Part shown: positions 1 to 64,000 of the stretch, piece after piece | Numbering within the stretch: position 1 is the first letter of the stretch | How the letters are laid out: each line of letters begins with the position of its first letter | Assembly (NCBI GenBank): GCA_019239415.1 | Contig: JAFAZW010000088.1 | Coordinates: forward strand, 1 to 64,000 | From: Alphaproteobacteria bacterium | GTDB taxonomy: Bacteria > Pseudomonadota > Alphaproteobacteria > Sphingomonadales > Sphingomonadaceae | DNA length: 64,000 nucleotides | Direction of reading: 5' to 3' | Position numbers and translations under genes: made by a program | The notes under the pieces: generated by a model | The model's database searches: none | What the model saw: the letters and a program-made list of their open reading frames with translations, nothing else | Told to the model about the DNA's origin: nothing

Positions 1-92
1 CGGCCGATCAGCTTCAGACCCTCACCACGCTGCCAGCGATCCCAGATCTCCGCACTCTCGGCAGGGCCTATCTTCCGTACCCGTCTTCCCAT
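1..92 (-). CDS. IS30 family transposase, N-terminal fragment cut by the window edge
   Basis: The minus-strand frame starts with ATG at 92 and reads MGRRVRKIGPAESAEIW, then DRWQRGEGLKLIGR, and runs off the window start. Short basic N-termini with an 'AEIWDRWQRGE' helix leading into a helix-turn-helix are typical of IS30-family DDE transposases, which bind the element ends through this domain. A purine-rich ribosome binding site (GAGGTGAGG) lies just upstream. Only 31 residues are visible, so whether the gene is intact cannot be judged. It marks this edge as mobile DNA next to the HNH nuclease gene. Confidence 0.6.
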   Translation of the reverse strand, partial: MGRRVRKIGPAESAEIWDRWQRGEGLKLIG

Positions 93-150
93 CGCTCACC
101 TCACCTCATCCAAGGTAAAGTGTTGCGACGATCAACTGAATCCGCGAGCC
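1..150 (-). mobile_element. Edge of an IS30-like insertion sequence (partial)
   Basis: The first 92 bases encode the start of an IS30-type transposase on the minus strand. The roughly 50 bases outside it (about 100-150) would then carry the IS terminus, because IS30-family elements have only a short leader between the inverted repeat and the transposase start. I cannot see the other end, so the boundary and the inverted repeat are inferred, not demonstrated. Confidence 0.4.
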
Positions 151-278
151 ATAGCAGACATTGAAGGCCAGCGTGTACCAACGCCTGGTTTCCCCCCTGG
201 CCGCTCTGAAGGAGCCGGTCGGCGATCCGCGAGACGGCGCCGTTCAAGCCGTACGCCGCTTATTCTCAAACCGTTCGG

Positions 279-1184
279 TCACCGCTTGAAGCAATGATCC
301 CGATGCCACGCCAGGTACCGCGGGTGGGGGCGGTGCGCAGCGTCCGCGGGAGGCGACGCCTTGCGCGATTTGTTCACGATCGCCCAGACGCTCTCGACGT
401 CGTTGACCTGCCGCGACACCAGCACCTCCAGTTCGTCCGACAGGCTGATCAAGCCTCGATCGAACATCCAGTGCGCCGTGCCGGAAAGTGCGATCCCGTT
501 CGTGATGATGTCCGGCCCGCTCGCTTCCACCGGCTTGATATGCGCCGCCTGCACCTCGGCGCGGCCGCCGCCGTTGATGAACTTGAGGCCGGTGATCGCG
601 CAGCGGCAGTCGTAGGCTTCGAGGACGATGCGCCGGAACACCCGGTCCCGCACGATCCGCGAGCTGTAATAGCCGACGCGCTCGCGCTCGCCATCCGCCA
701 GGAAGGGCGCTTGCTCCTCGCGCACGGTGCTGGCGGGCGGCGCGGGCGCTTCTCCAATGCGCGGCAGGAGATCATCCTCGTCGGGAATTCCGCGGGCGAT
801 GATGCGGTTGAAGTCGGCAACCGAGAGCGGCCGCACCGCCGCCTGTGCCCGTCCGGAGATGCGGCCCTGCTCGTTGAGCACGCCGCGCTCGATTGGTCCG
901 TCGGCATCAGAGAAGGCGACAGGGCGTTCGAACGGGAGGTAGCTGCCGGGCTCGATCAGCGCGAGGTACATCCCGGTGGCCGTGGGGTCGGGAACGATCC
1001 GCTCCACCTTCGCCGTGGCGAAATAGCCCTTGCCGGTCGGGCCGCGCCGCGGCTCGTAGTAGATGATCCAGTCGCCGACGAACCGCGACGCGCGGCTCAG
1101 ATAGATGGAGGGGAATTGATAACGCTCCTCCGGGTGGTCGTCGTAGCGGGAATCCTCCCGATGCAGAAACACTCCGCGCGTCAC
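279..1184 (-). CDS. HNH endonuclease domain protein
   Basis: A 301-aa protein starting at a GTG with a G-rich ribosome binding site. The N-terminal ~150 residues form an uncharacterised domain (DWIIYYEPRR, PGSYLPFERPV). The C-terminal third carries an HNH_2-type nuclease: CRCAITGL, then AAHIKPVEA (first His), TNGIAL (Asn) and HWMFDRGLISL (second His). Such proteins are often annotated as putative restriction endonucleases, and family knowledge supports DNA cleavage with a divalent metal. No methyltransferase or specificity subunit is visible beside it, so a classical restriction-modification role is not supported. It stands alone next to an IS30 remnant, consistent with accessory, possibly defence-related DNA. 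Confidence 0.8.
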   Translation of the reverse strand: MTRGVFLHREDSRYDDHPEERYQFPSIYLSRASRFVGDWIIYYEPRRGPTGKGYFATAKVERIVPDPTATGMYLALIEPGSYLPFERPVAFSDADGPIERGVLNEQGRISGRAQAAVRPLSVADFNRIIARGIPDEDDLLPRIGEAPAPPASTVREEQAPFLADGERERVGYYSSRIVRDRVFRRIVLEAYDCRCAITGLKFINGGGRAEVQAAHIKPVEASGPDIITNGIALSGTAHWMFDRGLISLSDELEVLVSRQVNDVESVWAIVNKSRKASPPADAAHRPHPRYLAWHRDHCFKR

Positions 1185-1976
1185 TCTTGCCCCCCTGCTT
1201 CGTCGTCGAGACTAGCATGAATGGGAGCGACGCCAATCGCTTGTTCCTCCGTTTTTCGGCAGCTCGAAAGGAGCCTCCACGGCCGGGTCCTTCTCACCGT
1301 CCCTGGAAGTTGAAGGCCGGGTCAAGTTTGCTCCGACAGTGCCTCGGTGCCCGGAAGATCGGCCGCCATTCCGATGCGGCCATACCCGGCTCCGGAGGGT
1401 GAACGGCCCGGCTCCCGCCGATCAAGAACAGGGTCCCCCCAGAGCAAAGGGCGGATTCCGGGAGGCGCTTTCCGGGCAAGCGGCCGGCAACGAGCCGGCA
1501 TGCGCCCGGTCACGATCTGGCACGCGCCCGGCAGCGCCCGGCATGCACCCCATAGTGACTCGACGGCGGACGGGCGTTCGAGTCCGCGGATCCGCGCCTC
1601 CCCGGTGACCCGATAATGCTGGCTTCTCGCGCCCGTTTATGCTATGTTCCCATCATGGAACACCGTCCGGCCGGCTTCGGCACAGCGGGAGAGGGGCGCG
1701 ACTCGGGACTTGACGCGGCCGCTCGGACCGCGGGAGCGATCGGGAGCAGCGATTGATGGGTGGGGGTTGGATCGGAAGGATTTTTATTTTTCACGAAAGT
1801 TCGAAACTTCGAAGCTTTCCCTCGCCCGGTTTCGGCCGGCCCCGGGCGGGGCGGGGACGGCTTCGCGACGGGCGCGAAGCGCCGGAATAGCGTGTTGCCA
1901 TAGGGACTTGTGGGTGGGACGCGGGGCTGCGAGAGTAAGCGGAGAGTCGGGGAGGCAGTCAGTGGGGAGAGCTAAG
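1185..1976. other. Long intergenic region with a recurring non-coding element
   Basis: About 790 bases without a convincing gene. Short frames here have no family resemblance. It contains degenerate GC-rich repeats of the type ACCCGGCATG (about 1490-1555) and, at 1621-1810, an element that recurs in the same order and spacing at 34161-34347: CTATGTT, GCGACTCGGG, GATCGGA, then the 17-mer CGAAAGTTCGAAACTTC at 1794-1810. A short hairpin (CTTCGCG/CGCGAAG) lies near 1861-1880. The downstream gene begins at 1977, so part of this may be its leader or promoter. Confidence 0.6.
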
Positions 1977-2909
1977 ATGCGTTCAGTCGTCCGGGCCGCG
2001 ATCGGCGGCGTCAGCTTGCTCGGCGCGGCGGCGGCGGCGGGGGCCGTTCCGGCCGCGCCGGTAGCCGCGCCTGCCGCTTCGGCTCCGGCCGCCGCGCCCG
2101 CGCCGGCCCCGTCCCCCGCCAACCCCGACATCGTCGTCACCGGCCGCCGTGACCAGGCGCAGCAGGTGGCCGACTTCGTCGCGGCGCTGACGCCGGCCGA
2201 GGGCGGGGCGATCCCGCGGTTCGTCGATCAGGTCTGCCCCGCCGCGGCCGGCCTGCTGCCCGAGCAGAATGCGGCGGTGGCGGCGCGCCTGCGGCAGGTC
2301 GCGCGCGCGGTCGGGCTGAAGGCGGCGCCGGAAGGGTGCGCGCCCAATGCCTTCGTCGTCGTCACCCAGAACAAGCGCGCGTTCATGGAGCTGCTCGCCA
2401 AGCGGCGGCCGCAGGTGTTCGGCTTCGTCGAGCCGCGTGAGCTCCGGCGGCTCGCCTTCGGCCCGGAGCGGGCGGCGGCGTGGCAGATCGCCGGCGCGGT
2501 CGACCGGAAGGACAAGCCCCAGCGCTACAACGACATCTTCTCGGGCTCGCCGTCCGAGGCGTGGGAGGCGGTGAACCGGGCGCGGGGGAACCCGCGGGGC
2601 TATGACGCGGCGGTGCTGGTCGTCGAGCTCAAGGCGCTGGAGGGGCTGACCGCCACCCAGGTCGCCGATTATGCGGCGATGCGGCTGCTCGCCCGGCTCG
2701 ACCCGAAGCGGCTGCCGGCCGGCTCGCCGCCGACCATCCTCGCCGCGCTCGAGGCGCGCGAGGGGGCCGAGGTGCCGGTGACGCTCACCCGGTGGGACGC
2801 CGGCTTCCTGAAGGGGCTGTACGGAAGCGGCTTCCAGCATTCGACGGGCCGCCAGCGCGCCGAGATCGGGCGGACGATGACCCAGGGACTGGCGGCGCCG
2901 CAGCCTTGA
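1977..2909 (+). CDS. Secreted protein of unknown function
   Basis: A 310-aa protein starting at ATG 1977 with GGGGAGA seven bases upstream; the frame is open further upstream, but that part is non-coding in character. Residues 1-40 are a signal peptide followed by an Ala/Pro-rich linker, then the short motif PDIVVTGRR, a string also found at the mature N-terminus of sphingomonad TonB receptors, which may be coincidence. The rest (about residues 60-300) has paired cysteines (QVCPAAAG, EGCAPNAF) and no catalytic motif that I recognise. It is probably periplasmic or outer-membrane associated. It is convergent with the cupin gene, with a palindromic repeat between their 3' ends. Confidence 0.7.
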   Translation: MRSVVRAAIGGVSLLGAAAAAGAVPAAPVAAPAASAPAAAPAPAPSPANPDIVVTGRRDQAQQVADFVAALTPAEGGAIPRFVDQVCPAAAGLLPEQNAAVAARLRQVARAVGLKAAPEGCAPNAFVVVTQNKRAFMELLAKRRPQVFGFVEPRELRRLAFGPERAAAWQIAGAVDRKDKPQRYNDIFSGSPSEAWEAVNRARGNPRGYDAAVLVVELKALEGLTATQVADYAAMRLLARLDPKRLPAGSPPTILAALEAREGAEVPVTLTRWDAGFLKGLYGSGFQHSTGRQRAEIGRTMTQGLAAPQP

Positions 2910-2910
2910 G

Positions 2911-2985
2911 AAAAGGGGACACGTACTTTTTCACGAAAAAGTACGTGTCCCCATTCAGGAGAAAATACGTCTCCCCATTCAGGAG
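2911..2985. repeat. GGGGACACGTAC palindrome plus 24-bp tandem copy
   Basis: A perfect 17-bp inverted repeat (GGGGACACGTACTTTTT at 2915-2931 and its complement at 2936-2952) with a 4-nt loop. It is followed by a repeated CCCCATTCAGGAG (2949-2961 and 2973-2985). Arms identical to these recur at 26421-26458 and shorter ones at 60290-60356. It sits between two convergent genes and could act as a bidirectional terminator; the stop codon of the cupin gene lies inside it. Confidence 0.85.
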
Positions 2986-4019
2986 CGGGCGAGGAGCCGG
3001 CGGAGCATCGCGGTGACGCGGGCGCGCTGCTCGGGGGTCATCGGCGCGAGGATGCCCTGGGCATGCGCGGGGAGGTGGCCGGCCGGGTCGCCGTTCGCGT
3101 CGAAGACATAATGGTCGAACACCATCCGCCACACCGCCTTCTGGTCGGCGGGGAGGCCCTTGAAGGCGTGGAGGGCGTGGAGCAGGGCGTCGTAGCCGCG
3201 CGGCGCGGTCGCCGGGTCGGCGGCGCGGGTCGCGTCGTTCCACCAGTAGTTGACGAGCAGGTTCAGGGGCGCGAGCGAGTCGACGGCGTGCCACCAGTGG
3301 AACGGGATGTAGAGGGCGTCGCCGGGCGCGAGCGTGGCGGTCTCGGCCTCGGCGGCGGCCGCGGCGTAGCGGGGGAAGCGGGCGAGGTCGGGCGCGGCGA
3401 GGTCGACGAGGCTGACGGGGGTGCCGGCCGGGGTGAGCTCGAAGGGGCCGGGATAGAGGTTGGGGAGCTGGTCCGGAGGGAAGAGGGTGAAGCGGCGGCG
3501 GCCGGCGACGACCACGCCGACATTCTCCATCAGGTCGTAATGGGCGGCGACGCGGACCCGGTTGCCGAGCCAGGCGCGCGGCGTCACGTCGGCGGCGACG
3601 AGCGGGAGCGGGTTGGCGCGCTCGAAGCCCGGGAGGAGCTCGGGGACCGGCTCTGACTGCACCGCCATCGCGATGGGGGCGGCGTGGTCGCGGTCGCGCA
3701 GCAGGCGGTCGAGGAAGGGGAAGAGGGGCGAGGTGCCGCGGGTGAAGTTCAGCGCCTTCATGTCGTCGGTGTAGAAGAAGCGGCCGGCGATCTCCGGCTG
3801 GCCGACGATCGCGCCGACGGGCCGGTCGTCGCGGCGGAACGACTTCAGGTAAGCGACGAACTCCTCGTCGGAGGCGCGGGCGGCGGCGACGGCGGGCCAG
3901 TCGGCGGCCTGGCCGCGCAGGACCACGGGCCGGCCGGCGGGCCGGATCTCGGCGTCGAAGGCGGCGCGGTCGACCGGGCCGCGCTCGGCGATCGGCCGCG
4001 GCGCCGGAAGCGCCGTCAT
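2979..4019 (-). CDS. Cupin-8/JmjC-like domain protein, last gene of the halogenase operon
   Basis: A 346-aa protein of the cupin-like (JmjC, PF13621-type) fold. The double-stranded beta-helix shows the iron-binding set: AAHYDLMENVG (HxD) and, later, FHWWHAVDS (distal His), with GRRRFTLFPP between them. Members of this fold are Fe(II)/2-oxoglutarate oxygenases that hydroxylate proteins or small molecules; activity here is inferred. The ATG overlaps the stop of the upstream halogenase gene by 4 nt (ATGA), so it is translated as part of the five-gene operon. A paralogue is encoded at 13878-14900 beyond the TonB receptor. The stop codon falls in a palindromic repeat. No signal peptide is evident, so it is probably cytoplasmic. 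Confidence 0.85.
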   Translation of the reverse strand: MTALPAPRPIAERGPVDRAAFDAEIRPAGRPVVLRGQAADWPAVAAARASDEEFVAYLKSFRRDDRPVGAIVGQPEIAGRFFYTDDMKALNFTRGTSPLFPFLDRLLRDRDHAAPIAMAVQSEPVPELLPGFERANPLPLVAADVTPRAWLGNRVRVAAHYDLMENVGVVVAGRRRFTLFPPDQLPNLYPGPFELTPAGTPVSLVDLAAPDLARFPRYAAAAAEAETATLAPGDALYIPFHWWHAVDSLAPLNLLVNYWWNDATRAADPATAPRGYDALLHALHAFKGLPADQKAVWRMVFDHYVFDANGDPAGHLPAHAQGILAPMTPEQRARVTAMLRRLLARS

Positions 4020-5563
4020 GCGCCGGTCCGCGGGGGCGCCCGCAGGCTCTCGCCGGAGAAGCTGCCGCGGGCGCGGAGGAACTCCTCCTGGGCGGGCATC
4101 AGCCGGGCGGTGTTGGCGACGACGTCGCGGATGTGGGCGAGGCGCGTCAACGTCTCCTCGTCGGGGAGGAGGTCGGCCGCCGGGTGGTAGCCGCCGGCGA
4201 CGATCCCCTGGCCGACCATCACCGAGAGCCAGCTCGTCTCGGTGAACAGCTCGTTATGCTCGCGGAAGACGCGGCCGTTGCGGCGGAACATGGCGAGCTT
4301 CTCGGCGAGGCCGTCGGGCGGCGGCAGGATGCGGCAATAGTCCCAGAACGGCGTGTCGTCGCGCTCCGTCGCCTTGTAGTGGAGGACGAGGAAGTCGCGG
4401 ATATCGACATATTCGCGCTCGGTCAGCGCGTTGTAGCGCGCGATCTCGGCCTCGTCGAAACGGCGGGTGGGAAACAGGGTGAGCAGACGCGCGAGGCCCG
4501 ACTGGACGAGGTGGATCGAGGTCGATTCGAGCGGCTCGAGGAAGCCGCCGGCGAGGCCCAAAGCGACGACGTTCTTGACCCAAGCCTGGCGGCGATGGCC
4601 GGCGCGGAAGCGCAGCGGGCGCGGATCGGCGAGAGCCGGCGCGTCGAGGTTGGCGAGGAGCGTGGCGGCGGCTTCGTCGTCGCTGAGATGCTCGGAGGAA
4701 TAGACATAGCCGTTGCCGGTGCGGTGCTGGAGCGGGATCCGCCATTGCCAGCCGGCGGGGCGGGCGGTCGAACGGGTGAGGGGCTGGCGGTCGCCGGAGC
4801 TCTCGCAGGGGACGGCGAGGGCGCGATCGCAGGGCAGCCATTGGCACCAATCCACGAAGCCGGCGCCGAGCGTCTGCTCGATGAGGAGGCCGCGAAAGCC
4901 CGAGCAGTCGATGAAAAGGTCGCCCTCGACCCGGGCGCCGCTCTGCAGGGTGACGGCTTCGATGAAGCCGGTCTCGCCGTTCCGGACGACGTCGACGATG
5001 CGGCCTTCGGTCCGCACCACGCCCTTCGCCTCGGAGAGACCGCGCAGGTAGCGGGCGTAGAGGCTGGCGTCGAACTGGAAGGCATAGCCGATCCGCGACA
5101 GCGGCGAGTTGGGCTGGTCGGCGCGCGGGTGGTCGAACCTGGAGGCGAGCGCGGCGACGGCGCCGAGCGAATAGGCGTCGAGCGGCGCGCGGTCGCCGAG
5201 GGCGCGGCCCTTCAGCCAATGGTGGTGGAATTCGACCCCCAGCATGTCGATGCCGTAGAAGCCGAACGGATGGATGTAGCGGTGGCCGATCCGGGTCCAG
5301 TCGCGAAACTCGATGCCGAGCTTGTAGGTGGCGTTGGTGGCGCGGACGAAATCGGCCTCGTCGATGCCGAGCAGGTTGTTGAACAGGACGATCTGCGGGA
5401 TCGTCGCCTCGCCGACGCCGACGGTGCCGATCTCGTCCGATTCGACCAGCTCGATGACGAGCCCGGGGAGGGTGCCGATCACGGTCGACAGAGCGGCCGC
5501 CGCCATCCAGCCGGCGGTGCCGCCGCCGACGACGACGATCTTCCTGATATTGTCCGTTCTCAG
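4016..5563 (-). CDS. Flavin-dependent tryptophan-halogenase family protein, probable CTG start
   Basis: About 515 aa if translation starts at CTG 5563. The first ATG (5506) lies inside the FAD fold and would remove the nucleotide-binding motif VVVGGGTAGW, which is in frame just upstream; no ATG, GTG or TTG precedes that motif in this frame. CTG 5563 overlaps the preceding stop as CTGA and has GGAG eight bases upstream, matching the ATGA overlaps at the other junctions of this operon. Family hallmarks are all present: GVGEATIP, catalytic Lys in ATYKLGIEF, GWQWRIPLQHR, and FLEPLESTSIH with the conserved Glu. These enzymes use FADH2, O2 and halide to make a halogenating species. The substrate is unknown and need not be free tryptophan. 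Confidence 0.85.
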   Translation of the reverse strand: MRTDNIRKIVVVGGGTAGWMAAAALSTVIGTLPGLVIELVESDEIGTVGVGEATIPQIVLFNNLLGIDEADFVRATNATYKLGIEFRDWTRIGHRYIHPFGFYGIDMLGVEFHHHWLKGRALGDRAPLDAYSLGAVAALASRFDHPRADQPNSPLSRIGYAFQFDASLYARYLRGLSEAKGVVRTEGRIVDVVRNGETGFIEAVTLQSGARVEGDLFIDCSGFRGLLIEQTLGAGFVDWCQWLPCDRALAVPCESSGDRQPLTRSTARPAGWQWRIPLQHRTGNGYVYSSEHLSDDEAAATLLANLDAPALADPRPLRFRAGHRRQAWVKNVVALGLAGGFLEPLESTSIHLVQSGLARLLTLFPTRRFDEAEIARYNALTEREYVDIRDFLVLHYKATERDDTPFWDYCRILPPPDGLAEKLAMFRRNGRVFREHNELFTETSWLSVMVGQGIVAGGYHPAADLLPDEETLTRLAHIRDVVANTARLMPAQEEFLRARGSFSGESLRAPPRTGA

Positions 5564-7104
5564 AACACGAACTCCGGCAGCGGCGGCTTGGGCGCCGGCC
5601 CCTGGGCGGCGCAGGTGCGGGCGATGAACTCGGCGTGGGTCGGCAGCCGCCCGGCGACGTCGAGGATGGCGGTGCGCATCTGCTCGAGCGCCTGCGCCAC
5701 CCGCTCCTCGTCGAGCGCGTCGACGGCGGGCTCGTAATCGTCGGGCACGATCCCTTGCCCGAGCATCGCCGCCACCCAGCTCGTCGTCGCGAACACCTCA
5801 TAGCCTTCGCGGAACAGCCGGCCCTTCGCCTTCCACAGCGCGACCCGCCGCGCGAGGCTGTCCGGGATCGTCATCGTCCGGCAGTACCTCCAGAAGTCGG
5901 AATCGTCCCGCCGCGTTGCGTTGTAGTGGAGGATGATGAAATCGCGGACATCCTCGAACATGTCGCGCATCTGCCGGTTGTATTCGTCGCGCTCGACCGG
6001 GTTGAAGCGGCGGTCGGGGAACAGGGCGATCAGCTTGGCGATGCCCGACTGGACGAAATGGATGCTGGTCGATTCCAGCGGCTCGATGAAGCCGGACGCA
6101 AGCCCCATCGAGACGACATTGGCGTTCCACGTCAGCTTGCGCCGGCCGGTGGTGAAGGCGAGCCTGCGCGGCTCGGCGAGCGGCTCGCCCTCGAGGTTCG
6201 CCTGCAGCGTCGCCAGCGCCTCGTCGTCGTCCATGAACTTGCTCGAATAGACGATGCCGTTGCCCATCCGGTGCTGGAGCGGGATCCGCCACTGCCAGCC
6301 CTTGGCGTGGGCCGTGGCGCGGGTGAAGGGATCGGGCTGGCCCTGATAGGTGGTGGGAAGGGCGATGGCGCGGTCGGCGGGAAGCCAGTGGGTCCAATCC
6401 TCGTAGCCGCTGTTCAGCGCGCCCTCGATGAGCAGGCCGCGAAAGCCCGAGCAGTCGATGAACAGCTCGCCCTCGATCGTCTGGCCGCTGGCGAGGGTCA
6501 CGGATTGGACGAAGCCGTCCTCCGCCCGCTGATTGACGCCGGTGATCCGCCCCTCGACACGCTGCACCCCGCCCCGCTCGGCATAAGCGCGCAGGAAGCG
6601 GGCGTAGAGACCGGCGTCGAAATGGAAGGCGTAGAAGAGCTGGCTGAGCGGGAAGCCGGCCTCCGGCCCGGGCCGCGCGTAGCGGCCGTGGGCGGCGGCG
6701 ACGGCGCTCATCGACCAGGCGGAGATGTCCTCCATCACCCGCCGCTTGCGCTCGCGCAGGTAGAGCTGGTGGAAGTGGACGCCCTCGAGGTCGTGGCCGT
6801 GGCTCCCGAACGGGTGGAAATAACGCTCGCCGACCGCGCCCCAGTTGACGAACTCGATGCCGAGCTTGAACGAGCCCTGGGTCGCCGCGACGAACTCGTT
6901 CTCGTTGATGCCGAGCATCCGGTTGAAGGTGATGAGCGGCGGGATCGTCGCCTCGCCGACGCCGACGGTGCCGATCTCCTCCGATTCGACGAGGGTCACC
7001 TTGGTGACGCCGTTGTTGAGGAAGCGGGCGAAGGCGGCCGCGGCCATCCAGCCGGCGGTGCCGCCGCCGACGATGACGACGTTCCGGATCGTGTGTTCGT
7101 TCAT
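5560..7104 (-). CDS. Flavin-dependent tryptophan-halogenase family protein
   Basis: A 514-aa protein, full length for the family. The N-terminal dinucleotide motif is VVIVGGGTAGWM (residues 9-20), followed by GTVGVGEATIP (residues 45-55) and the catalytic-type Lys80 in GSFKLGIEF, the equivalent of PrnA Lys79. GWQWRIPLQHR is the WxWxIP fingerprint that separates halogenases from monooxygenases, and IEPLESTSIHF carries the conserved Glu. It needs reduced flavin from a separate reductase, which is not visible in the window. It is the fourth gene of the operon and overlaps both neighbours by 4 nt. All key residues are present, so I expect an active enzyme; the halide and substrate cannot be read from sequence. 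Confidence 0.9.
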   Translation of the reverse strand: MNEHTIRNVVIVGGGTAGWMAAAAFARFLNNGVTKVTLVESEEIGTVGVGEATIPPLITFNRMLGINENEFVAATQGSFKLGIEFVNWGAVGERYFHPFGSHGHDLEGVHFHQLYLRERKRRVMEDISAWSMSAVAAAHGRYARPGPEAGFPLSQLFYAFHFDAGLYARFLRAYAERGGVQRVEGRITGVNQRAEDGFVQSVTLASGQTIEGELFIDCSGFRGLLIEGALNSGYEDWTHWLPADRAIALPTTYQGQPDPFTRATAHAKGWQWRIPLQHRMGNGIVYSSKFMDDDEALATLQANLEGEPLAEPRRLAFTTGRRKLTWNANVVSMGLASGFIEPLESTSIHFVQSGIAKLIALFPDRRFNPVERDEYNRQMRDMFEDVRDFIILHYNATRRDDSDFWRYCRTMTIPDSLARRVALWKAKGRLFREGYEVFATTSWVAAMLGQGIVPDDYEPAVDALDEERVAQALEQMRTAILDVAGRLPTHAEFIARTCAAQGPAPKPPLPEFVF

Positions 7105-8561
7105 CGCGCGGCTTGCCTCGAAAGCGTTTGAAGAGTGGCGGCGTGGCTGGGGACGCCGGGCACCAGCCCCGCGATCCCGCTGCGCAGCGCCGCCATCGCC
7201 GCCGCGGAGTCGCGCGGCGGCACGACGTCGATCAGCGGGTCGGACGCGCGCGGCATTACCCCCTGGCCGAGCAGCACGGCAAGCCAGGCGTCGCGCCCGA
7301 ACGTCTCCTCTTCATAGAAGGGGAGGCGGCCGCGGGCGCGGAACAGGGCGAGGGTGTGGGCGAGCGACGGCGGCGGCTCGGCGGCGGCGGCCTCTCGCCA
7401 GAAGGGGTCCGGCCGCTCCGACGCGAGGTAGTGAAGGGCGAGGAAGTCGCGCACCCGGTCGGCCTCGGTCGCCGCCTGGCGGTTATAGTCCCACAATTCG
7501 ACCGGGTTGAAGTCGCGCGCCGGCATCATCGCGACCAGCCGGTCGATGCCGCTGTGGGCGAGGTGGAGGTTGGTCCATTCGAGCGGCTCGACCCGCACCG
7601 CGGCGTCGCCGATCGCGACGCAGTTCTTCAGCCACGGCTGCGCCACCCGACCCTGGCGGAGCGGGACTCCCTCCGCCGCGCCGGCATGGGCGGCGCTGAA
7701 CAGGCGTCCCTCGGTGGCGAGGAGCGGCGAGGCCGAGCGCCATCGCCAGCCCGCCGGCTCCGCGGCCGCCGTGTCGAGAAGCGGCGGCTCGCCGGCATCG
7801 GCGGGGCCTTCGGCCATCGTGAAGCGGTCGCAGGGAAGCCAGCGACCCCAGTCTTCGAGGCGCAGCCCGAGCGCCGATCGGAGCAGCGCGCGCGGTCCGG
7901 TCGCGTCGACGAAAAGGTCGGCTTCGAGCGCCGTGCCGTCCGCCATCTCCACCGCTTCGATGCAGCCGCTTTCGCCGGCGAGGCGGACGCGGGCGATCGC
8001 CCCCTCCCGCTCCACCGAGCCGAGGTGGAGGGCGAAGGCGCGCATGAGGTGGTGGTAACGGGTCGGCGTTAGCGTCAGGCCGAAGGCGAAGCCGGCGAGC
8101 GGGGTGCCCGGTGGCCCGGCCGGATGCGTGAAGCGCCCGGCGCGGGCGAGCGCGGCGGCGGGGCTGTAGGCGTTGAAAGCCTCCGCTTCGCCGGCAAGCG
8201 CGGCGCGCACCCAATGCTGATGGAACGACGCGGTGCCGAACGGGCGGCCGTGCTCGCCATAGGCATGAACGTAGGCGGACCGGCCCATCGTCCATCCTTC
8301 GAACGCGGTGCCGAGGCGGAAGCCGCTGCCGGCGCGGACCACGGTGTCGGCCTCGGTGAGGCCAAGATCGTCGTGGAAGTTGATGATCGGCGGCAGGCAG
8401 GACTGGATCCGGTCGGCCAGCGCGTCCTCGGGCGGCGGCAGCGGCACGACCGTCACCGCCAGCGCCGGGATGCGCTTGCGCAGCGCCGCCGCGGCCGACC
8501 AGCCGACGATGCCGCCGCCGGCGACGAGGACGCGGCCGATGGGCGGCGCCGTCACGGTCAC
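7101..8561 (-). CDS. Degenerate halogenase-family paralogue, probably non-halogenating
   Basis: A 486-aa protein clearly related to its neighbours over its length but with the catalytic signature eroded. The Rossmann motif survives (VLVAGGGIVGW, residues 11-21). GVGEAT is replaced by a region reading RIQSCLPP, the catalytic Lys is Arg82 (GSGFRLGTAF), WxWxIP has become GWRWRSASP, and EPLEST has become EPLEWT. From family knowledge, loss of the active-site Lys abolishes halogenation in PrnA-type enzymes, so this may be a partner subunit, a flavin-binding scaffold or an oxidase with another chemistry. It is kept in frame with 4-nt overlaps on both sides, which argues against simple decay. Confidence 0.85.
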   Translation of the reverse strand: MTVTAPPIGRVLVAGGGIVGWSAAAALRKRIPALAVTVVPLPPPEDALADRIQSCLPPIINFHDDLGLTEADTVVRAGSGFRLGTAFEGWTMGRSAYVHAYGEHGRPFGTASFHQHWVRAALAGEAEAFNAYSPAAALARAGRFTHPAGPPGTPLAGFAFGLTLTPTRYHHLMRAFALHLGSVEREGAIARVRLAGESGCIEAVEMADGTALEADLFVDATGPRALLRSALGLRLEDWGRWLPCDRFTMAEGPADAGEPPLLDTAAAEPAGWRWRSASPLLATEGRLFSAAHAGAAEGVPLRQGRVAQPWLKNCVAIGDAAVRVEPLEWTNLHLAHSGIDRLVAMMPARDFNPVELWDYNRQAATEADRVRDFLALHYLASERPDPFWREAAAAEPPPSLAHTLALFRARGRLPFYEEETFGRDAWLAVLLGQGVMPRASDPLIDVVPPRDSAAAMAALRSGIAGLVPGVPSHAATLQTLSRQAAR

Positions 8562-10069
8562 GCCGCCATCGGGCAGTAGCTGGCGATGCGGCCGAGATGG
8601 TCCGGCATCGCTTCGGCGGTCGCGCGCACCTCGGCGCGGAACGTCGCCATCGCCTTGAGCAGCGCGTCGGCCGGCGGCGCGTCGGCGCGCATGTCGTGGC
8701 CTTCGGGGATGACGCGCTGACCGAGGTAGACGGCGATCCAGCTCGCGTCGAGGAACACGCCCTCCCGATATTTCATTACCCGGCCGCGGCGACGGAACAG
8801 CTCCATCTTCTCCTTGAGCGTGTCCGGCACGTCCATCGTGCGGACATAGTTCCAGAAGTCGGAGTCGGTCCGCTCCGTGGCGTGGTAATGGAGGATCAGG
8901 AAGTCGCGGATGCGGTCATATTCGAGGTCGATCAGGCGGTTGAACTCGTCGCGCAGCAGCGGCGTGTCCGGCCCGTCGGGGAACAGCTCGAGCAGCAAGG
9001 TGATCGCGGCCTGGATCAGGTAGATGCTCGTCGATTCGAGCGGCTCGAGGAATCCGGAGGCGAGGCCGACGCCGACGACGTTGTGGACCCAGCTGCGCTC
9101 GCGCCGCCCCGCCTTGAACTTGAGCACGCGCGGCTCGGCGATCGGCTCGCCCTCGACGGCGGCGATCAGCGCCTCGGCGGCCTTGTCGTCCGACAGGAAG
9201 GCGCTCGGATAGACGTAGCCGTTGCCGGTGCGGTGCTGGAGCGGGATCCGCCAGCGCCAGCCCGATTCCATCGCGATGACGCCGGTATAGGGGGTCAGCG
9301 CCGTCGCGGTGCGGCACGGCATGGCGGTCGCGCGATCGTTGGGGAGCCAGCGCGACCAGTCCTGGAACGGCTCGCCCAGCGCGCGCCCGAGCAGCAGCGA
9401 CACGAAGCCGGAGCCGTCGACGAACAGGTCGCCGCCGATCCGCTCGCCGCTGTCCAGCGTCAGCGCGGTGACGTCGCCGGTCCCGCCGTCGCGGTCGACG
9501 CCGACGATCCGGCCCTCGGTGCGGCGCACGCCCAGGCCCTCGGCGAGGCGGCGCAGATAGGGCGCGAACAAGGTGGCGTCGAACTGATAGGCATAACCGA
9601 AGGTCGAGGCGAGCTCGGCCGGATCGGCGGCGGGCAGGTCGAAGCGGCCGAGCCGGGCCATCATGCAGGCGAGCGAATAGTTTTCGAGGTCCGGCACGTC
9701 GTGGCCGGCCTGGCGGAGCCGGAGCCAGTAATGGTGGAAATCGGGCTCGCCCGCGCCGCGCCCGAATGTGCCGAACGGGTGGATGTAGCTGTCGCCGATC
9801 CGCGCCCAATTCTCGAAATCGATGCCGAGCTTGAAGGTGGCGCGGGTGGCGGCCATGAACTCCGCCTCGGGGATGCCGAGACGCTCGTTGAAGGCGCGGA
9901 TGTGGGGCAGGGTGGCCTCGCCGACGCCGACGATACCGATGGCTTCCGATTCGACGAGATGCACGGCGCAGCGGGTCGGCAGCAGCTTGGCGAGCGCGGC
10001 CGCCGTCATCCACCCGGCGGTGCCGCCGCCGACGATGGTAACGTTCACTTTCCGCGCGGCGTCCGTCAC
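8558..10069 (-). CDS. Flavin-dependent tryptophan-halogenase family protein, first gene of operon
   Basis: A 503-aa protein and the promoter-proximal gene of the minus-strand operon. Motifs: VTIVGGGTAGWM (residues 10-21), GIVGVGEATLP (45-55), Lys80 in ATFKLGIDF, GWRWRIPLQHR, and FLEPLESTSIY. All catalytic features of the PrnA/RebH family are present. Its stop overlaps the start of the degenerate paralogue (ATGA). It reads away from the TonB receptor gene across a 290-bp intergenic region that holds a LacI-type operator. Halogenases in this setting (next to TonB receptors in Brevundimonas and Xanthomonas) have been shown to brominate indole in vitro, but their natural substrates are unknown as far as I recall. 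Confidence 0.9.
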   Translation of the reverse strand: MTDAARKVNVTIVGGGTAGWMTAAALAKLLPTRCAVHLVESEAIGIVGVGEATLPHIRAFNERLGIPEAEFMAATRATFKLGIDFENWARIGDSYIHPFGTFGRGAGEPDFHHYWLRLRQAGHDVPDLENYSLACMMARLGRFDLPAADPAELASTFGYAYQFDATLFAPYLRRLAEGLGVRRTEGRIVGVDRDGGTGDVTALTLDSGERIGGDLFVDGSGFVSLLLGRALGEPFQDWSRWLPNDRATAMPCRTATALTPYTGVIAMESGWRWRIPLQHRTGNGYVYPSAFLSDDKAAEALIAAVEGEPIAEPRVLKFKAGRRERSWVHNVVGVGLASGFLEPLESTSIYLIQAAITLLLELFPDGPDTPLLRDEFNRLIDLEYDRIRDFLILHYHATERTDSDFWNYVRTMDVPDTLKEKMELFRRRGRVMKYREGVFLDASWIAVYLGQRVIPEGHDMRADAPPADALLKAMATFRAEVRATAEAMPDHLGRIASYCPMAA

Positions 10070-10309
10070 CAGACCATGCCCCCGATGAGGCGGCGATGTT
10101 TAGGACCGGCCGCGGCGCCCGGTCAACGAAGCCTCCGCGCGCGCACGAAGGCGTCCGACGGCGCCAAGTGTTTGACGTTTTTGTTGCAAACGCGTCACAG
10201 GTTCGACCAATTTCGCCGAGTGCCGCGGCGGCTCCCGCCGGCGGCCTCTTGCTCCCGGATGAACGGCGCGGTATCGCACCGCGCAAAGAAGCCCGGTCGC
10301 GCGGCGTTT

Positions 10310-10323
10310 TGTTAGCGCTACCA
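10310..10323 (+). promoter_or_regulatory. LacI-family operator (xyl-box-like) upstream of the TonB receptor
   Basis: The 14-mer TGTTAGCGCTACCA is a near-palindrome around TAGCGCTA. It is repeated exactly at 26490-26503 before the GH10 xylanase gene. Its reverse complement, TGGTAGCGCTAACA, matches what I recall as the XylR 'xyl-box' of Xanthomonas xylan genes. It lies 36 bases before the receptor start, where a repressor would block transcription. The same site could also influence the divergent halogenase operon, about 240 bases away. Confidence 0.7.
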
Positions 10324-10359
10324 TAAGACCCGAGAAGGTCGGTAGGAGAGGGGAAGTCC

Positions 10360-13300
10360 ATGGCTCTGTCAGCCCGCACGTCCGTTTGCGAGAGCGAGTT
10401 TACGAAGCGCGCGTCGCTGTTGCGCTCCGGTGCCTCGCTGCTGGCGGTCTGCGCCTTCGCCGCTTCCGCCCCGGCCTTCGCCCAGACGCCGACCTCGCCC
10501 GGGACCGCGGGCAATCCGGCCAGCACGTCGAACACGGCCGGCCAGACCCAGCAGTCGAACCAGAACAGCGCCCCCGAGGACCGCACCAGTCAGTCGACGA
10601 CCCAGCCGGCGACTCCCGAGGACGAGGGCGCGATCGTCGTCACCGGCATCCGCCAGAGCCTGGCCAATTCGCAGAACATCAAGCGCAACGCCGATACGGT
10701 GGTCGACGCGATCACCGCCCAGGACATCGGCGCGCTGCCCGACCGCTCGGTGACCGAGGCGCTGCAGCGCGTGCCGGGCGTCTCGATCAACCGCTTCGCC
10801 GGCTCGAACGACCCCGATCACTTCTCGGTCGAGGGCTCGGGCGTGCAGATCCGCGGCCTCAACTTCGTCCGTTCCGAGTTCAACGGCCGCGACACCTTCT
10901 CCGCCGGCGTCGGCGGCCAGTCGATCAACTTCGCCGACGTGCCCTCGGAGCTGCTCGGCTCGGTCCAGGTCTACAAGAACACGACCGCCGACATGATCGA
11001 GGGCGGCCTCGCCGGCATCGTCAATCTGAACACCCGCCTGCCCTTCGACCGCAAGGGCCTGCATGTCGGCTTCGACATCGAGGCCAATTACACCGACATG
11101 CGCAAGAAGTGGACGCCGACGGGCTCGTTCCTGATCAGCGACACGTTCGACACCACGTTCGGCCAGGTCGGCCTGCTCGCCGACTTTTCCTATTCGCGGC
11201 TGATGAACCGTTCCGACGGCATCCAGGTCACCAACTTCCAGACCCGCAACGGCACCGTCGCCGCCGGCGCCAACGGCGGCGGCAACGTCTGCCGCAACGG
11301 CCTGCCCTCGAACAGCGACACGCAGCAATTTCCGGCGGGCTGCTCGACCACCGGCGCCGCCGGCGCGAACGGCTTTGCCGACCTGCTGCCGACGGCGTAC
11401 GCGCCGCTCGGCGGCCAGTTCCGCACCCAGGATTACGACCACAAGCGCAAGGGCGTCGCCCTCGCCGGCCAGTGGCAGAGCCTCGACCGCCGCGCGACGC
11501 TGACGGCCCAGTTCCTGCGCACCGACTCGACCAATGCCTGGGGCGAGCACACGTTCGAGAGCGCGCCCGACCTGTCGGAGTACAACACCTATCCCAAGGG
11601 CTGCCGGCAGAACGGCAACGATCCCAACGGCCGGACCCGCGCCGAATGCCCGGTCGGCGGCTTCACCAACTATGTCTACGATTCGAACAACGTCTTCGAG
11701 AGCGGCTTCATCACCCAGCCGGGCAGCGGCTGGCGTAGCTTCACGAGCGGCCAGGCGACGTCGAACGTCCCGACCGGCGGCATGCAGCAGTCGCTGTCGC
11801 GGCGCCAGGTGCTCGACCATAACAAGGTCGACGACTTCGGCCTGAACTTCAAGTTCAACGCCACCGACCGGCTGTCGTTCAACTTCGACGCCGACTATGT
11901 CCGCGCCCGCCACGACAATCTCGACGTCAGCGTGTTCGGCTCGACCTTCGCCGACGAGGAGCTGGACCTGCGCGGCAACCTGCCGGTGGTGATCCCGCAC
12001 AAGCCGCTCACCCTCGCCGCGACCTGGGCGACGCCGAACCCGCGCATCGCCGGCGAGACCGACGCCCAATATTTCGCCGACCCGAACGTCCAGTTCTGGC
12101 GCGCGGCGATGGACCATATCGAGCATTCGACCGGCCACGAATATGCGTTCCGCGGCGACGTCGCCTATGACGTCAACAACGACATTCCGTTCATCAAGCG
12201 CGTCAAGGCCGGCCTCCGCTTCGCCGACCGCAACGAGACGGTGCGCTACACCACCTACAATTGGGGCGCGATCAGCGAGGTCTGGTCCGGCTCCAACGAC
12301 CCGGTCAGCGTCCAGCAGGGCGGATTGAGCAACGTCGCCTTCTTCAACTTCCCGAACTTCTTCCGGGGCGCGACGCCGGGTCCGGTCGGCGGCTATTATT
12401 ATAACGGCGACCTGATCGGAAATTATGCGGGCGCGTCGAAATACTTCCAGTCGCTGAACGCGCTGTGGAGGTCCGGCAACAGCCAGGGGCAGGGCTGGGT
12501 CCCGCTGTCCCAGCGCGCCACGGCCATTCCGGGCACCGACTTCCTGCCGAGCGAGGTCCAGCCGACCCGGGAGCAGGATACCGAGGCCTATGCGATGCTG
12601 AACTTCGGGAAGGACGATCCGATCTTCGGCAACGTCCGCCTCGATGGCAATATCGGCCTGCGCTACGTCAGCAGCGACATCACCTCGGTGGGCGCCTTCC
12701 AGATCACCCGGCTGGGGCTGGGCGTGACCGACGTCTATGCGGTCCGTTGCGCCGCGCGGGTCCCGCCGCTCCCGGCGCCGCAGGTGCCCGTCATCCCCGG
12801 CGGGATCTGCACGATCGGCGCGGCCGCCTACGACCAGCTACGGACATTCGCGGACAACTCGACCCCTGTGCCGAGCATCGCCAAGAACAGCTATCACTAT
12901 TTCCTGCCGAGCCTGAACCTGAAGTTCGGCATCACCCGCGACCTCATCTTGCGACTCGCCGGGTCGCGCGTCATCGCGCGCCCCGACCTGCAGAATATCC
13001 GCAACTTCCTCACGCTCGGCACCGACACCAGCAACGGCTTCCAGGTCCAGGCGACCGCCGGCAATCCGTACCTCAAGCCGGCGCTCGCCAATACCTTCGA
13101 CGCCAGCCTCGAATGGTATTTCGCCCGGGTCGGCTCGCTGACCTTCAACGCCTTCTACAAGGACGTGAAGAACTTCTTCTATTCGAGCAGCACGCAGCGC
13201 GCGATCACCAGCAACGGCGTCACCGAGACCGTCTTCGTGCGCGGCCCTGCCAACTTCCCCGGACACGGCAAGATCAAGGGCTTCGAGCTCGCCTACCAGC

Positions 13301-13788
13301 AGACGTTCGACTTCCTGCCGAGCTTCCTGTCGGGCCTCGGCGTCAACGCCAATTATACGTACATCGAGAGCAAGGGCCTGCCGAACTCCTTCCTCTCGGG
13401 CGGCCTTCCGGCCAACACGTCGCCGATCGGCACGGGCTTCACCCTGCCGCTCGAGCAGCTGTCGAAGCACAACGTCAACGTCACCGTCTTCTACGAGAAG
13501 GGGCCGGTGTCGCTGCGCGCCGCCTACAATTGGCGCTCACGCTTCCTGCTGACCTCGGCCGACGTGATCTTTCCCTACGCGCCGATCTTCAACGAGGCGA
13601 CCGGCACGCTCGACGCGTCGGCCTTCTTCACCGTGCGCAAGGGGATCAAGGTCGGCGTCCAGGGCGTGAACCTCCTGAACGAGGTCACCAAGACCTCGCA
13701 GATGTTCACCCTCTCCGGCCTCACCGGTCCGCGCTCCTATTTCGTCAACGACCGGCGCTTCTCGTTCATCCTTCGCGGCGACTTCTAG
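10360..13788 (+). CDS. TonB-dependent receptor (large, carbohydrate-locus type)
   Basis: A 1142-aa outer-membrane active transporter. It starts at ATG 10360 with GAGAGGGGAAG upstream. Residues 1-42 are the signal peptide (ending APAFAQ), then a Ser/Thr/Gln-rich stretch, the plug domain (EGAIVVTGIRQSL, IGALPDRSVTEALQRVPGVS, VQIRGLNF, GGLAGIVNLNTR) and a long 22-strand barrel ending in Phe (ILRGDF). The length and the 'TGIRQSL' plug start are typical of the sphingomonad, Caulobacter and Xanthomonas receptors tied to polysaccharide use. Energy comes from TonB-ExbBD, not encoded here. It has a LacI-type operator upstream and a strong terminator downstream, is divergent from the halogenase operon, and precedes a cupin and GH5 pair. 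Confidence 0.93.
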   Translation: MALSARTSVCESEFTKRASLLRSGASLLAVCAFAASAPAFAQTPTSPGTAGNPASTSNTAGQTQQSNQNSAPEDRTSQSTTQPATPEDEGAIVVTGIRQSLANSQNIKRNADTVVDAITAQDIGALPDRSVTEALQRVPGVSINRFAGSNDPDHFSVEGSGVQIRGLNFVRSEFNGRDTFSAGVGGQSINFADVPSELLGSVQVYKNTTADMIEGGLAGIVNLNTRLPFDRKGLHVGFDIEANYTDMRKKWTPTGSFLISDTFDTTFGQVGLLADFSYSRLMNRSDGIQVTNFQTRNGTVAAGANGGGNVCRNGLPSNSDTQQFPAGCSTTGAAGANGFADLLPTAYAPLGGQFRTQDYDHKRKGVALAGQWQSLDRRATLTAQFLRTDSTNAWGEHTFESAPDLSEYNTYPKGCRQNGNDPNGRTRAECPVGGFTNYVYDSNNVFESGFITQPGSGWRSFTSGQATSNVPTGGMQQSLSRRQVLDHNKVDDFGLNFKFNATDRLSFNFDADYVRARHDNLDVSVFGSTFADEELDLRGNLPVVIPHKPLTLAATWATPNPRIAGETDAQYFADPNVQFWRAAMDHIEHSTGHEYAFRGDVAYDVNNDIPFIKRVKAGLRFADRNETVRYTTYNWGAISEVWSGSNDPVSVQQGGLSNVAFFNFPNFFRGATPGPVGGYYYNGDLIGNYAGASKYFQSLNALWRSGNSQGQGWVPLSQRATAIPGTDFLPSEVQPTREQDTEAYAMLNFGKDDPIFGNVRLDGNIGLRYVSSDITSVGAFQITRLGLGVTDVYAVRCAARVPPLPAPQVPVIPGGICTIGAAAYDQLRTFADNSTPVPSIAKNSYHYFLPSLNLKFGITRDLILRLAGSRVIARPDLQNIRNFLTLGTDTSNGFQVQATAGNPYLKPALANTFDASLEWYFARVGSLTFNAFYKDVKNFFYSSSTQRAITSNGVTETVFVRGPANFPGHGKIKGFELAYQQTFDFLPSFLSGLGVNANYTYIESKGLPNSFLSGGLPANTSPIGTGFTLPLEQLSKHNVNVTVFYEKGPVSLRAAYNWRSRFLLTSADVIFPYAPIFNEATGTLDASAFFTVRKGIKVGVQGVNLLNEVTKTSQMFTLSGLTGPRSYFVNDRRFSFILRGDF

Positions 13789-13813
13789 GGGCCGCCGCCC
13801 ACGAGCCGTCCTC

Positions 13814-13848
13814 GGCCCCTTCCGCACCCGCGGAAGGGGCCTTTTTTT
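13814..13848 (+). terminator. Rho-independent terminator after the TonB receptor
   Basis: A perfect 12-bp stem (GGCCCCTTCCGC with GCGGAAGGGGCC) and ACCC loop, followed by seven T residues. It begins 26 bases after the receptor stop. The next gene starts only 30 bases beyond the T-tract, so that gene needs read-through or a promoter within or near the terminator. Confidence 0.93.
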
Positions 13849-13877
13849 GCGCCTTCGCGAGGCCTAGCGTCGGCCCC

Positions 13878-14900
13878 GTGAAACCCGCCCCGCCGCCCGT
13901 CGAAGAGGCCGAAGCCGGCGATCCTGCCGCCTTTGCCGCCATCGTCGCGGCGGCGCGTCCGGTGGTGCTGCGCGGCGCCGTGAAGCACTGGCCGGCCGTG
14001 GGGGCGGCATCGCCGGGCGGGGCGGCAGCCGCCGCCTATCTCGCGCGCTTCGATCGCGGCGCGGCGGCGGAGGCGTTCGTCGCGCCGCCCGCGGCGGCGG
14101 GACGGTTCTTCTACGATGGCGCGCTTACCGGCTTCAATTTCGCGCGCCGGCCGGGGGCATTCGCGGCCATCGTCGCGGCCATCGCCGGGCTCGAAGGCCG
14201 CGCCGACGCGCCGTCCATCTACGTCGGCGCCGCGCCGGTGCCGGAGGTCGTGCCCGGTTTCGAGCGCGAGAACCCGCTGCCCCTGCTCGCCGGGCTCGGC
14301 GCGGTGCCGCGCATCTGGATCGGCACCGCCAGCATCGTCAGCACCCATTTCGACGAATCCGACAATCTCGCGTGCGTCGTCGCCGGCCGCCGCCGCTTCA
14401 CCCTGTTTCCGCCGGAGCAGGTGGCGAACCTCTACGTCGGGCCCCTGGACTTCACGATGGCGGGCCAGCCGACCAGCATGGTGGACCTGCGCGCGCCAGA
14501 TCTCGAACTCTATCCGCGCTTCGCGCGCGCGCTGGCCGCCGCCCGCATCGCCGAGTTGGAGCCGGGCGACGCGCTCTACGTGCCGGCCTTGTGGTGGCAC
14601 AATGTCGAGGCGTCCTCGCCGTTCAACATCCTGGTCAACCATTGGTGGCGGGCGACGCCCGACGACGCCGGCTCGCCCTTCCTGGCGCTCGTCCATGCGA
14701 TCCTGTCCGTCGCCGCGCTCCCGGAGGCGCAGCGGCGCGGCTGGCGCGCCAATTTCGACCAATTCGTCTTCCGCGACGGCGATGCCGATCCGGCTGCCCA
14801 TCTGCCGGAGGCGCGGCGGGGCATCCTCGCCGCGCCGACGCCGGCGCTGCGCCGGCGCATCCGCCAGTTCATCCTCGCCATGCTGGGCAGACTCGCATGA
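13878..14900 (+). CDS. Cupin-8/JmjC-like domain protein downstream of the TonB receptor
   Basis: A 340-aa protein; GTG 13878 is the only plausible start after the upstream terminator, with a weak ribosome binding site. It is a paralogue of the operon protein at 2979-4019: metal-binding HxD in STHFDESDN, then GRRRFTLFPPEQ, PTSMVDLRAPDLE and the distal His in LWWHNVEAS, followed by NILVNHWW. The conserved 2-His-1-carboxylate set suggests an Fe(II)/2-oxoglutarate oxygenase; this is an inference from the fold. Its stop overlaps the start of the GH5 gene (ATGA), so the two are co-translated. The pair of cupins on either side of the receptor suggests related but non-identical substrates. Confidence 0.85.
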   Translation: MKPAPPPVEEAEAGDPAAFAAIVAAARPVVLRGAVKHWPAVGAASPGGAAAAAYLARFDRGAAAEAFVAPPAAAGRFFYDGALTGFNFARRPGAFAAIVAAIAGLEGRADAPSIYVGAAPVPEVVPGFERENPLPLLAGLGAVPRIWIGTASIVSTHFDESDNLACVVAGRRRFTLFPPEQVANLYVGPLDFTMAGQPTSMVDLRAPDLELYPRFARALAAARIAELEPGDALYVPALWWHNVEASSPFNILVNHWWRATPDDAGSPFLALVHAILSVAALPEAQRRGWRANFDQFVFRDGDADPAAHLPEARRGILAAPTPALRRRIRQFILAMLGRLA

Positions 14901-16228
14901 TCCCGACCCGCCGCGACCTCCTGTCGGCTGCCGCCGCGCTGGCGGTCACCGCGGCGGCGCCGGCGCCGCGTCGGGCGTTCGTCCGGCGCGCAGGCACGCA
15001 GTTCCGCCGCAGCGGCCATCGCTATCCGGTCGTCGGCGCGAACCTGTGGTATGCGGCGTGGCTCGGGGCGCCGGCGCCGCTCGGCGACCGCGGCCGGCTG
15101 CGCCGCGAGCTCGATCGGCTGGCGGCGCTCGGCGTCAACAACCTGCGCATCCTCGCCGGCGCCGAATTGTCCCCGCTGAAGAACTCGGTCACGCCCGCCT
15201 TCCGCTCGGCGAGGCCGCCGTACAACCAGGCGCTGCTCGAGGGCCTCGACTTCGCACTCGCCGAGCTCGGCCGGCGCGGCATGACGGCGGTGCTCTACCT
15301 CACCAATTTCTGGGAATGGTCGGGCGGGATGGTGACCTACCTCTCCTACGTCAACGGCGGCCGCTACGTGAACATGAACGACCCGGCCCACCCCTGGCCG
15401 GAATTCCCGGACTTCGCGAGCGGCTTCTACGGCAATCCGGCCGCGGTCGGCCTGTACCGCGACTATGTCCGCGCCGTCGTCGGGCGGACCAGCCGCGTCA
15501 CCGGCCGCGCCTATCGCGACGAGCCGGCGATCATGGCCTGGCAGCTCGCCAACGAGCCGCGGCCGGGGGGAAGCGAGGCGGCCGGACGGCGGGCGATGCC
15601 GGCCTTCCAGGCCTGGATCCGGGATACGGCGCGGCTGATCAAGGCGCTCGATGGCAACCACCTCGTCTCGACGGGGGCGGAAGGTCTCAACTCCTGCCTC
15701 CAGGATGCCGCCTGCGTGCTCGCGGCGCACCGCAATCCGGAGATCGACTATCTGACCGCCCATGTCTGGCCGCTCAACTGGGGCTGGATCGACGCCAGGG
15801 ACCTTGCCGGCACCTGGGCGGCGGGCGCCGACAGGTCGCGCGCCTACATCGCCGCCCACGCGGATTTCGCCCAGGCGCTCGGCAAGCCGCTGGTGATCGA
15901 GGAATTCGGCTATCCGCGCGACGGCGGCGCCTACGATCCGGGGACGCCGACGCACTGGAAGGACCGCTTCTACCGGCTCGTCTACGAGGCGGTCGAGGCT
16001 AGCGCGCGGGGCGGCGGGCCGATCGCCGGCGCCAATTTCTGGGCGTGGGGCGGGGAGGGGCGGGCGCCCCACCCGGACCACGCCTTCCGGCGCGGCGAGC
16101 GCGCCTGGCTGGGCGATCCGCCCCACGAGCCGCAGGGCTGGTACAGCGTCTTCGACCGCGACGAGACCACCAAGGCCGTCGTCCGCGACTATGCGAGTGC
16201 GATGCGCGGGAGCGCCGCTGCCGGTTGA
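14897..16228 (+). CDS. GH5-family endo-beta-mannanase-like glycoside hydrolase
   Basis: A 443-aa protein with a Tat-type signal (TRRDLLSAAAALAV, residues 4-17), so probably exported folded. The (beta/alpha)8 catalytic domain resembles subfamily GH5_7 mannanases: VVGANLWYAAW near residue 50, acid/base Glu220 in WQLANEPRP, conserved TAHVWPLNWGW around residue 290, and nucleophile Glu336 in VIEEFGYPRD. The expected reaction is internal hydrolysis of beta-1,4-mannan; a mannosidase activity is possible. It is translationally coupled to the preceding cupin gene, linking carbohydrate cleavage to the receptor/halogenase locus. Confidence 0.85.
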   Translation: MIPTRRDLLSAAAALAVTAAAPAPRRAFVRRAGTQFRRSGHRYPVVGANLWYAAWLGAPAPLGDRGRLRRELDRLAALGVNNLRILAGAELSPLKNSVTPAFRSARPPYNQALLEGLDFALAELGRRGMTAVLYLTNFWEWSGGMVTYLSYVNGGRYVNMNDPAHPWPEFPDFASGFYGNPAAVGLYRDYVRAVVGRTSRVTGRAYRDEPAIMAWQLANEPRPGGSEAAGRRAMPAFQAWIRDTARLIKALDGNHLVSTGAEGLNSCLQDAACVLAAHRNPEIDYLTAHVWPLNWGWIDARDLAGTWAAGADRSRAYIAAHADFAQALGKPLVIEEFGYPRDGGAYDPGTPTHWKDRFYRLVYEAVEASARGGGPIAGANFWAWGGEGRAPHPDHAFRRGERAWLGDPPHEPQGWYSVFDRDETTKAVVRDYASAMRGSAAAG

Positions 16229-16327
16229 CGCCCGGTTAACCGTCTAACCTGAGCATTCGTCAACGCCTCGTCAGGCATGATGCGGTCGTGCGCCGCTCCC
16301 TGGCGCATGCGCAAGAACGGTGGTCCC

Positions 16328-18139
16328 ATGTCGCTGCGCCGCACCCTCGCCTTCCTCGCGATCGCCCTTTCGGGCACTGCCGCCGCCGCGGCCGAGCCCG
16401 CGTGGCGCGTCACCGAAGCCGCCGGCAGCGTCGCTGTGCGCCAAGGGCCGCGACTCGTGCCGATACGCCGCGGCGCGACCCTCCACCCGGGATCCGTGGT
16501 GGAGACCGCCCCCGGCGCCCGCGCCGTGCTCGTGCGCGGCCAGGACTACGTCATTGTCTCGCCGCACACCCGGCTGCGCCTGCCCGAAGGCCGCGACGCG
16601 CGCGGCATCGTCCAGGTGATCGAGGATTACGGCCGCGCCTCGTTCCGCATCGAGAAGAAGGCGGCGCCCCATTTCGGCGTCCGCACCCCCTACCTCGTCG
16701 CCCTCGTGAAGGGGACGGTGTTCACCGTCTCCGTCGACGACGCCGGGGCTTCGGTGGCGGTCGACGAGGGGCGGGTCGAGGTCACGACGCCCACCGGCAG
16801 CATGCGCGAAATGGTGCTCCCGGGCCGCATCGGCACCGTCGCGGCGCGGTCCCCGGACAAGCTCGAAGTGGCCAATTTCACCCCCGCCGCCGGCGATACG
16901 CCGGACGCGAAGGCGAGAGGCGCCGCGGCGAAGGGCGAGGGTGCCGACGCCGCCGACGGCCGCGCCGGCGCCTCCGAATCCGATTCGTCCAGCAGCGCCG
17001 CGGACCATCGGGAAAGTGGCCCCACCGACAAGGCGGACGACAAAGGCGCCCGCGAGAAGCCGGACGACAAGGGTTCGGGCGACAAGGGCGTGGACGATAA
17101 GGGTCCGGGCGAAAAGGGTGCGGGCGACAAGGGTGCGGCCGACAGGGGCGCGGGCGACAAGCATGCCGACGCCCGTCCGGACGATCCGAAGTCCGACAAG
17201 GCCGCTGGCGAGGCTGCGGGCAACGGCTCCAAACATCTCTCGCCACCGTCCCCGCGGGTCGATCCCACGACGGTGATCCTCACCGTCGCCGGGCAGGAAG
17301 TCGCCGTTCCCACCAAGCACGCCACGAAGGATTTGCAGAGCCAGGCCCTCGCGCTGGCCAGCAACTCCAGCCATGGCAAGGGAAAGCCGGATGTGGGCGG
17401 TCCTCCCACCGGTCCCGGTCCCTCGGGGAACACGAACGGACCGGCCGGCAACGGCAATGGAAACGGCTCCAGCAACGGCAACGGTCCCGGCTCCAGCAAC
17501 GGGAACGGCCCAGGCTCCAGCAACGGGAACGGCCCGGGTTCCAACAACGGGAACGGTCCCGGCTCCAGCAACGGTAACGGCCCAGGCTCCAGCAACGGGA
17601 ACGGCCCGGGTTCCAACAACGGGAATGGTCCCAGCGGATCCGGCAACGGCAATGGCGGCGGCAATTCCGGGGCGGGCGGCTCCGGCAACGGCAACGGCAA
17701 TGGCAATGGCGGTGGCAATTCCGGCAACGGCGGCGCTTCGACCCCTGTGCCGATACCGGCGTCCGCACCGGTTCCTGCCCCTGCGCCAGTGCCCACCCCT
17801 GCGCCCGCGCCGGTGCCCGCGCCGGCCCCGGTGCCGACGCCCGCGCCAGCTCCGGTTCCTACGCCGGCGCCAGCTCCGGTTCCTTCGCCCGCGCCGGACC
17901 CGGTCCCGGCGCCCTTGCCGTCGCCCGCTCCGACACCTGTGCCCGCGCCGGACCCGGCTCCGGCTCCGGCTCCGGCTCCCGCTCCGGCCCCCGCGCCCGC
18001 TCCTGCTCCCGCGCCTGCGCCTGATCCGGCTCCCGCGCCCGCACCTGCCCCTGCTCCGGCTCCCGCCCCGGCGCCTGCGCCTGCGCCCGCGCCGAAGCCG
18101 GTGCCGAAAACCTGCGTCCTCGGCCTTATCTGCTTGTGA
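16328..18139 (+). CDS. FecR-domain secreted protein with low-complexity repeat tails
   Basis: A 603-aa protein; ATG 16328 is chosen because a clean signal peptide follows (RRTLAFLAIALSGTAAAAA). Residues ~45-160 form a FecR domain (GSVVETAPGARAVL, DYGRASFRIEKK, GTVFTVSVDDAG), but no ECF sigma factor or anti-sigma transmembrane segment is present, so it is not a classical FecR regulator. Then come DKG-rich pentapeptide repeats (236-278), seven exact-length GSSNGNGP octapeptides (380-435), a Gly/Asn tract, and a Pro-Ala tail (about 473-593) ending KTCVLGLICL with two Cys. It looks like a cell-surface stalk or filament protein. It is followed by a Slam-like barrel and a CHASE2-EAL gene. Confidence 0.75.
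   Translation: MSLRRTLAFLAIALSGTAAAAAEPAWRVTEAAGSVAVRQGPRLVPIRRGATLHPGSVVETAPGARAVLVRGQDYVIVSPHTRLRLPEGRDARGIVQVIEDYGRASFRIEKKAAPHFGVRTPYLVALVKGTVFTVSVDDAGASVAVDEGRVEVTTPTGSMREMVLPGRIGTVAARSPDKLEVANFTPAAGDTPDAKARGAAAKGEGADAADGRAGASESDSSSSAADHRESGPTDKADDKGAREKPDDKGSGDKGVDDKGPGEKGAGDKGAADRGAGDKHADARPDDPKSDKAAGEAAGNGSKHLSPPSPRVDPTTVILTVAGQEVAVPTKHATKDLQSQALALASNSSHGKGKPDVGGPPTGPGPSGNTNGPAGNGNGNGSSNGNGPGSSNGNGPGSSNGNGPGSNNGNGPGSSNGNGPGSSNGNGPGSNNGNGPSGSGNGNGGGNSGAGGSGNGNGNGNGGGNSGNGGASTPVPIPASAPVPAPAPVPTPAPAPVPAPAPVPTPAPAPVPTPAPAPVPSPAPDPVPAPLPSPAPTPVPAPDPAPAPAPAPAPAPAPAPAPAPAPDPAPAPAPAPAPAPAPAPAPAPAPKPVPKTCVLGLICL
17465..17632 (+). repeat. Seven 24-bp in-frame tandem repeats
   Basis: Seven consecutive 24-bp units encode G-S-S/N-N-G-N-G-P. 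Units differ by a few synonymous changes, and two carry Asn in place of Ser. Spacerless, in-frame units of this kind indicate copy-number change by slippage within a coding sequence. Confidence 0.95.
17743..18105 (+). repeat. Proline-alanine coding repeat
   Basis: About 120 codons of alternating Pro and Ala/Val (PAPAPVPTPAP units, then pure PA dipeptides) at the 3' end of the FecR-domain gene. It is likely an extended, rigid spacer similar to TonB-like or cell-wall-spanning linkers. Confidence 0.9.
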
Positions 18140-18201
18140 TGCCTAACGGTTTTTCAACCTTGCTGCAGTAGGTCCGGTGCTCCGGACGAAACGGAGCGAG
18201 G

Positions 18202-19254
18202 TTGGTCGTGGGGCGATGGCGCCGGTTGCTGTTGATTGGGGTCTGGCCGCTTGCCGGCGGCCTGTCGCCTCAGGTGCCGATGCTCGCCTATGACCCGAGC
18301 GTTTTCGACGGCGTCCAGCCGCAGCCCCTGCCGCCCCCGCCCCCGCAACCGCAGCGGCGGCCGGAGAAGCCGAGCTTCCGTCTGACCGTCGACTTCGCCG
18401 TCATCGCCGACAGCAACACGACCAACGGCACGCGCCTCAAGGAAGTGCCGGTGCTGGTCGGCGATGCCCGCATACCCCTGCCGCTCGACCCCCGGCTGCG
18501 CCAGAAGGGCGGCTTCGGCCGCAGCGCCGCGGTGAGCGCCAGCGCGAGCGTCCCCATTGCGCCCGCCGCCCGCCTGATCGCGTCCGCCGACGCTTCTTAT
18601 GTCGATTATCCCGGCAGCTTCAGCGACGATGCCTGGGCATCGGCCTCGGCGGGGATCGAGCTCGGCCGCGGCCGGGGCCGCACGTCGCTGGAGGCGATGC
18701 TGTTCGACCGCTGGTACGCCCACGAATCGGCGATGGCGGGGTGGGGCCTGCGCGCATCCCACCGGCAGGACTTGGGACACGGCCAGACGCTCAGATTGCT
18801 CGCCGACGGAAGGATCTACCGCTCCGGCTACGGCCGCGCATTCGACGGCAAGCAGGGCAGCGTCTACCTCAGCTACGATGCGGTGCTCGATCCGACGCTG
18901 ACCGCCTCGGCGAGCCTCTACGCCCGCCGCGACGCGCTGCGCGACCGCGCCTATGCCAGCAACGAGGTCGGGGGCTTCGCCAGCCTGTCCCATTATCTCG
19001 GTCCTGACCTGACCGCCTCGCTCTCCGTCGGCGTCGGCCGCGCGTGGTTCGACGCGCCGATCCCGCTCCTCGCCGACGATCCCCGCGCCGACTGGCGCCC
19101 GTTCGGCAGCCTTTCCCTCACCACCCGCCGCCCGCTGCTGTGGGGCTTCTATCCCTCGCTCACTTATTCCTACGGGCGGACGATGAGCAACTTGCCGTTC
19201 TACGAATCCGACCGGCACCGCCTCCGTCTCGGTATCGCCCGGACCTTCCAGTGA
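18202..19254 (+). CDS. Slam-like outer-membrane beta-barrel protein (DUF560 type)
   Basis: A 350-aa protein. Start is TTG 18202 or GTG 18208; both have a GGAG/GAGG site at usable distance. A signal-like N-terminus is followed by a Pro-rich linker (QPLPPPPPQP), then repeated amphipathic strands with alternating aromatic and small residues, ending SDRHRLRLGIARTFQ. The end region GFYPSLTYSYGRTMSNLPFY resembles the C-terminal barrel of surface lipoprotein assembly modifiers (Slam), which move lipoproteins to the outer surface. The N-terminal TPR domain of Slam is missing. It overlaps the next gene by 4 nt and follows the FecR-domain gene, suggesting it exports or anchors that protein; this is inference. 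Confidence 0.65.
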   Translation: MVVGRWRRLLLIGVWPLAGGLSPQVPMLAYDPSVFDGVQPQPLPPPPPQPQRRPEKPSFRLTVDFAVIADSNTTNGTRLKEVPVLVGDARIPLPLDPRLRQKGGFGRSAAVSASASVPIAPAARLIASADASYVDYPGSFSDDAWASASAGIELGRGRGRTSLEAMLFDRWYAHESAMAGWGLRASHRQDLGHGQTLRLLADGRIYRSGYGRAFDGKQGSVYLSYDAVLDPTLTASASLYARRDALRDRAYASNEVGGFASLSHYLGPDLTASLSVGVGRAWFDAPIPLLADDPRADWRPFGSLSLTTRRPLLWGFYPSLTYSYGRTMSNLPFYESDRHRLRLGIARTFQ

Positions 19255-21587
19255 GGCTGCGGCGGCGCCTCGGTCCGCTCCTCCGCGCGGTCGTCGGCGG
19301 CGAGCGCCGGCTCGCGGTCCTCGTCGGCGCGGCCGTCGGCCTTGCGCTCCTGCTCTCCGGCCTCGGAGCCTCGTTCGAGAAATTGGGGAGCGATCTGCGC
19401 TCCGGCTTCGTCGCGCGTCCCGCCTCGGGCGAGGTCGCGATCGTCGAGATCGACGCCCGGAGCATCGCCGCCTTCGGGCGGTGGCCGTGGCCGCGCAGCG
19501 TGCACGGATCCATCGTCGACCGGCTACGCCAGGCAGGGGCGAGGCTGATCGCCTTCGACGTCGATTTCTCCGGCCGCTCGGACCCGAAGGAAGACGCCGT
19601 CTTCGCCGCCGCCCTCGTCCGCGCCGGCGGCACCGTCATGCTCCCGACCTTTCGGCAGGAGGCGGCCTTCGACACCGGCGGCACGGTCGAATCGGCACCG
19701 ATCCCGCCGCTTGCCGATAATGCTTTCCTCGTCTCCGCGAACGTCCAGCCGGACCGCGACGGCAAGCTGCGGCGCATGCCCTACGCCGTCGCGATCCTCG
19801 GCGCGCCGCGGCCGTCGCTCTCCGCGATGATCGCCGAGCATCCCGGCAAGGCTTCCGACAGCTTCGCGGTCGACGTCCATATCGATCCCCAGACGCTGCC
19901 GCGCTACTCGGCCATCGATGTCGTCGCCGGCCGGGTCCCTCCCTCCGCCTTCACAGGCAAGCGCGTCATCATCGGCGGCACCGCCGTGGAGCTGGGCGAC
20001 CGTTATTCCGTTCCCGGCTTCGATCTGCTGCCCGGCGTCGTCGTCCAGGCGATGGCGGCGGAGACGCTGCTCGGCGGCCGCGCCTTCCCGGAGATCTCCG
20101 CGGGCTGGCCGCTGCTGCTCGCGCTTCTGCTGCTCGGGATCGCGCTGACCCCCCGGCGCCACGCCTTACACCCGCCTTGCATCGCCGCGGCGTGCATCGT
20201 GCTGCTGTTCCTGCCGTCGGCGAGCGAGCGTTTCGCGGCGACAACGGTGGCGGTCGTGCCCGCGCTCGGGGCGCTGCTGTGCGGCGCGATCGCCGCCGCC
20301 GCGCACGTCTTCGCGGGGCGCTATCGCGAGCGCGGCCTCACCGATCGCGAGACCGGACTGCCCAACCTCGCGGCGCTGGTCGGCGATGCCGAGGCCGAGG
20401 AGCGGCTGACGATCGGCGCGCTGCGCATCGGCCGCGTGGCGGAGCGAGTCTCGAGCGGGGGCGGCGCGAAAGTTCGCGCGCGCATCCTGCGCCTTGCCGA
20501 CCAGCTGGGCTTCGCGACGGGGGCCGAGCGGGTCTATCGCAGCGGCCCCGATACCCTCGTCTGGCGGATGGCCGAACCGTCGCCCGGCGAGGATTCCCTG
20601 GCGGGCATCGCCCATCTTCTCCGCGCGGCGGCCGCTAGCGAGGAAGGGGGCGAGCTCCAGCTCCATTTCGGCATCGCCTCCGGCGCCGCGTGCGAGGCGG
20701 CGGCCGTCGTGGCCAGCGCCGCCCTTGCCGCCGAGCGGGCGGCGGCGACGGGTGTGACCTCCCGCGAGTTCACCGCCGCCGACGCCGACCTCATGCGCCG
20801 CGACGAGGCGCTCCTGTCCCGGTTCGAGGCGGCATTGGCCGAGCGGCGCATCCACGGCGTCTACCAGCTCAAGCGGGACCTGCGCAGCGGCCGCGCCAAG
20901 GGCGTCGAAGCGCTGGCGCGGTGGCAGGATCCGGAGCTCGGCGCGATCCGGCCCGACATCTTCGTGGCGCTGCTGGAACGATATGGCGGCATTCTGGAGC
21001 TGACCGTGGCAATGCTCGGCGATGCGCTCGAGGCGGTAAAGGTCTGGAACGCGATCAGCCCTGGGTTCACCGTCGCGGTCAACCTTTCCGCGCTGCTCCT
21101 TCACGATGCCGCGGCGATGCTGCGCCTCCGCCAGATATTCCTCGACAGCGCAGTTCCCGCCGAGTGTCTGGTGATCGAGGTGACCGAGACGGCGGCGATG
21201 AGCGATCCGGCGGGGGCGATCGCCGCGCTGGATGCTTGGCGGTCACTCGGCGTCGGAGTCTCGATCGACGATTACGGCACGGGTCACAGCTCGCTCGCCT
21301 ATCTCCACAGCCTGCCGGCGAGCGAGCTGAAGATCGACGGCAGCTTCGTCAGGGACCTCGCCACCGATTCACGCAGCGCGATCATGGTCCGCTCGACCGT
21401 GTCGATGGCGCACGAGCTCGGGCTCGAAGTCGTTGCCGAAGGGGTGGAGGATGCGGCGACGCTCGATCTGTTGCGGGCGATCGGTTGCGACGTGGCGCAG
21501 GGCTGGGCGATCGGCCGTCCGGTGCCGGCGGAGGATATCGCCGCCTTCCTCGCCGCAGAGGCCAAGGCGTCGCGCCGCGCCGGCTGA
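19251..21587 (+). CDS. CHASE2 sensor with EAL c-di-GMP phosphodiesterase domain
   Basis: A 778-aa protein starting at GTG 19251, overlapping the barrel gene stop (GTGA). Layout: a first transmembrane helix (~20-40), an extracytoplasmic CHASE2 domain (~45-275; PASGEVAIVEIDARSIAAF, RLIAFDVDFS), three closely spaced transmembrane helices (~285-370), a degenerate GGDEF-like region without the GG(D/E)EF signature (GLTDRETGLPNL start), and an EAL domain (~525-770). The EAL domain keeps E553-A554-L555, DDYGTGHSS, ELKIDGSFV and VVAEGVED, so c-di-GMP hydrolysis to pGpG is likely. It presumably links an envelope signal, perhaps from the neighbouring surface module, to c-di-GMP level. Confidence 0.9.
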   Translation: MRLRRRLGPLLRAVVGGERRLAVLVGAAVGLALLLSGLGASFEKLGSDLRSGFVARPASGEVAIVEIDARSIAAFGRWPWPRSVHGSIVDRLRQAGARLIAFDVDFSGRSDPKEDAVFAAALVRAGGTVMLPTFRQEAAFDTGGTVESAPIPPLADNAFLVSANVQPDRDGKLRRMPYAVAILGAPRPSLSAMIAEHPGKASDSFAVDVHIDPQTLPRYSAIDVVAGRVPPSAFTGKRVIIGGTAVELGDRYSVPGFDLLPGVVVQAMAAETLLGGRAFPEISAGWPLLLALLLLGIALTPRRHALHPPCIAAACIVLLFLPSASERFAATTVAVVPALGALLCGAIAAAAHVFAGRYRERGLTDRETGLPNLAALVGDAEAEERLTIGALRIGRVAERVSSGGGAKVRARILRLADQLGFATGAERVYRSGPDTLVWRMAEPSPGEDSLAGIAHLLRAAAASEEGGELQLHFGIASGAACEAAAVVASAALAAERAAATGVTSREFTAADADLMRRDEALLSRFEAALAERRIHGVYQLKRDLRSGRAKGVEALARWQDPELGAIRPDIFVALLERYGGILELTVAMLGDALEAVKVWNAISPGFTVAVNLSALLLHDAAAMLRLRQIFLDSAVPAECLVIEVTETAAMSDPAGAIAALDAWRSLGVGVSIDDYGTGHSSLAYLHSLPASELKIDGSFVRDLATDSRSAIMVRSTVSMAHELGLEVVAEGVEDAATLDLLRAIGCDVAQGWAIGRPVPAEDIAAFLAAEAKASRRAG

Positions 21588-21590
21588 GCC

Positions 21591-22385
21591 TCAGCCGCGG
21601 CCGGTGACCAGCGGGCCGGCCGGCGGTGGAGCGAAATCGAGTGGCGCGACCGCCGCTCCCGGCGATCCGGCGGTCACCGAACGGTAGAGCGAGGCGCCGA
21701 CCGGGCTGTAGGTCACCGCCTCCGTGACGAGCAACGTCGCGAAGATCGTGCCGATCCCCCAGCGCCACGCCGGGTGGATGCGGCCGGTGCGGCGGCGGTC
21801 TGCGATCACGCCCGCGGCCGGGAAGACCAGGCAGGCCGCGAACGCCGCTTCCCACGCCCAGGGCTGCAGCAAAGGCATCGGCAGCAGCCGCCCGAAGGCC
21901 GGACCGAGGAGCAGCGACATGCCGCAATAATGGAGGCGGCGGTGCCACGCCGTCTCCCGCCGCCTCAGGATCGCCGCGACGGTGAGGCCGATGAAGCCGA
22001 ACAGGGTGACCGGATCGAAGACGAGGAACTGGAGCGGCCGGAAGAAGAAGGGCACCTGTCCGCGCCGCACCATCGCCACCGTCACCCAGCAGCCGAGCAC
22101 CAGCATCGGCACCAGCCACGCGGCGCCGATCCAGCCGAGCTTGCGGTGAAGCGCCATCCGGTCGGTGGCGACGAACACGTTCTGGAGCAGGTAGAGCGTC
22201 ACCCAGCCCATGAAGGTGATGGCGTGGGCGTGGACCAAAGGCGGCGAGTGGAAGGTCGATCGCCCCATCGCCAGCTGCAGCGAGAAGCCGGCCGCGACGG
22301 TGAGCGCCATGAGCATCGCCGCGCGCAGGAAGAAGCGGTCGTCCTTCGTCGCTTCGATCGGCCCGCCGGCTGCGAGTGTCGCCAT
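21591..22385 (-). CDS. Polytopic membrane protein of unknown function
   Basis: A 264-aa protein with about seven predicted hydrophobic helices. Distinctive features are VHAHAITFMGWVTLYLLQN near residue 50 with two His in or beside a helix, HRKLGWIGAAW, and HRRLHYCGMSLL. The spaced His residues could bind haem or metal, but I do not recognise the family with certainty. It is convergent with the CHASE2-EAL gene (3-bp gap) and followed upstream by repeat-rich DNA. No operon partner is evident. Confidence 0.75.
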   Translation of the reverse strand: MATLAAGGPIEATKDDRFFLRAAMLMALTVAAGFSLQLAMGRSTFHSPPLVHAHAITFMGWVTLYLLQNVFVATDRMALHRKLGWIGAAWLVPMLVLGCWVTVAMVRRGQVPFFFRPLQFLVFDPVTLFGFIGLTVAAILRRRETAWHRRLHYCGMSLLLGPAFGRLLPMPLLQPWAWEAAFAACLVFPAAGVIADRRRTGRIHPAWRWGIGTIFATLLVTEAVTYSPVGASLYRSVTAGSPGAAVAPLDFAPPPAGPLVTGRG

Positions 22386-22453
22386 GTCTCATCCCCCCCG
22401 GGTTGTGGGGCGGAAGCTATCGCAGGTGGGGTGGGGGAGCAACGGGGTGCTTA

Positions 22454-22588
22454 TTCCTCCCCGGGGAATGGGGAGGGAGACCATGCTCCAGCATGGTGGA
22501 GGGGGCCCCACCTCTCCGCCGCACCTGACGCCGGGCCCCCTCCACCACGCCGCTTCGCGTCGCGGTCCCCTCCCCCTTTCCGGGGAGG
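22454..22588. repeat. Large imperfect inverted repeat (REPIN-like)
   Basis: Left arm segments TCCTCCCCGGGGAATGGGGA and CATGGTGGAGGGGGCCC pair with right arm segments GGGCCCCCTCCACCACG and CCCTTTCCGGGGAGGA. This type of interspersed repeat is common between sphingomonad genes. It occupies the gap between two minus-strand genes, together with the adjacent GGGGACAGTC hairpin. Confidence 0.7.
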
Positions 22589-22600
22589 AGCGAGAAGACA

Positions 22601-22625
22601 GGGGACAGTCAGATAGACTGTCCCC
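22601..22625. repeat. GGGGACAGTC palindrome
   Basis: A perfect 10-bp inverted repeat (GGGGACAGTC at 22601-22610, complement at 22616-22625) with a 5-nt loop. It resembles the GGGGACACGTAC elements elsewhere in the window and lies just downstream of the TonB receptor stop, so it may also serve as a terminator. Confidence 0.8.
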
Positions 22626-22637
22626 CTCATTCCGAGC

Positions 22638-25487
22638 CTACATCTTGTAGGTCGCCCGCGCGTAGAAGAAGGTGCCGGGGACGTCGTAGGTGGTCGGGTC
22701 CATATTGTTGAGGCCGCAGCTGAAGCACGCCGGCGGCGAGACGTTGAACAGGTTGTTCGCCCCGATCGCGAAGCCGAAGCCGCCGAGGCTCTTGCCTTCC
22801 CAGCGCAGCTGGATGTCGGTGTAGAGCCGGTGGCGCATCTTGTTGCCGTTCGGCTCGACCACGCCGGAAATGTAGCGGCCGGTCAGCGAGGCGGCGAAAT
22901 CGCCCAGCGACCAGTCGAGCACGGCGTTCGACTTGAACTTGGGGAAGGCCTGGTCGGGGCTGCCCTGCTCCGTCCCTTCGCGCTTGATCCGCGTCGTCCC
23001 GTTGGTGGCGGGGACGGTGACGGCGTAGTGGAACAGGAAGGTGCTGTTCCACAGCAGGCCGAAGCGGCCGGCGCCGGTCTCGGCGGTGCGGGCGTTGAAG
23101 GTGACGTCGACGCCGTCGGTCTCGATGCTGGCGATGTTCTGGAGGAGGCCGCGGATCTGGGCGATCGCGCCCGAGGCGGTGCGGGTGATCGCGGCGCAGC
23201 TCAGCGCGTCCGCCGAGCTGGTGCAGCGGCCGAGCAGGGTCTCGGCGTCGATCGCCTGGATCGCCCCCTTCACCTTGTAGTGGAAGTAATTGCCCTCGAG
23301 CGTGACGCGCGGCAGCCAGCGCGGGCTGTAGACGCCGCCGAAGCCGTAGCTTTCCGACGTCTCGGCCTTGAGCGCCGGGTTGCCGCCGGTGATGACCGGG
23401 AGCTGCGGGTTGGCCTGGACGTAGCTGCCGTTCGACGGGACGCCCTGCGCGATGCAGTTGGTGCGGACCGCCGCGGGGATCTGGCCGCCGATGGCGGAGC
23501 AGGGATCGACGATCTCCTGGTCGAAGCGCGAGGGCGTGCCGAACAGCTCGCCGATCGAGGGCGCGCGGAAGCCCTGCGCCCAGCTGCCGCGGAACAGGAG
23601 GTCCTGGACGGGCTTCCAGTCGGCGCCCGCCTTGAACGTCGTCTTGCCGCCCGAGGTCGAATAATCGGAATAGCGGGCGGCGAAGGACAGTTCGAGCTTG
23701 TCGAAGAAGGGCGTCTTGGCCAGCAGCGGCGCGCGCAGCTCGCCATAGACTTCGTTGACGTCGAAGCTGCCGCGGGTCGGCAGCGCGGGAATGTCGGAGC
23801 CGAGGCCGGCGGCGACGACGGGATCGGGGTCGAAGCGGCCGCTCTGGTCGCGATGCTCGGCGCCCAGTGCGATGCCGAACGGGCCGCCCGGTAGGTCGAA
23901 CAGCGCGCCGGTGACGTTGCCGCTGACGTCCCAGACCCGCTGCTTGCTGCTGTCGCGCTGGGTGAAGGCGACATAATCGATCATCGGCTGCGTGATCGAG
24001 CCCTGGCCGCCGAAGATGTTGAACGGGACGCAGGGCGCCGTGCAGGCCGCGAGCGGGCCGAGGGCGCGGGCGAGGTTGGCGGCGTTGACGTTGCCGTGCA
24101 CCGTCTGCTTGGCCGTGTTGCGGCCCCACAGGCCGTTCACGTCCCAGTTCCAGGTGCGGCCGCCGATGTCGAACGCGCCGGCCAGGGTGGCGCTCGCATA
24201 ATAGGTGTCGACCCGCTGGTCGTAGCGGCGCGGGCCGTTCTCGACGAAGCGGCGGCCGATGAAGGCGTAGTTGGACGCATCGAGCGTGCCGAACGGGTTG
24301 AACGGGTTGGTGGCTGAGATGGTGATCGTGTCGAGCAGGTTGCCGTTGCCGGCGTCGGGCCCGACGAACAAGGGCAGCGGCGCCGCCTGGTTCTTCGAAT
24401 TGCGGCGGTTGTAGAGCGCCTTCACCGACAGCGAGATGCCGCCGCCGAAATCCTGGCGGAGGTTGGCGAAGGCGCCGTAGCGCTCGAGCGGCGTCTGGAT
24501 GAAGTTATAGGGCGCGAAGTTGAACCGGTCGGCCGTCGTGAAGGCCTTGAAGTCGCTGTTCGGCCCGGTCGGGTTCGCCGGGTCGTAGCGCGGCCGGCCG
24601 GTGAGGACGGGACCCTTGAGGGTCAAATTCTGGCCGAGCACGATGAAGCGGCCGAGCGGCGTTCCCGAGCTGCACGAGGAGTCGCAGGCGGTGGTGCCGG
24701 GGGTCGGGAAGAGCGAGATCGAGCGGTCGCCCGAGCTGATCGCCTCCTGGCGCACCCAGTTGCCGCCGACGACGATGTCGGTGCCGCCGAAATGCGCGCC
24801 CCAGCTGCCCTGGACATTGTAGCCGGCGCCGTCGCCCTGGCCGAAGATGCCGGCCTGGGCCGAGAGCCGGAAGCCCTGCTGGCGCTTGCGGGTGATGATG
24901 TTGACGACGCCGGCGATGGCGTCGGAGCCGTAGACCGCCGAGGCGCCGTCCTGCAGCACCTCGATCCGGTCGATCATGCTCTCGGGGATCGAGTTCAGGT
25001 CGGTCGAGCCGGGGACGCCGCTCGCCGACGCGCCGTTCACGTAGCGCAACCCGTCGACGAGGACGAGGACGCGCTTCGAGCCGAGATACCGCAGGTCGAT
25101 CTCGGCCGCGCCGGCGCCGACGCCGCCGCCGTCCGGCGGGTTGCCGAAATTGCCGCTGTTGTTGAACCGGCTGTTCAAGGCGCCGCCGGAGCTCGGCAGG
25201 CGCTGGAGGATCTCGGCGGTCGAGCTGAGGCCGGTGCGGGCGATGTCTTCGGAATCGACGAAGGTGACGGGCTGGTCCTGGCTCAGCGGGTCGCGGCGGA
25301 TGCGCGAGCCGGTGATGACGATCGTGTTGTCGCCGCCGTTCTGACTGCCCTGCGCGGCGGCGGTCGCGGCATTGGGGCTGGGCTGGTCGGGGACCGGCTG
25401 GCCCTGGGCCAGGGCCGGTGCGGCGGCGGCGAGCGCGAGCGCGGCGACTCCTGAGCGGAGCGCGAGCGGAGTGGTGCTGGTCATCAT
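22638..25487 (-). CDS. TonB-dependent receptor of the xylan locus
   Basis: A 949-aa outer-membrane receptor. ATG 25487 is chosen because a signal peptide ([20 protein letters not shown]) and an AGGGGA ribosome binding site fit there; the frame is open upstream but unlike protein. The plug starts with [15 protein letters not shown] and includes [38 protein letters not shown] and VVNIITRKR. The barrel ends [10 protein letters not shown]. It differs from the 1142-aa receptor and belongs to the shorter 'TGSRI' class. It is divergent from the sulfotransferase and close to the GH10-GH115-GH9 genes, so uptake of xylan fragments is a reasonable inference. Confidence 0.9.
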
Positions 25488-25632
25488 CCAAGTCCCCTGT
25501 CTGCCGGCCGCCGCGACCACGAGGCGCCAGGCGGCCAGTATAGCTGCTACGCGGCCGAAATGAACCCCGCGCGGCCGAAGGTGGTGGCGAGAGTGCGGAG
25601 GTGTTGCTAGGGCGCCGCACACGGAGGCGCCG

Positions 25633-26439
25633 GTGCGTGAGCTGCTCGAAGGGATCGACACCGGCTACGAAGGCCGGTTCGACTTTCCGTCCGCCGCCGA
25701 GCCGCCGGCCGTTACCTACCTGCTCGCCTCGGTTCCTCGCGCCGGGAGCACCTTGTTCAGCCATATCCTGTGGCGGACCGGCTGCCTCGGCGCGCCGCTC
25801 GAATATCTGAACTTCGACCCCGCCGGACCCTATTTCTTCGCGGCGAATTCGGCCGATGCGCAGCGCGAGCTGTGGCGGTCGGTCCTGAAGCGGCGGACGT
25901 CGCCGAACGGCGTGTTCGGCCTCAAGGCGTTCCCGACCCAGCTCCAGGCGCTCCAGGCCCGCCATCCGGCGCTGCTCGCCGAGGTGCTGGCGACGATGCT
26001 GCCCCGCGCCGGCCCCCGCCGGCTGGTCTACCTGCGCCGCCGCGACCGGCTCGCCCAGACCGTCTCCCTCGCCCGCGCGGCCATGTCGGGCGTGTGGCGC
26101 AAGGAGCAGGAGGGGCGGGAGGCGGCGCCGCTCGTCTATTCCGACGAGGCGCTCGCGGCCGCCGAGCGCGGCATCGCCGTCCAGGAGGATCTGTGGGAGC
26201 GGATGTTCGGCGACCTCGCCCTCGAGCCGCTGCGCCTGTGGCACGAGGACGTCCTCGCCGATCCGGCCGCGGCGGCCGGGCGGGTCGCGGCCTATCTCGG
26301 CGTCGCCATCGATCCCGCCGCCGCCGTCGCCATCCCCGAGATCCGCAAACAGACGAGGGGGGACGCCGATGCCTGGGCGGAGCGCTACGCGGCGCGCGTC
26401 GAACGCACCGCGCGCGAAAAGGGGACACGTACTTTTTGA
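25633..26439 (+). CDS. Stf0-like sulfotransferase
   Basis: A 268-aa protein from GTG 25633 with ACGGAGG upstream. The 5'-phosphosulfate loop is seen in LASVPRAGSTLFSHIL (residues ~31-46), typical of Stf0 sulfotransferases, which move sulfate from PAPS to a sugar or lipid hydroxyl. Also visible are GVFGLKAF, LVYLRRRDRLAQTVSLARA (the 3'-phosphate-binding region) and a C-terminal DAWAERYAARVER helix. No signal peptide, so cytoplasmic. The last residues, KGTRTF and stop, are encoded by the left arm of a GGGGACACGTAC palindrome, meaning the repeat has supplied the C-terminus. It sits between a TonB receptor (divergent) and the GH10 gene. Confidence 0.85.
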   Translation: MRELLEGIDTGYEGRFDFPSAAEPPAVTYLLASVPRAGSTLFSHILWRTGCLGAPLEYLNFDPAGPYFFAANSADAQRELWRSVLKRRTSPNGVFGLKAFPTQLQALQARHPALLAEVLATMLPRAGPRRLVYLRRRDRLAQTVSLARAAMSGVWRKEQEGREAAPLVYSDEALAAAERGIAVQEDLWERMFGDLALEPLRLWHEDVLADPAAAAGRVAAYLGVAIDPAAAVAIPEIRKQTRGDADAWAERYAARVERTAREKGTRTF

Positions 26440-26458
26440 CCAAAAAGTACGTGTCCCC
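26421..26458. repeat. GGGGACACGTAC palindrome inside the sulfotransferase 3' end
   Basis: Two 17-bp arms (GGGGACACGTACTTTTT and complement) with loop GACC. The arms are identical to the copy at 2915-2952, and only the loop differs (CACG there). The sulfotransferase stop codon is formed at the arm-loop border. Confidence 0.92.
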
Positions 26459-26489
26459 ATGCAGCGCCATTGTCGCTCGCACCCGCTCC

Positions 26490-26503
26490 TGTTAGCGCTA
26501 CCA
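26490..26503 (+). promoter_or_regulatory. LacI-family operator (xyl-box-like) upstream of GH10
   Basis: An exact copy of the 14-mer at 10310-10323, TGTTAGCGCTACCA. It ends 15 bases before the GH10 start, just before the AGGAG ribosome binding site, so a bound repressor would block transcription of the GH10-GH115-GH9 operon. Confidence 0.75.
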
Positions 26504-26518
26504 GCAGGAGAGATGCCG

Positions 26519-27679
26519 ATGGATCCGACTCGCCGCCAGGCCCTCGCGCTGGGCGCCGCCGCCGCCGCCTTCCCCGCCACGGCCGCCTCGCTGCCCGCCA
26601 CCCCCAAGCCGTCGCTGAACGCCCTCGCGCGGCGCGGCGGGCGGCGCTTCGGCTCGGCGGTCGGCACCGGCTGGCCGGGCCGCGGCGGCGGCGCCTTCGC
26701 CGACCCGCGCTACCGCCGCATCGTCGAGGGCGAATGCGGGCTGATCGTGCCGGAAAACGAATTGAAGTGGAGCTGGGTGCAGCCGCGGCCGGGCGTGTTC
26801 GACTTCGCCGCCGCCGACCGCCTCCTCGGCTGGGCGAGCGCGCACGGCATGGCGATGCGCGGCCACAATCTCGTCTGGCACCATCCGCATTGGTGGCCCG
26901 CCTGGGTCACCAGCCACGATTTCGGGGCCCGTCCCGCCAGCGAGGCCGAGCGCCTGCTCACGACCCACATCGACACCGTCTGCCGCCGCTACGGCGCCCG
27001 CATCGCGAGCTGGGACGTGATCAACGAGGCGGTCGACGCCGGCACCGGCGAGATGCGCGAGACCGTCTTCTCCCGCGCCATGGGCGGCCGCCCCGACGAC
27101 GTGCTCGACCTTGCCTTCCGCACCGCCCGCGCCGCCGTCCCGCACTGCCAGCTCGTCTACAACGACTACATGTCGTGGGAGCCGGGCAACGAGAAGCACC
27201 GCGCCGGCGTGCTGCGCCTGCTCGAGCGCCTCAGGAAGCGCGGCACGCCGGTCGACGCCCTCGGCGTCCAGTCGCACATCGGCAGCGGCAACAATCCCGG
27301 CGACCCGTCGATCTTCGGCCCGCACGACGAAGGTGCCTGGCGCCGCTTCCTCGATGAGGTGACGGGGATGGGCTACCAGCTCCTCATCACCGAGTTCGAC
27401 GTCAACGACCGCGGCATCGTCGGCGACGCCGCGGCGCGCGACCGTGCCGTCGCCGATTACGCCAAGGCCTATCTCGACCTCATGCTGTCCTACAGGCAGC
27501 TCGGCGACATCCTCGCCTGGGGCATGACCGACGACCGCTCCTGGCTACAGGAGCGGCCGGGGCGCGCCGACGGCCGGCCCAAGCGCCCGTGCCCCTACGA
27601 CGCCCAGGGCAGGCCGAAGCCGCTGCGCGCCGCCATCGCCGCCGCGCTCGCCCACGCGCCGAGCCGGCACCGGGCCTGA
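26519..27679 (+). CDS. GH10 endo-1,4-beta-xylanase
   Basis: A 386-aa protein. ATG 26519 is preferred over ATG 26513 because it lies 8 bases from AGGAG. A Tat-type signal (TRRQALALGAAAAAF, residues 4-18) precedes a complete GH10 barrel: ECGLIVPENELKW near 72-84, GHNLVWH (115-121), acid/base Glu170 in WDVINEAVD, GVQSHI, and nucleophile Glu292 in ITEFDVND. It hydrolyses internal beta-1,4 bonds of the xylan backbone. First gene of an operon with GH115 (CTGA overlap) and GH9, under a LacI-type operator. The 386-aa length is normal for a single-domain enzyme with no binding module. Confidence 0.93.
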   Translation: MDPTRRQALALGAAAAAFPATAASLPATPKPSLNALARRGGRRFGSAVGTGWPGRGGGAFADPRYRRIVEGECGLIVPENELKWSWVQPRPGVFDFAAADRLLGWASAHGMAMRGHNLVWHHPHWWPAWVTSHDFGARPASEAERLLTTHIDTVCRRYGARIASWDVINEAVDAGTGEMRETVFSRAMGGRPDDVLDLAFRTARAAVPHCQLVYNDYMSWEPGNEKHRAGVLRLLERLRKRGTPVDALGVQSHIGSGNNPGDPSIFGPHDEGAWRRFLDEVTGMGYQLLITEFDVNDRGIVGDAAARDRAVADYAKAYLDLMLSYRQLGDILAWGMTDDRSWLQERPGRADGRPKRPCPYDAQGRPKPLRAAIAAALAHAPSRHRA

Positions 27680-30165
27680 GGTGGGGGGCTGAGCTGGCCC
27701 GGCTGCTCCCCTTCCTCCTCCTGCTGCTCGCTGCCTGGCCGGCGGCGGCTCAGACGGTGTCGGAGCGCGCGGCCCCCGGCGCGGTGCGGCTGATCCGGCA
27801 GGGCAGGCCGCTCGCCACCCTCATCGATCCGGCGGACGACCCGGCCGTCCAGCACGCCGCCCGCGACCTTGCCGCCGACTTCGGCCGGGTGAGCGGCACC
27901 GAAGCGCGGCTGCTCAGCGCACCGGAGCCGGGAATGGCGGTGATCGCCGGCACGATCGGCAAGAGCGCGCCGATCGACCGCCTGGTCCGCGCGCGCAAGC
28001 TCGACCCCAGCGGCGTCGTGGGCCGCTGGGAAGCCTATGTCCTGCAGGTCGTCGAGCGCCCGTTTCCGGGCACAGCCCGCGCCCTCGTCATCGCCGGCGC
28101 GGATCGGCGCGGCACGGTCTTCGGCATTTACGACCTGTCGCAGCGGATCGGCGTCTCGCCCTGGTATTGGTGGGCCGACGTCGCGCCCCGCCGCCACGCC
28201 CATCTCTATGCTGCGCCCGGCCGCACCGTGGAGGCGCCGGCGGTCAAATATCGCGGCATCTTCCTGAACGACGAGGAGCCGGCGCTCGGCGGCTGGGCGA
28301 GGAGGAGCTTCGGCGGGCTCAACCACGAATTCTACGCCCGCGTCTTCGAGCTGATCCTGCGCCAGCGCGGCAACCTCCTGTGGCCGGCCATGTGGGGGAA
28401 GAGCTTCTTCGAGGACGATCCGGAGAATGCGCGGCTCGCCAACGCGATGGGCGTCATCGTCTCCACCTCGCACCACGAGCCGCTGATGCGCGCCCAGCAG
28501 GACTGGCACACCCATGACGGCGGCGCCTGGGACTACCGGACGAATGCCGAGCGCCTTCGCGCCTTCTGGCGGGAGGGGGTAACGCGCACCAACGGCATGG
28601 ACCGGCTCGTCACCGTCGGCATGCGCGGCGACGGCGACGAGCCGATGACGCAGGGCACGGCGACCAGGCTCCTCGAGACGATCGTCGCCGACCAGCGCCG
28701 CATCGTCGCCGAGGCGACCGGCCGCCCCGCCGCCGAGACCCCGCAGGTCTGGGCGCTCTACAAGGAGGTGCAGGATTATTACGACGCCGGCATGCGGGTG
28801 CCCGACGACGTCACCCTGCTCTTCTCCGACGACAATTGGGGCAACATCCGCCGCCTGCCGGAGGCCGGACAAACCCGCGCCGGCGGCTACGGCGTCTATT
28901 ATCATTTCGATTATGTCGGCGATCCCAGGAACTACAAATGGATCGACACGATCCAGCTGGGCCGCGTCGCCGAGCAGCTGCGCCTTGCTTACGATCATGG
29001 TGCCCGCCAGCTGTGGATCGCCAATGTCGGCGACCTGAAGCCGCTCGAGCTGCCGACCAGCTTCTTTCTCGATTACGCGTGGAATCCCGAGGCGTGGCCG
29101 CTGGAGCGCACGGTGGACTACCCGGTCGATTGGGCGGCGCGCCAGTTCGGCCCCGCGCCCGCCCGCGCCATCGGCGCGATCCTCACCCGCTACGGCAACC
29201 TCGCGGCGCGGCGGAAGCCGGAATTGCTCGCGTCCGACACCTACAGCCTCGCCGAATGGGATCGCGTCGCCGGCGAATGGGAGGCGCTGGAGCTCGACAC
29301 TGAAACCCTGGGCCGCGCCCTCCCGGCCCGCGACCGCGACGCCTGGCTTGAGCTGGGGCTGCACAAGGTGATGGCGTTCGCCAACCTGCACGCTTTGTAC
29401 CGCACGGTCGCCTACAACCGTGCGCATGCGGCCGAGGGGCTCGCCGACTCGGATGCGTTCGCCGATGAAGCGCGCCGCCGTTTCGCCCGCGATGCCGAGC
29501 TGCGCGGCCTCTACGAGAGCGCCGCCGGGGGCAAGTGGGCCGGCATGATGGCGCAGACCCATATCGGCTATACCGGCTGGCAGCAGCCCGACCGCGACGT
29601 CATGCCGGAGGTGCGGACGCTTGCCGGTCCCGGCAGACCGGTCCCGCCGCCGGAGCCGATCCGCTGGAACGCCGTGGGCGTCGCGGCCGCCCATTTCACG
29701 AAGGCCACGCCGGCCGGCGGCCTCGCCTGGCGCACCCTCCCGAACCTCGGCCGCACCGGCGCCGCCGTCGCCGCCTTCCCGATGACGGCCTCCCCGCCGG
29801 AGCCGGGGCAGGGGCCGCGCCTCGATTACGATGTATCCATCCCCAAAGCCGGCGACGTGACCCTGGACGTCGAGACGGCGCCGGATCTCGACGTCTCCGG
29901 CAGCGGCCGGCTGCGCTATGCGATCGCCCTCGACAACGAGGCGCCGCAGGTGGTGAACCTGCTCGCCGGCGAGACGGCGGCGACATGGGCGAAGGCGGTG
30001 GCCGAGAATGTGCGGCGCGGCGTCACCCGTCACCGGGTCGACGCGCCCGGCCGCCACGTCGTCCACATCTGGGCGGTCGACCCGCAGGTCGTCTTCGAGC
30101 GGCTCGTCGCCGCCTGGGGGCCGCTGCCGCCAAACTCGCTCGGGCCGCCGGAGGAAAGACGATGA
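27676..30165 (+). CDS. GH115 xylan alpha-glucuronidase, start uncertain (probable CTG)
   Basis: About 829 aa if begun at CTG 27676, which overlaps the GH10 stop as CTGA and gives a good signal peptide (RWGAELARLLPFLLLLLAA, cleaved after WPAAA). A GTG at 27589 inside GH10 is the only standard start in frame, but it would add 29 Arg-rich residues before the signal. The family is clear: VQHAARDLAADFGRVSG, FGIYDLSQRIGVSPWYWW, KYRGIFLNDEEPAL, GNLLWPAMWGKSFFED, VSTSHHEPLMRAQQDW and GMRGDGDEPM. GH115 enzymes remove (4-O-methyl)glucuronic acid from xylan side chains, complementing GH10. The stop overlaps the GH9 start by ATGA. Confidence 0.88.
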   Translation: MRWGAELARLLPFLLLLLAAWPAAAQTVSERAAPGAVRLIRQGRPLATLIDPADDPAVQHAARDLAADFGRVSGTEARLLSAPEPGMAVIAGTIGKSAPIDRLVRARKLDPSGVVGRWEAYVLQVVERPFPGTARALVIAGADRRGTVFGIYDLSQRIGVSPWYWWADVAPRRHAHLYAAPGRTVEAPAVKYRGIFLNDEEPALGGWARRSFGGLNHEFYARVFELILRQRGNLLWPAMWGKSFFEDDPENARLANAMGVIVSTSHHEPLMRAQQDWHTHDGGAWDYRTNAERLRAFWREGVTRTNGMDRLVTVGMRGDGDEPMTQGTATRLLETIVADQRRIVAEATGRPAAETPQVWALYKEVQDYYDAGMRVPDDVTLLFSDDNWGNIRRLPEAGQTRAGGYGVYYHFDYVGDPRNYKWIDTIQLGRVAEQLRLAYDHGARQLWIANVGDLKPLELPTSFFLDYAWNPEAWPLERTVDYPVDWAARQFGPAPARAIGAILTRYGNLAARRKPELLASDTYSLAEWDRVAGEWEALELDTETLGRALPARDRDAWLELGLHKVMAFANLHALYRTVAYNRAHAAEGLADSDAFADEARRRFARDAELRGLYESAAGGKWAGMMAQTHIGYTGWQQPDRDVMPEVRTLAGPGRPVPPPEPIRWNAVGVAAAHFTKATPAGGLAWRTLPNLGRTGAAVAAFPMTASPPEPGQGPRLDYDVSIPKAGDVTLDVETAPDLDVSGSGRLRYAIALDNEAPQVVNLLAGETAATWAKAVAENVRRGVTRHRVDAPGRHVVHIWAVDPQVVFERLVAAWGPLPPNSLGPPEERR

Positions 30166-32771
30166 TGCGACGGGTTGTGGTCCTCCTGCTCGCCGCCGCG
30201 GTCCCCGTCGCCGCGGGCGCGCAGGACCTGAAGATCAACGACAAGGGCTATTTCGCGCGGCCCGGCCTCAACGTCATGGTCTTCTCGGATTATTATCCCG
30301 AAGGCCACCAGACCGGCGTCACCATCGTCCAGCACGGCACCCGCGTCGCCGCCAACGGCGATCTGCGCCTCGATCCGTCGCCCGGCCAGTGGTCGCCGCT
30401 GCCGGTGACGGTGGCGCGCACGGTCGATGCCAAGGCAGGGACGATCAGCCAGACCCTCGCTTACCCGAACCCCAAGACCGACGGCCACGGCTTCAATCCG
30501 GTCTTCTACCCGAAGCTCGACCTTAGCTACCGCGTCACCGTCACCGCGCTGCCGGGCAATGCCTTTCGGATCGTCGTCGATCTCGACAAGCCGCTGCCGC
30601 CGCAATTCGTCGGCCGCGTCGGCTTCAACCTCGAGCTGTTCCCCGGGCTGCTGTTCGGCAAGTCCTGGCTGCTGGACGGCGCCTCCGGCCTCTTCCCGCG
30701 CCAGCCGGTGGGGCCGATGGTGAAGAGCGCCGGCCTGGCCATCGCGACGCCGCGCAACGCCCAGCCGAATGGCCCCGTGCCGCCGCCCAACGGCGAGCCG
30801 CTGACCGCGCCGCTCGGCACCGGCCGCACCCTCATCGTCGCGCCGGAGGACCCGAAGCTCAGGATGACGATCGAGAGCCGCTCCGGCGCGCTGGAGCTGC
30901 TCGACGGCCGTTCGAACCACAATAACGGCTGGTTCATCGTCCGCGGACTCGTCCCCGCCGGCGCGAGCGCCCACGCCATCGAGTGGGTCGTCACGCCGAA
31001 CGTCGTCGAGGGCTGGAAGGCGGAGCCGGTCATCCAGGTCTCGCAGCTGGGCTACGCGCCGGCGCAGCCGAAGAAGGCGGTGATCGAGCTCGATCCGGCC
31101 GACCGCGACGTGAAGCGCGTGCGGTTGATGAAGCTCACCGAAGCCGGGCCGCGCGAGGTGCTCGCCGGCGTGCCCGAGCGCTGGGGCAACTTCCTGCGCT
31201 CCACTTACTATACGTTCGACTTCTCGCGGATCGCCGAGCCCGGCATGTACGAACTCGCTTATGGGGACAGGCTGAGCGAGCCGTTCCGCATCGCCGCCGA
31301 CGTCTACGCGAGGGGCGCCTGGCAGCCGACGCTCGAATATTTCCTGCCCGTCCAGATGTGCCACATGCGGGTGAACGAGAAATACCGCGTCTGGCACGGC
31401 CTCGACCATGTCGACGACGCCCGCATGGCGCCGGTGAACCTCAACCATTTCGACGGGTACGCGCAGGGGCCGTCGACGCTGACGAAGTTCAAGCCGGGCG
31501 CGCACGTCCCCGGCCTCGACGCCGGCGGCTGGCACGATGCGGGCGACTACGACCTGCGGGTCGAATCGCAGATCGGCACCGTCTGGCTGCTCGCCAAGAT
31601 GGTCGAGGAATTCGGCCTCGACTACGATGCGACCACCATCGACCAGGTCCGCAAGGTCGTCGAGATCCACCAGCCGGACGGCAGGAACGACGCCCTCCAG
31701 CAGATCGAGCACGGCCTGCTCTCGATCCTCGGCGGCTACCGCGCCATGGGCCGGGTCTATCGCGGCATCCAGGACGTGTCGCTCAGGCAGTACGTCATGC
31801 TCGGCGAGGCCGCGAACGCGACCGACAATGTGCCGATGAAGCGGGTCGAGGGCCTCGGCGTCGACGCCAACGGCCATCCCATCGTCGCCGACGACCGCTG
31901 GGTGTTCACCGAAATCAACCCGAAGCGCGAGCTCTACGTCGCCGGCGGCCTCGCCGCCGCCGCGCGCGCCTTGAAGGCGAGCAACCCGAAGCTGGCGGCC
32001 GAGGCGCTGGCGGCAGCGCGCCACCTCTATGCCGGCGCGATCGACCGGACCGACGATGCCGGCATGCGGGTGTTCGCGACCGCCGAGCTGCTCCATGCCA
32101 CGGGCGATGCGGCGCTGGCCCGCCGCCTCGTCGCGATGGAGCCTGCGATCCTCGCCCACGTCGGCGACACCGGGTGGGCGATCGCGCCGGTCCTGCAGAT
32201 GATATCCGATTCAGGTTTCAAGTCTCGCCTCGCGGTCGCCGTCGCCGCCTACCAGGCGCAGCAGCGCGAGAACGCCCGCACCGATTCCCCCTATGGTGTG
32301 CCCTACAAGCCCGACATCTGGGGCGCCGGCTGGGACATCCAGGAACGCGGCGTCCGGCAATATTTCTTCCACAAGGGCTGGCCCGAGGCGACGCCGGTGG
32401 AGAGCTGGGTCAACGCGCTGAACTTCGTCCTCGGCGTCCATCCGGGCGCGAACAATGAGAGCTTCGCCTCCGGCGTCGGCGCCCACAGCGCGACCATCGC
32501 CTACGGCTTCAACCGTGCCGACTGGTCCTACGTCCCCGGCGGCGTCGTCTCCGGCACCGCCCTCATCCGCCCGGGCCGGGAGACCGCGTCCTCGTCGAAG
32601 TCTGGGCCGCATTTCACGATGCCCCTCCCGAGGGACGGCAGGGCTGGTACGCCCGCGCCGCACCCATGCCCGACGTGCCCGTCGGGGCGGCAATTGCCCG
32701 TATCGGAGCCGGCAAGCCGTTCCGGGTCGGGAGCGCCATTCGGTTCACGGCGTCGGAGCAAGGGCCGCTGA
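30162..32771 (+). pseudogene. GH9 endoglucanase-family gene, 3' end lost and replaced
   Basis: The frame opens with a signal peptide (RRVVVLLLAAAVPVAAGA) and an N-terminal domain. An Ig-like domain follows (VIQVSQLGYAPAQPKKAV) and then the GH9 (alpha/alpha)6 barrel: YFLPVQMCHMR, GGWHDAGDYD with the catalytic-base Asp, and GVGAHSATIAYGFNRADW. Homology stops at GTALIRP (about 32573). The reading frame then continues for ~65 unrelated residues rich in Pro, Ser and Arg to 32771. Relatives have about 40 more residues here, including the Tyr/Glu segment with the general-acid Glu. The product should therefore be catalytically dead unless the break is an assembly error. The downstream DNA is a fragment of another gene in another frame. 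Confidence 0.75.
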
Positions 32772-33220
32772 GCGTGCGGCTCAACGTTCCGGCGGGTCTC
32801 GAATCGCGCTTTCCGCAATTGTTCGGGGTATGGGCGCGAGACTCCCGGATTGCCTGGGAGGGCGCATCGTCGGATCGGCCGGGACCGCCGACCGCTGTTC
32901 CACCGGCAACCGGAAAGACCGCCGGTATCGCCAGCGCCGGTTCGGCGGGTGACAAGCATCGCCGTGTGGCGGGCAGCCGATGGTCGCTCGCCGGTGGCGG
33001 TGCGCTCTGCCTGATCGTCGCGCTCGGCTTCGGCATCGTCTGGCACAACGGCGCTCGCCGCCGCCGTGTCAGGCGCACGGCGCGCTTGGTGAATGTGTCG
33101 GCCACGCTGAAGCGGGAGCTCGCGTTGCCGTCGGAGGCGGGGGATTTCGTCGTCCAGGGGCCGCTGGTTTCGATCTGTGCGCGGCTGGAGCGGGGAGGGG
33201 AGGCGCCGCGGCATGGCTGA
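32576..33220 (+). pseudogene. 5'-truncated gene for a single-pass membrane protein
   Basis: A frame different from GH9 becomes protein-like right after the junction, well before its first ATG (32666): GDRVLVEVWAAFHDAPPEG, GWYARAAPMPDVPVGAAI, then GAIRFTASEQG-like strands resembling a beta-sandwich (galactose-binding-like) domain. After a Pro/Ser linker comes one transmembrane helix (ALCLIVALGFGIVW) followed by RRRRVRR and a ~40-residue cytoplasmic tail. Family not recognised. If translated from ATG 32666 it would give 184 aa without the N-terminal part. Its stop overlaps the next gene's start. I read it as the surviving 3' end of a gene fused to GH9 by deletion or misassembly. Confidence 0.5.
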
Positions 33221-33776
33221 CAAAAGCGGCATCACCATCGCTTCCCTCCTTCCCGCGGACCTCCATCTGGACGATCTCGTGAAGGAGCATGTCTGCGGCG
33301 AGCCCGGTCGCAAGCCGATGACGCTCGCCTGGGACCTGGTGGGCTCCGAGGTGCGCGGCGCCCTCCGGTCGGTGCTCGACTGCAACCTTCTCGAGCTGCT
33401 CGCCGAGGGCTGGGTGAAGTTCCGCGAGCTGCAGGATTATGCCGATCCCGCCAGGCACCCGCCCGACGAGCGCGCCGTGGTCCATGTCGGCAAGCATGAT
33501 TTCGTGCGGGAGGTGCACCCGGTGGTGTCGGTGACGGTGGCGGGTCGCCAGTGCCCGGACCTCCGCTTCACGGTGCGGCTCACGGGAAGCTTCAGCGGCC
33601 TCGCTCTGGCCGTGCAGGGCGGCGCGATCACCGGCGGCACCGCCGGGGATGTCCACGTCTCCGCGCAGCTGCGCTACGGCGCGGCCGAGCTCCACAAGGC
33701 GAGGGAATCGCGCAAGGGGGCGCTGCCGGGCACGTTCCGCTTCGATCCGCCGATCCCCATACCGCGCCGCGGCTAG
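33213..33776 (+). CDS. Hypothetical protein, cytoplasmic
   Basis: A 187-aa protein from ATG 33213, which overlaps the end of the truncated membrane-protein gene, so the two were once co-translated. No signal peptide or transmembrane segment. Recognisable strings are ITIASLLPADLHLDDLVKEH at the N-terminus, a mixed alpha/beta middle (LECNLL-type helix, KHDFVREVHPVVSVTVAG) and a C-terminal LRYGAAELHKARESRKG. I do not recognise the family. Its original partner is broken, so its function may be lost or independent. Confidence 0.6.
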   Translation: MADKSGITIASLLPADLHLDDLVKEHVCGEPGRKPMTLAWDLVGSEVRGALRSVLDCNLLELLAEGWVKFRELQDYADPARHPPDERAVVHVGKHDFVREVHPVVSVTVAGRQCPDLRFTVRLTGSFSGLALAVQGGAITGGTAGDVHVSAQLRYGAAELHKARESRKGALPGTFRFDPPIPIPRRG

Positions 33777-34369
33777 CCGATATCGGCGAGCGCCACGCAC
33801 TTGGTCGCGCGCGCGGAGGGCCGTCACCCGCGCTCTCCGCGTCAACCCAATCTTCCGCTGGGCCTGCGCCGGCCACGAAGTTGAATTGGGCTTCAAGTTC
33901 CGCGCGTCGGCCTATCGAGAAGCGGCCGTCGGCACCTGGCTCTCGAGCGCGGTCGGTGATCCCCGGGCGAAGGTGTAACCCGGATCAGCCCTCAGATGAC
34001 CGCGAACGAACCGGCAATGACACGGCGGGGGCGCGGCAACGACCCGGTACGCACCCGGCATCGACCCGACATGCGACCGGTCGCGACGCGACACCCGAGC
34101 CGAAGAAGGGGGTTCAAACGTTCCCTCGTCCGGCTGTCAGATCGGCCTGATTCTACTTGGATTCGCCCTATGTATCGGCTATGTTTCATAATGCGGCCAC
34201 GGCTGCGGCTCTTTGACATCGTGAGGCAGGAGGAAGCGACTCGGGCGTCCGCAGCCTGATCGTCCGTGAGGCTCTGATCGGAAAAAGCGATCGAAAAGGC
34301 CCCCATTGATCGATCGGATTTTCTTAAACGCGAAAGTTCGAAACTTCCGCGCCTTCGGGGCCGCCGCGC
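33777..34369. other. Intergenic region with second copy of the recurring element
   Basis: About 590 bases between the hypothetical gene and the MFS gene stop. No convincing gene. The part 34005-34100 has degenerate CCCGGCATCG-type repeats, and 34161-34347 repeats the landmarks of 1621-1810 with matching spacing, ending in CGAAAGTTCGAAACTTC at 34331-34347. On the plus strand no gene follows the element, unlike the first copy; the MFS gene ends 23 bases later from the other side. Confidence 0.6.
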
Positions 34370-35671
34370 CTAGCGGATCTGGCTCAGCTCCACCCCCTTG
34401 GTCTCGCTCGCGAGCAGGGCGGTGACGCCGCTGATCGCGCAGGCGAGGCCGACATAAGCGGATACCGCGAGGGTCGAGCGGGTCTGCTGGTAGAGCCAGA
34501 TCGCGACGATCGGCGCGAGGGATCCGGCCAAGATCGACGTGAGCTGGTAGGCGATGGACACGCCCGAATAACGGTAGCGCGTGGGGAAGAGCTCGGTGAT
34601 GAATGCCGCCTGCGGCCCGTACATCGCCCCGTGAAGGATGAGGGCGACGGTGATCGCCACCACGATCACGGCCATCTCACCACTTGCCAGCATCGGCAGG
34701 AATGCGAAGCTGAAAACGGCGAGGCCGAGGCCTCCGAAGGCATAGACGGGGCGGCGGCCGACGCGGTCGGAAAGGCGGCCGAGCAGAGGGATGATGACGA
34801 AGTGGATCGCGGCGCCGAGAAGCGTCGCGTTGAGCGCGGAGCTGCGACTGAGATGCTGCGTCTCCGTCAGGTAGACCACCGAATAGGCGGTGATGATGTA
34901 GTAGCTGATGTTTTCGCCGAGCCTCAGGCCCGCGCCTGTGGCCATGGCTCGCGGCTGCTCCCTCAGCACATCGAGGGCCGGAAGCTTTGGCGGCGCCTCG
35001 CCCGCCTCCGCCTCGAAGGCGGGGCTTTCCGCGACCGAGGTGCGTATCCACCAGCCGATCGCGACCAGGACGAGGGAAAGCAGGAACGGCACGCGCCAGC
35101 CCCAGTCGGCGAAGGCCGCGTCGCTCTGCACGGCCGCGATAAGCGCCAAGACGCCGACCGCGATCAGGTTGCCGGCAGGCACGCCCGCTTGCGGCCAGCT
35201 CGCCCAGAAGCCGCGCCGCCGCGCGTCCGCATGCTCGGCCGCCAGGAGCACGGCGCCGCCCCATTCGCCACCGACCGCAAAGCCCTGCACGAGCCTCAGC
35301 GCCACCAGAGCCAGGGGCGCCCAGATGCCGACCTGCTGGTAGGTGGGGAGGAACCCGATGAGCGTTGTGGAAAGGCCCATCAGCACGAGGCTCACCATCA
35401 GCAGGCGCTTGCGCCCGATTCTGTCGCCGAAATGGCCGAAAACGATGCCACCCACCGGCCGGGCCACGAAGCCGAGTGCGTAGGTCGTGAAGGCGAGGAG
35501 GGTTCCGATGGCCGGGTCGAACCTGGGGAAGAAGAGGCGGTTGAAGACCAAAGCCGCAGCGTAGTTGTAGAGGAAGAAATCGTACCATTCGATGGTGGTG
35601 CCGATCAGGCTCGCGAGCACCACCCGCTTGAGGTGGCCCCCGTCCCAGATGCCCGCGCCGCCCGTTGCCAT
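34370..35671 (-). CDS. MFS transporter, metabolite:H+ symporter (MHS) type
   Basis: A 433-aa protein starting at ATG 35671 with GGGAG upstream. Twelve hydrophobic helices and the MHS signature: GTTIEWYDFFLYNYAAAL at the first helix, GHFGDRIGRKRLL between helices 2 and 3, LRLVQGFAVGGEWGGAVLL in helix 4, and RLSDRVGRRP in the second half. Relatives (ShiA, KgtP, ProP) take up organic acids such as shikimate, alpha-ketoglutarate or aromatic acids with protons; the substrate here is unknown. Divergent from the penicillin-acylase-family gene (99-bp gap), with no enzyme gene alongside to indicate the ligand. Confidence 0.9.
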   Translation of the reverse strand: MATGGAGIWDGGHLKRVVLASLIGTTIEWYDFFLYNYAAALVFNRLFFPRFDPAIGTLLAFTTYALGFVARPVGGIVFGHFGDRIGRKRLLMVSLVLMGLSTTLIGFLPTYQQVGIWAPLALVALRLVQGFAVGGEWGGAVLLAAEHADARRRGFWASWPQAGVPAGNLIAVGVLALIAAVQSDAAFADWGWRVPFLLSLVLVAIGWWIRTSVAESPAFEAEAGEAPPKLPALDVLREQPRAMATGAGLRLGENISYYIITAYSVVYLTETQHLSRSSALNATLLGAAIHFVIIPLLGRLSDRVGRRPVYAFGGLGLAVFSFAFLPMLASGEMAVIVVAITVALILHGAMYGPQAAFITELFPTRYRYSGVSIAYQLTSILAGSLAPIVAIWLYQQTRSTLAVSAYVGLACAISGVTALLASETKGVELSQIR

Positions 35672-35770
35672 CGGCCACTCCCACTGCTTGTCCCCGGGGG
35701 AGCTTAGCCGCAACGCCCGCCGCCGCGCCAGAACTTGAAGCGCTGGCGGAGCGGGCGTAGCCGGAACGGC

Positions 35771-37924
35771 ATGCGCATCCTGCTCCGGCTCGCCCCGCTC
35801 CTGCTCCTCGCCGCCTCCGCCGCCGCCCAGCCCGACGCCGAGCTCGCCCGCCTGCGCGCGGAGGCGGCGCGGGTGACGATCGTGCGCGACGATTGGGGGA
35901 TCGCCCACGTCCACGGCGGCAGCGACGCCGACGCCGTCTTCGGCATGATCTATGCTCAGGCCGAGGACGACTTCGATCGCGTCGAGGCCAACTACCTGAC
36001 CGCGCTCGGCCGCACCGCCGAGGCGGAGGGCGAGGCGGCGTTGTGGGCCGACCTGCGCGCCCGGCTCTACATGCAGCCGGACTTCCTGCGCGAGCGCTAC
36101 GCGGCGAGCCCCGCCTGGCTCAGGCGCCTGATGGACGCCTGGGCCGACGGCCTGAACTTCTACCTCGCCACCCACCCCGATGTGCGCCCGCGCGCGATCC
36201 GCCGCTTCGAGCCGTGGATGGCGCTCTCCTTCACCGAGGGCTCGATCGGCGGCGACATCGAGCGGATCGACCTGAAGCGATTGGAAGCCTTCTATGGCGG
36301 CGGCGGTCAGCGGCTCGCGGCCGCCTCGCCGGCCGCCGACCCCGAGCCGCGCGGCTCGAACGGCATCGCCGTCGCGCCGAAGAACACGCGCGGCGGCCAT
36401 GCCCTCCTCCTCATCAACCCGCACACCAGCTTCTTCTTCCGCTCCGAGCAGCAGGTGACGAGCGACGAGGGCCTCGACGCCTATGGCGCGGCGACCTGGG
36501 GCCAGTTCTTCATCTACCAGGGCTTCAACCGCCACGCCGGCTGGATGCACACTTCGAGCGGCGTCGACAGCGTCGACGAGTTCGCGGAGACGATCGTCCG
36601 CCGGGGCGGCCGCCTGTTCTACAAATATGGCGCCGAAGAGCGGCCGGTGCTGGTCTCGACGGTGAGCGTCCCGTACCGCGCCGCCGACGGATCGATGAAA
36701 AGCCGCGGCTTCACCGTCTACCGCACCCATCACGGCCCGATCGTCCGCGCGGAGGGCGGCAAGTGGATCGCCTTCGCGATGATGCACAAGCCGGTCGAGG
36801 CGCTGGAGCAGTCGTTCCTCCGTACCCGCGCCCGCGACCTCGCCGAGTTCACCCGCGTCGCCGAGCGCAAGGCGAACAGCTCCAACAATACGCTGTTCGC
36901 CGACGACAAGGGCGAGATCGCCTATCTCCACCCGCAGTTCGTCCCGGTCCGCGACGACCGTTTCGACTATACGAAACCGGTCGACGGCAGCGATCCGCGC
37001 ACCGACTGGCACGGCTTCCATGCGCTCGCGACGACGCCGCACGCCGTCAATCCGGCCGCCGGCTGGGTGCAGAACACCAACAACGCGCCGTGGAACGCCG
37101 GGGGCGTCGGCAGCATCCCGGCGGCGCGCTTCCCCCGTTACATGGATACGGCGGGGGAGAGCCCGCGCGGGCTCCACGCCCTGCGGGTGCTCGCAGGCCG
37201 GCGCGACTTCACCCTGGAGAGCCTGCGCGCCGCCGCCTACGATTCCTATCTCACCGCCTTCGCGCGGCTGGTTCCCGGGCTGTTGCGGGCGTGGGATGCG
37301 GCGCCGGACGCGCGGCTGGCGGCGCAGGTCGAGGCGCTGCGCCGCTGGGATTATCGCTGGGGCGTCGATTCGGTGCCGACGTCGCTGGCGGTCTTCTGGG
37401 GCGAGGAGATGGTGAAGCGCGTCTCGGGCGGCCAGTTCCTCGCCGGCATGACGACCTACGACCGCATCGACGCCGCGCCCGGCGCGGTGAAGCTCGCCGC
37501 CCTCGCCGCCGCGTCGGAGCGGCTGGCGCGCGAATTCGGTCGCTGGCAGGTGCCGTGGGGCGAGATCAACCGCTTCCAGCGGCTGACCGGCGACATCGTT
37601 CATCCTTTCTCGGACAGCGGGCCGAGCATCCCCGTCGGCTTCACCTCCGCCCGCTGGGGATCGCTCGCCTCGTTCGGCGCGGGGCCCAAGCCGGGCACCC
37701 GCCGCTGGTACGGCACGAGCGGCAACAGCTTCGTCGCCGTCGTCGAGTTCGGCCCGCGCGTCCGCGCCCGCGCCGTCACCGCCGGGGGCGAGAGCGGCCA
37801 TCCCGGCTCGCCGCATTTCAACGACGAGGCCCAGCGCTACGCCACCGGCGACCTGCGCGAAATCTACTTCTGGTCCGACCAGCTCAACGGGCACATCGAG
37901 CGGACCTACCGGCCGGGGGAGTAA
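35771..37924 (+). CDS. Penicillin acylase family amidohydrolase (Ntn hydrolase)
   Basis: A 717-aa protein with a signal peptide (ILLRLAPLLLLAASAAAQ), hence periplasmic. The proenzyme should be cut before Ser196 in PEPRGSNGIAV, which becomes the N-terminal nucleophile of the beta chain. Further family strings are LLINPHTSFFFRSEQQ, GFNRHAGWMHTSS, KANSSNNTLFADDKGEIAYL and GYVQNTNN-like AGWVQNTNNAPWNAG. The closest functional groups are aculeacin or acyl-homoserine-lactone acylases, which hydrolyse fatty-acyl amides; quorum quenching is possible but not shown. It stands alone between the MFS and aminopeptidase genes. Confidence 0.9.
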   Translation: MRILLRLAPLLLLAASAAAQPDAELARLRAEAARVTIVRDDWGIAHVHGGSDADAVFGMIYAQAEDDFDRVEANYLTALGRTAEAEGEAALWADLRARLYMQPDFLRERYAASPAWLRRLMDAWADGLNFYLATHPDVRPRAIRRFEPWMALSFTEGSIGGDIERIDLKRLEAFYGGGGQRLAAASPAADPEPRGSNGIAVAPKNTRGGHALLLINPHTSFFFRSEQQVTSDEGLDAYGAATWGQFFIYQGFNRHAGWMHTSSGVDSVDEFAETIVRRGGRLFYKYGAEERPVLVSTVSVPYRAADGSMKSRGFTVYRTHHGPIVRAEGGKWIAFAMMHKPVEALEQSFLRTRARDLAEFTRVAERKANSSNNTLFADDKGEIAYLHPQFVPVRDDRFDYTKPVDGSDPRTDWHGFHALATTPHAVNPAAGWVQNTNNAPWNAGGVGSIPAARFPRYMDTAGESPRGLHALRVLAGRRDFTLESLRAAAYDSYLTAFARLVPGLLRAWDAAPDARLAAQVEALRRWDYRWGVDSVPTSLAVFWGEEMVKRVSGGQFLAGMTTYDRIDAAPGAVKLAALAAASERLAREFGRWQVPWGEINRFQRLTGDIVHPFSDSGPSIPVGFTSARWGSLASFGAGPKPGTRRWYGTSGNSFVAVVEFGPRVRARAVTAGGESGHPGSPHFNDEAQRYATGDLREIYFWSDQLNGHIERTYRPGE

Positions 37925-37947
37925 GCTCGTCCTCGGGACGGGGAGAG

Positions 37948-38990
<1,043 letters not shown>

Positions 38991-39012
38991 AACCTACAGC
39001 CTCGGCGATGTC

Positions 39013-40386
39013 CTAGAAGCTCATGTCGTCGTAGACGCGCGAGACGTCGCCGGCCCATTCGCCGCGATAGCGGTCGAGCAGCATCTCCGCCGGCGTCTTG
39101 CCGCGCGCGAGGATCTCGCGGAGCGGGTCGAGGAAGCCGCTTTCATTCTCTCCGATCGAGTTGAGCCGTGCCCGCGCCCTGAGGCCGGCATCGGCGAGGT
39201 CCAGGACCCGCCGGCCGAGATCGCGCAGGCTCTCGCCCGCCGGCGTCCGCGCCTGGAGGCCGAGCCGCGGCACGTCGTCGCGCAGCCGCTGGCGCTCCTC
39301 GAGCGACCAGTGCCGGACTTCGTCCCACGCCGCGTCGAGCGCCCCCTGGTCGTAGAGGAGGCCGACCCACAAGGCCGGCAGCGCGCAGATGCGGCTCCAC
39401 GGGCCGCCGTCGGCGCCGCGCATCTCGAGGAAGCTCTTGAGCCGCACCTCGGGAAAGGCGGTCGAGAGATGGTCGACCCAGTCCGACAGGCGCGGCTTCT
39501 CGCCGGGGAGCGCCTCCAGGCGGCCCTCGAGGAAGTCGCGGAAGGAGAGGCCGGCGGCGTCGATGTAGCGGCCGTCGCGGTAGACGAAGTACATCGGCAC
39601 ATCGAGGGCATAGTCGCAATACCGCTCGTAGCCGAAGCCGTCCTCGAACACGAACGGCAGCATGCCGGTGCGGTGCGGATCGGTGTCCGACCAGATGTGG
39701 CTGCGGAAGGAGAGGAAGCCGTTCGGCCTGCCTTCCGTGAACGGCGAGTTGGCGAACAGGGCGGTGGCGAGCGGCTGCAGAGCGAGGCCGACGCGGAACT
39801 TGCGCGCCATGTCCGCCTCGGACGCGTAATCGAGGTTTACCTGGATCGTGCAGGTGCGCAGCATCATGTCGAGGCCGAGGCCGCCGACGCGCGGCATGTG
39901 GCGCAGCATGATCGCGTAACGGCCCTTGGGCATGCGCGGCAGCTCGTCGCGCGCCTTGTCCGGCCACATGCCGAGGCCGAGGAAGCCGACCCCGAGCCGA
40001 TCGCCGACCGCCTTGACCTGGCGCAGGTGGCGCCCGGCCTCGGCGCAGGTCTGGTGGAGATGATCCAGGGGGGCGCCGGACAGCTCGAACTGGCCCGCCG
40101 GCTCGAGGCTGACATTGCCGTCGGGGCCGGCAAGGGCGATGACGTTGCCGCCCTCCTCGACCGGCGACCAGCCGAACTCGGTGAGGCCCATCAGCAGGTC
40201 GCGGATGCCGCCGGGCTCGTCGTAGGAGGGCGCGCGGCGGTCGTCCTTGCGGTAGACGAACTTCTCGTGCTCGGTGCCGATTCGCCATCGATCGGCCGGC
40301 TTCTCGCCCTTGGCGAAGACGCGCAGCAGGTCGTCCCTGCTCTCGATCGGCGGGTCGGCCCTGGCATTGTCGGTGCGGGTCGTCAT
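39013..40386 (-). CDS. gshA: Glutamate-cysteine ligase (plant/alphaproteobacterial type)
   Basis: A 457-aa protein. The N-terminus RWRIGTEHEKFVYRK and EEGGNVIALAGPDGNVSLEPAGQ are the ATP/Glu-binding signatures of the GshA family found in plants and alphaproteobacteria. GLGMWPDKARDELPRMPKGRY and MMLRTCTIQVNLDYASEADM follow. It makes gamma-glutamylcysteine, the first and rate-limiting step of glutathione synthesis, in the cytosol. Full length. The gene lies directly downstream of the rsmE gene (52-bp gap) on the same strand; an rsmE-gshA pairing is often seen in this group. Confidence 0.93.
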   Translation of the reverse strand: MTTRTDNARADPPIESRDDLLRVFAKGEKPADRWRIGTEHEKFVYRKDDRRAPSYDEPGGIRDLLMGLTEFGWSPVEEGGNVIALAGPDGNVSLEPAGQFELSGAPLDHLHQTCAEAGRHLRQVKAVGDRLGVGFLGLGMWPDKARDELPRMPKGRYAIMLRHMPRVGGLGLDMMLRTCTIQVNLDYASEADMARKFRVGLALQPLATALFANSPFTEGRPNGFLSFRSHIWSDTDPHRTGMLPFVFEDGFGYERYCDYALDVPMYFVYRDGRYIDAAGLSFRDFLEGRLEALPGEKPRLSDWVDHLSTAFPEVRLKSFLEMRGADGGPWSRICALPALWVGLLYDQGALDAAWDEVRHWSLEERQRLRDDVPRLGLQARTPAGESLRDLGRRVLDLADAGLRARARLNSIGENESGFLDPLREILARGKTPAEMLLDRYRGEWAGDVSRVYDDMSF

Positions 40387-40437
40387 GTGGCGCGCCCTAG
40401 CGGGGGTTGCCGGCAGCCGCCAGCCGGTTTCGCATCG

Positions 40438-41193
40438 CTACCGGTCTCCGTGCCGGTGCCAATCGCCCGCCGCCGCCATCCACACCGAGACCGCCGCGAC
40501 CGCCGCCGTGTCGGCGCGCAGGATGCGGGGCCCAAGCGAAACCGGCCGGGCCCGCCTCACGGCGCGGATCGCGTCCCGTTCGTCCGGCGCGAACCCGCCT
40601 TCGGGCCCGATCAGGATCGCCGCCGGGCCCGGCGCGACGGCGCCGGCGAGCGGTTCGCCGCCCTGCTCGTCGGCGAAGAGGAGGGCGCGCTCGTCGGGCC
40701 AGTTCGCCAGCAGCCGCTCCAGCTTTGCCGGCCCGGCAAGGGTGGGGAGCGCGGTGCGCTCGCACTGCTCCGCCGCCTCGATCAAATGCGCCCGCAGGCG
40801 CTCGGTGTTGACCCGATCGACGATCGTCCGCGCGGTGATCACGGGCACGAGCCGGGCGACCCCGAGCTCGCTGGCTTTCTCGGCGATCCAGTCGATGCGG
40901 CCGCGCTTGATCGGGGCGAAGAGGAGCCAGAGGTCCGGCACCGTCTCCCGTTCGCGCAGCTTTTCCAACACGCGAAGCGACACGCGCTTCTTCCCCGCCT
41001 CGACGATCTCGGCGAGCCACTCGCCAGTGCGGTCGTCGAATAGCTTGGCCCTGCCGCCGGCGCCGAGCCGCAGCACCGCGCCCAGATAATGGGCGGCCGG
41101 CCCCTCGAGGGTCAGTCCCGCGCCGGCGCCGAGCGTCTGCTCGACGAAGAGACGCGGCAGGCTCGACGGCAGCGAGGCGGGGGTCTGAACCAT
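40438..41193 (-). CDS. rsmE: 16S rRNA (uracil1498-N3)-methyltransferase RsmE
   Basis: A 251-aa protein starting at ATG 41193. N-terminal PUA-like domain (PRLFVEQTL, HYLGAVLRLGAGGRAKLFDD), then a SPOUT methyltransferase domain with LLFAPIKRGRIDWIAEKASELGV split by the knot, ERTALPTL, and the SAM-binding knot ILIGPEGGFAPDE. It methylates N3 of U1498 in 16S rRNA using SAM. The upstream region is shared with ubiA in divergent orientation and contains an inverted REP pair. Confidence 0.93.
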   Translation of the reverse strand: MVQTPASLPSSLPRLFVEQTLGAGAGLTLEGPAAHYLGAVLRLGAGGRAKLFDDRTGEWLAEIVEAGKKRVSLRVLEKLRERETVPDLWLLFAPIKRGRIDWIAEKASELGVARLVPVITARTIVDRVNTERLRAHLIEAAEQCERTALPTLAGPAKLERLLANWPDERALLFADEQGGEPLAGAVAPGPAAILIGPEGGFAPDERDAIRAVRRARPVSLGPRILRADTAAVAAVSVWMAAAGDWHRHGDR

Positions 41194-41218
41194 GCAAGCG
41201 CGCTCGTGCAGGGGAAAA

Positions 41219-41303
41219 CCGTTCGGGCTGAGCCTGGCGAAGCCCTGTCCTTGGTGCAAGCCGCAAGAGAAGGAAAGGCCTTCGACAAGCTCAGGCCGAA
41301 CGG
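41219..41303. repeat. Inverted pair of CCGTTCGG-CTGAGC repeats
   Basis: CCGTTCGGGCTGAGCCTGGC (41219-) and, inverted, CTTCGACAAGCTCAGGCCGA to 41303. The two ~27-nt arms match with a few mismatches and flank about 32 nt. This well-known sphingomonad interspersed repeat fills the divergent promoter region of rsmE and ubiA. Confidence 0.8.
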
Positions 41304-41316
41304 TAGTAATCCGGGA

Positions 41317-42234
41317 ATGAGCGACGCAGAGCACGACATCGTCCCCGACAGCGAGCGCCGCGGCCTGATCGGCGCCCTGCCCACCCCGGCGCGGCCCTAT
41401 GCGTCGCTGATGCGGCTCGACCGGCCGATCGGGGCGTGGCTGCTCTACTGGCCCGGCGCGTGGGCCGTGGCGCTGGCGGGGCTGGGCCCGCGCGGCCTCC
41501 CGCTCCTCTTCTGGCTCGGGCTCGGCGCCTGGGCGATGCGGAGCGCGGGGTGTGTATGGAACGACATCGTCGACCGGGATCTCGACCGGCGCGTGGAGCG
41601 CACCCGCCTGCGGCCGCTGGCGAGCGGACGCGTATCGCTGACGGGCGCCTGGGCGCTGCTCGCCGGCCTCTGCCTCCTCGGCCTCCTCGTCCTGGTGCAG
41701 CTGCCGCGGCTGGCCCAGGCCGTGGGGCTCGCCAGCCTCGCCCCCGTCGCGGCCTACCCGTTCATGAAGCGGATCACCTGGTGGCCGCAGGCGTGGCTGG
41801 GCCTCGTCTTCTCCTGGGCGGCCCTGGTCGGCTGGCCGGCGGTCCGCGGCGAACTCGGCCTGACGCCGCTGCTCCTCTACGCCGGCGCGATTGCCTGGGT
41901 CATCGGCTACGACACGATCTACGCGCTTCAGGATCGCGAGGACGACGCGTTGGTCGGCGTGCGCTCGTCGGCGCGGGCGCTCGGAGCCCACGCCGGCGTC
42001 GGTATTGCGCTCTTCTACGCCCTCGCGCTGGGCTGCTGGGCGGCGGCATTGTGGCGTGTGCGGCCCGACGGGCTCGCGCTCCTCGCGCTGGCGCCGATGG
42101 CGCTGCATCTGGCGACGCAGGCGGTGCGGCTGAAGCCCGACGATCCGGGCGATGCCCTCGCCCGCTTCCGGTCCAACCGGTTCGCGGGGCTGCTCATGTT
42201 CCTCGCCTGCCTCGTCGTCGGCACCACCGCCTGA
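41317..42234 (+). CDS. ubiA: 4-hydroxybenzoate polyprenyltransferase UbiA
   Basis: A 305-aa integral membrane protein from ATG 41317. Two Asp-rich motifs bind the Mg-diphosphate: NDIVDRDLDRRVERT in the loop after helix 2, and YDTIYALQDREDD after helix 6. RLDRPIGAWLLYWPGAW near the N-terminus is typical of bacterial UbiA. It attaches the polyprenyl tail to 4-hydroxybenzoate in ubiquinone synthesis at the inner membrane. About eight or nine helices and usual length. The start of the pmbA gene follows 40 bases after its stop. Confidence 0.93.
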   Translation: MSDAEHDIVPDSERRGLIGALPTPARPYASLMRLDRPIGAWLLYWPGAWAVALAGLGPRGLPLLFWLGLGAWAMRSAGCVWNDIVDRDLDRRVERTRLRPLASGRVSLTGAWALLAGLCLLGLLVLVQLPRLAQAVGLASLAPVAAYPFMKRITWWPQAWLGLVFSWAALVGWPAVRGELGLTPLLLYAGAIAWVIGYDTIYALQDREDDALVGVRSSARALGAHAGVGIALFYALALGCWAAALWRVRPDGLALLALAPMALHLATQAVRLKPDDPGDALARFRSNRFAGLLMFLACLVVGTTA

Positions 42235-42274
42235 GGCTTTGCAATCGCCGGCCGCGGCACCTAAGTCCGCCGCC

Positions 42275-43621
42275 ATGCTGTCCGTTTCCCAGGCCGAGGC
42301 GCGCGCCGCCGACCTCGTCGAGCGTGCCGTCCGCGCCGGCGCCGATGCCGCCGACGTCCTCTATCACGGCGACGCCTCGACGAGCCTGCAGGTGCGTCTC
42401 GGCGCGCTCGAGGACGTGTCCCGCTCGGAGGGCGAGCAGATCGGCCTGCGCCTGTTCGTCGGCCGCCGCTCCGCCAGCGTCTCCTCGTCGGATCTCTCCG
42501 ATGAGGCGCTTGCGGCCCTCGTCGAGCGGGCGGTCGCGATGGCGCGCGAAGCGCCGGAGGACCCCTATGCCGGCCTTGCGCCTGAGGACCGGCTGCTGCG
42601 GGGACCCGCGCCCGACGTCGACGGCGACGACGGCGCCGATCCCGCGCCTGCCGCGCTCAGGGCCCGGGCGCTGGCAATGGAGGATGCGGCGCGGTCGGTC
42701 GCCGGCGTCACCAACAGTGACGGGGCAGGCGCTTCGGCGGGACGCACCATCCTTGCCCTCGCCACCAGCCACGGCTTCTGCCGCGGCTACACGACCAGCG
42801 GCTATAGCGGCTATGCGAGCGTCATTGCGGGGACCGGCTCCGGCATGCAGCGCGATTATGCGCAGCACGCGGTCCGCCATCTCGCGGATCTCGACGCCGC
42901 CGAGGCGATCGGCCGCCGCGCGGGGGAGCGCGCCGTCGCCCGGCTCGATCCCGCGCGGCTCGCCAGCGGAACGATGCCGGTGGTGTTCGACCCGCGCGTC
43001 GGCAACGGGTTGCTCGGCCATTTCCTCGCGGCCATCGTCGGCTCCGCGGTCGCGCGGCGGACGACGTTCCTGCTCGACAAGGAGGGCGAGAGCGTCTTTC
43101 CGGCAGCCATCACCATCCGCGACGACCCGCACCGTCCGCGCGGGCTGCGCTCGAAGCCGTTCGACGGCGAGGGGCTGCCGACGGCGCCCCAGGACCTCGT
43201 CGCCGGCGGCCGCCTGACCGGCTGGCTGCTGGACAGCGCCTCGGCGCGCCAGCTCGGACGCGGCCCGACCGGCCATGCCGTTCGCGGCGTTTCCGGCCCG
43301 CCCGGCGCCGGTCCGACCAACGTCCATATGGGACCAGGCGACGTCACGCGCGAGGCTCTGATCGGCGCCATCGACCGCGGCGTCTACGTCATCGAGCTGA
43401 TCGGCCAGGGCGTGAACGGCGTCACCGGCGACTATAGCCGCGGCGCCGCCGGTTTCCTCATCGAGAAAGGCGAGATCGCCCGGCCCGTGGAGGAGATCAC
43501 CATCGCCGGCAACCTGCTCGACATGTATCGCAACCTCGCCGCCGCGGACGACCTCGAGTTCCGCCGCTCGATCAACGTGCCGACGCTGCGCATCGATGGG
43601 ATGACCGTCGCCGGCGCCTGA
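42275..43621 (+). CDS. pmbA: Metallopeptidase TldD/PmbA family, PmbA (TldE) type
   Basis: A 448-aa protein from ATG 42275. Family strings: DVLYHGDASTSLQVRLGALED, GLRLFVGRRSASVSSSDLS, GTMPVVFDPRVGNGLLGHFL, LRSKPFDGEGLPT, and the C-terminal IELIGQGVNGVTGDYSRGA and RNLAAADDLEF. TldD/TldE form a heterodimeric zinc peptidase that degrades unfolded peptides and matures microcin-type substrates; the HExxxH sits in TldD, and PmbA/TldE lacks it, as here. No TldD is in the window. Between ubiA and a retropepsin-like gene, probably same transcript as ubiA. Confidence 0.9.
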   Translation: MLSVSQAEARAADLVERAVRAGADAADVLYHGDASTSLQVRLGALEDVSRSEGEQIGLRLFVGRRSASVSSSDLSDEALAALVERAVAMAREAPEDPYAGLAPEDRLLRGPAPDVDGDDGADPAPAALRARALAMEDAARSVAGVTNSDGAGASAGRTILALATSHGFCRGYTTSGYSGYASVIAGTGSGMQRDYAQHAVRHLADLDAAEAIGRRAGERAVARLDPARLASGTMPVVFDPRVGNGLLGHFLAAIVGSAVARRTTFLLDKEGESVFPAAITIRDDPHRPRGLRSKPFDGEGLPTAPQDLVAGGRLTGWLLDSASARQLGRGPTGHAVRGVSGPPGAGPTNVHMGPGDVTREALIGAIDRGVYVIELIGQGVNGVTGDYSRGAAGFLIEKGEIARPVEEITIAGNLLDMYRNLAAADDLEFRRSINVPTLRIDGMTVAGA

Positions 43622-43719
43622 TCATTTCCGGCTTCGTCGCGGGCCGGGCCGGCTTCGCAGCGCCCGCTTTTGCGCATCGCCCAGGAAAGGCGTAGATTCG
43701 CTTTCCTGGAGGACCGACC

Positions 43720-44691
43720 ATGAAAGCGCTGCTCTCTCTGCTCCTGCTCGCCGCCGCGCCGGCGACCGTCCCCGCGCCCGCGGCGCAGGCTCCGGCGCCC
43801 GCGGCGGCCGCCGACCAGGGGTTCGCCCTCGGCATCGGCGCCGACGAAGCGCAGCGGATGACCGTCCCGGTCAGCATCGGCGGCAAGGGGCCCTACCGCT
43901 TCATCATCGACACCGGCGCCGAGCGCACGGTGATCGCCCGCGAGCTCGCCCAGAGCCTCGGCCTCGGCGCCGCCGGCGAGGCGCGCGTCCACAGCATGAC
44001 CGAGGTCAGCGACATCGCCACCGTCCTCATCCCCTCGCTGCAGGTGGGGCAAAGGCAGGTGGCGGCGATCCATGCGCCGGCGCTGCTGCGCCAGAATCTC
44101 GGTGCCGAAGGGATGCTCGGCGTCGACTCGCTCCAAAAGCAGCGCGTCTCGTTCGACTTCGCCCGCCACGCGATGACGGTGGTCAATGCGGCCAATCGCG
44201 AGGAGCAATGGGCGAGCGACGCGATCGTCGTCACCGGCAAGAGCCGCTTCGGGCATCTCGTCCTCGTCGATGCCTCGCTCGACGGCGAGAAGGTGTGGGT
44301 GATCGTCGACACCGGCGCCCAGGTGACCGTCGGCAACCGGGTGCTCCGCGCCCGGCTCGAGCGGCGCCACCGGCTCGGCCCGGTCCAGCCGATCGAGATG
44401 CTCAGCGTCACCGGCGGCCGGCTCGTGGCGGACCAGAGCTACGCCCGCGTCTTCCACCTCGGCGACGCCGAGATACGCGACCTGCCGATCGCCTTCGCCG
44501 ACGCCCATCCGTTCAAGAAGCTCGGCCTGCTCGACCGGCCGGCGATCCTGCTCGGCATGGACGCATTGAAGCTCTTCGAGCGGGTCTCCGTCGACTTCGG
44601 CAACCGCCGCGTCCGCCTGCTGACGCCCGGCCGCTCCGAGACGGTCGCCCCGAGCTACGCCGCGGCGCTGGTGCAGCCTCAGCGCTCCTGA
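43720..44691 (+). CDS. Retropepsin-like aspartic protease family protein, duplicated domain
   Basis: A 323-aa secreted or periplasmic protein with signal peptide (KALLSLLLLAAAPATV) and Ala/Pro linker. Two retropepsin half-sites: RFIIDTGAERT with Asp64 and WVIVDTGAQVTV with Asp197, each a D-T-G-A active-site loop, followed by hydrophobic strands (LGVDSL, LLGMDALKLF). Two lobes in one chain make a pepsin-like monomer possible. Substrate unknown. A ribosome binding site (TGGAGGA) lies upstream of ATG. The 3' end overlaps the convergent CoA-binding gene by 13 nt. Confidence 0.85.
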   Translation: MKALLSLLLLAAAPATVPAPAAQAPAPAAAADQGFALGIGADEAQRMTVPVSIGGKGPYRFIIDTGAERTVIARELAQSLGLGAAGEARVHSMTEVSDIATVLIPSLQVGQRQVAAIHAPALLRQNLGAEGMLGVDSLQKQRVSFDFARHAMTVVNAANREEQWASDAIVVTGKSRFGHLVLVDASLDGEKVWVIVDTGAQVTVGNRVLRARLERRHRLGPVQPIEMLSVTGGRLVADQSYARVFHLGDAEIRDLPIAFADAHPFKKLGLLDRPAILLGMDALKLFERVSVDFGNRRVRLLTPGRSETVAPSYAAALVQPQRS

Positions 44692-45116
44692 GCGACCCTC
44701 GGCACCCGCAAGCGCGGGATGTCGATCTTGGGGCAGCGATCCATCACCACCTTGAGCCCTGCGGCCTCCGCGCGCGCCGCGGCGTCGTGATTGACCACGC
44801 CGATCTGCATCCACACGGCCTTGGCGCCGGCGGCGATCGCCTCGTCCACCGCCTCGCCGGCGGCCTGGGGGCGGCGGAAGATGTCCACGAGGTCGATCGG
44901 CTCCCCGATCTGGGCGAGCTCGCGCCAGACATATTCGCCATGGACATGCTCGCCGGTGATCTGCGGGTTGACCGGGATGACGCGGTAGCCCCAGTCCTGC
45001 AGGAACTTCATCACGCCCCAGCTCGGCCGGTCGGGCCGGTCCGACGCGCCGATCATCGCGATCGTGCGGGTCGAGGCGAGGAGGTCGTACAGGTCTTCGT
45101 CGCGGGTGAGGGGCAT
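44679..45116 (-). CDS. CoA-binding domain protein (YccU-like)
   Basis: A 145-aa Rossmann-fold protein. IAMIGASDRPDRPSWGVMKF is the nucleotide-binding start of the CoA_binding_2 family, followed by GYRVIPVNPQITGEHVHG, DLVDIFRRP and AVWMQIGVVNHDAA. Such small proteins bind CoA in vitro, and their biological role is unclear. Cytoplasmic; same strand as mrp upstream (22-bp gap), so probably co-transcribed with it. Confidence 0.88.
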   Translation of the reverse strand: MPLTRDEDLYDLLASTRTIAMIGASDRPDRPSWGVMKFLQDWGYRVIPVNPQITGEHVHGEYVWRELAQIGEPIDLVDIFRRPQAAGEAVDEAIAAGAKAVWMQIGVVNHDAAARAEAAGLKVVMDRCPKIDIPRLRVPRVAQER

Positions 45117-45138
45117 GTTCTGTCTCCGGCCGAATAAC

Positions 45139-46104
45139 TCAGCGGGCGTCGAGCCGCTCCATCAGTCGCGCCGCGAGGGTCGCGAAGAGGGCGGCCTCCT
45201 CGCCGTCGCCGGCGGCCGGGGGGTCGCCGGCGTCGGAGGCCGCGCGGATCGCGGCGGTCAGCGGGATGCGGCCGAGGAAGGGGATGTCCAGCACCTTCGC
45301 CGCCGCTTCGGCGCCGCCGGCGCCGAACGGGTCCGACATCTCGCCGCAATGCGGACAGGCGTAGCCGGCCATGTTCTCGACGAGGCCGAGGATCGGCACG
45401 TCCATCTTGCGGAACAGGTCGATGGCGCGGGTGGCGTCGATCAGCGCGAGATCCTGCGGCGTCGAGACGATCACCGCCCCCGCCGGCTTCCATTTCTGGA
45501 TCAGCGAGAGCTGCACGTCGCCGGTGCCGGGCGGCAGGTCGACGACGAGGAGGTCGGCGTCGGCCCAGTCGCCCTCGACGAGCTGGCCCAGCGCACTCGC
45601 CGCCATCGGTCCGCGCCAGGCGAGCGCCGCGCCGGGCTCGACCAGCTGACCGATCGACAGCAGCTTGACCCCGTGCGCCTCGACCGGGACGATCTGCTTG
45701 TCGGCCATTTCCGGCCGCTCGGTGCTGCCCATGATCCGCGGTTGGGACGGGCCGTAAATATCCGCGTCAACAAGCCCGACGCGTCGGCCGGCACGGGTCA
45801 GGGCGACGGCGAGGTTGGCGGCGACCGTCGACTTGCCGACGCCGCCCTTGCCGCTGCCGACGGCGACGATGGCGCGCTCGACCTTCTCCGCGGTCATGGC
45901 GATGCGGACCTCGGACACGGCGATGGCGCGGACAACGGCATCGCGCACGTCCGCCTCCAGCGCCGCGCGCGCGTGGGCGGAGAGGCCGGTGACGTCGAGA
46001 ACGAGGCTCGCGGCGCCGGCGTTCAGGCGCGCGCTGGCGACGCGTCCGCCGGCGGCGGGAACGCTGGCGAGCGCGGCGAGGAGCGGGGCGGTGTCGTCGG
46101 CCAT
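45139..46104 (-). CDS. mrp: Iron-sulfur cluster carrier, Mrp/ApbC P-loop ATPase
   Basis: A 321-aa protein from ATG 46104; the frame extends upstream but the added residues do not match the family. An N-terminal MIP18-like (DUF59) segment is followed by the deviant Walker A VGSGKGGVGKST (about 82-93), VDADIYGPSQPRIMG (switch), and ACPHCGEMSDPFG, whose CxxC binds a bridging Fe-S cluster. It carries or assembles Fe-S clusters for apo-proteins in the cytosol. It is divergent from hflK with a 70-bp gap. Confidence 0.92.
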   Translation of the reverse strand: MADDTAPLLAALASVPAAGGRVASARLNAGAASLVLDVTGLSAHARAALEADVRDAVVRAIAVSEVRIAMTAEKVERAIVAVGSGKGGVGKSTVAANLAVALTRAGRRVGLVDADIYGPSQPRIMGSTERPEMADKQIVPVEAHGVKLLSIGQLVEPGAALAWRGPMAASALGQLVEGDWADADLLVVDLPPGTGDVQLSLIQKWKPAGAVIVSTPQDLALIDATRAIDLFRKMDVPILGLVENMAGYACPHCGEMSDPFGAGGAEAAAKVLDIPFLGRIPLTAAIRAASDAGDPPAAGDGEEAALFATLAARLMERLDAR

Positions 46105-46174
46105 GGCGGCGACATAGGAGACGCGGCGCGGCTTGCCACTGTTTTTCCCCAGGACCCGCACCTATAAAGGTCGG

Positions 46175-47275
46175 ATGAGAGCCTTTTTCGGGTGGGGCGC
46201 GCGCCTTTCCGCCATGTGGAACGAGAATAAGGGCGGCCCCTGGGGTCCGTCCGGCGGCGACGGCGGCGGCGACGGGGAGGGCAAGGGACCGCGCAGCCCC
46301 TGGGGGCAGCCGCCGCGGCGGCGCCGGCCGGGCGGCGGCGGCGGCCCCGCCAACATCGCCTCGCTCGAGGATTTCCTGAAGAAGAGCCGCGATCGCTTCG
46401 GCGGTCGTCTGCCCCCGGCGGACGGCCGGCCCTACTGGCTCTACGGCCTCGGCGTCTTCCTCCTCCTCTGGCTGCTCTTCACCAGCTTCCACCAGGTCGG
46501 TGCCCAGGAGCAGGGCGTCGTCACCCTGTTCGGCTCCTACAGCCGCACCGTCGGCCCCGGCATCAACCTCACCTTGCCCGCCCCGATCGAGCGGATGGAG
46601 AAGGTCGACGTCGGCCAGGTCCGCAAGACGGACATCGGCACGTCGGGCCGTCCCGACGACAATCTCGTGCTGACCGAGGACCAGAACCTCATCGACCTCG
46701 CTTATTCGGTGCGCTGGAAGATCCGCGACCCGCAGCTCTACCTGTTCACCCTCGACAATCCGCAGAACACCATCTCGGAGGTCGCGCAGAGCGCGATGCG
46801 GGCGGTGGTGGCGAACGTCCGCTTCAACGACGCGATCGGCGCCGGCCGCGACGATGTCGCGAACCGCGTCGCGCTGGCGATGCAGCAGATCCTCGACCGC
46901 TACGGCGCCGGCATCCACATCGAGGGCATCACCATCAACCAGACCGACCCGCCGGCCGAGGTCAACGAGGCCTTCAAGCGGGTGACGGCGGCGCAGCAGG
47001 ACTTCCAGTCCGACGTCAACAACGCCCGCGCCTATGCCCAGCAGGTCACCGCCCACGCCCAGGGCGACGCGGCGGCGTTCGACCAGATCTACGCACAGTA
47101 CAAGCTCGCGCCGGACGTCACCCGCCGCCGCCTCTATTACGAGACGATGGAGAAGGTGCTCTCGAAGGTCGACAAGACGGTGGTGGAGGCGCCCGGCGTG
47201 ACCCCCTATCTGCCGCTGCCCGAAGTCAACAAGCGCGCCCAGCAGGGCGAGGCCCAGGAGGCCGCCCCGCGATGA
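46175..47275 (+). CDS. hflK: FtsH-protease modulator HflK
   Basis: A 366-aa protein. ATG 46175 follows AAAGGTCGG and adds a short leader before the usual MWNENKGGPWG; ATG 46214 is the alternative start. A Gly/Arg-rich cytoplasmic N-terminus is followed by one transmembrane helix (LYGLGVFLLLWLLF) and an SPFH/band-7 domain (EQGVVTLFGSYSRTVGPGINL, LTEDQNLIDLAYSVRWKI). With HflC it forms a periplasm-facing cage around FtsH and regulates its membrane proteolysis. The stop overlaps the hflC start (ATGA). Confidence 0.93.
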   Translation: MRAFFGWGARLSAMWNENKGGPWGPSGGDGGGDGEGKGPRSPWGQPPRRRRPGGGGGPANIASLEDFLKKSRDRFGGRLPPADGRPYWLYGLGVFLLLWLLFTSFHQVGAQEQGVVTLFGSYSRTVGPGINLTLPAPIERMEKVDVGQVRKTDIGTSGRPDDNLVLTEDQNLIDLAYSVRWKIRDPQLYLFTLDNPQNTISEVAQSAMRAVVANVRFNDAIGAGRDDVANRVALAMQQILDRYGAGIHIEGITINQTDPPAEVNEAFKRVTAAQQDFQSDVNNARAYAQQVTAHAQGDAAAFDQIYAQYKLAPDVTRRRLYYETMEKVLSKVDKTVVEAPGVTPYLPLPEVNKRAQQGEAQEAAPR

Positions 47276-48138
47276 ACCCGTCGCTCCGCAACCCGATCGC
47301 GATCGCCTTCGCGGCCATCGCCCTCCTGATCCTCGCCGGCGCGACCTTCGCCAACGTGCCGGAGACCAAGCAGGCGGTGATCGTCCGCTTCGGCCAGCCG
47401 CAGCGCACGATCAACGCCTACCAGCCGGGCGAGCAGTTCGGACGCACGGGCGCAGGCCTCATCGCGCGCTGGCCGTTCATCGAGCAGATCCACTGGATCG
47501 ACAAGCGTATCCTCAGCCTCGGCATGGAGCGCCAGCAGGTGCTCTCAACCGACCAGTACCGGCTGCAGGTCGACGCCTTCGCCCGCTACCGCATCGTCGA
47601 TCCGCTGCGCATGTACGTCTCCGCGCAGACCGAGGCGCGGCTCGGCGACCAGCTGAAGCCGATCCTGGGCTCCGCGATTCGCAACGAGCTGGGCAAGCGG
47701 CCGTTCGCCGCCCTGCTCAGCGCCGAGCGCGGCGAGATGATGGCGCATATCAAGTCGGCGCTGAACCGTGCCGCGCGCCAATATGGCGCCGAGATCGTCG
47801 ACGTCAGGATCAAGCGCGCCGACCTGCCGAGCGGCATCCCGCTCAACTCCGCCTTCGAGCGGATGAAGAGCGCGCGCGAGCAGGAGGCGACGGCGATCCG
47901 CGCCCAGGGCTACAAGCAGGCGCAGATCATCCGCGCCGAGGCCGACGCCGAGGCCGCGAAGACCTTTGCCGAGGCGTTCAACAAGGACCCGGCCTTCTAC
48001 GATTTCTACCGCGCGATGCAGTCCTACCGCCTGACCTTCACCGGGGAAGGCCTGCCCAAGAGCGAGGAACGCGGCCGCTCGACCATCGTCCTCTCGCCGG
48101 ACAACGACTATCTGAGGGAGTTCCGCGGGAAGAAATAA
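47272..48138 (+). CDS. hflC: FtsH-protease modulator HflC
   Basis: A 288-aa membrane protein with one N-terminal transmembrane helix (IAFAAIALLILAGATF) and a band-7 domain: TKQAVIVRFGQPQRTIN, PFIEQIHWIDKRIL, STDQYRLQVDAFARYRI, and the C-terminal helix REQEATAIRAQGYKQAQIIR with the repeated Ala/Glu heptads of SPFH coiled coils. Partner of HflK in the FtsH-regulating complex. The order hflK-hflC-Do protease is common in alphaproteobacteria. Confidence 0.94.
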   Translation: MNPSLRNPIAIAFAAIALLILAGATFANVPETKQAVIVRFGQPQRTINAYQPGEQFGRTGAGLIARWPFIEQIHWIDKRILSLGMERQQVLSTDQYRLQVDAFARYRIVDPLRMYVSAQTEARLGDQLKPILGSAIRNELGKRPFAALLSAERGEMMAHIKSALNRAARQYGAEIVDVRIKRADLPSGIPLNSAFERMKSAREQEATAIRAQGYKQAQIIRAEADAEAAKTFAEAFNKDPAFYDFYRAMQSYRLTFTGEGLPKSEERGRSTIVLSPDNDYLREFRGKK

Positions 48139-48269
48139 GCGACGCCGGAGCGCCGGCGGGCCTATTCAAATCCGGTTCAGCCGCACCAGATAGCAAGCGA
48201 ACAGCATGCGATTGGGAGCGCGGGGTCTGCCCGCCCCGCCTCCGCGAAGACCTGAGGAGACTGAGCACC

Positions 48270-49850
48270 GTGCGTTACGTTTATGGCCTCTCCGCCGCGC
48301 TCCTGCTGGGCGGCGCCGCCGCGACCCTCGCCGTGGGTCCGCTCGGCGCGCAGACCGCGCAGAACGATCCCTCGGCCATGGCCGCGAGCGCGCCACGCCC
48401 GGGCGCGCCGATGAGCTTCGCCGACCTCGCCGCCCGCCTCCAGCCGGCGGTGGTCAACATCTCGACGAAGCAGACGCTGCGGGTGAACCGCCAGCAGCAG
48501 CTGCCGCCGGGCCTCGAGGATTTCTTCCGCCAGTTCGGCGCGCCGGTCCCCGGCCAGGACGATGACGACAATGGCGGCAGTGGCGGCGGCGGCCAGTCGG
48601 TGCAGCGCGGCGGCTCGCTCGGCTCGGGCTTCCTGATCTCGGCGGACGGCTATGTCGTCACCAACAACCACGTCATCTCGCCGGCCCGCACCGGCGCGAC
48701 GGTCGACCAGATCACCGTCACCCTCGCCGACCGGCGCGAGTTCACGGCCCGCGTCGTCGGCAAGGACCAGGCCGCCGATCTCGCCCTCCTCAAGATCAAC
48801 GGGCAGGGGCTGCCCTTCGTCCGCTTCGGCGATTCCACGCGCACGCGGGTTGGCGACTGGGTGCTCGCGATCGGCAACCCGTTCGGCCTCGGCGGCACGG
48901 TGACGGCGGGCATCGTCTCCGCCCTCCACCGCAACCTCCAGTCGGGCGTCTACGACCGCTACATCCAGACCGACGCGTCCATCAACATGGGCAATTCGGG
49001 CGGCCCGATGTTCGACCTCAACGGCAACGTCATCGGCATCAACACCGCCCTCTACTCGCCGACCGGCGGCAATATCGGCATCGGCTTCGCCATTCCCGCG
49101 GAGCAGGCGCGGCCGGTGATCGAGGCGCTGCAGCGCGGCGGCAAGGTCTCGCGCGGCTATATCGGCGTCAGCCTCCAGAATCTCGACGAAGAAATTGCCG
49201 AATCGCTCGGTATACCCAAGAACCAGGGCGAGCTGATCCGCGCGGTCACGCCGAACGGTCCGGCCGCGCGCGCCGGCATCCAGCAGGGCGACGTCGTGAT
49301 CGCGGTCAACAATCAGCCGGTCACGCCGGACCAGTCGCTCGCTTACCTGGTGTCGCAGCAGCCGGTCGGCGCGCGCGTGCCAGTCACGTTCGTGCGCGAA
49401 GGCCAGCGCCGGACGGTGACCGTCACCGTCGGCGAGCGGCCGAGCGAGGAGGAGCTCGCTCGCCAGGGGAGTGGCGGCGACGATCCGAACAGCGTCACCA
49501 ATCCGACCGACCAGCAGCAGTCCACCAGCCAGCGCTCGGCGCGCGAGAGCCTAGGCCTCACCGTCCAGACGCTGACCCCGGAGATCGCCCGTTCGCTCCG
49601 CCTGAACGACCCGAACCTCAAGGGCGTCGTCGTCTCCGCCGTCAATCCCAGCAGCGATGCCGCATCGAAGGTGCAGGTCGGCGACGTGATCCTCTCGATC
49701 AACCAGCGCGCAACCGCCACTCCGGAACAGGCGGCGGCTGCCGTCGCGGCCGCCCGCGCCGCGGGACGGAAGTCCGTCCTGCTCCTGGTCCGGCACGGTA
49801 ACAACGCACCGACCTATTACGGCGTCGAGCTAAGTACGAGCGCCCGCTGA
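48270..49850 (+). CDS. Do-family periplasmic serine protease (DegP/HtrA-like)
   Basis: A 526-aa protein from GTG 48270 with TGAGGAGA upstream. Signal peptide (residues 1-28), trypsin-like domain with His134 (VTNNHVISPA), Asp170 (DQAADLALLKI) and Ser243 (NMGNSGGPMFDL), then two PDZ domains: RGYIGVSLQNLDEEIAE from ~290 and LGLTVQTLTPEIARSL from ~430. It degrades or refolds misfolded envelope proteins. Follows hflKC with a 131-bp gap, so it probably has its own promoter. A strong symmetric hairpin follows the gene. Confidence 0.93.
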   Translation: MRYVYGLSAALLLGGAAATLAVGPLGAQTAQNDPSAMAASAPRPGAPMSFADLAARLQPAVVNISTKQTLRVNRQQQLPPGLEDFFRQFGAPVPGQDDDDNGGSGGGGQSVQRGGSLGSGFLISADGYVVTNNHVISPARTGATVDQITVTLADRREFTARVVGKDQAADLALLKINGQGLPFVRFGDSTRTRVGDWVLAIGNPFGLGGTVTAGIVSALHRNLQSGVYDRYIQTDASINMGNSGGPMFDLNGNVIGINTALYSPTGGNIGIGFAIPAEQARPVIEALQRGGKVSRGYIGVSLQNLDEEIAESLGIPKNQGELIRAVTPNGPAARAGIQQGDVVIAVNNQPVTPDQSLAYLVSQQPVGARVPVTFVREGQRRTVTVTVGERPSEEELARQGSGGDDPNSVTNPTDQQQSTSQRSARESLGLTVQTLTPEIARSLRLNDPNLKGVVVSAVNPSSDAASKVQVGDVILSINQRATATPEQAAAAVAAARAAGRKSVLLLVRHGNNAPTYYGVELSTSAR

Positions 49851-49889
49851 GCGGGCAGACGCCGACTTCGGCTTGGCGATTACGTCGCA

Positions 49890-49921
49890 CCGCCATCGGT
49901 CTTTGCTAAGACCGATGGCGG
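49890..49921. terminator. Perfect 14-bp hairpin between convergent genes
   Basis: CCGCCATCGGTCTT pairs perfectly with AAGACCGATGGCGG around loop TGCT. It lies 39 bases after the Do-protease stop and 16 bases after the stop of the small minus-strand gene. There is no immediate T-tract on either strand, but the position suggests a bidirectional terminator. Confidence 0.7.
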
Positions 49922-49937
49922 GCGCCAGACAGAATTT

Positions 49938-50108
49938 TTAAGCGATACAGACGCAGTCGAACCGAGGATCTCCGGTATTGCCAGCCTGGATGCACCCGCG
50001 CGGGCAGTAACCCATCACATATTTACCTTTGTCCGCGAACGCGTGGGTGACCGACGAAGGAAGGGGAGCCACGACTGCTGCCACGAGAGACAATGTAATC
50101 AATTTCAT
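49938..50108 (-). CDS. Small secreted cysteine-containing peptide
   Basis: A 56-aa frame that is easily missed. ATG 50108 is preceded by AAAGGGGATTATC (good ribosome binding site) and, further up, a near-consensus promoter. The peptide has a signal sequence (LITLSLVAAVVAPLPSS, cleaved near THAFA) and a ~30-residue mature part, DKGKYVMGYCPRGCIQAGNT then GDPRFDCVCIA. Four Cys (CxxxC and CxC) could make two disulfides. Codon use and base composition are less GC-rich than in the neighbours. Family unknown. Promoter, ribosome binding site, signal and terminator together make a real gene likely. Confidence 0.65.
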   Translation of the reverse strand: MKLITLSLVAAVVAPLPSSVTHAFADKGKYVMGYCPRGCIQAGNTGDPRFDCVCIA

Positions 50109-50150
50109 GATAATCCCCTTTTTTTGTCCACGGCACTTCTGCCACGCAAA

Positions 50151-50179
50151 ATGTTATCGACCGTTTTGCAGCTCGTCAA
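50151..50179 (-). promoter_or_regulatory. Sigma70-type promoter of the small peptide gene
   Basis: On the minus strand: TTGACG (-35), a 17-bp spacer, then TAACAT (-10), with the -10 43 bases before the ATG at 50108. It is the best consensus match I noticed in the window and lies in relatively AT-rich DNA. Confidence 0.6.
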
Positions 50180-50423
50180 TCTTACCGGCATTAACACCAA
50201 AATGGCGAAGATTTCAGTCAGCACTACGTAATTTGTTGTTGCCCCCGCGCATGTCGGCGCAGAAGGCGCGGACGCGTAGCGTGGTCCCGCTCCTCACGGG
50301 CGCGGCGATATTCCAGCCTGTTTCGGGATAGAGGTGCGCGTCCCGGCCCACTGACCCGACGCTTGCCGCCCCTGTTCGGAAACGGATAGGGAGCGGGACA
50401 GCGGCGGCCAAGGGAGAGTGCGC

Positions 50424-52358
50424 GTGACCCAGGAATCCCTTTCCAGCCGCTCCGAGCTGACGGTGCGGGCCATCCTCCTCGGCGGCCTCATCACGCTCGT
50501 CTTCACCGCTGCCAACGTCTATCTCGGGCTCAAGGTCGGCCTGACCTTCGCCACCTCGATCCCCGCCGCGGTGATCTCGATGGCGGTGCTGCGCTGGTTT
50601 TCGGGCGCGTCCATCCTCGAGAACAACATCGTCCAGACCGTCGCGTCGGCCGCCGGGACGCTCGCCGCGATCTGCTTCGTGCTGCCCGGTCTGGTCATGA
50701 TCGGCTGGTGGCACGATTTCCCTTATTGGACGACGGCGCTCGTCACCGGCCTCGGCGGCATCCTCGGCGTGCTGTTCTCGGTCCCGCTGCGCCGCGCCCT
50801 GGTGACCGACTCGCCCTTGCCCTATCCCGAAGGCGTCGCCGCGGCCGAGGTGCTCAAGGTCGGGCAGGAATCGGGCGAGGGGGCGGAGGCGAACAGCCGC
50901 GGCCTCGCCGCCATCGTCACCGGCTCGCTCGTCTCGGCCGGCTTCGCGCTGCTCGGCGCGCTGAAGCTTGCGACGATCGAGTCGAGCAGCTTCTTCCGTC
51001 TCGGTCGCGGCGTCAGCGGCTTCAACCCGGCCTTCCAGTTCGCGCTGCTCGGCGTCGGCCACCTCGTCGGCCTCTCGGTCGGCGTCGCGATGCTGGTCGG
51101 CATCGTCATCGCCTGGGGCGCGGCCGTACCCTGGCTCAGCAGCGGGCTGGCGGTCCCGGCAGGCGGCTATGAGGACCTCGCCATCGACGTCTGGAAGAAC
51201 CAGGTCCGCTTCCTCGGGGCCGGCGTCATCGGCGTCGCCGCCGTCTGGACGCTCGTCATCGTCATCGGTCCCATCGTGAAGGGGTTGGCCGGCGCGCTCG
51301 CCGCCTCGCGGGCGCGCAAGGCCAGCGGCGGCGGCGCGCTCCCCGTCGAGGAACGCGACATCCCGATCGGCTGGGTCGGCTTCGGTATCCTCGCCGCGCT
51401 GGTGCCGATCGGCTTCCTGCTCGTCCGCGAGCTCGGCGGCGCGGCCGGCGGGAGCATGCCGCTGGTCCTCGCCGGCAGCGTCGTCTTCATCCTCCTCGCC
51501 GGTGCCTTCATCGCCGCCGTCTGCGGCTATATGGCGGGCCTGATCGGCGCCTCGAATAGCCCCGTCTCCGGCATCGGCATCCTCTCCGCTCTCGGCGCGT
51601 CCTTGCTCCTCGTCGCCGTCCTGGGGAGCGTCGCCGACCCGAAACCGCTCATCGCCTACGCGCTGATCGTCACCGCTGTCGTGTTCGGCGTCGCCACCAT
51701 TTCGAACGACAACCTCCAGGACCTCAAGACGGGGCAGCTGGTCGGCGCGACGCCGTGGCGCCAGCAGGTCGCCCTGCTGTTCGGCGTGCTGTTCGGCGCC
51801 GCCGTGATCCCGCCCGTCCTCAACCTCCTCAACGCCGGCTACGGCTTCGCCGGGGTGGCGGGCGCCGGCAAGGAGGCGCTGGGCGCCCCGCAGGCGGCGT
51901 TGATCTCGACGCTGGCGCAGGGCGTGCTGACCGGGACGCAGCAATGGGGGATGATCGCCAACGGCGTGCTGCTCGGCATCGGCCTCATCGCCCTCGATGC
52001 GCTGTTTGGACGGATGAAGCTGCTCCGCCTGCCGCCGCTCGCCGTCGGCATCGCCATCTACCTGCCGATGTCGGCGACACTGCTGGTGGTCGTCGGCGCC
52101 GTCTGCGGCTGGGTCTACGACCGCGCCAGGAACGACGAGGCGCATCGCCGGATGGGGGTGCTCGTCGCCACCGGCTTCATCGTCGGCGAAAGCCTGTTCG
52201 GGGTGCTGGTGGCGGGGATCGTGGCGGGCTCCGGCAACCCCGAACCGCTCGCCCTCGTCGGCACGGCCTTCCACCCCTATGCCCTCTGGGGCGGCGCCCT
52301 GCTCTTCGCCCTGCTCGCCTGGGCATGTTATCGCCGCAGTGCGCGCCTGGCTTCCTGA
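50424..52358 (+). CDS. OPT family oligopeptide transporter
   Basis: A 644-aa protein from GTG 50424, eight bases after AGGGAGA (an in-frame GTG at 50418 is too close). About 14 or more hydrophobic helices. Typical strings: SELTVRAILLGGLITLVFTAANVYLGLKVGLTF at the N-terminus (family start), SPLPYPEGVAAAEVLKVG-like PLPYPEGVAAAEVL, GLIGASNSPVSGIGILS and FGVATISNDNLQDLKTGQLVG. Bacterial OPT proteins import peptides or metal chelates with protons; substrate not known. Stop is directly adjacent to the convergent L,D-transpeptidase stop. Confidence 0.92.
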   Translation: MTQESLSSRSELTVRAILLGGLITLVFTAANVYLGLKVGLTFATSIPAAVISMAVLRWFSGASILENNIVQTVASAAGTLAAICFVLPGLVMIGWWHDFPYWTTALVTGLGGILGVLFSVPLRRALVTDSPLPYPEGVAAAEVLKVGQESGEGAEANSRGLAAIVTGSLVSAGFALLGALKLATIESSSFFRLGRGVSGFNPAFQFALLGVGHLVGLSVGVAMLVGIVIAWGAAVPWLSSGLAVPAGGYEDLAIDVWKNQVRFLGAGVIGVAAVWTLVIVIGPIVKGLAGALAASRARKASGGGALPVEERDIPIGWVGFGILAALVPIGFLLVRELGGAAGGSMPLVLAGSVVFILLAGAFIAAVCGYMAGLIGASNSPVSGIGILSALGASLLLVAVLGSVADPKPLIAYALIVTAVVFGVATISNDNLQDLKTGQLVGATPWRQQVALLFGVLFGAAVIPPVLNLLNAGYGFAGVAGAGKEALGAPQAALISTLAQGVLTGTQQWGMIANGVLLGIGLIALDALFGRMKLLRLPPLAVGIAIYLPMSATLLVVVGAVCGWVYDRARNDEAHRRMGVLVATGFIVGESLFGVLVAGIVAGSGNPEPLALVGTAFHPYALWGGALLFALLAWACYRRSARLAS

Positions 52359-52940
52359 TCAGTTGGTCTCCTCGCCGCCCCCGCCCAGCTTCACCGGCTC
52401 GCGGGTGATCGTCACCAGGGTGGCGGCGTCGGTCATCGCGTAGAGCTTCTTGGCGAAGGCCCAAGGCAGCCGGATACAGCCGTGCGAGGCGGGGTAGCCG
52501 GGCAGCGGGCCGGCGTGGAGGGCGATGCCGTAGGTCGTGAGACGCTGCATGTAGGGCATCGGCGCGTTCGAATAGAGGTTCGAACGGTGGTGCACCTGCT
52601 TCTGGAGGATGCGGAAGGTCCCGACCGGCGTCGGATGGCCCCGCCGGCCGGTCGAGACCGGCGCCGTCTCCAACAAGGCGCCGTCGCGGAACACGAACGC
52701 TTTCTGCTGCGGCAGGCTCACGAGGATGCGCAGGGCGCCGCCGGGCGGTGAAGGCGGTGCCGGCGGCGTGGAGGCGGGACCCGCAGGAACCGGCGCGGGA
52801 GTCGGCGCCGGAGCGGGGATCACCGAGTAGGTCACCTCCCGCGCGTCGAGCGGGAGGTACGGGAGCGCCGGAGGAGGCTCCGGCGGCCGCGCCGTGCCGA
52901 GCGCCAGCGCACTGGGGGCGAGGAGCAGGAGGCCCTTCAT
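52359..52940 (-). CDS. L,D-transpeptidase (YkuD domain)
   Basis: A 193-aa exported protein. Signal peptide, then a Pro-rich linker (IPAPAPTPAPVPAGP), then the YkuD domain: LRILVSLPQQKAFVFRDG, TPVGTFRILQKQVHHRSN, and the catalytic site ALHAGPLPGYPASHGCIRLP with His142, His153 and Cys155. These enzymes make 3-3 peptidoglycan cross-links or attach proteins to peptidoglycan in the periplasm. Same strand as the M1 peptidase, 13 bases after its stop would be the next start, so the two genes are adjacent and possibly linked. Confidence 0.92.
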   Translation of the reverse strand: MKGLLLLAPSALALGTARPPEPPPALPYLPLDAREVTYSVIPAPAPTPAPVPAGPASTPPAPPSPPGGALRILVSLPQQKAFVFRDGALLETAPVSTGRRGHPTPVGTFRILQKQVHHRSNLYSNAPMPYMQRLTTYGIALHAGPLPGYPASHGCIRLPWAFAKKLYAMTDAATLVTITREPVKLGGGGEETN

Positions 52941-52953
52941 CGCACCGGGGACC

Positions 52954-55608
52954 CTAGCGGACCTTCGCCTCGAGCCACCGGCTGATGTCCGGCACCCGCG
53001 TCTCGCGCACCTTGATCCGGTCGCGGATCGAGGCGATCGCCTGGTCCGCCGGGCGCCGCGACTGCGGCGTCAGGTAGCGCGTCGCATAGTCCTCGATCCG
53101 CCCGACCATCGCCGGGTCGGTCGAGCGGGCGCCGAGCTGCGGCACGAAGCGCGAGCGCGACGAGATGTCGACCAGCGCCTCGACTTCCTCGCGGTGGCGG
53201 ATGGCGAAGTCGAAGGCGAGGTCGGGATGCTGCCCCGCGACGGCGGAGATGATGCCGGCGCTGTTGGTGGCGCCCGGCTCCGGCGTCAGCGCGAGGTCCA
53301 GCGCGCGGCGGGCGAGCGCCTCGTCGCGTGCCGAGCCGAGCTGGCGGTAGAGCTGGCTGCGGACGAGGGGGTTCTTCTCGGCCTTGGCCGCCTCGTGCAG
53401 CCGCTCCCAGGTCGCCGCGTCGGCATTCTGCGCGACGATGGTCGCGATGGCGGTGCGCAGGGGGCCGCCGGTGGCGAGCGGGTCGCGCGCCGCCGTCAGC
53501 CGGTTCGCCTCGGCGACGACGCCCCGCTCGTGCACGGCCCCGAGCGTCGCGACGAGGTTGGCGCGCAGCAAGGTGACCGTCGCCGGCTCGCCCGCCTTGG
53601 CGCGCCAGCCGATGCGGGCGAGAACCGGTGCGAGCTTCGCGGTCGCGTAGCGGGTGACGAGCGCCTGGTGGCGCGGATCGCCGTCGTAGAAGCCGTGGAT
53701 CTGCGCGAGGATGGTGGCGACCGAGCCGATGAGGCGCGGATTGGCGTCGGCGGGGGCGGCGTCGACCATGTCGAGCGCGTCGGCCGCCGACTGGTAGCCG
53801 GCGAGGCCGAGGCCCCAGGTGTCGGCGAGCAGGCCCATCTGGTCGACGGTCGCCAGCCGCGGATAGTCGGCCTTGAGCCGTGCCAGCAGGGGCGGCGCGT
53901 AGAGCGTGCGGTAATAGCCGGTCTGGCCGCTGTTGACGACGAGCGCGCCGCAACCCGGCACCGTCACGGTGCCGGCGCCGCCGGTGACCAGCGTCCGGGC
54001 CTGCATGGGGCCGCCGGCGGTCGCCGCGATCACGGGGACTCGCCAGCGCAGCGGCGCCTTGTTCGGCCGGTCGCGGGTGAACTCCTCCTGCTTCAGCGTC
54101 GCGACGGTGCGGCCGCCGCCGGCGCAGCGCGCGTCCGTCACGCGGATCAGCGGCACGCCCGGCTGGAGAGTGAAGTCGTGGGCGATCGCGGTCACCGGCT
54201 TGCCGGGCGCCGCCCGCTCGATCGCCGCCCACAGGTCGTCGGACTGGGTGTTCGAATATTTGTGGACGCGGATATAGTCCTGCACGCCCCGCCGCCAGGC
54301 GTCGGCGCCGACATAATCCTCGAGCATCGTGATCACCGCCTCGCCCTTGTTGTAGGTGATCGAGTCGAAGGCCTGGCTGATCTGGTCGACCGTGGTGAGG
54401 CGCTGGACGATCGGATGGGTGGTCGCGACCGAATCCTGGCCGATCGCGCCCTCGCGTCCGCCGACGCGGCCGAGCTCGGGCTGCCATTCCGGGTGCAGCG
54501 CCTGGGTCGCCTTGGTCGCCATCCACGAGGCGAAGCCCTCGTTCAGCCAGAGGTCGTCCCACCACGCCATGGTGACGAGGTCGCCGAACCATTGGTGCGC
54601 CATTTCGTGGGCCGCGGTTTCGAAGATGTCCTGGCGCGACGCTTCGGTCGAGATGGCCGGATCGACGAGCAGGCGGTTCTCGAAGCTGAAGATCGCGCCC
54701 CAATTCTCCATCGCGCCGAAGAACTGGCTGCTGCCCGGGCCGGCGACGTTGTCCAGCTTGGGAAGCGGGAAGGGGGTGCCGAAATATTGGTTGTACCAGG
54801 GCAGGATGCGCGCCGAGCTGGTCAGCGCCCAGCGGCCCTGCTCGCCATTGCCGCGGCGGGCGACGACGCCGATCTGCGTGTTCGCCGCGCGCGTCGTGAT
54901 CCGGTCGAACTCGCCGGTGCCGAAGAACACCAGGTAGGAGGACATGGCGGGCGTCTTCTGGAAGGTCACCGTCTTGAGGCCGCCGTTCCGGACCGTCCGT
55001 GCCGCCGGCATGTTCGCGACGACGTCGTCGCCGGCGGGGACGGTGACGGCGAGCGTGTAGGGCGTGCGGAAGCGCGGCTCGTCCCAGGACGGGAAGAAGC
55101 GCCGGGCATCGGGCGCCTCGAACTGGGTGAACAGCGCCCGCTTCTTGCCCTTCGGGCTGTCGTAATCCAGCGCGAAGAAGCCGGCGGCCTGCGTGTAGAT
55201 CTTGCCGGTATAATCGAGGGTGAGGCGATAGCGGCCGGGGAGGATCGGATGGGCGAAGGCGATGGTCGCGGTCTGCGCCTCCGCATTGACGGAGATGTTG
55301 CGTGCGGCCGTTTCGTCGCCGGCCCGGCTGCCCAGCGTGACGCGCGTGAAGGCAAGGTCGGCGGCATTCAAGGTGATGGAAGGCGCGCGCTCGGTGACCT
55401 CGATGTCGATGGCGGCCGTGCCGGAGAAGCGCAGGTTCGCCGCATCGGGGTTCACATGGAGAAAATATTCGAGCGGCCGCACGCCGCGCGGCAGCTGCGT
55501 GGGGACGGCGCGTTGGGAGAGCGGCGGCAGCGGCGCCGCCGGGGCGGCGGACGAGGCGAGTGTTGCGAAGGCGAGGACGGCAAGGGACGCGGCGGTACGA
55601 AGGCGCAT
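52954..55608 (-). CDS. M1 family zinc aminopeptidase, exported
   Basis: An 884-aa protein from ATG 55608 with CGGAG eight bases upstream. Signal peptide (RTAASLAVLAFATLASSAA). The M1 features are the substrate-binding FGAMENWG (298-304), zinc site HEMAHQWFGD (His334, His338) and WLNEGFASW (Glu357), and Tyr in SITYNKGEAV. C-terminal ERAP1-like helical domain follows. It removes N-terminal residues from peptides in the periplasm or outside. Length agrees with the aminopeptidase N group. Confidence 0.93.
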   Translation of the reverse strand: MRLRTAASLAVLAFATLASSAAPAAPLPPLSQRAVPTQLPRGVRPLEYFLHVNPDAANLRFSGTAAIDIEVTERAPSITLNAADLAFTRVTLGSRAGDETAARNISVNAEAQTATIAFAHPILPGRYRLTLDYTGKIYTQAAGFFALDYDSPKGKKRALFTQFEAPDARRFFPSWDEPRFRTPYTLAVTVPAGDDVVANMPAARTVRNGGLKTVTFQKTPAMSSYLVFFGTGEFDRITTRAANTQIGVVARRGNGEQGRWALTSSARILPWYNQYFGTPFPLPKLDNVAGPGSSQFFGAMENWGAIFSFENRLLVDPAISTEASRQDIFETAAHEMAHQWFGDLVTMAWWDDLWLNEGFASWMATKATQALHPEWQPELGRVGGREGAIGQDSVATTHPIVQRLTTVDQISQAFDSITYNKGEAVITMLEDYVGADAWRRGVQDYIRVHKYSNTQSDDLWAAIERAAPGKPVTAIAHDFTLQPGVPLIRVTDARCAGGGRTVATLKQEEFTRDRPNKAPLRWRVPVIAATAGGPMQARTLVTGGAGTVTVPGCGALVVNSGQTGYYRTLYAPPLLARLKADYPRLATVDQMGLLADTWGLGLAGYQSAADALDMVDAAPADANPRLIGSVATILAQIHGFYDGDPRHQALVTRYATAKLAPVLARIGWRAKAGEPATVTLLRANLVATLGAVHERGVVAEANRLTAARDPLATGGPLRTAIATIVAQNADAATWERLHEAAKAEKNPLVRSQLYRQLGSARDEALARRALDLALTPEPGATNSAGIISAVAGQHPDLAFDFAIRHREEVEALVDISSRSRFVPQLGARSTDPAMVGRIEDYATRYLTPQSRRPADQAIASIRDRIKVRETRVPDISRWLEAKVR

Positions 55609-55666
55609 TCGAAGACTCCGGGTGGATCGCCGCTCGACCTGCCCCCGGTTCGTTAACCTTGTCAAA

Positions 55667-56707
55667 TCAGTAACCGAAGAGCGGCGTCCCCTTGTGGGCC
55701 TCCATGACGTGCCGCCGCAGGTCCTGCGGGCTCCACAGATGCTCGACTCCCGCCTCGGCCTGCTTGATGAGGGCAACGATCGCCTCGTTGACCGGCGCCC
55801 GGCGCCGCAGCCGCGTCGCCAGCCGCACCACCTCGCCGTTCAGGAAGTCGATCTCGGTCGGCCGCCCGGCGCGCAGGTCGTCGTACATGGACGAGCGGGC
55901 CTTGGCGTCGATCTTCTGGATCTTGAGGAACTGGTCGAAGACGAAGTCGGGCGCCGCGATGACGTGGGGGAGGAGCCGCGGCGGCACGGGCCCGATCTTG
56001 GCGGGCTGGATCTTGGCCAAGGCGAGGAGGTCGAGCGCCTCGACGATCGAGGCGGCGAGCACCTTGCGATAGTCCCGCTCCTTGAGCTCCTCGAGCAAAG
56101 TGCGTCCGGACAGCGCATTGATGGCATTGTTGAGGTTGATGAGCAGCTTGCCCCAACCCACCCCGGCCATGTCGGCGGCGATGCGCAGGCGTCCGGCCCC
56201 GGCGCCGACCTGTTCGGCGAGATCGTGGGTGCGCGGCGCGTCGCCGGCGACGAGGTCGCCCGCCGTCCCCTTGTGCCAGCGGCCGTGGCCGAGATAGGCG
56301 ACGTTGAAGGGCACCATGCCTTCGACCACCTCGAAGCTCTTGCCGAGCAGGCCGCGCAGCACCTCGCCGTTCGAGACGCCGTTCTGGAAGCTCACCACAA
56401 GGGCGCCCTTGCGGCCGTGCTTCGCGATCTCCCGGGCGGCCTCGGCGGTGGCGGTGGACTTGACGCACAGGGCGATGACGTCGGCTTTCGCCAGCGCCTT
56501 CGGAAAGATGGAGAAGTCGACCTGCTCGGGCGCGAGCCGAGTCCGCCAGCCGGTCGAATCGGTCAGCGTCATGCCATTTTCGGCGATGGCGTCGCGCACG
56601 CCCGGGCGGCCGACGAAGCGCACCTTCAGCCCGGCCGCGGCCCAGCAGCCGCCGATCCAGCAGCCGATCGAGCCGGCGCCGTGGATCGCGATGGTCGGTC
56701 CTTCCAC
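55667..56707 (-). CDS. 2-dehydropantoate 2-reductase family protein
   Basis: A 346-aa protein. N-terminal NADP-binding IAIHGAGSIGCWIGG (residues 6-20), VVSFQNGVSNGEVL, VEGMVPFNVAYLG, and the C-terminal catalytic-domain motif GWGKLLINLNNAINALSG with the conserved Lys-Asn. KARSSMYDDLRAGRPTEIDFLNG is the C-terminal family signature. PanE reduces ketopantoate to pantoate in pantothenate synthesis; paralogues in this family may act on other 2-ketoacids, so I leave the symbol empty. Only 3 bases separate its ATG from the queF stop. Confidence 0.88.
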   Translation of the reverse strand: MEGPTIAIHGAGSIGCWIGGCWAAAGLKVRFVGRPGVRDAIAENGMTLTDSTGWRTRLAPEQVDFSIFPKALAKADVIALCVKSTATAEAAREIAKHGRKGALVVSFQNGVSNGEVLRGLLGKSFEVVEGMVPFNVAYLGHGRWHKGTAGDLVAGDAPRTHDLAEQVGAGAGRLRIAADMAGVGWGKLLINLNNAINALSGRTLLEELKERDYRKVLAASIVEALDLLALAKIQPAKIGPVPPRLLPHVIAAPDFVFDQFLKIQKIDAKARSSMYDDLRAGRPTEIDFLNGEVVRLATRLRRRAPVNEAIVALIKQAEAGVEHLWSPQDLRRHVMEAHKGTPLFGY

Positions 56708-56710
56708 GCC

Positions 56711-57157
56711 TCAGCCGCGCCCGCGATAGGCGGCGACGCCCTGGTCGGGGACCCACAGCCCGGCCGGCGGCTCACCGCTCTGCCAGAAGACGTCGATCGG
56801 CATGCCGCCGCGCGGATACCAATAACCGCCGATGCGCAGCCACAGCGGTGCCATCTCGGCGACCAGCCGCTCCGCGATGCCGACCGTCACGTCCTCGTGG
56901 AAGCCGCAATGGTTGCGGAACGCGCCGAGGAAGAGCTTCAGCGACTTCGATTCGACGATGGTCCCGTCCGGCGCATAGTCGAGGACCAGGTGGGCGAAAT
57001 CCGGCTGCCCGGTCACCGGGCAGAGCGAGGTGAATTCGGGCGCGGTGAAGCGGACGAGATAGGGCCGGCCCGGCCGCGGATTCGGCACGTAGTCGAGCCG
57101 CGCCTCCTTCGGCGAGCCGGGCAGGGGCGCGCTGCGGCCGAGATGGGTGAGATCCAT
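56711..57157 (-). CDS. queF: NADPH-dependent 7-cyano-7-deazaguanine reductase QueF
   Basis: A 148-aa protein of the short (type I, tunnel-fold) QueF class. Cys46 in [14 protein letters not shown] forms the thioimide with preQ0, Asp53 is the proton donor, and [20 protein letters not shown] is the NADPH/substrate motif. It reduces the nitrile preQ0 to preQ1 for queuosine in tRNA. Directly followed by the PanE-like gene on the same strand, probably one transcript. Confidence 0.95.
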
Positions 57158-57208
57158 GCGCCGCCTCTTAGAGCGGGCGCCGGGACCACGGAAGCATCTT
57201 CGCGCCGC

Positions 57209-57445
57209 TCAGCCGCGGCCGGCGCGTCGCTTCGGCGGCAGCAGCCCGCGCGGACAGACGGCATGGGCGCAGCCGAGCGTATCGTGGGATCGATCCCGTC
57301 CCGGCGCCGGGGTACCGGCGGGGACGGCGCCGCCGGCGGTGCAGATCTGGCCGAAACCTTCGCTGCCCGCCGCAGCGGCCGGCGCGGCGGCGAGGCCGAG
57401 CAGCGCCGCGGTCGCGGGCAGCAGCGCCGCGCGCGAACCCCTCAT
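57209..57445 (-). CDS. Small exported protein with three cysteines, function unknown
   Basis: A 78-aa protein whose ATG overlaps the stop of the gene at 57442 by ATGA. A signal-like hydrophobic stretch (ALLPATAALLGLAAAPAAAA) is followed by a mature part with FGQICTAGG and a His/Cys cluster HDTLGCAHAVC. The pattern resembles small DUF2946-like copper or metal-related proteins, but the match is weak. Co-translation with the gene upstream suggests a shared role. Confidence 0.6.
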   Translation of the reverse strand: MRGSRAALLPATAALLGLAAAPAAAAGSEGFGQICTAGGAVPAGTPAPGRDRSHDTLGCAHAVCPRGLLPPKRRAGRG

Positions 57446-57870
57446 GCCGCCTTTGCTTCCGGCTGACGGATGGCGATGAAGGAGGCGGTGAAGCCGGCGG
57501 GCGAATTGGGTCCGTGCGCCTTTACCCGGATGACGGTGCCGACCAGCGACGGCACCTGATCGACGCCGTTCGGCCAATGATAGCCCGGGGCGCAATGATA
57601 GTCGTAGCGCCAGCCGGCGGTCGGCGTCCCGTCTATGCCTTCGCCGACGATGGCATAGCTCTCTCCTCCGTGGCTTCGCGTCACGCGGCCCTCCAGGGTG
57701 AGCGCAAAGCCGGAGCCCATGTCGAGCCTGCCGTGGAACCGGTCGTGGCCCGCAGGCGAGAATTCGAACACGCCCTCGCCGAAGATCAGCGCCAGCGCCT
57801 TCTTCTCGTCGCCGTCCACCAGCACCGGATCGTTGAGATAGCTGCGATAGGTCCACTTGCCGCCCAGCAT
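57442..57870 (-). CDS. Hypothetical cytoplasmic protein
   Basis: A 142-aa protein from ATG 57870 (GGGGGAGG six bases upstream). No signal. It contains GKWTYRSYLNDPVLVD, a middle LIFGEGVFEFSPAGHDRFHG that reads like beta strands, and RYDYHCAPGYHWPNGVDQVP. Probably an all-beta (lipocalin- or avidin-like) fold. Family not identified. Its stop overlaps the 78-aa gene. Divergent from the DJ-1-like gene (155-bp gap). Confidence 0.65.
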   Translation of the reverse strand: MLGGKWTYRSYLNDPVLVDGDEKKALALIFGEGVFEFSPAGHDRFHGRLDMGSGFALTLEGRVTRSHGGESYAIVGEGIDGTPTAGWRYDYHCAPGYHWPNGVDQVPSLVGTVIRVKAHGPNSPAGFTASFIAIRQPEAKAA

Positions 57871-58025
57871 GACGAGCCTCCCCCTTGGCCCCGCCGTCAG
57901 GATGCGGCGCGAGTCGGGACGATAAACGTCAGTTGCACAACAATAAAGCCGTCGAGGAAAAAGCGTCGTCAAGCCTCGTCCGAGCGGTTTATCATCGTCA
58001 CGGTTCTAGAGGGGGGAGACGGATC

Positions 58026-58676
58026 ATGGCGGACGCAACGGGAGGACTGACGGTCGCGATCCCGGTCTATGACGATGTCGACATGCTCGACGTGACCGGA
58101 CCGTGGGAGATGATGAGCTGGGCCGGCATCACCCCGGTGCTCCTCGCGGAGAAGGCCGGGCCGGTCCAATTCCGCGCGGGATTTACCTTCGACGTGCCGA
58201 CCTGCTTCGCCGACGCCGCGCCGCGCTACGACGCCTTGTGGGTGCCCGGCGGCGACCCGAATGCGCTCGCCGCCATCATCGCGCAGCCCGACGGCCCGTA
58301 TCTGAGCTTCCTGCGCGCGCAGGCGGAGGATGCCCGCTACGTCTGCTCGGTGTGCGAGGGTGCGCTGTTGCTCGCCGCCGCCGGCCTTCTCGACGGCTAT
58401 CGCGCGACGACCCACTGGGCGTTCATACCATGCCTGCTGACGGGATATCCGAAGGTCACGGTCGCGCCGGGCTATCCGCGCTTCGTGCACGACGGCAACC
58501 GCCTCACCGGCGGCGGCATCTCTTCGGGGCTCGACGAAGCCCTGAAGCTCATCGAGCTGCTCACCGACCGCGCCACGGCGGAGAGCGCCCAGCAGACGAC
58601 CCAATATTATCCGGACCCGCCGGTCAGCAGCGCGATTCCCCAGACGATCACCTGCCCCGTCCGCGGCATCGGGTGA
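58026..58676 (+). CDS. DJ-1/PfpI family protein, isonitrile hydratase-like
   Basis: A 216-aa protein from ATG 58026. Class I glutamine-amidotransferase-like fold: AIPVYDDVDMLDVTGPWEMM at the N-terminus, ALWVPGGDPNAL, and the nucleophile elbow VCSVCEGALLLAAAGLLDG with Cys110, then RATTHW. The order matches cyclohexyl-isocyanide hydratase (InhA) and the DJ-1 domain of GATase1-type AraC regulators, but no AraC domain follows. Substrate uncertain; may be a glyoxalase-like or isonitrile-hydrating enzyme. Confidence 0.85.
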   Translation: MADATGGLTVAIPVYDDVDMLDVTGPWEMMSWAGITPVLLAEKAGPVQFRAGFTFDVPTCFADAAPRYDALWVPGGDPNALAAIIAQPDGPYLSFLRAQAEDARYVCSVCEGALLLAAAGLLDGYRATTHWAFIPCLLTGYPKVTVAPGYPRFVHDGNRLTGGGISSGLDEALKLIELLTDRATAESAQQTTQYYPDPPVSSAIPQTITCPVRGIG

Positions 58677-58752
58677 CCCCGTGCCGGCGGGCTTTGACAG
58701 CGGCGGGGGGACTCGCCTAGCTCGCTGGCGCCATCATTTCGCGGGGCCTTCG

Positions 58753-60282
58753 ATGCCGATCTCCAGGACTGCCTTCGCCCTTGCCGCGGGCGCGCTCGCC
58801 TCTGCCCTTCCCGCCGCCGCCCAGCCGGCGCAGGCGCCCGCCGCCGCCGCGGCGAAGGACGCGCCGCCGGAGCGGCCGGTGCCGCCGCCGACCGTGTCGG
58901 TAACCCGCCATGTCGGCACGTTCGGCGGCCAGCGCGTCGCCTACACCGCCACGGCATCGGAAACCCATCTCAAGGCCGAGGACGGCACGCCCAAGGCGGC
59001 GATCTTTTCGGTCTCCTACGTCCGCGAGCCGAGAGACCCGTCGCGACCGGTCGTGTTCCTCTACAATGGCGGCCCCGGCTCGGGTTCGGTGTGGCTGCAG
59101 ATGGGGGCGTTCGGTCCCAAGCGCGTCGCCATACCGTCCGACGCGCGCGACGACGGCGCGCCGCCTTATCCGCTGCTCGACAATCCCGACTGCCTGCTCG
59201 ACGTCGCCGACATCGTCTTCGTCGACCCGGTCGGCACCGGCTTCAGCCACACGCTCGGCAAGACCGAGGGCAAGGATTATTGGGGCGTCACCGCCGACGC
59301 CAAATCGGTGTCTCAGTTCATCCGCCTCTGGCTCAACGACAACGGCCGCTGGAACTCGCCCAAATATATCGGCGGCGAGAGCTACGGCACCACCCGCTCG
59401 GCGGCGCTCGTGAACCAGCTGGAAGGCGCCTATAACGACGTGGCGCTGAACGGCATCATCCTCATCTCGACGATCCTGGACTTCAGCGCCGACACCTTCG
59501 CCCAGGGCAACGAAATGCCCTACATCATGTACCTGCCGACCATGGCGGCGACCGCATGGTACCATCACAAAGTCGCGAACCCGCCCGCGACGGTCGAGGA
59601 CTTCGTCGCCCAGGCGCGCGACTTCGCCACCGGCGAATATGCCGCCGCGCTGCTCAAGGGCCAGCGGCTGCCGCCCGACGAACGCGCCCGCGTGCGGGCC
59701 AGGCTCGCCCGCTTCACCGGCCTCTCGGAGGCGTACCTCGATCGGGCGGACCTGCGCGTCAGCGACAACCGTTTCTACAAGGAGCTGCTGCGCGACCGGG
59801 GGCAGACGGTCGGCCGGCTCGATTCGCGCTACACCGGCAAGGATTACGACCAGGCGGGCGACCGCCCCGATAACGACCCGAGCTTCTACGGCATCGACGG
59901 CGGCTACACCGCCGCGATCAATGCCTATGTCCGCGACGACCTCGGCTTCCGCACCGACCGCTCCTACCAGACCATCGCCGGCCTTGGCTCCTGGGACTGG
60001 GACCTGTCCGACCAGGGCCGCGACACCACCTTCTACAAGAACGTCGCCCCCTACATCGGCAAGGCGATGCGCGAGAATGCCGGGCTCAGGATCTTCGTCG
60101 GCGCCGGCTATTACGATTTCGCGACACCCTTACTCGGCGCCGAATACTCGCTGAGCCGCACCGGCTTCCCCGCCGACCGCATCCAGTTCCATTATTACCA
60201 TGCCGGACACATGATGTACGTCCACGACGAGGACCGCGCCAAGCTCGCGCGCGACGTGCGGGAGTTCATCCGCGCAAGGTAG
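58753..60282 (+). CDS. S10 family serine carboxypeptidase
   Basis: A 509-aa protein from ATG 58753. Signal peptide (ISRTAFALAAGALASALPAAA). The alpha/beta-hydrolase domain has VVFLYNGGPGSGSVWLQMG (substrate-binding NGGPG), DPVGTGFSHTLG, nucleophile Ser in YIGGESYGTTRSAAL, and the C-terminal FHYYHAGHMMYVH His. Peptidase S10 removes C-terminal residues and is frequent in sphingomonads. A palindromic repeat begins 8 bases after its stop. Confidence 0.92.
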   Translation: MPISRTAFALAAGALASALPAAAQPAQAPAAAAAKDAPPERPVPPPTVSVTRHVGTFGGQRVAYTATASETHLKAEDGTPKAAIFSVSYVREPRDPSRPVVFLYNGGPGSGSVWLQMGAFGPKRVAIPSDARDDGAPPYPLLDNPDCLLDVADIVFVDPVGTGFSHTLGKTEGKDYWGVTADAKSVSQFIRLWLNDNGRWNSPKYIGGESYGTTRSAALVNQLEGAYNDVALNGIILISTILDFSADTFAQGNEMPYIMYLPTMAATAWYHHKVANPPATVEDFVAQARDFATGEYAAALLKGQRLPPDERARVRARLARFTGLSEAYLDRADLRVSDNRFYKELLRDRGQTVGRLDSRYTGKDYDQAGDRPDNDPSFYGIDGGYTAAINAYVRDDLGFRTDRSYQTIAGLGSWDWDLSDQGRDTTFYKNVAPYIGKAMRENAGLRIFVGAGYYDFATPLLGAEYSLSRTGFPADRIQFHYYHAGHMMYVHDEDRAKLARDVREFIRAR

Positions 60283-60289
60283 GGGCGAA

Positions 60290-60356
60290 GGGGACACGTA
60301 CTTTCAGCCCCCGACGTCATAGTTTCGGGCGTCGGCGGGGGAAAGTACGTGTCCCC
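60290..60356. repeat. GGGGACACGTAC palindrome with long inner hairpin
   Basis: Outer arms GGGGACACGTACTTTC (60290-60305) and complement (60341-60356). Inner arms CCCCCGACG and CGTCGGCGGGG extend the stem, and the insert is longer than in the copies at 2915 and 26421. It lies between convergent genes, so a terminator role is plausible. Confidence 0.85.
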
Positions 60357-60369
60357 GGCTCTTCGGCGG

Positions 60370-60564
60370 TTACGCCGCGGCCGCGGCCTTCGCGGCTTCG
60401 GCCTTCGCCTTGTGGACGTCGCTGCGGTGGGCGCGGGCGGCCATGGCGTCCCAGGCCGCGGCGGCGCGGAGGCAGCGCTCGCGGACGTTGTCCAGCGAGG
60501 CCGTGTCGGCGTCGGCGCGGGCTTCCGCGGCGCGCGTCGTGTAGAAATCGTGCTGGGCAGACAT
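60370..60564 (-). CDS. Small helical protein of unknown function
   Basis: A 64-aa protein from ATG 60564 with GAGGAG upstream. All-helical, Ala/Arg-rich: FYTTRAAEARADADTASL, NVRERCLRAAAAWDAMAAR, with a Lys/Ala tail. Short proteins of this shape are common in sphingomonad genomes. It follows the cold-shock gene on the same strand (80-bp gap). Confidence 0.7.
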   Translation of the reverse strand: MSAQHDFYTTRAAEARADADTASLDNVRERCLRAAAAWDAMAARAHRSDVHKAKAEAAKAAAAA

Positions 60565-60644
60565 CGAAAACTCCTCAATGCCCCCCGGCAGGTTCAGGAA
60601 TGGCTCGCCGCCCCGCTTCGGCAAGAAGCGGGGCGGGAGAGGGG

Positions 60645-60851
60645 TCAGGCCGCCTGGAGATTGACGGCGCTGGTCTTGCCGCGGCGGTCGGTCTCCAGCT
60701 CGTAGGAAATGCGCTGGTCGCGGTCGAGGGTGCGCATGCCGGCGCGCTCGACGGCGCTGATGTGCACGAAGGCGTCGGGGCCGCCGCTCTCGGGCGCGAT
60801 GAAGCCATAGCCTTTGTCGGCGTTGAAGAATTTGACGGTGCCGGTGATCAT
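60645..60851 (-). CDS. Cold-shock domain protein
   Basis: A 68-aa single cold-shock domain with RNA-binding motifs RNP1 (DKGYGFI) and RNP2 (DAFVHIS); the N-terminus MITGTVKFFNADKGYGFI is standard for CspA proteins. Binds single-stranded nucleic acid as an RNA chaperone. AAGGAA ribosome binding site. A roughly 110-nt leader is likely upstream, as is usual for csp genes. Divergent from the sulfurtransferase gene. Confidence 0.95.
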   Translation of the reverse strand: MITGTVKFFNADKGYGFIAPESGGPDAFVHISAVERAGMRTLDRDQRISYELETDRRGKTSAVNLQAA

Positions 60852-60970
60852 GGTCTTGTTCCTTCTGATGGCCCGCCGGGAGTCGGCCAGCCGCGGCTGC
60901 GAGAGGCGAGAGAAGGAAAAAGGAGCCGCAAAGCGCCAAAGACCGTTCATTTGCGACTGGTAGCGCGAGA

Positions 60971-60999
60971 GATGTAGGCGCGGAGGAGGCGGAATGCAA
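60971..60999 (-). promoter_or_regulatory. Candidate promoter of the cold-shock gene
   Basis: On the minus strand TTGCAT, a 17-bp spacer, then TACATC. The match is moderate. It would give a 5' leader of about 110 nt. Weak support, offered as the best candidate in this divergent region. Confidence 0.3.
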
Positions 61000-61059
61000 A
61001 CCGGCCGCCGAGAATGTGCGCCGCTGGACAGGTCCGGGCGCCGGCGGCAAGGAACGGCC

Positions 61060-61899
61060 ATGGAGTCCCTCGTCTCCCCCGACTGGCTCGAGGCGCAGCT
61101 CGGCGCCGCGGACCTGCGCATCCTCGATGCGACCTGGTTCCTGCCGGCCGACGGCCGCGACGCGCGGGCGGAGTTCGAGGCGGCGCACCTGCCGGGCGCG
61201 GCCTTCGTCGACATCGACGACGTTTCGGATCCTGACAGCCCCTATCCGCACATGCTGCCGCCGGCGCATCGGCTGGCGAGCCGCATGCAGGCGGCGGGGG
61301 TGAAGGACGGCGCGCGGATCGTCGTCTACGACAATTCGCCGCTGCACAGCGGGGCGCGGCTGTGGTGGATGCTGCGCAGCTTCGGCGCCCGCCGCGTGGC
61401 GCTGCTCGACGGCGGCCTCGCCAAGTGGCGGGCGGAAGGTCGGCCCGTGGCGAGCGGGATCGCGGACATTGGGCGCGGTCATTTCACGCCGACCTTGCGC
61501 GCCGGGGCGGTGGCCTCGAAGCGGGAGGTGCTGGCGCTTGTCGGCTCGGACACGGAGATCGTCGATGCGCGCAGCGCCGCCCGGTTCGCGGGCACCGCGG
61601 CGGAGCCGCGGGCGGGGCTCGCCGCGGGGCATATCCCGGGTGCGAAGAACCTGCCGCAGGCGCAGCTGTTCAACCCCGACAACAGCTGGAAGCGCGGCGA
61701 TGCCCTGCGCGCCGCGTTCGCGGCCGCGGGAGTCGACCTCGCCAGGCCGATCGTGACGACCTGCGGTTCGGGCGTGACGGCGGCGGTGCTGCTGTTCGCC
61801 GCGCACCTGCTCGGCAAGGACGACGTCCGGCTCTACGACGGCAGCTGGTCCGAATGGGGGGCGGATCCGGCGACCCCCAAAGCGACGGGTCCCGCATGA
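61060..61899 (+). CDS. sseA: 3-mercaptopyruvate sulfurtransferase (two-rhodanese)
   Basis: A 279-aa protein from ATG 61060 (AAGGAACGGCC upstream). Two rhodanese domains: N-terminal inactive WLEAQLGAADLRILDATW, FVDIDDVSDPDSPYPHMLP, and C-terminal with catalytic Cys in IVTTCGSGVTAAVL; the CGSGVTA loop is the sequence typical of mercaptopyruvate rather than thiosulfate as donor. Stop overlaps the next gene (ATGA), pointing to linked sulfur-amino-acid metabolism. Confidence 0.93.
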   Translation: MESLVSPDWLEAQLGAADLRILDATWFLPADGRDARAEFEAAHLPGAAFVDIDDVSDPDSPYPHMLPPAHRLASRMQAAGVKDGARIVVYDNSPLHSGARLWWMLRSFGARRVALLDGGLAKWRAEGRPVASGIADIGRGHFTPTLRAGAVASKREVLALVGSDTEIVDARSAARFAGTAAEPRAGLAAGHIPGAKNLPQAQLFNPDNSWKRGDALRAAFAAAGVDLARPIVTTCGSGVTAAVLLFAAHLLGKDDVRLYDGSWSEWGADPATPKATGPA

Positions 61900-63071
61900 G
61901 CGGCAGGAAGCCCGACACGGAACTCGTCCATGGCGGCCGGCGCCGGGAGTGGCGGGGACGCCTCGTCAACCCGCCGGTCCACCGCGCCTCGACGATCCTG
62001 TTCGACAGCGTCGCCGAGCTGCGCGCGGCGGCACCGGAGTTCGGCACGCCTTATTACGGCCTGCACGGCACGCCGACGACCTGGGCGCTGGCCGAGGCGT
62101 TGACCGAACTGGAGCCGGGCGCGGCCGGAACGATGCTCTATTCGACCGGCCTCGCGGCGGTGACGGCGGCGCTGCTGACGGTGCTCGCGCCGGGCGAGGA
62201 ACTGCTCGTCACCGACACCGTCTACGGCCCGACCCGTCGCTTCTGCGAGGGCTTCCTCAGGCGCTTCGGCGTCGCCACGCGTTATTACGATCCGATGGTC
62301 GGCGGCCGCATCCAGGACCTGATCGGCGACCGCACGCGCGCCATTCTGCTCGAAAGCCCCGGCTCCAATACGATGGAGGTGCAGGACGTCCCCGCCATCT
62401 GCGCCGCGGCGCGGGCGCGCGGCGTCGCGACCCTGCTCGACAATACCTGGGCGACGCCGCTCTTCTTTCCGGCGATCGAGAAGGGGGTCGATCTCTCGAT
62501 CCTCGCCGCCACCAAATATGTCGGCGGCCACGCCGACGTGATGCTCGGCTCGGTCACCGCCAACGCCGCCTGGTATCCGAAGCTGGAACGCGTGAGCTGG
62601 GACCTCGGCCACGGCGTCAGTCCCGACGACGCCTGGCTCGGCGCGCGCGGGCTCAGGACCATGGCCGTGCGGCTGCGGCAGCACGAGGCGAGCGCTCTCA
62701 AGGTGGCGGACTGGCTGAAGGGTCGGCCGGAGGTGGCGCGGGTGCTGCATCCGGCGCTGCCCGACTGCCCCGGCCACGAACATTGGAAGCGCGACTTCAA
62801 CGGCGCGTCGGGCCTTTTCTCCTTCGTTTTCCGCGGCGGCGACGATGCGGCGCGGTGCCGGTTCATCGACGGGCTCGAGCTGTTCGGGATCGGCTGGAGC
62901 TGGGGCGGCTATGAGAGCCTCGCCGTGCCGAACGATCCGCAGCCGCTGCGCAGCGTCACGCGTTGGGAGGCGGAAGGGCCGCTGGTCCGGCTCCATATCG
63001 GGCTCGAGGATGCCGACGACCTCATCGCGGACCTCGAGGCCGGGCTGCGGCGTTACGCCTCCGGAACATGA
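61896..63071 (+). CDS. metC: Cystathionine beta-lyase family PLP enzyme
   Basis: A 391-aa protein of the Cys/Met-metabolism PLP family. PLP-binding Lys207 in SILAATKYVGGHADVMLG, YYGLHGTPTTWALAEAL at the N-terminus and GIGWSWGGYESLAVP near the C-terminus match alphaproteobacterial MetC. It splits cystathionine to homocysteine, pyruvate and ammonia. Co-translated with the sulfurtransferase upstream (ATGA) and overlapping the channel gene downstream. Confidence 0.9.
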   Translation: MSGRKPDTELVHGGRRREWRGRLVNPPVHRASTILFDSVAELRAAAPEFGTPYYGLHGTPTTWALAEALTELEPGAAGTMLYSTGLAAVTAALLTVLAPGEELLVTDTVYGPTRRFCEGFLRRFGVATRYYDPMVGGRIQDLIGDRTRAILLESPGSNTMEVQDVPAICAAARARGVATLLDNTWATPLFFPAIEKGVDLSILAATKYVGGHADVMLGSVTANAAWYPKLERVSWDLGHGVSPDDAWLGARGLRTMAVRLRQHEASALKVADWLKGRPEVARVLHPALPDCPGHEHWKRDFNGASGLFSFVFRGGDDAARCRFIDGLELFGIGWSWGGYESLAVPNDPQPLRSVTRWEAEGPLVRLHIGLEDADDLIADLEAGLRRYASGT

Positions 63072-64000
63072 GGAGCATCTTCGACACGTTCGGCGTCACC
63101 TGGCCGAATTATTCGGATTGGGTCTCCGCCGGCGCGACGCTCGCCCTGCTCGTCCTGCTCTGGCTTCTCGCCGCGGCGGTCGGAGGCTGGGCAGGCCCCC
63201 GTCTCGCCGGCTTCTGGACCCGCCGCGGCGGCGCCGGCGGCGAGGGGCTCGCGGAGCGCACCGGACCTGTCGTGCGCTACCTCTTCTTCCTCGTCGCAGC
63301 GGGCATCGCCCTCAATGCCGACAAATGGCGGCCGCTGGCCCTGGTCGTCTTCGGAATCGCCATCGCGGTCGGCGCCGCCTTGCTCATCCTGACCCTGGCG
63401 CGCGGGCTCCAGTTGGCGCGGTGGATGGGCTGGGTGCTTGCCGCGGTGGCCTTCATCGGCCTGCTCGGCCGCTCGGTCGGCAGCCTCAGGCCGCTCACCC
63501 ACCCGCTCGACCGGATCGGCTTCAGCGCGGGGCGCACGCACGTCTCCCTGCTGACGGCGCTGCAGGCGGCGATCGTCCTCCTCGCCCTCTACGCGGCGGT
63601 GAAGCTGTTCAACCGCGTCGTCGGCCAGTCGATCCGCCACATGGGCGGACTCGACGCGACGCAGCAGCTGCTCGCCCAGAAGCTGGCGGGCGTCGCGATC
63701 GTCGTCGTCGCCTTCTTCGTCGGCATCGACCTGATGGGGATCGACCTCACCGCGCTCACCGTCTTCTCCGGCGCGTTCGGGCTCGCCGTCGGCTTCGGGC
63801 TCCAGAAGACCTTCGGCAATCTGATCGCCGGCATCATCCTGCTGATGGACCGGTCGATCAAGCCGGGCGACGTCATCGTGGTCGGCGAGAGCTTCGGCCA
63901 TGTGAACAAGATCGGCGTCCGCGCCGTCTCGATCGTCACGCGCGATGGCAAGGAGCATTTGATCCCGAACGAAAACCTGATGACCAAGGAGGTCGAGAAC
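63068..64000 (+). CDS. MscS-type mechanosensitive ion channel, cut by window end
   Basis: 311 residues are visible, from ATG 63068, which overlaps the metC stop by 4 nt. Several N-terminal helices (TLALLVLLWLLAAAVGG, FFLVAAGIALNADK) precede the MscS pore region: VFSGAFGLAVGFGLQKTFGN followed by LIAGIILLMDRSIKPGDVI, then the start of the cytoplasmic domain (VRAVSIVTRDGKEHLIPNE). It releases osmolytes when membrane tension rises. The C-terminus lies beyond the window. Confidence 0.92.
   Translation, partial: MRSIFDTFGVTWPNYSDWVSAGATLALLVLLWLLAAAVGGWAGPRLAGFWTRRGGAGGEGLAERTGPVVRYLFFLVAAGIALNADKWRPLALVVFGIAIAVGAALLILTLARGLQLARWMGWVLAAVAFIGLLGRSVGSLRPLTHPLDRIGFSAGRTHVSLLTALQAAIVLLALYAAVKLFNRVVGQSIRHMGGLDATQQLLAQKLAGVAIVVVAFFVGIDLMGIDLTALTVFSGAFGLAVGFGLQKTFGNLIAGIILLMDRSIKPGDVIVVGESFGHVNKIGVRAVSIVTRDGKEHLIPNENLMTKEVEN

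Follow-up and report, generated by a model that had tools for sequence, protein, structure and literature searches.

A receptor-linked locus of flavin-dependent halogenases and cupins in a probable xylan/xylose regulon, with a conserved lysine-less probable partner

The locus and its enzymes

The window analysed here (a stretch of 64,000 nucleotides from a member of the Sphingomonadaceae) carries an operon of four genes of the flavin-dependent halogenase (FDH) type, termed P, D, Q and R in order of transcription, together with a cupin-8 gene, and divergent from it a TonB-dependent receptor (TBDR) gene, a second cupin-8 gene and a GH5 gene (Table 1). In agreement with the earlier note, which had described a tightly overlapping operon of halogenases and a cupin, all four gene junctions between 2979 and 10069 are 4-nt stop/start overlaps, with the D start overlapping the P stop as GTGA, and the products match Trp_halogenase and Cupin_8. 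The receptor and the second cupin-8 gene named in that note are likewise borne out. The GH5 gene keeps its family identity; the description "mannanase-like" gives way to an exo-β-mannosidase-like one, the best matches being GH5 Man5A and exo-β-1,4-mannosidases, and no Pfam family matched its product (P0011) above that family's cut-off.

Table 1. Positions of genes and operator-like sites in the window
Feature	Position	Strand	Basis
FDH P (P0005, 503 aa), first gene of operon	8558..10069	-	PF04820 (Trp_halogenase) 603.2 bits; class A; P clade
FDH-like D (P0004, 486 aa)	7101..8561	-	PF04820 326.6 bits; Lys to Arg (R82); WxWxIP lost
FDH Q (P0003, 514 aa), catalytic residues intact	5560..7104	-	PF04820 657.4 bits; class A
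FDH R (P0002, 515 aa, TTG start), catalytic residues intact	4016..5563	-	PF04820 638.5 bits; class A
Cupin-8/JmjC oxygenase-like (P0001, 346 aa)	2979..4019	-	Cupin_8 207 bits
LacI-type operator-like palindrome TGTTAGCGCTACCA, between FDH operon and receptor	10310..10323	.	palindrome search
TonB-dependent receptor (P0006, 1142 aa)	10360..13788	+	TIGR01782 648.9 bits, cut-off 310
Second cupin-8/JmjC gene; start uncertain (13878 is the gene caller's)	13878..14900	+	Cupin_8 227 bits
GH5 exo-β-mannosidase-like (P0011)	14897..16228	+	1uuq 5.5e-115; 4lyp 1.3e-73
Second copy of palindrome TGTTAGCGCTACCA, 10 nt before the called GH10 start	26490..26503	.	palindrome search
GH10 endoxylanase	26513..27679	+	PF00331 270 bits
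GH115 α-glucuronidase	27757..30165	+	PF15979 483 bits
GH9-like glycosidase	30177..32771	+	PF00759 35.7 bits, cut-off 27.7

P, Q and R each contain the catalytic lysine, the GxGxxG FAD motif, WxWxIP and EPLEST; for R, an alternative ATG start at 5506 would remove the FAD motif. Among class-A FDHs the lysine and GxGxxG are kept in 102/102 proteins, EPLEST or EPMEST in 102/102 and WxWx(I/V)P in 101/102. The best PDB match of P is BrvH (4.8e-137), Q matches BrvH (1.2e-166) and Xcc4156 (7.6e-160), and R matches Xcc4156 (3.9e-153) and BrvH (1.1e-152). With 461-559 bits to BrvH against about 255-310 bits to PrnA, RebH and PyrH, the three enzymes are by sequence far closer to BrvH than to these free-tryptophan halogenases.

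The nearest solved relatives of the operon's cupin are FIH, JMJD5 and JMJD7, and the second cupin is JMJD7/FIH-like. Both contain what we take to be the HxD...H iron motif. No signal peptide was seen by eye in the FDHs or cupins, which should work in the cytoplasm. The lack of a local flavin reductase, already remarked upon from the sequence, holds for PF01613 (Flavin_Reduct), the one gene found in this 97% complete genome being on another contig. A search for a sigma-70-like promoter or terminator between the two divergent operons found none, and no Rfam family reached its gathering score in window positions 1-34000.

A shared operator-like site and xylose genes

The 3.49-Mb genome contains the 14-bp palindrome TGTTAGCGCTACCA four times, against an expectation of about 0.07; two of these copies are in the window (expectation 0.04). 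One copy lies in the gap between the FDH operon and the receptor and one before the called GH10 start, the longest possible ORF of GH10 beginning at 26369, upstream of that copy; the other two are beside D-xylose genes on contig C19. There, one site precedes a minus-strand run encoding an FAA-hydrolase fold protein, a D-xylose 1-dehydrogenase (NF053674 420 bits, cut-off 400), an SMP-30 lactonase and a SASA esterase, and the other is flanked by an aldehyde dehydrogenase gene on one side and a GH3 gene on the other. Since the FDH/receptor genes, GH10 and the D-xylose oxidation genes have this operator in common, the window locus appears to belong to a xylan/xylose regulon, and control by a putative LacI-family repressor is very likely. 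Together with the GH10, GH115, GH9 and GH5 genes, the shared operator sustains the plant-cell-wall setting that had been suggested for the locus.

In 31 further loci, P is preceded by a site with at most one mismatch in 16 cases (one exact, 15 with one mismatch), and the remaining 15 have no operator-like site at P. Upstream of receptors, such sites (again with at most one mismatch) were found in 17/65 class-A-linked cases, 1/34 without an FDH and 0/9 class-B-linked.

D, a conserved relative of P without the catalytic lysine

The earlier note had called one halogenase gene degenerate. This applies to the active site of its product, in which the catalytic lysine is an arginine and WxWxIP is lost; the gene itself is open throughout and conserved. 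D lies directly behind P in 16/16 loci, with a 4-nt overlap in 14/16, and the catalytic lysine is absent from all 16 D proteins. In the tree, the 16 D proteins are monophyletic with a support of 1.0 and the 16 P proteins with a support of 0.535. The proteins of L100 and L160 keep the lysine and were not counted as D; L160 is also truncated at the end of its contig. When the window's D was used as query, the order TBDR-P-D-FDH was found in 31/31 further loci, where the lysine column is arginine in 31/32 D ORFs, with one gap, and P and D overlap by 4 nt in 25/30 cases and by 1 nt in 5/30. The order and the overlap are fixed across two families of the order.

Outside the order, TBDR-FDH-D-like triplets were found at 3 of 17 FDH loci, FDH matches below about 290 bits being left out; these D-like ORFs came to light only when the neighbours of FDH matches were inspected, and they are assigned to the D clade by position and not by tree, and at this distance score alone cannot separate D from active FDHs.

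D is under purifying selection, with a median dN/dS of 0.27 (0.22 for P). The structure predicted for D with AlphaFold2 (pLDDT 93.4) has BrvH as its best match (TM 0.91, 36% identity), and D is thus predicted to keep the FDH fold. Because the lysine has been lost, however, D should not be called a halogenase.

A functionless D, left over from duplication of P and now decaying, would agree with its faster divergence (mean identity 0.26, against 0.54 for P), with its shortening to 337-401 aa in 3/16 loci and with one genome (L209) in which both D and P appear as two ORFs apiece. We nevertheless regard decay as very improbable, since no internal stop occurs in the 16 + 30 D genes examined, R82 is invariant in 26/26 aligned D rows, and the low dN/dS, the fixed arrangement and the similar triplets beyond the order all argue against it. 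D is probably a non-catalytic partner of P.

Receptor linkage and the possible substrate

We compared receptor and FDH loci across genomes, including 80 of 109 FDH clusters outside the window's own genome (29 were left out) and 42 of the 83 receptor places for which no FDH was listed (two of these 42 belong to the window's genome); where the gene caller had missed loci, a six-frame HMM search brought them back. Relatives do share a conserved neighbourhood, the absence of which had been named as half of what would refute the earlier proposal. Across 65 receptor-FDH pairs the matrix correlation is 0.714, with within-genome shuffles reaching at most 0.436, and best matches of receptor and FDH agree in 478/735 cases (269 by chance). 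Such co-divergence also follows from linked inheritance and is by itself no proof of contact. Among 72 receptor loci with an FDH, Cupin_8 occurs in 26, SapC in 21 and DUF6445 in 8, compared with 0/33 among those without an FDH.

By receptor locus type, class-A FDHs are present at 15/16 maltodextrin, 8/8 GH16 and 0/8 pectin loci. Where glycoside hydrolase queries were used, they had been drawn from the window, L059 and L074, so that these three loci necessarily match them. Genome G065 contains a maltodextrin-type receptor locus but yielded no FDH at 1e-60, which shows that loci of this type can do without FDHs. These distributions bear on the proposal, made in the earlier note, that the enzymes halogenate and hydroxylate an aromatic entering with the glycan, such as feruloyl or lignin-linked xylan fragments. 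Xylan can carry ferulate, and the window locus does look like a xylan locus. However, maltodextrin-type and GH16 loci, whose glycans should be free of aromatics as judged from the genes, have FDHs of the same class, which makes an imported plant aromatic unlikely as the general substrate. Furthermore, no aromatic-catabolism or feruloyl-esterase family was found among 19 window proteins scanned with Pfam, and the GH10 gene matches a xylanase/feruloyl-esterase model only weakly (85 bits, cut-off 1200). We therefore consider an imported aromatic quite improbable.

BrvH is described as an enzyme without the residues that hold the amino and carboxy groups of tryptophan, abolished in activity by K83A, slow in brominating free indole, and with an open pocket that its authors likened to that of MibH, which chlorinates tryptophan within a peptide (PMC5945002). 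A related account states that BrvH and three Xanthomonas enzymes have no known native substrate (PMC7336383). The slow indole bromination could mean that a small halogenated compound, such as a bromoindole, is produced by the FDHs during feeding and serves as a signal or in defence, and regulation alone would explain a gene copy per glycan system if each copy were induced by its own sugar. Against this unlikely explanation, three active subtypes and a dead one in a single operon would be left unexplained, the nearest FDH is in another genome for 45/49 loci, which suggests non-redundant roles, and the 19 window proteins scanned showed no sign of a biosynthetic cluster. The same slowness and the lack of assigned substrates would also fit another use of the fold, as a flavin monooxygenase on sugar or protein or as a redox or sugar sensor, with indole halogenation as a side activity. 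This is slightly less improbable than the small compound, but it sits poorly with the strict retention of the lysine and of EPLEST/EPMEST in class A, the lysine being needed for halogenation in BrvH.

The other option raised from the sequence, a peptide or the receptor as substrate, is the one favoured here. A protein or peptide substrate is a tentative choice, at somewhat below even odds, because the BrvH pocket was likened to that of MibH and the nearest solved relatives of the cupins are protein hydroxylases; that it is the receptor itself is more doubtful. Five receptor columns track FDH presence (V, R, D, G, G), none of them aromatic, and one Phe column falls just under the threshold (0.82 in FDH-A receptors; 0.36 and 0.50 in FDH-free receptors outside and inside their clades, respectively). 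The invariant-aromatic fractions overlap, at 0.07-0.16 in clades with FDHs and 0.12 in the FDH-free pectin clade.

Column separation, within-clade losses, invariant aromatics and inspection of candidate columns gave no support to a fixed modified receptor residue; the FDH-free receptors inside FDH-containing clades (n=6) were too few for a clear outcome there. One FDH-free maltodextrin-locus receptor (L182) lost 8/15 aromatics conserved in its FDH-linked kin and 35/133 other residues; this was dropped as evidence, since another FDH-free receptor (L165) lost 3/15 and 50/133, respectively, and both are at most 35% identical to FDH-linked receptors.

Together, our preferred reading, to which we assign a probability of about 0.4, is as follows. 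Within a xylan/D-xylose utilisation system, the locus would form the part responsible for uptake at the outer membrane, and a putative LacI-family repressor probably controls the receptor gene and the FDH/cupin operon through one 14-bp operator, which would also serve the GH10-GH115-GH9 genes and the D-xylose oxidation genes elsewhere in the genome. P and D would be synthesised jointly through translational coupling and assemble into a hetero-oligomer, in which D, its catalysis lost, would have a positioning, stabilising or substrate-docking role. The P-D unit, Q, R and the JmjC-like cupin may then brominate and hydroxylate a large peptidic substrate of the uptake system, on this scheme most probably the TonB receptor before export. 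An extension to a general principle is unlikely: halogenase-hydroxylase sets, one per glycan system, would modify outer-membrane nutrient receptors before export, the active FDH being an obligate hetero-oligomer with its dead paralogue and the halide-dependent modification tuning sugar uptake.

The link to receptor loci, the one operator in this genome and the conserved dead partner narrow the substrate search for this FDH class to a few proteins and one growth condition (xylose/xylan). P-type FDHs may need a partner subunit that single-enzyme assays miss, and if the receptor is the substrate, halogenation would be a protein modification in carbohydrate uptake, raising the question of why sugar uptake should need it.

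Several known systems resemble parts of this arrangement. In the open-licence PMC papers searched, no link of FDHs to TonB receptors or glycan loci was found, which is weak evidence of absence, and the term TonB is absent from the texts of the BrvH, Xcc4156 and mSystems 2021 FDH papers by term search. Xanthomonas CUT loci (pectin, xylan, maltodextrin, sucrose) are described as combining a TonB receptor with polysaccharide-degrading enzymes under sugar-specific induction (PMC1790865), and the text of that paper has 0 occurrences of the word halogenase. The combination of receptor, degrading enzymes and common regulation is found here in the receptor, GH5, GH10, GH115, GH9 and the shared operator-like site; unlike in the CUT loci, FDHs and JmjC-like cupins belong to the locus. 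Caulobacter XylR is described as a repressor of the LacI family whose 14-bp operator lies on the xyl operon (PMC7198004). The 14-bp operator-like sites found here recall this arrangement, and the name XylR would be used for a putative repressor here by analogy. The cupins resemble the protein hydroxylases FIH, JMJD5 and JMJD7 as their nearest solved relatives by sequence, but at low similarity (best 69 bits for each cupin), so that a JmjC/FIH-like role is putative. Finally, P, Q and R are homologous over their full length to the indole-type FDHs BrvH (Brevundimonas, 6frl), Xcc4156 (Xanthomonas, 6y1w) and Pseudoalteromonas 9luq and share their catalytic motifs, and the brvH gene, too, is reported to form a tandem with another FDH gene, at 42.7% identity (PMC5945002). 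What sets the present locus apart from these is a series of four such genes, one of them lysine-less, in a probable xylose/xylan regulon.

Organization of the halogenase locus

The flavin-dependent halogenase (FDH) operon lies on contig C21 of a 3.49 Mb genome and comprises five genes that overlap by 4 nt at every junction. P, Q and R, the FDHs with intact catalytic residues, are 47–52% identical to one another, and D, an FDH-like protein with Arg (R82) in place of the catalytic Lys, is 33–35% identical to each of them. A TonB receptor, a second cupin-8 gene (47% identity between the two cupins) and a GH5 exo-β-mannosidase-like gene diverge from the operon; farther along the window are a second TonB receptor and Stf0 sulfotransferase, GH10, GH115 and GH9 genes. 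The sulfotransferase gene is odd company in a xylan locus. Elsewhere in the genome, a third cupin-8 gene (L060, contig C94, 9481–10497) has no FDH and no TIGR01782-type receptor match within the 20 kb around it, and a maltodextrin-type locus (L058, contig C15) carries two more FDHs with LacI, two GH13, an MFS transporter and a receptor.

Features of the halogenase locus in window coordinates
Feature	Position	Strand	Description
Inverted repeat	2915–2952		perfect 18 bp, GGGGACACGTACTTTTTC / AC / GAAAAAGTACGTGTCCCC, just 3′ of the FDH operon; REP-like by eye; a partial second copy follows
cupin-8	2979–4019	minus	last in FDH operon
R	4016–5563	minus	fourth in FDH operon
Q	5560–7104	minus	third in FDH operon
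D	7101–8561	minus	second in FDH operon
P	8558–10069	minus	first of five-gene FDH operon
Operator-like site	10310		TGTTAGCGCTACCA, inside the 290-nt gap separating P from the receptor
FecR-domain, SlipAM-type and CHASE2-EAL genes	16307–21587		split the xylan locus in two
Stf0-type sulfotransferase gene	25633–26439		immediately ahead of the operator and GH10 gene
Operator-like site	26490		identical 14-mer, 10 nt ahead of the called start of GH10

The Lys-less paralog D

Among 157 FDH-like ORFs (102 class A, 37 class B and 18 lower-scoring), the catalytic Lys is present in 102/102 of class A and 36/37 of class B, the remaining one having a gap. Two lower-scoring proteins that keep the Lys (L100 and L160) were left out of the D group, and all 16 remaining D proteins have lost it (R in seven, A in four, S in three, T and V in one each); WxWxIP survives in one of them (L059). 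A class-A FDH is directly upstream of D in 16/16 cases, with an ATGA/GTGA stop-start overlap in 14. The D proteins form a single clade (FastTree support 1.0), as do their upstream neighbors (support 0.535, or 0.928 with one more FDH included), and D and P distances are correlated (0.774; permutations ≤0.417). In the named-genome loci described next, median dN/dS is 0.27 for D (121 pairs) and 0.22 for P (238 pairs), the pairs not being independent.

The neighborhood is conserved in relatives: each of the 31 loci from named genomes has a receptor, P, D and another FDH, with cupin-8 in 15 and GH10 in nine, although these loci were retrieved with the window D and only their surroundings count as new evidence. 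By title, 30 are Sphingomonas, metagenome assemblies among them, with S. abaci the best match at 59% identity; the other, Arthrobacter sp. TPD3018 (L204), has the receptor-P-D-FDH order of the Sphingomonas records and is more plausibly mislabeled or contaminated than a case of transfer. The Lys column holds Arg in 31/32 D ORFs and a gap in one, and P and D overlap by 4 nt in 25/30 and by 1 nt in 5/30. No internal stops were found in the D genes of 30 named loci; the exception is a complete S. daechungensis chromosome (L209, 8436–11411), where P and D both appear as two ORFs, through either a frameshift or a sequencing error.

Outside the order, 3/17 FDH loci from a phylum search have a Lys-less D-like ORF adjoining the FDH match, in genomes sharing just the phylum with the window. 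The order is receptor-FDH-D-FDH-DUF6445, accompanied by GH115, in L250; receptor-P-D, accompanied by two GH3, in L251; and receptor-P-D-FDH in L252. All three D-like scores are low (103–157 bits), which makes the Lys column less sure.

R82 is invariant across the 26 rows of alignment A2, and an AlphaFold2 model of D (pLDDT 93.4) resembles BrvH, the nearest characterized relative (TM 0.91). In BrvH, K83 is required, the K83A mutant having lost all activity (PMC5945002), whereas D has Arg in this column; by analogy, D very probably lacks halogenase activity. Since an active and an inactive paralog are translationally coupled, the gene arrangement suggests that P and D may form a hetero-oligomer.

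Association of halogenases with TonB receptors

Among 99 genomes of the order, FDHs were found in 54 and TIGR01782 receptors in 68 (E ≤ 1e-60; at most 14 FDH and eight receptor candidates scored per genome). Within the 150 FDHs and 150 receptors listed, at least 93/130 high-scoring FDHs (≥555 bits) and at least 1/20 lower-scoring ones lie within 10 kb of a receptor. We fetched 80/109 FDH clusters outside the own genome, 42/83 receptor places without a listed FDH, and the own FDH loci; 105 of these 125 loci carry a receptor of ≥600 bits (profiles on six-frame ORFs), 72 with and 33 without FDH. Genes named by Pfam as Cupin_8 (26/72 versus 0/33), SapC (21/72 versus 0/33) and DUF6445 (8/72 versus 0/33) accompany receptors only where FDHs are present, counts that cover loci picked for FDHs or receptors and hence not L060. 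In five loci (L155, L161, L170, L178 and L181), class B FDHs, mostly with a WxWD motif, occur with SapC beside other TIGR01782 receptors, two of them with DUF6445 too.

On the receptor tree, the label FDH-A, FDH-B or none changes nine times; none of 300 shuffles needed fewer than 32 changes. Distance matrices of the 65 nearest receptor-FDH pairs correlate at 0.714 (free permutations ≤0.087; within-genome FDH shuffling ≤0.436), best matches agree in 478/735 comparisons (269 by chance), and the closest FDH sits in another genome for 45/49 loci of multi-locus genomes. Across 398 genomes of the phylum, a TIGR01782 receptor occurs in 53/63 with FDH matches (D alignment) versus 26/335 without, kinship uncorrected; outside the order, at least 23/72 FDHs above ~290 bits have a scored receptor within 10 kb (at most two scored per genome). 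This co-divergence looks like that of inherited glycan-specific units and is no proof of physical contact.

In open-licence papers we found no link between FDHs of this class and TonB receptors or glycan loci. A freshwater Sphingomonas transposon screen reports one tryptophan halogenase, of unspecified FDH class, among colony-morphology genes (PMC11340318). The available text on CUT loci does not contain the term "halogenase" (PMC1790865), whereas here FDHs lie within the locus.

Candidate substrates and the xylose/xylan link

FDHs are present in 15/16 maltodextrin-type loci (GH13 with GH97 or transporter) and 8/8 GH16 loci but in 0/8 pectin-type loci, which speaks against aromatic glycan decoration as a general substrate and thus against the imported plant-cell-wall aromatic proposed earlier. 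One maltodextrin-type receptor locus (L182) lies in a genome without FDH at 1e-60. The FDHs start with the FAD motif and by eye have no signal peptide, in contrast to the receptor. The open pocket of BrvH was likened by its authors to that of peptide-acting MibH (PMC5945002), and the cupins match protein hydroxylases in sequence; these analogies favor a peptidic substrate. Since pairing with receptors is per glycan, the TonB receptor itself would be the first candidate, a tentative one that we give a probability of 0.3 because no aromatic residue in receptors of the order sample passed a test for tracking FDHs.

GH10 occurs in 5/16 D loci (window counted) versus 0/57 other class-A loci, and any of five xylan-type markers in 7/16 versus 2/57, with queries taken from the window, L059 and L074 and a 20-kb view that misses distant genes. 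With ≤1 mismatch, the window holds two operator matches versus 0.04 expected from shuffles; genome-wide, TGNTAGCGCTANCA occurs at four places (~0.07 expected from base composition), versus one for its reversed form. Contig C19 (L249) carries the remaining two: one ahead of a minus-strand run of FAA-hydrolase-fold, D-xylose 1-dehydrogenase (over the curated NCBIfam cut-off), SMP-30 lactonase and SASA esterase genes, the other between aldehyde dehydrogenase and GH3 genes. On the opposite strand, ~5 kb off, are genes for an ILVD/EDD dehydratase and a sugar porter, which have no site. We interpret these genes as the oxidative Weimberg-type D-xylose pathway.

A site also lies upstream of P in 16/31 named loci (−30 to −257 from the estimated P start; one exact, 15 with one mismatch), among 28 sites in 637 kb, a count without shuffle control. 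In the order sample, 17/65 class-A-linked receptors have a site within 900 nt upstream (≤1 mismatch), versus 1/34 FDH-free and 0/9 class-B-linked ones. These shared operator-like sites would so tie the FDH operon to xylose/xylan in this genome, and elsewhere in part of the loci. In Caulobacter, the LacI-family repressor XylR has a 14-bp operator on the xyl operon (PMC7198004); here, a repressor of this family probably acts at the operator-like sites.
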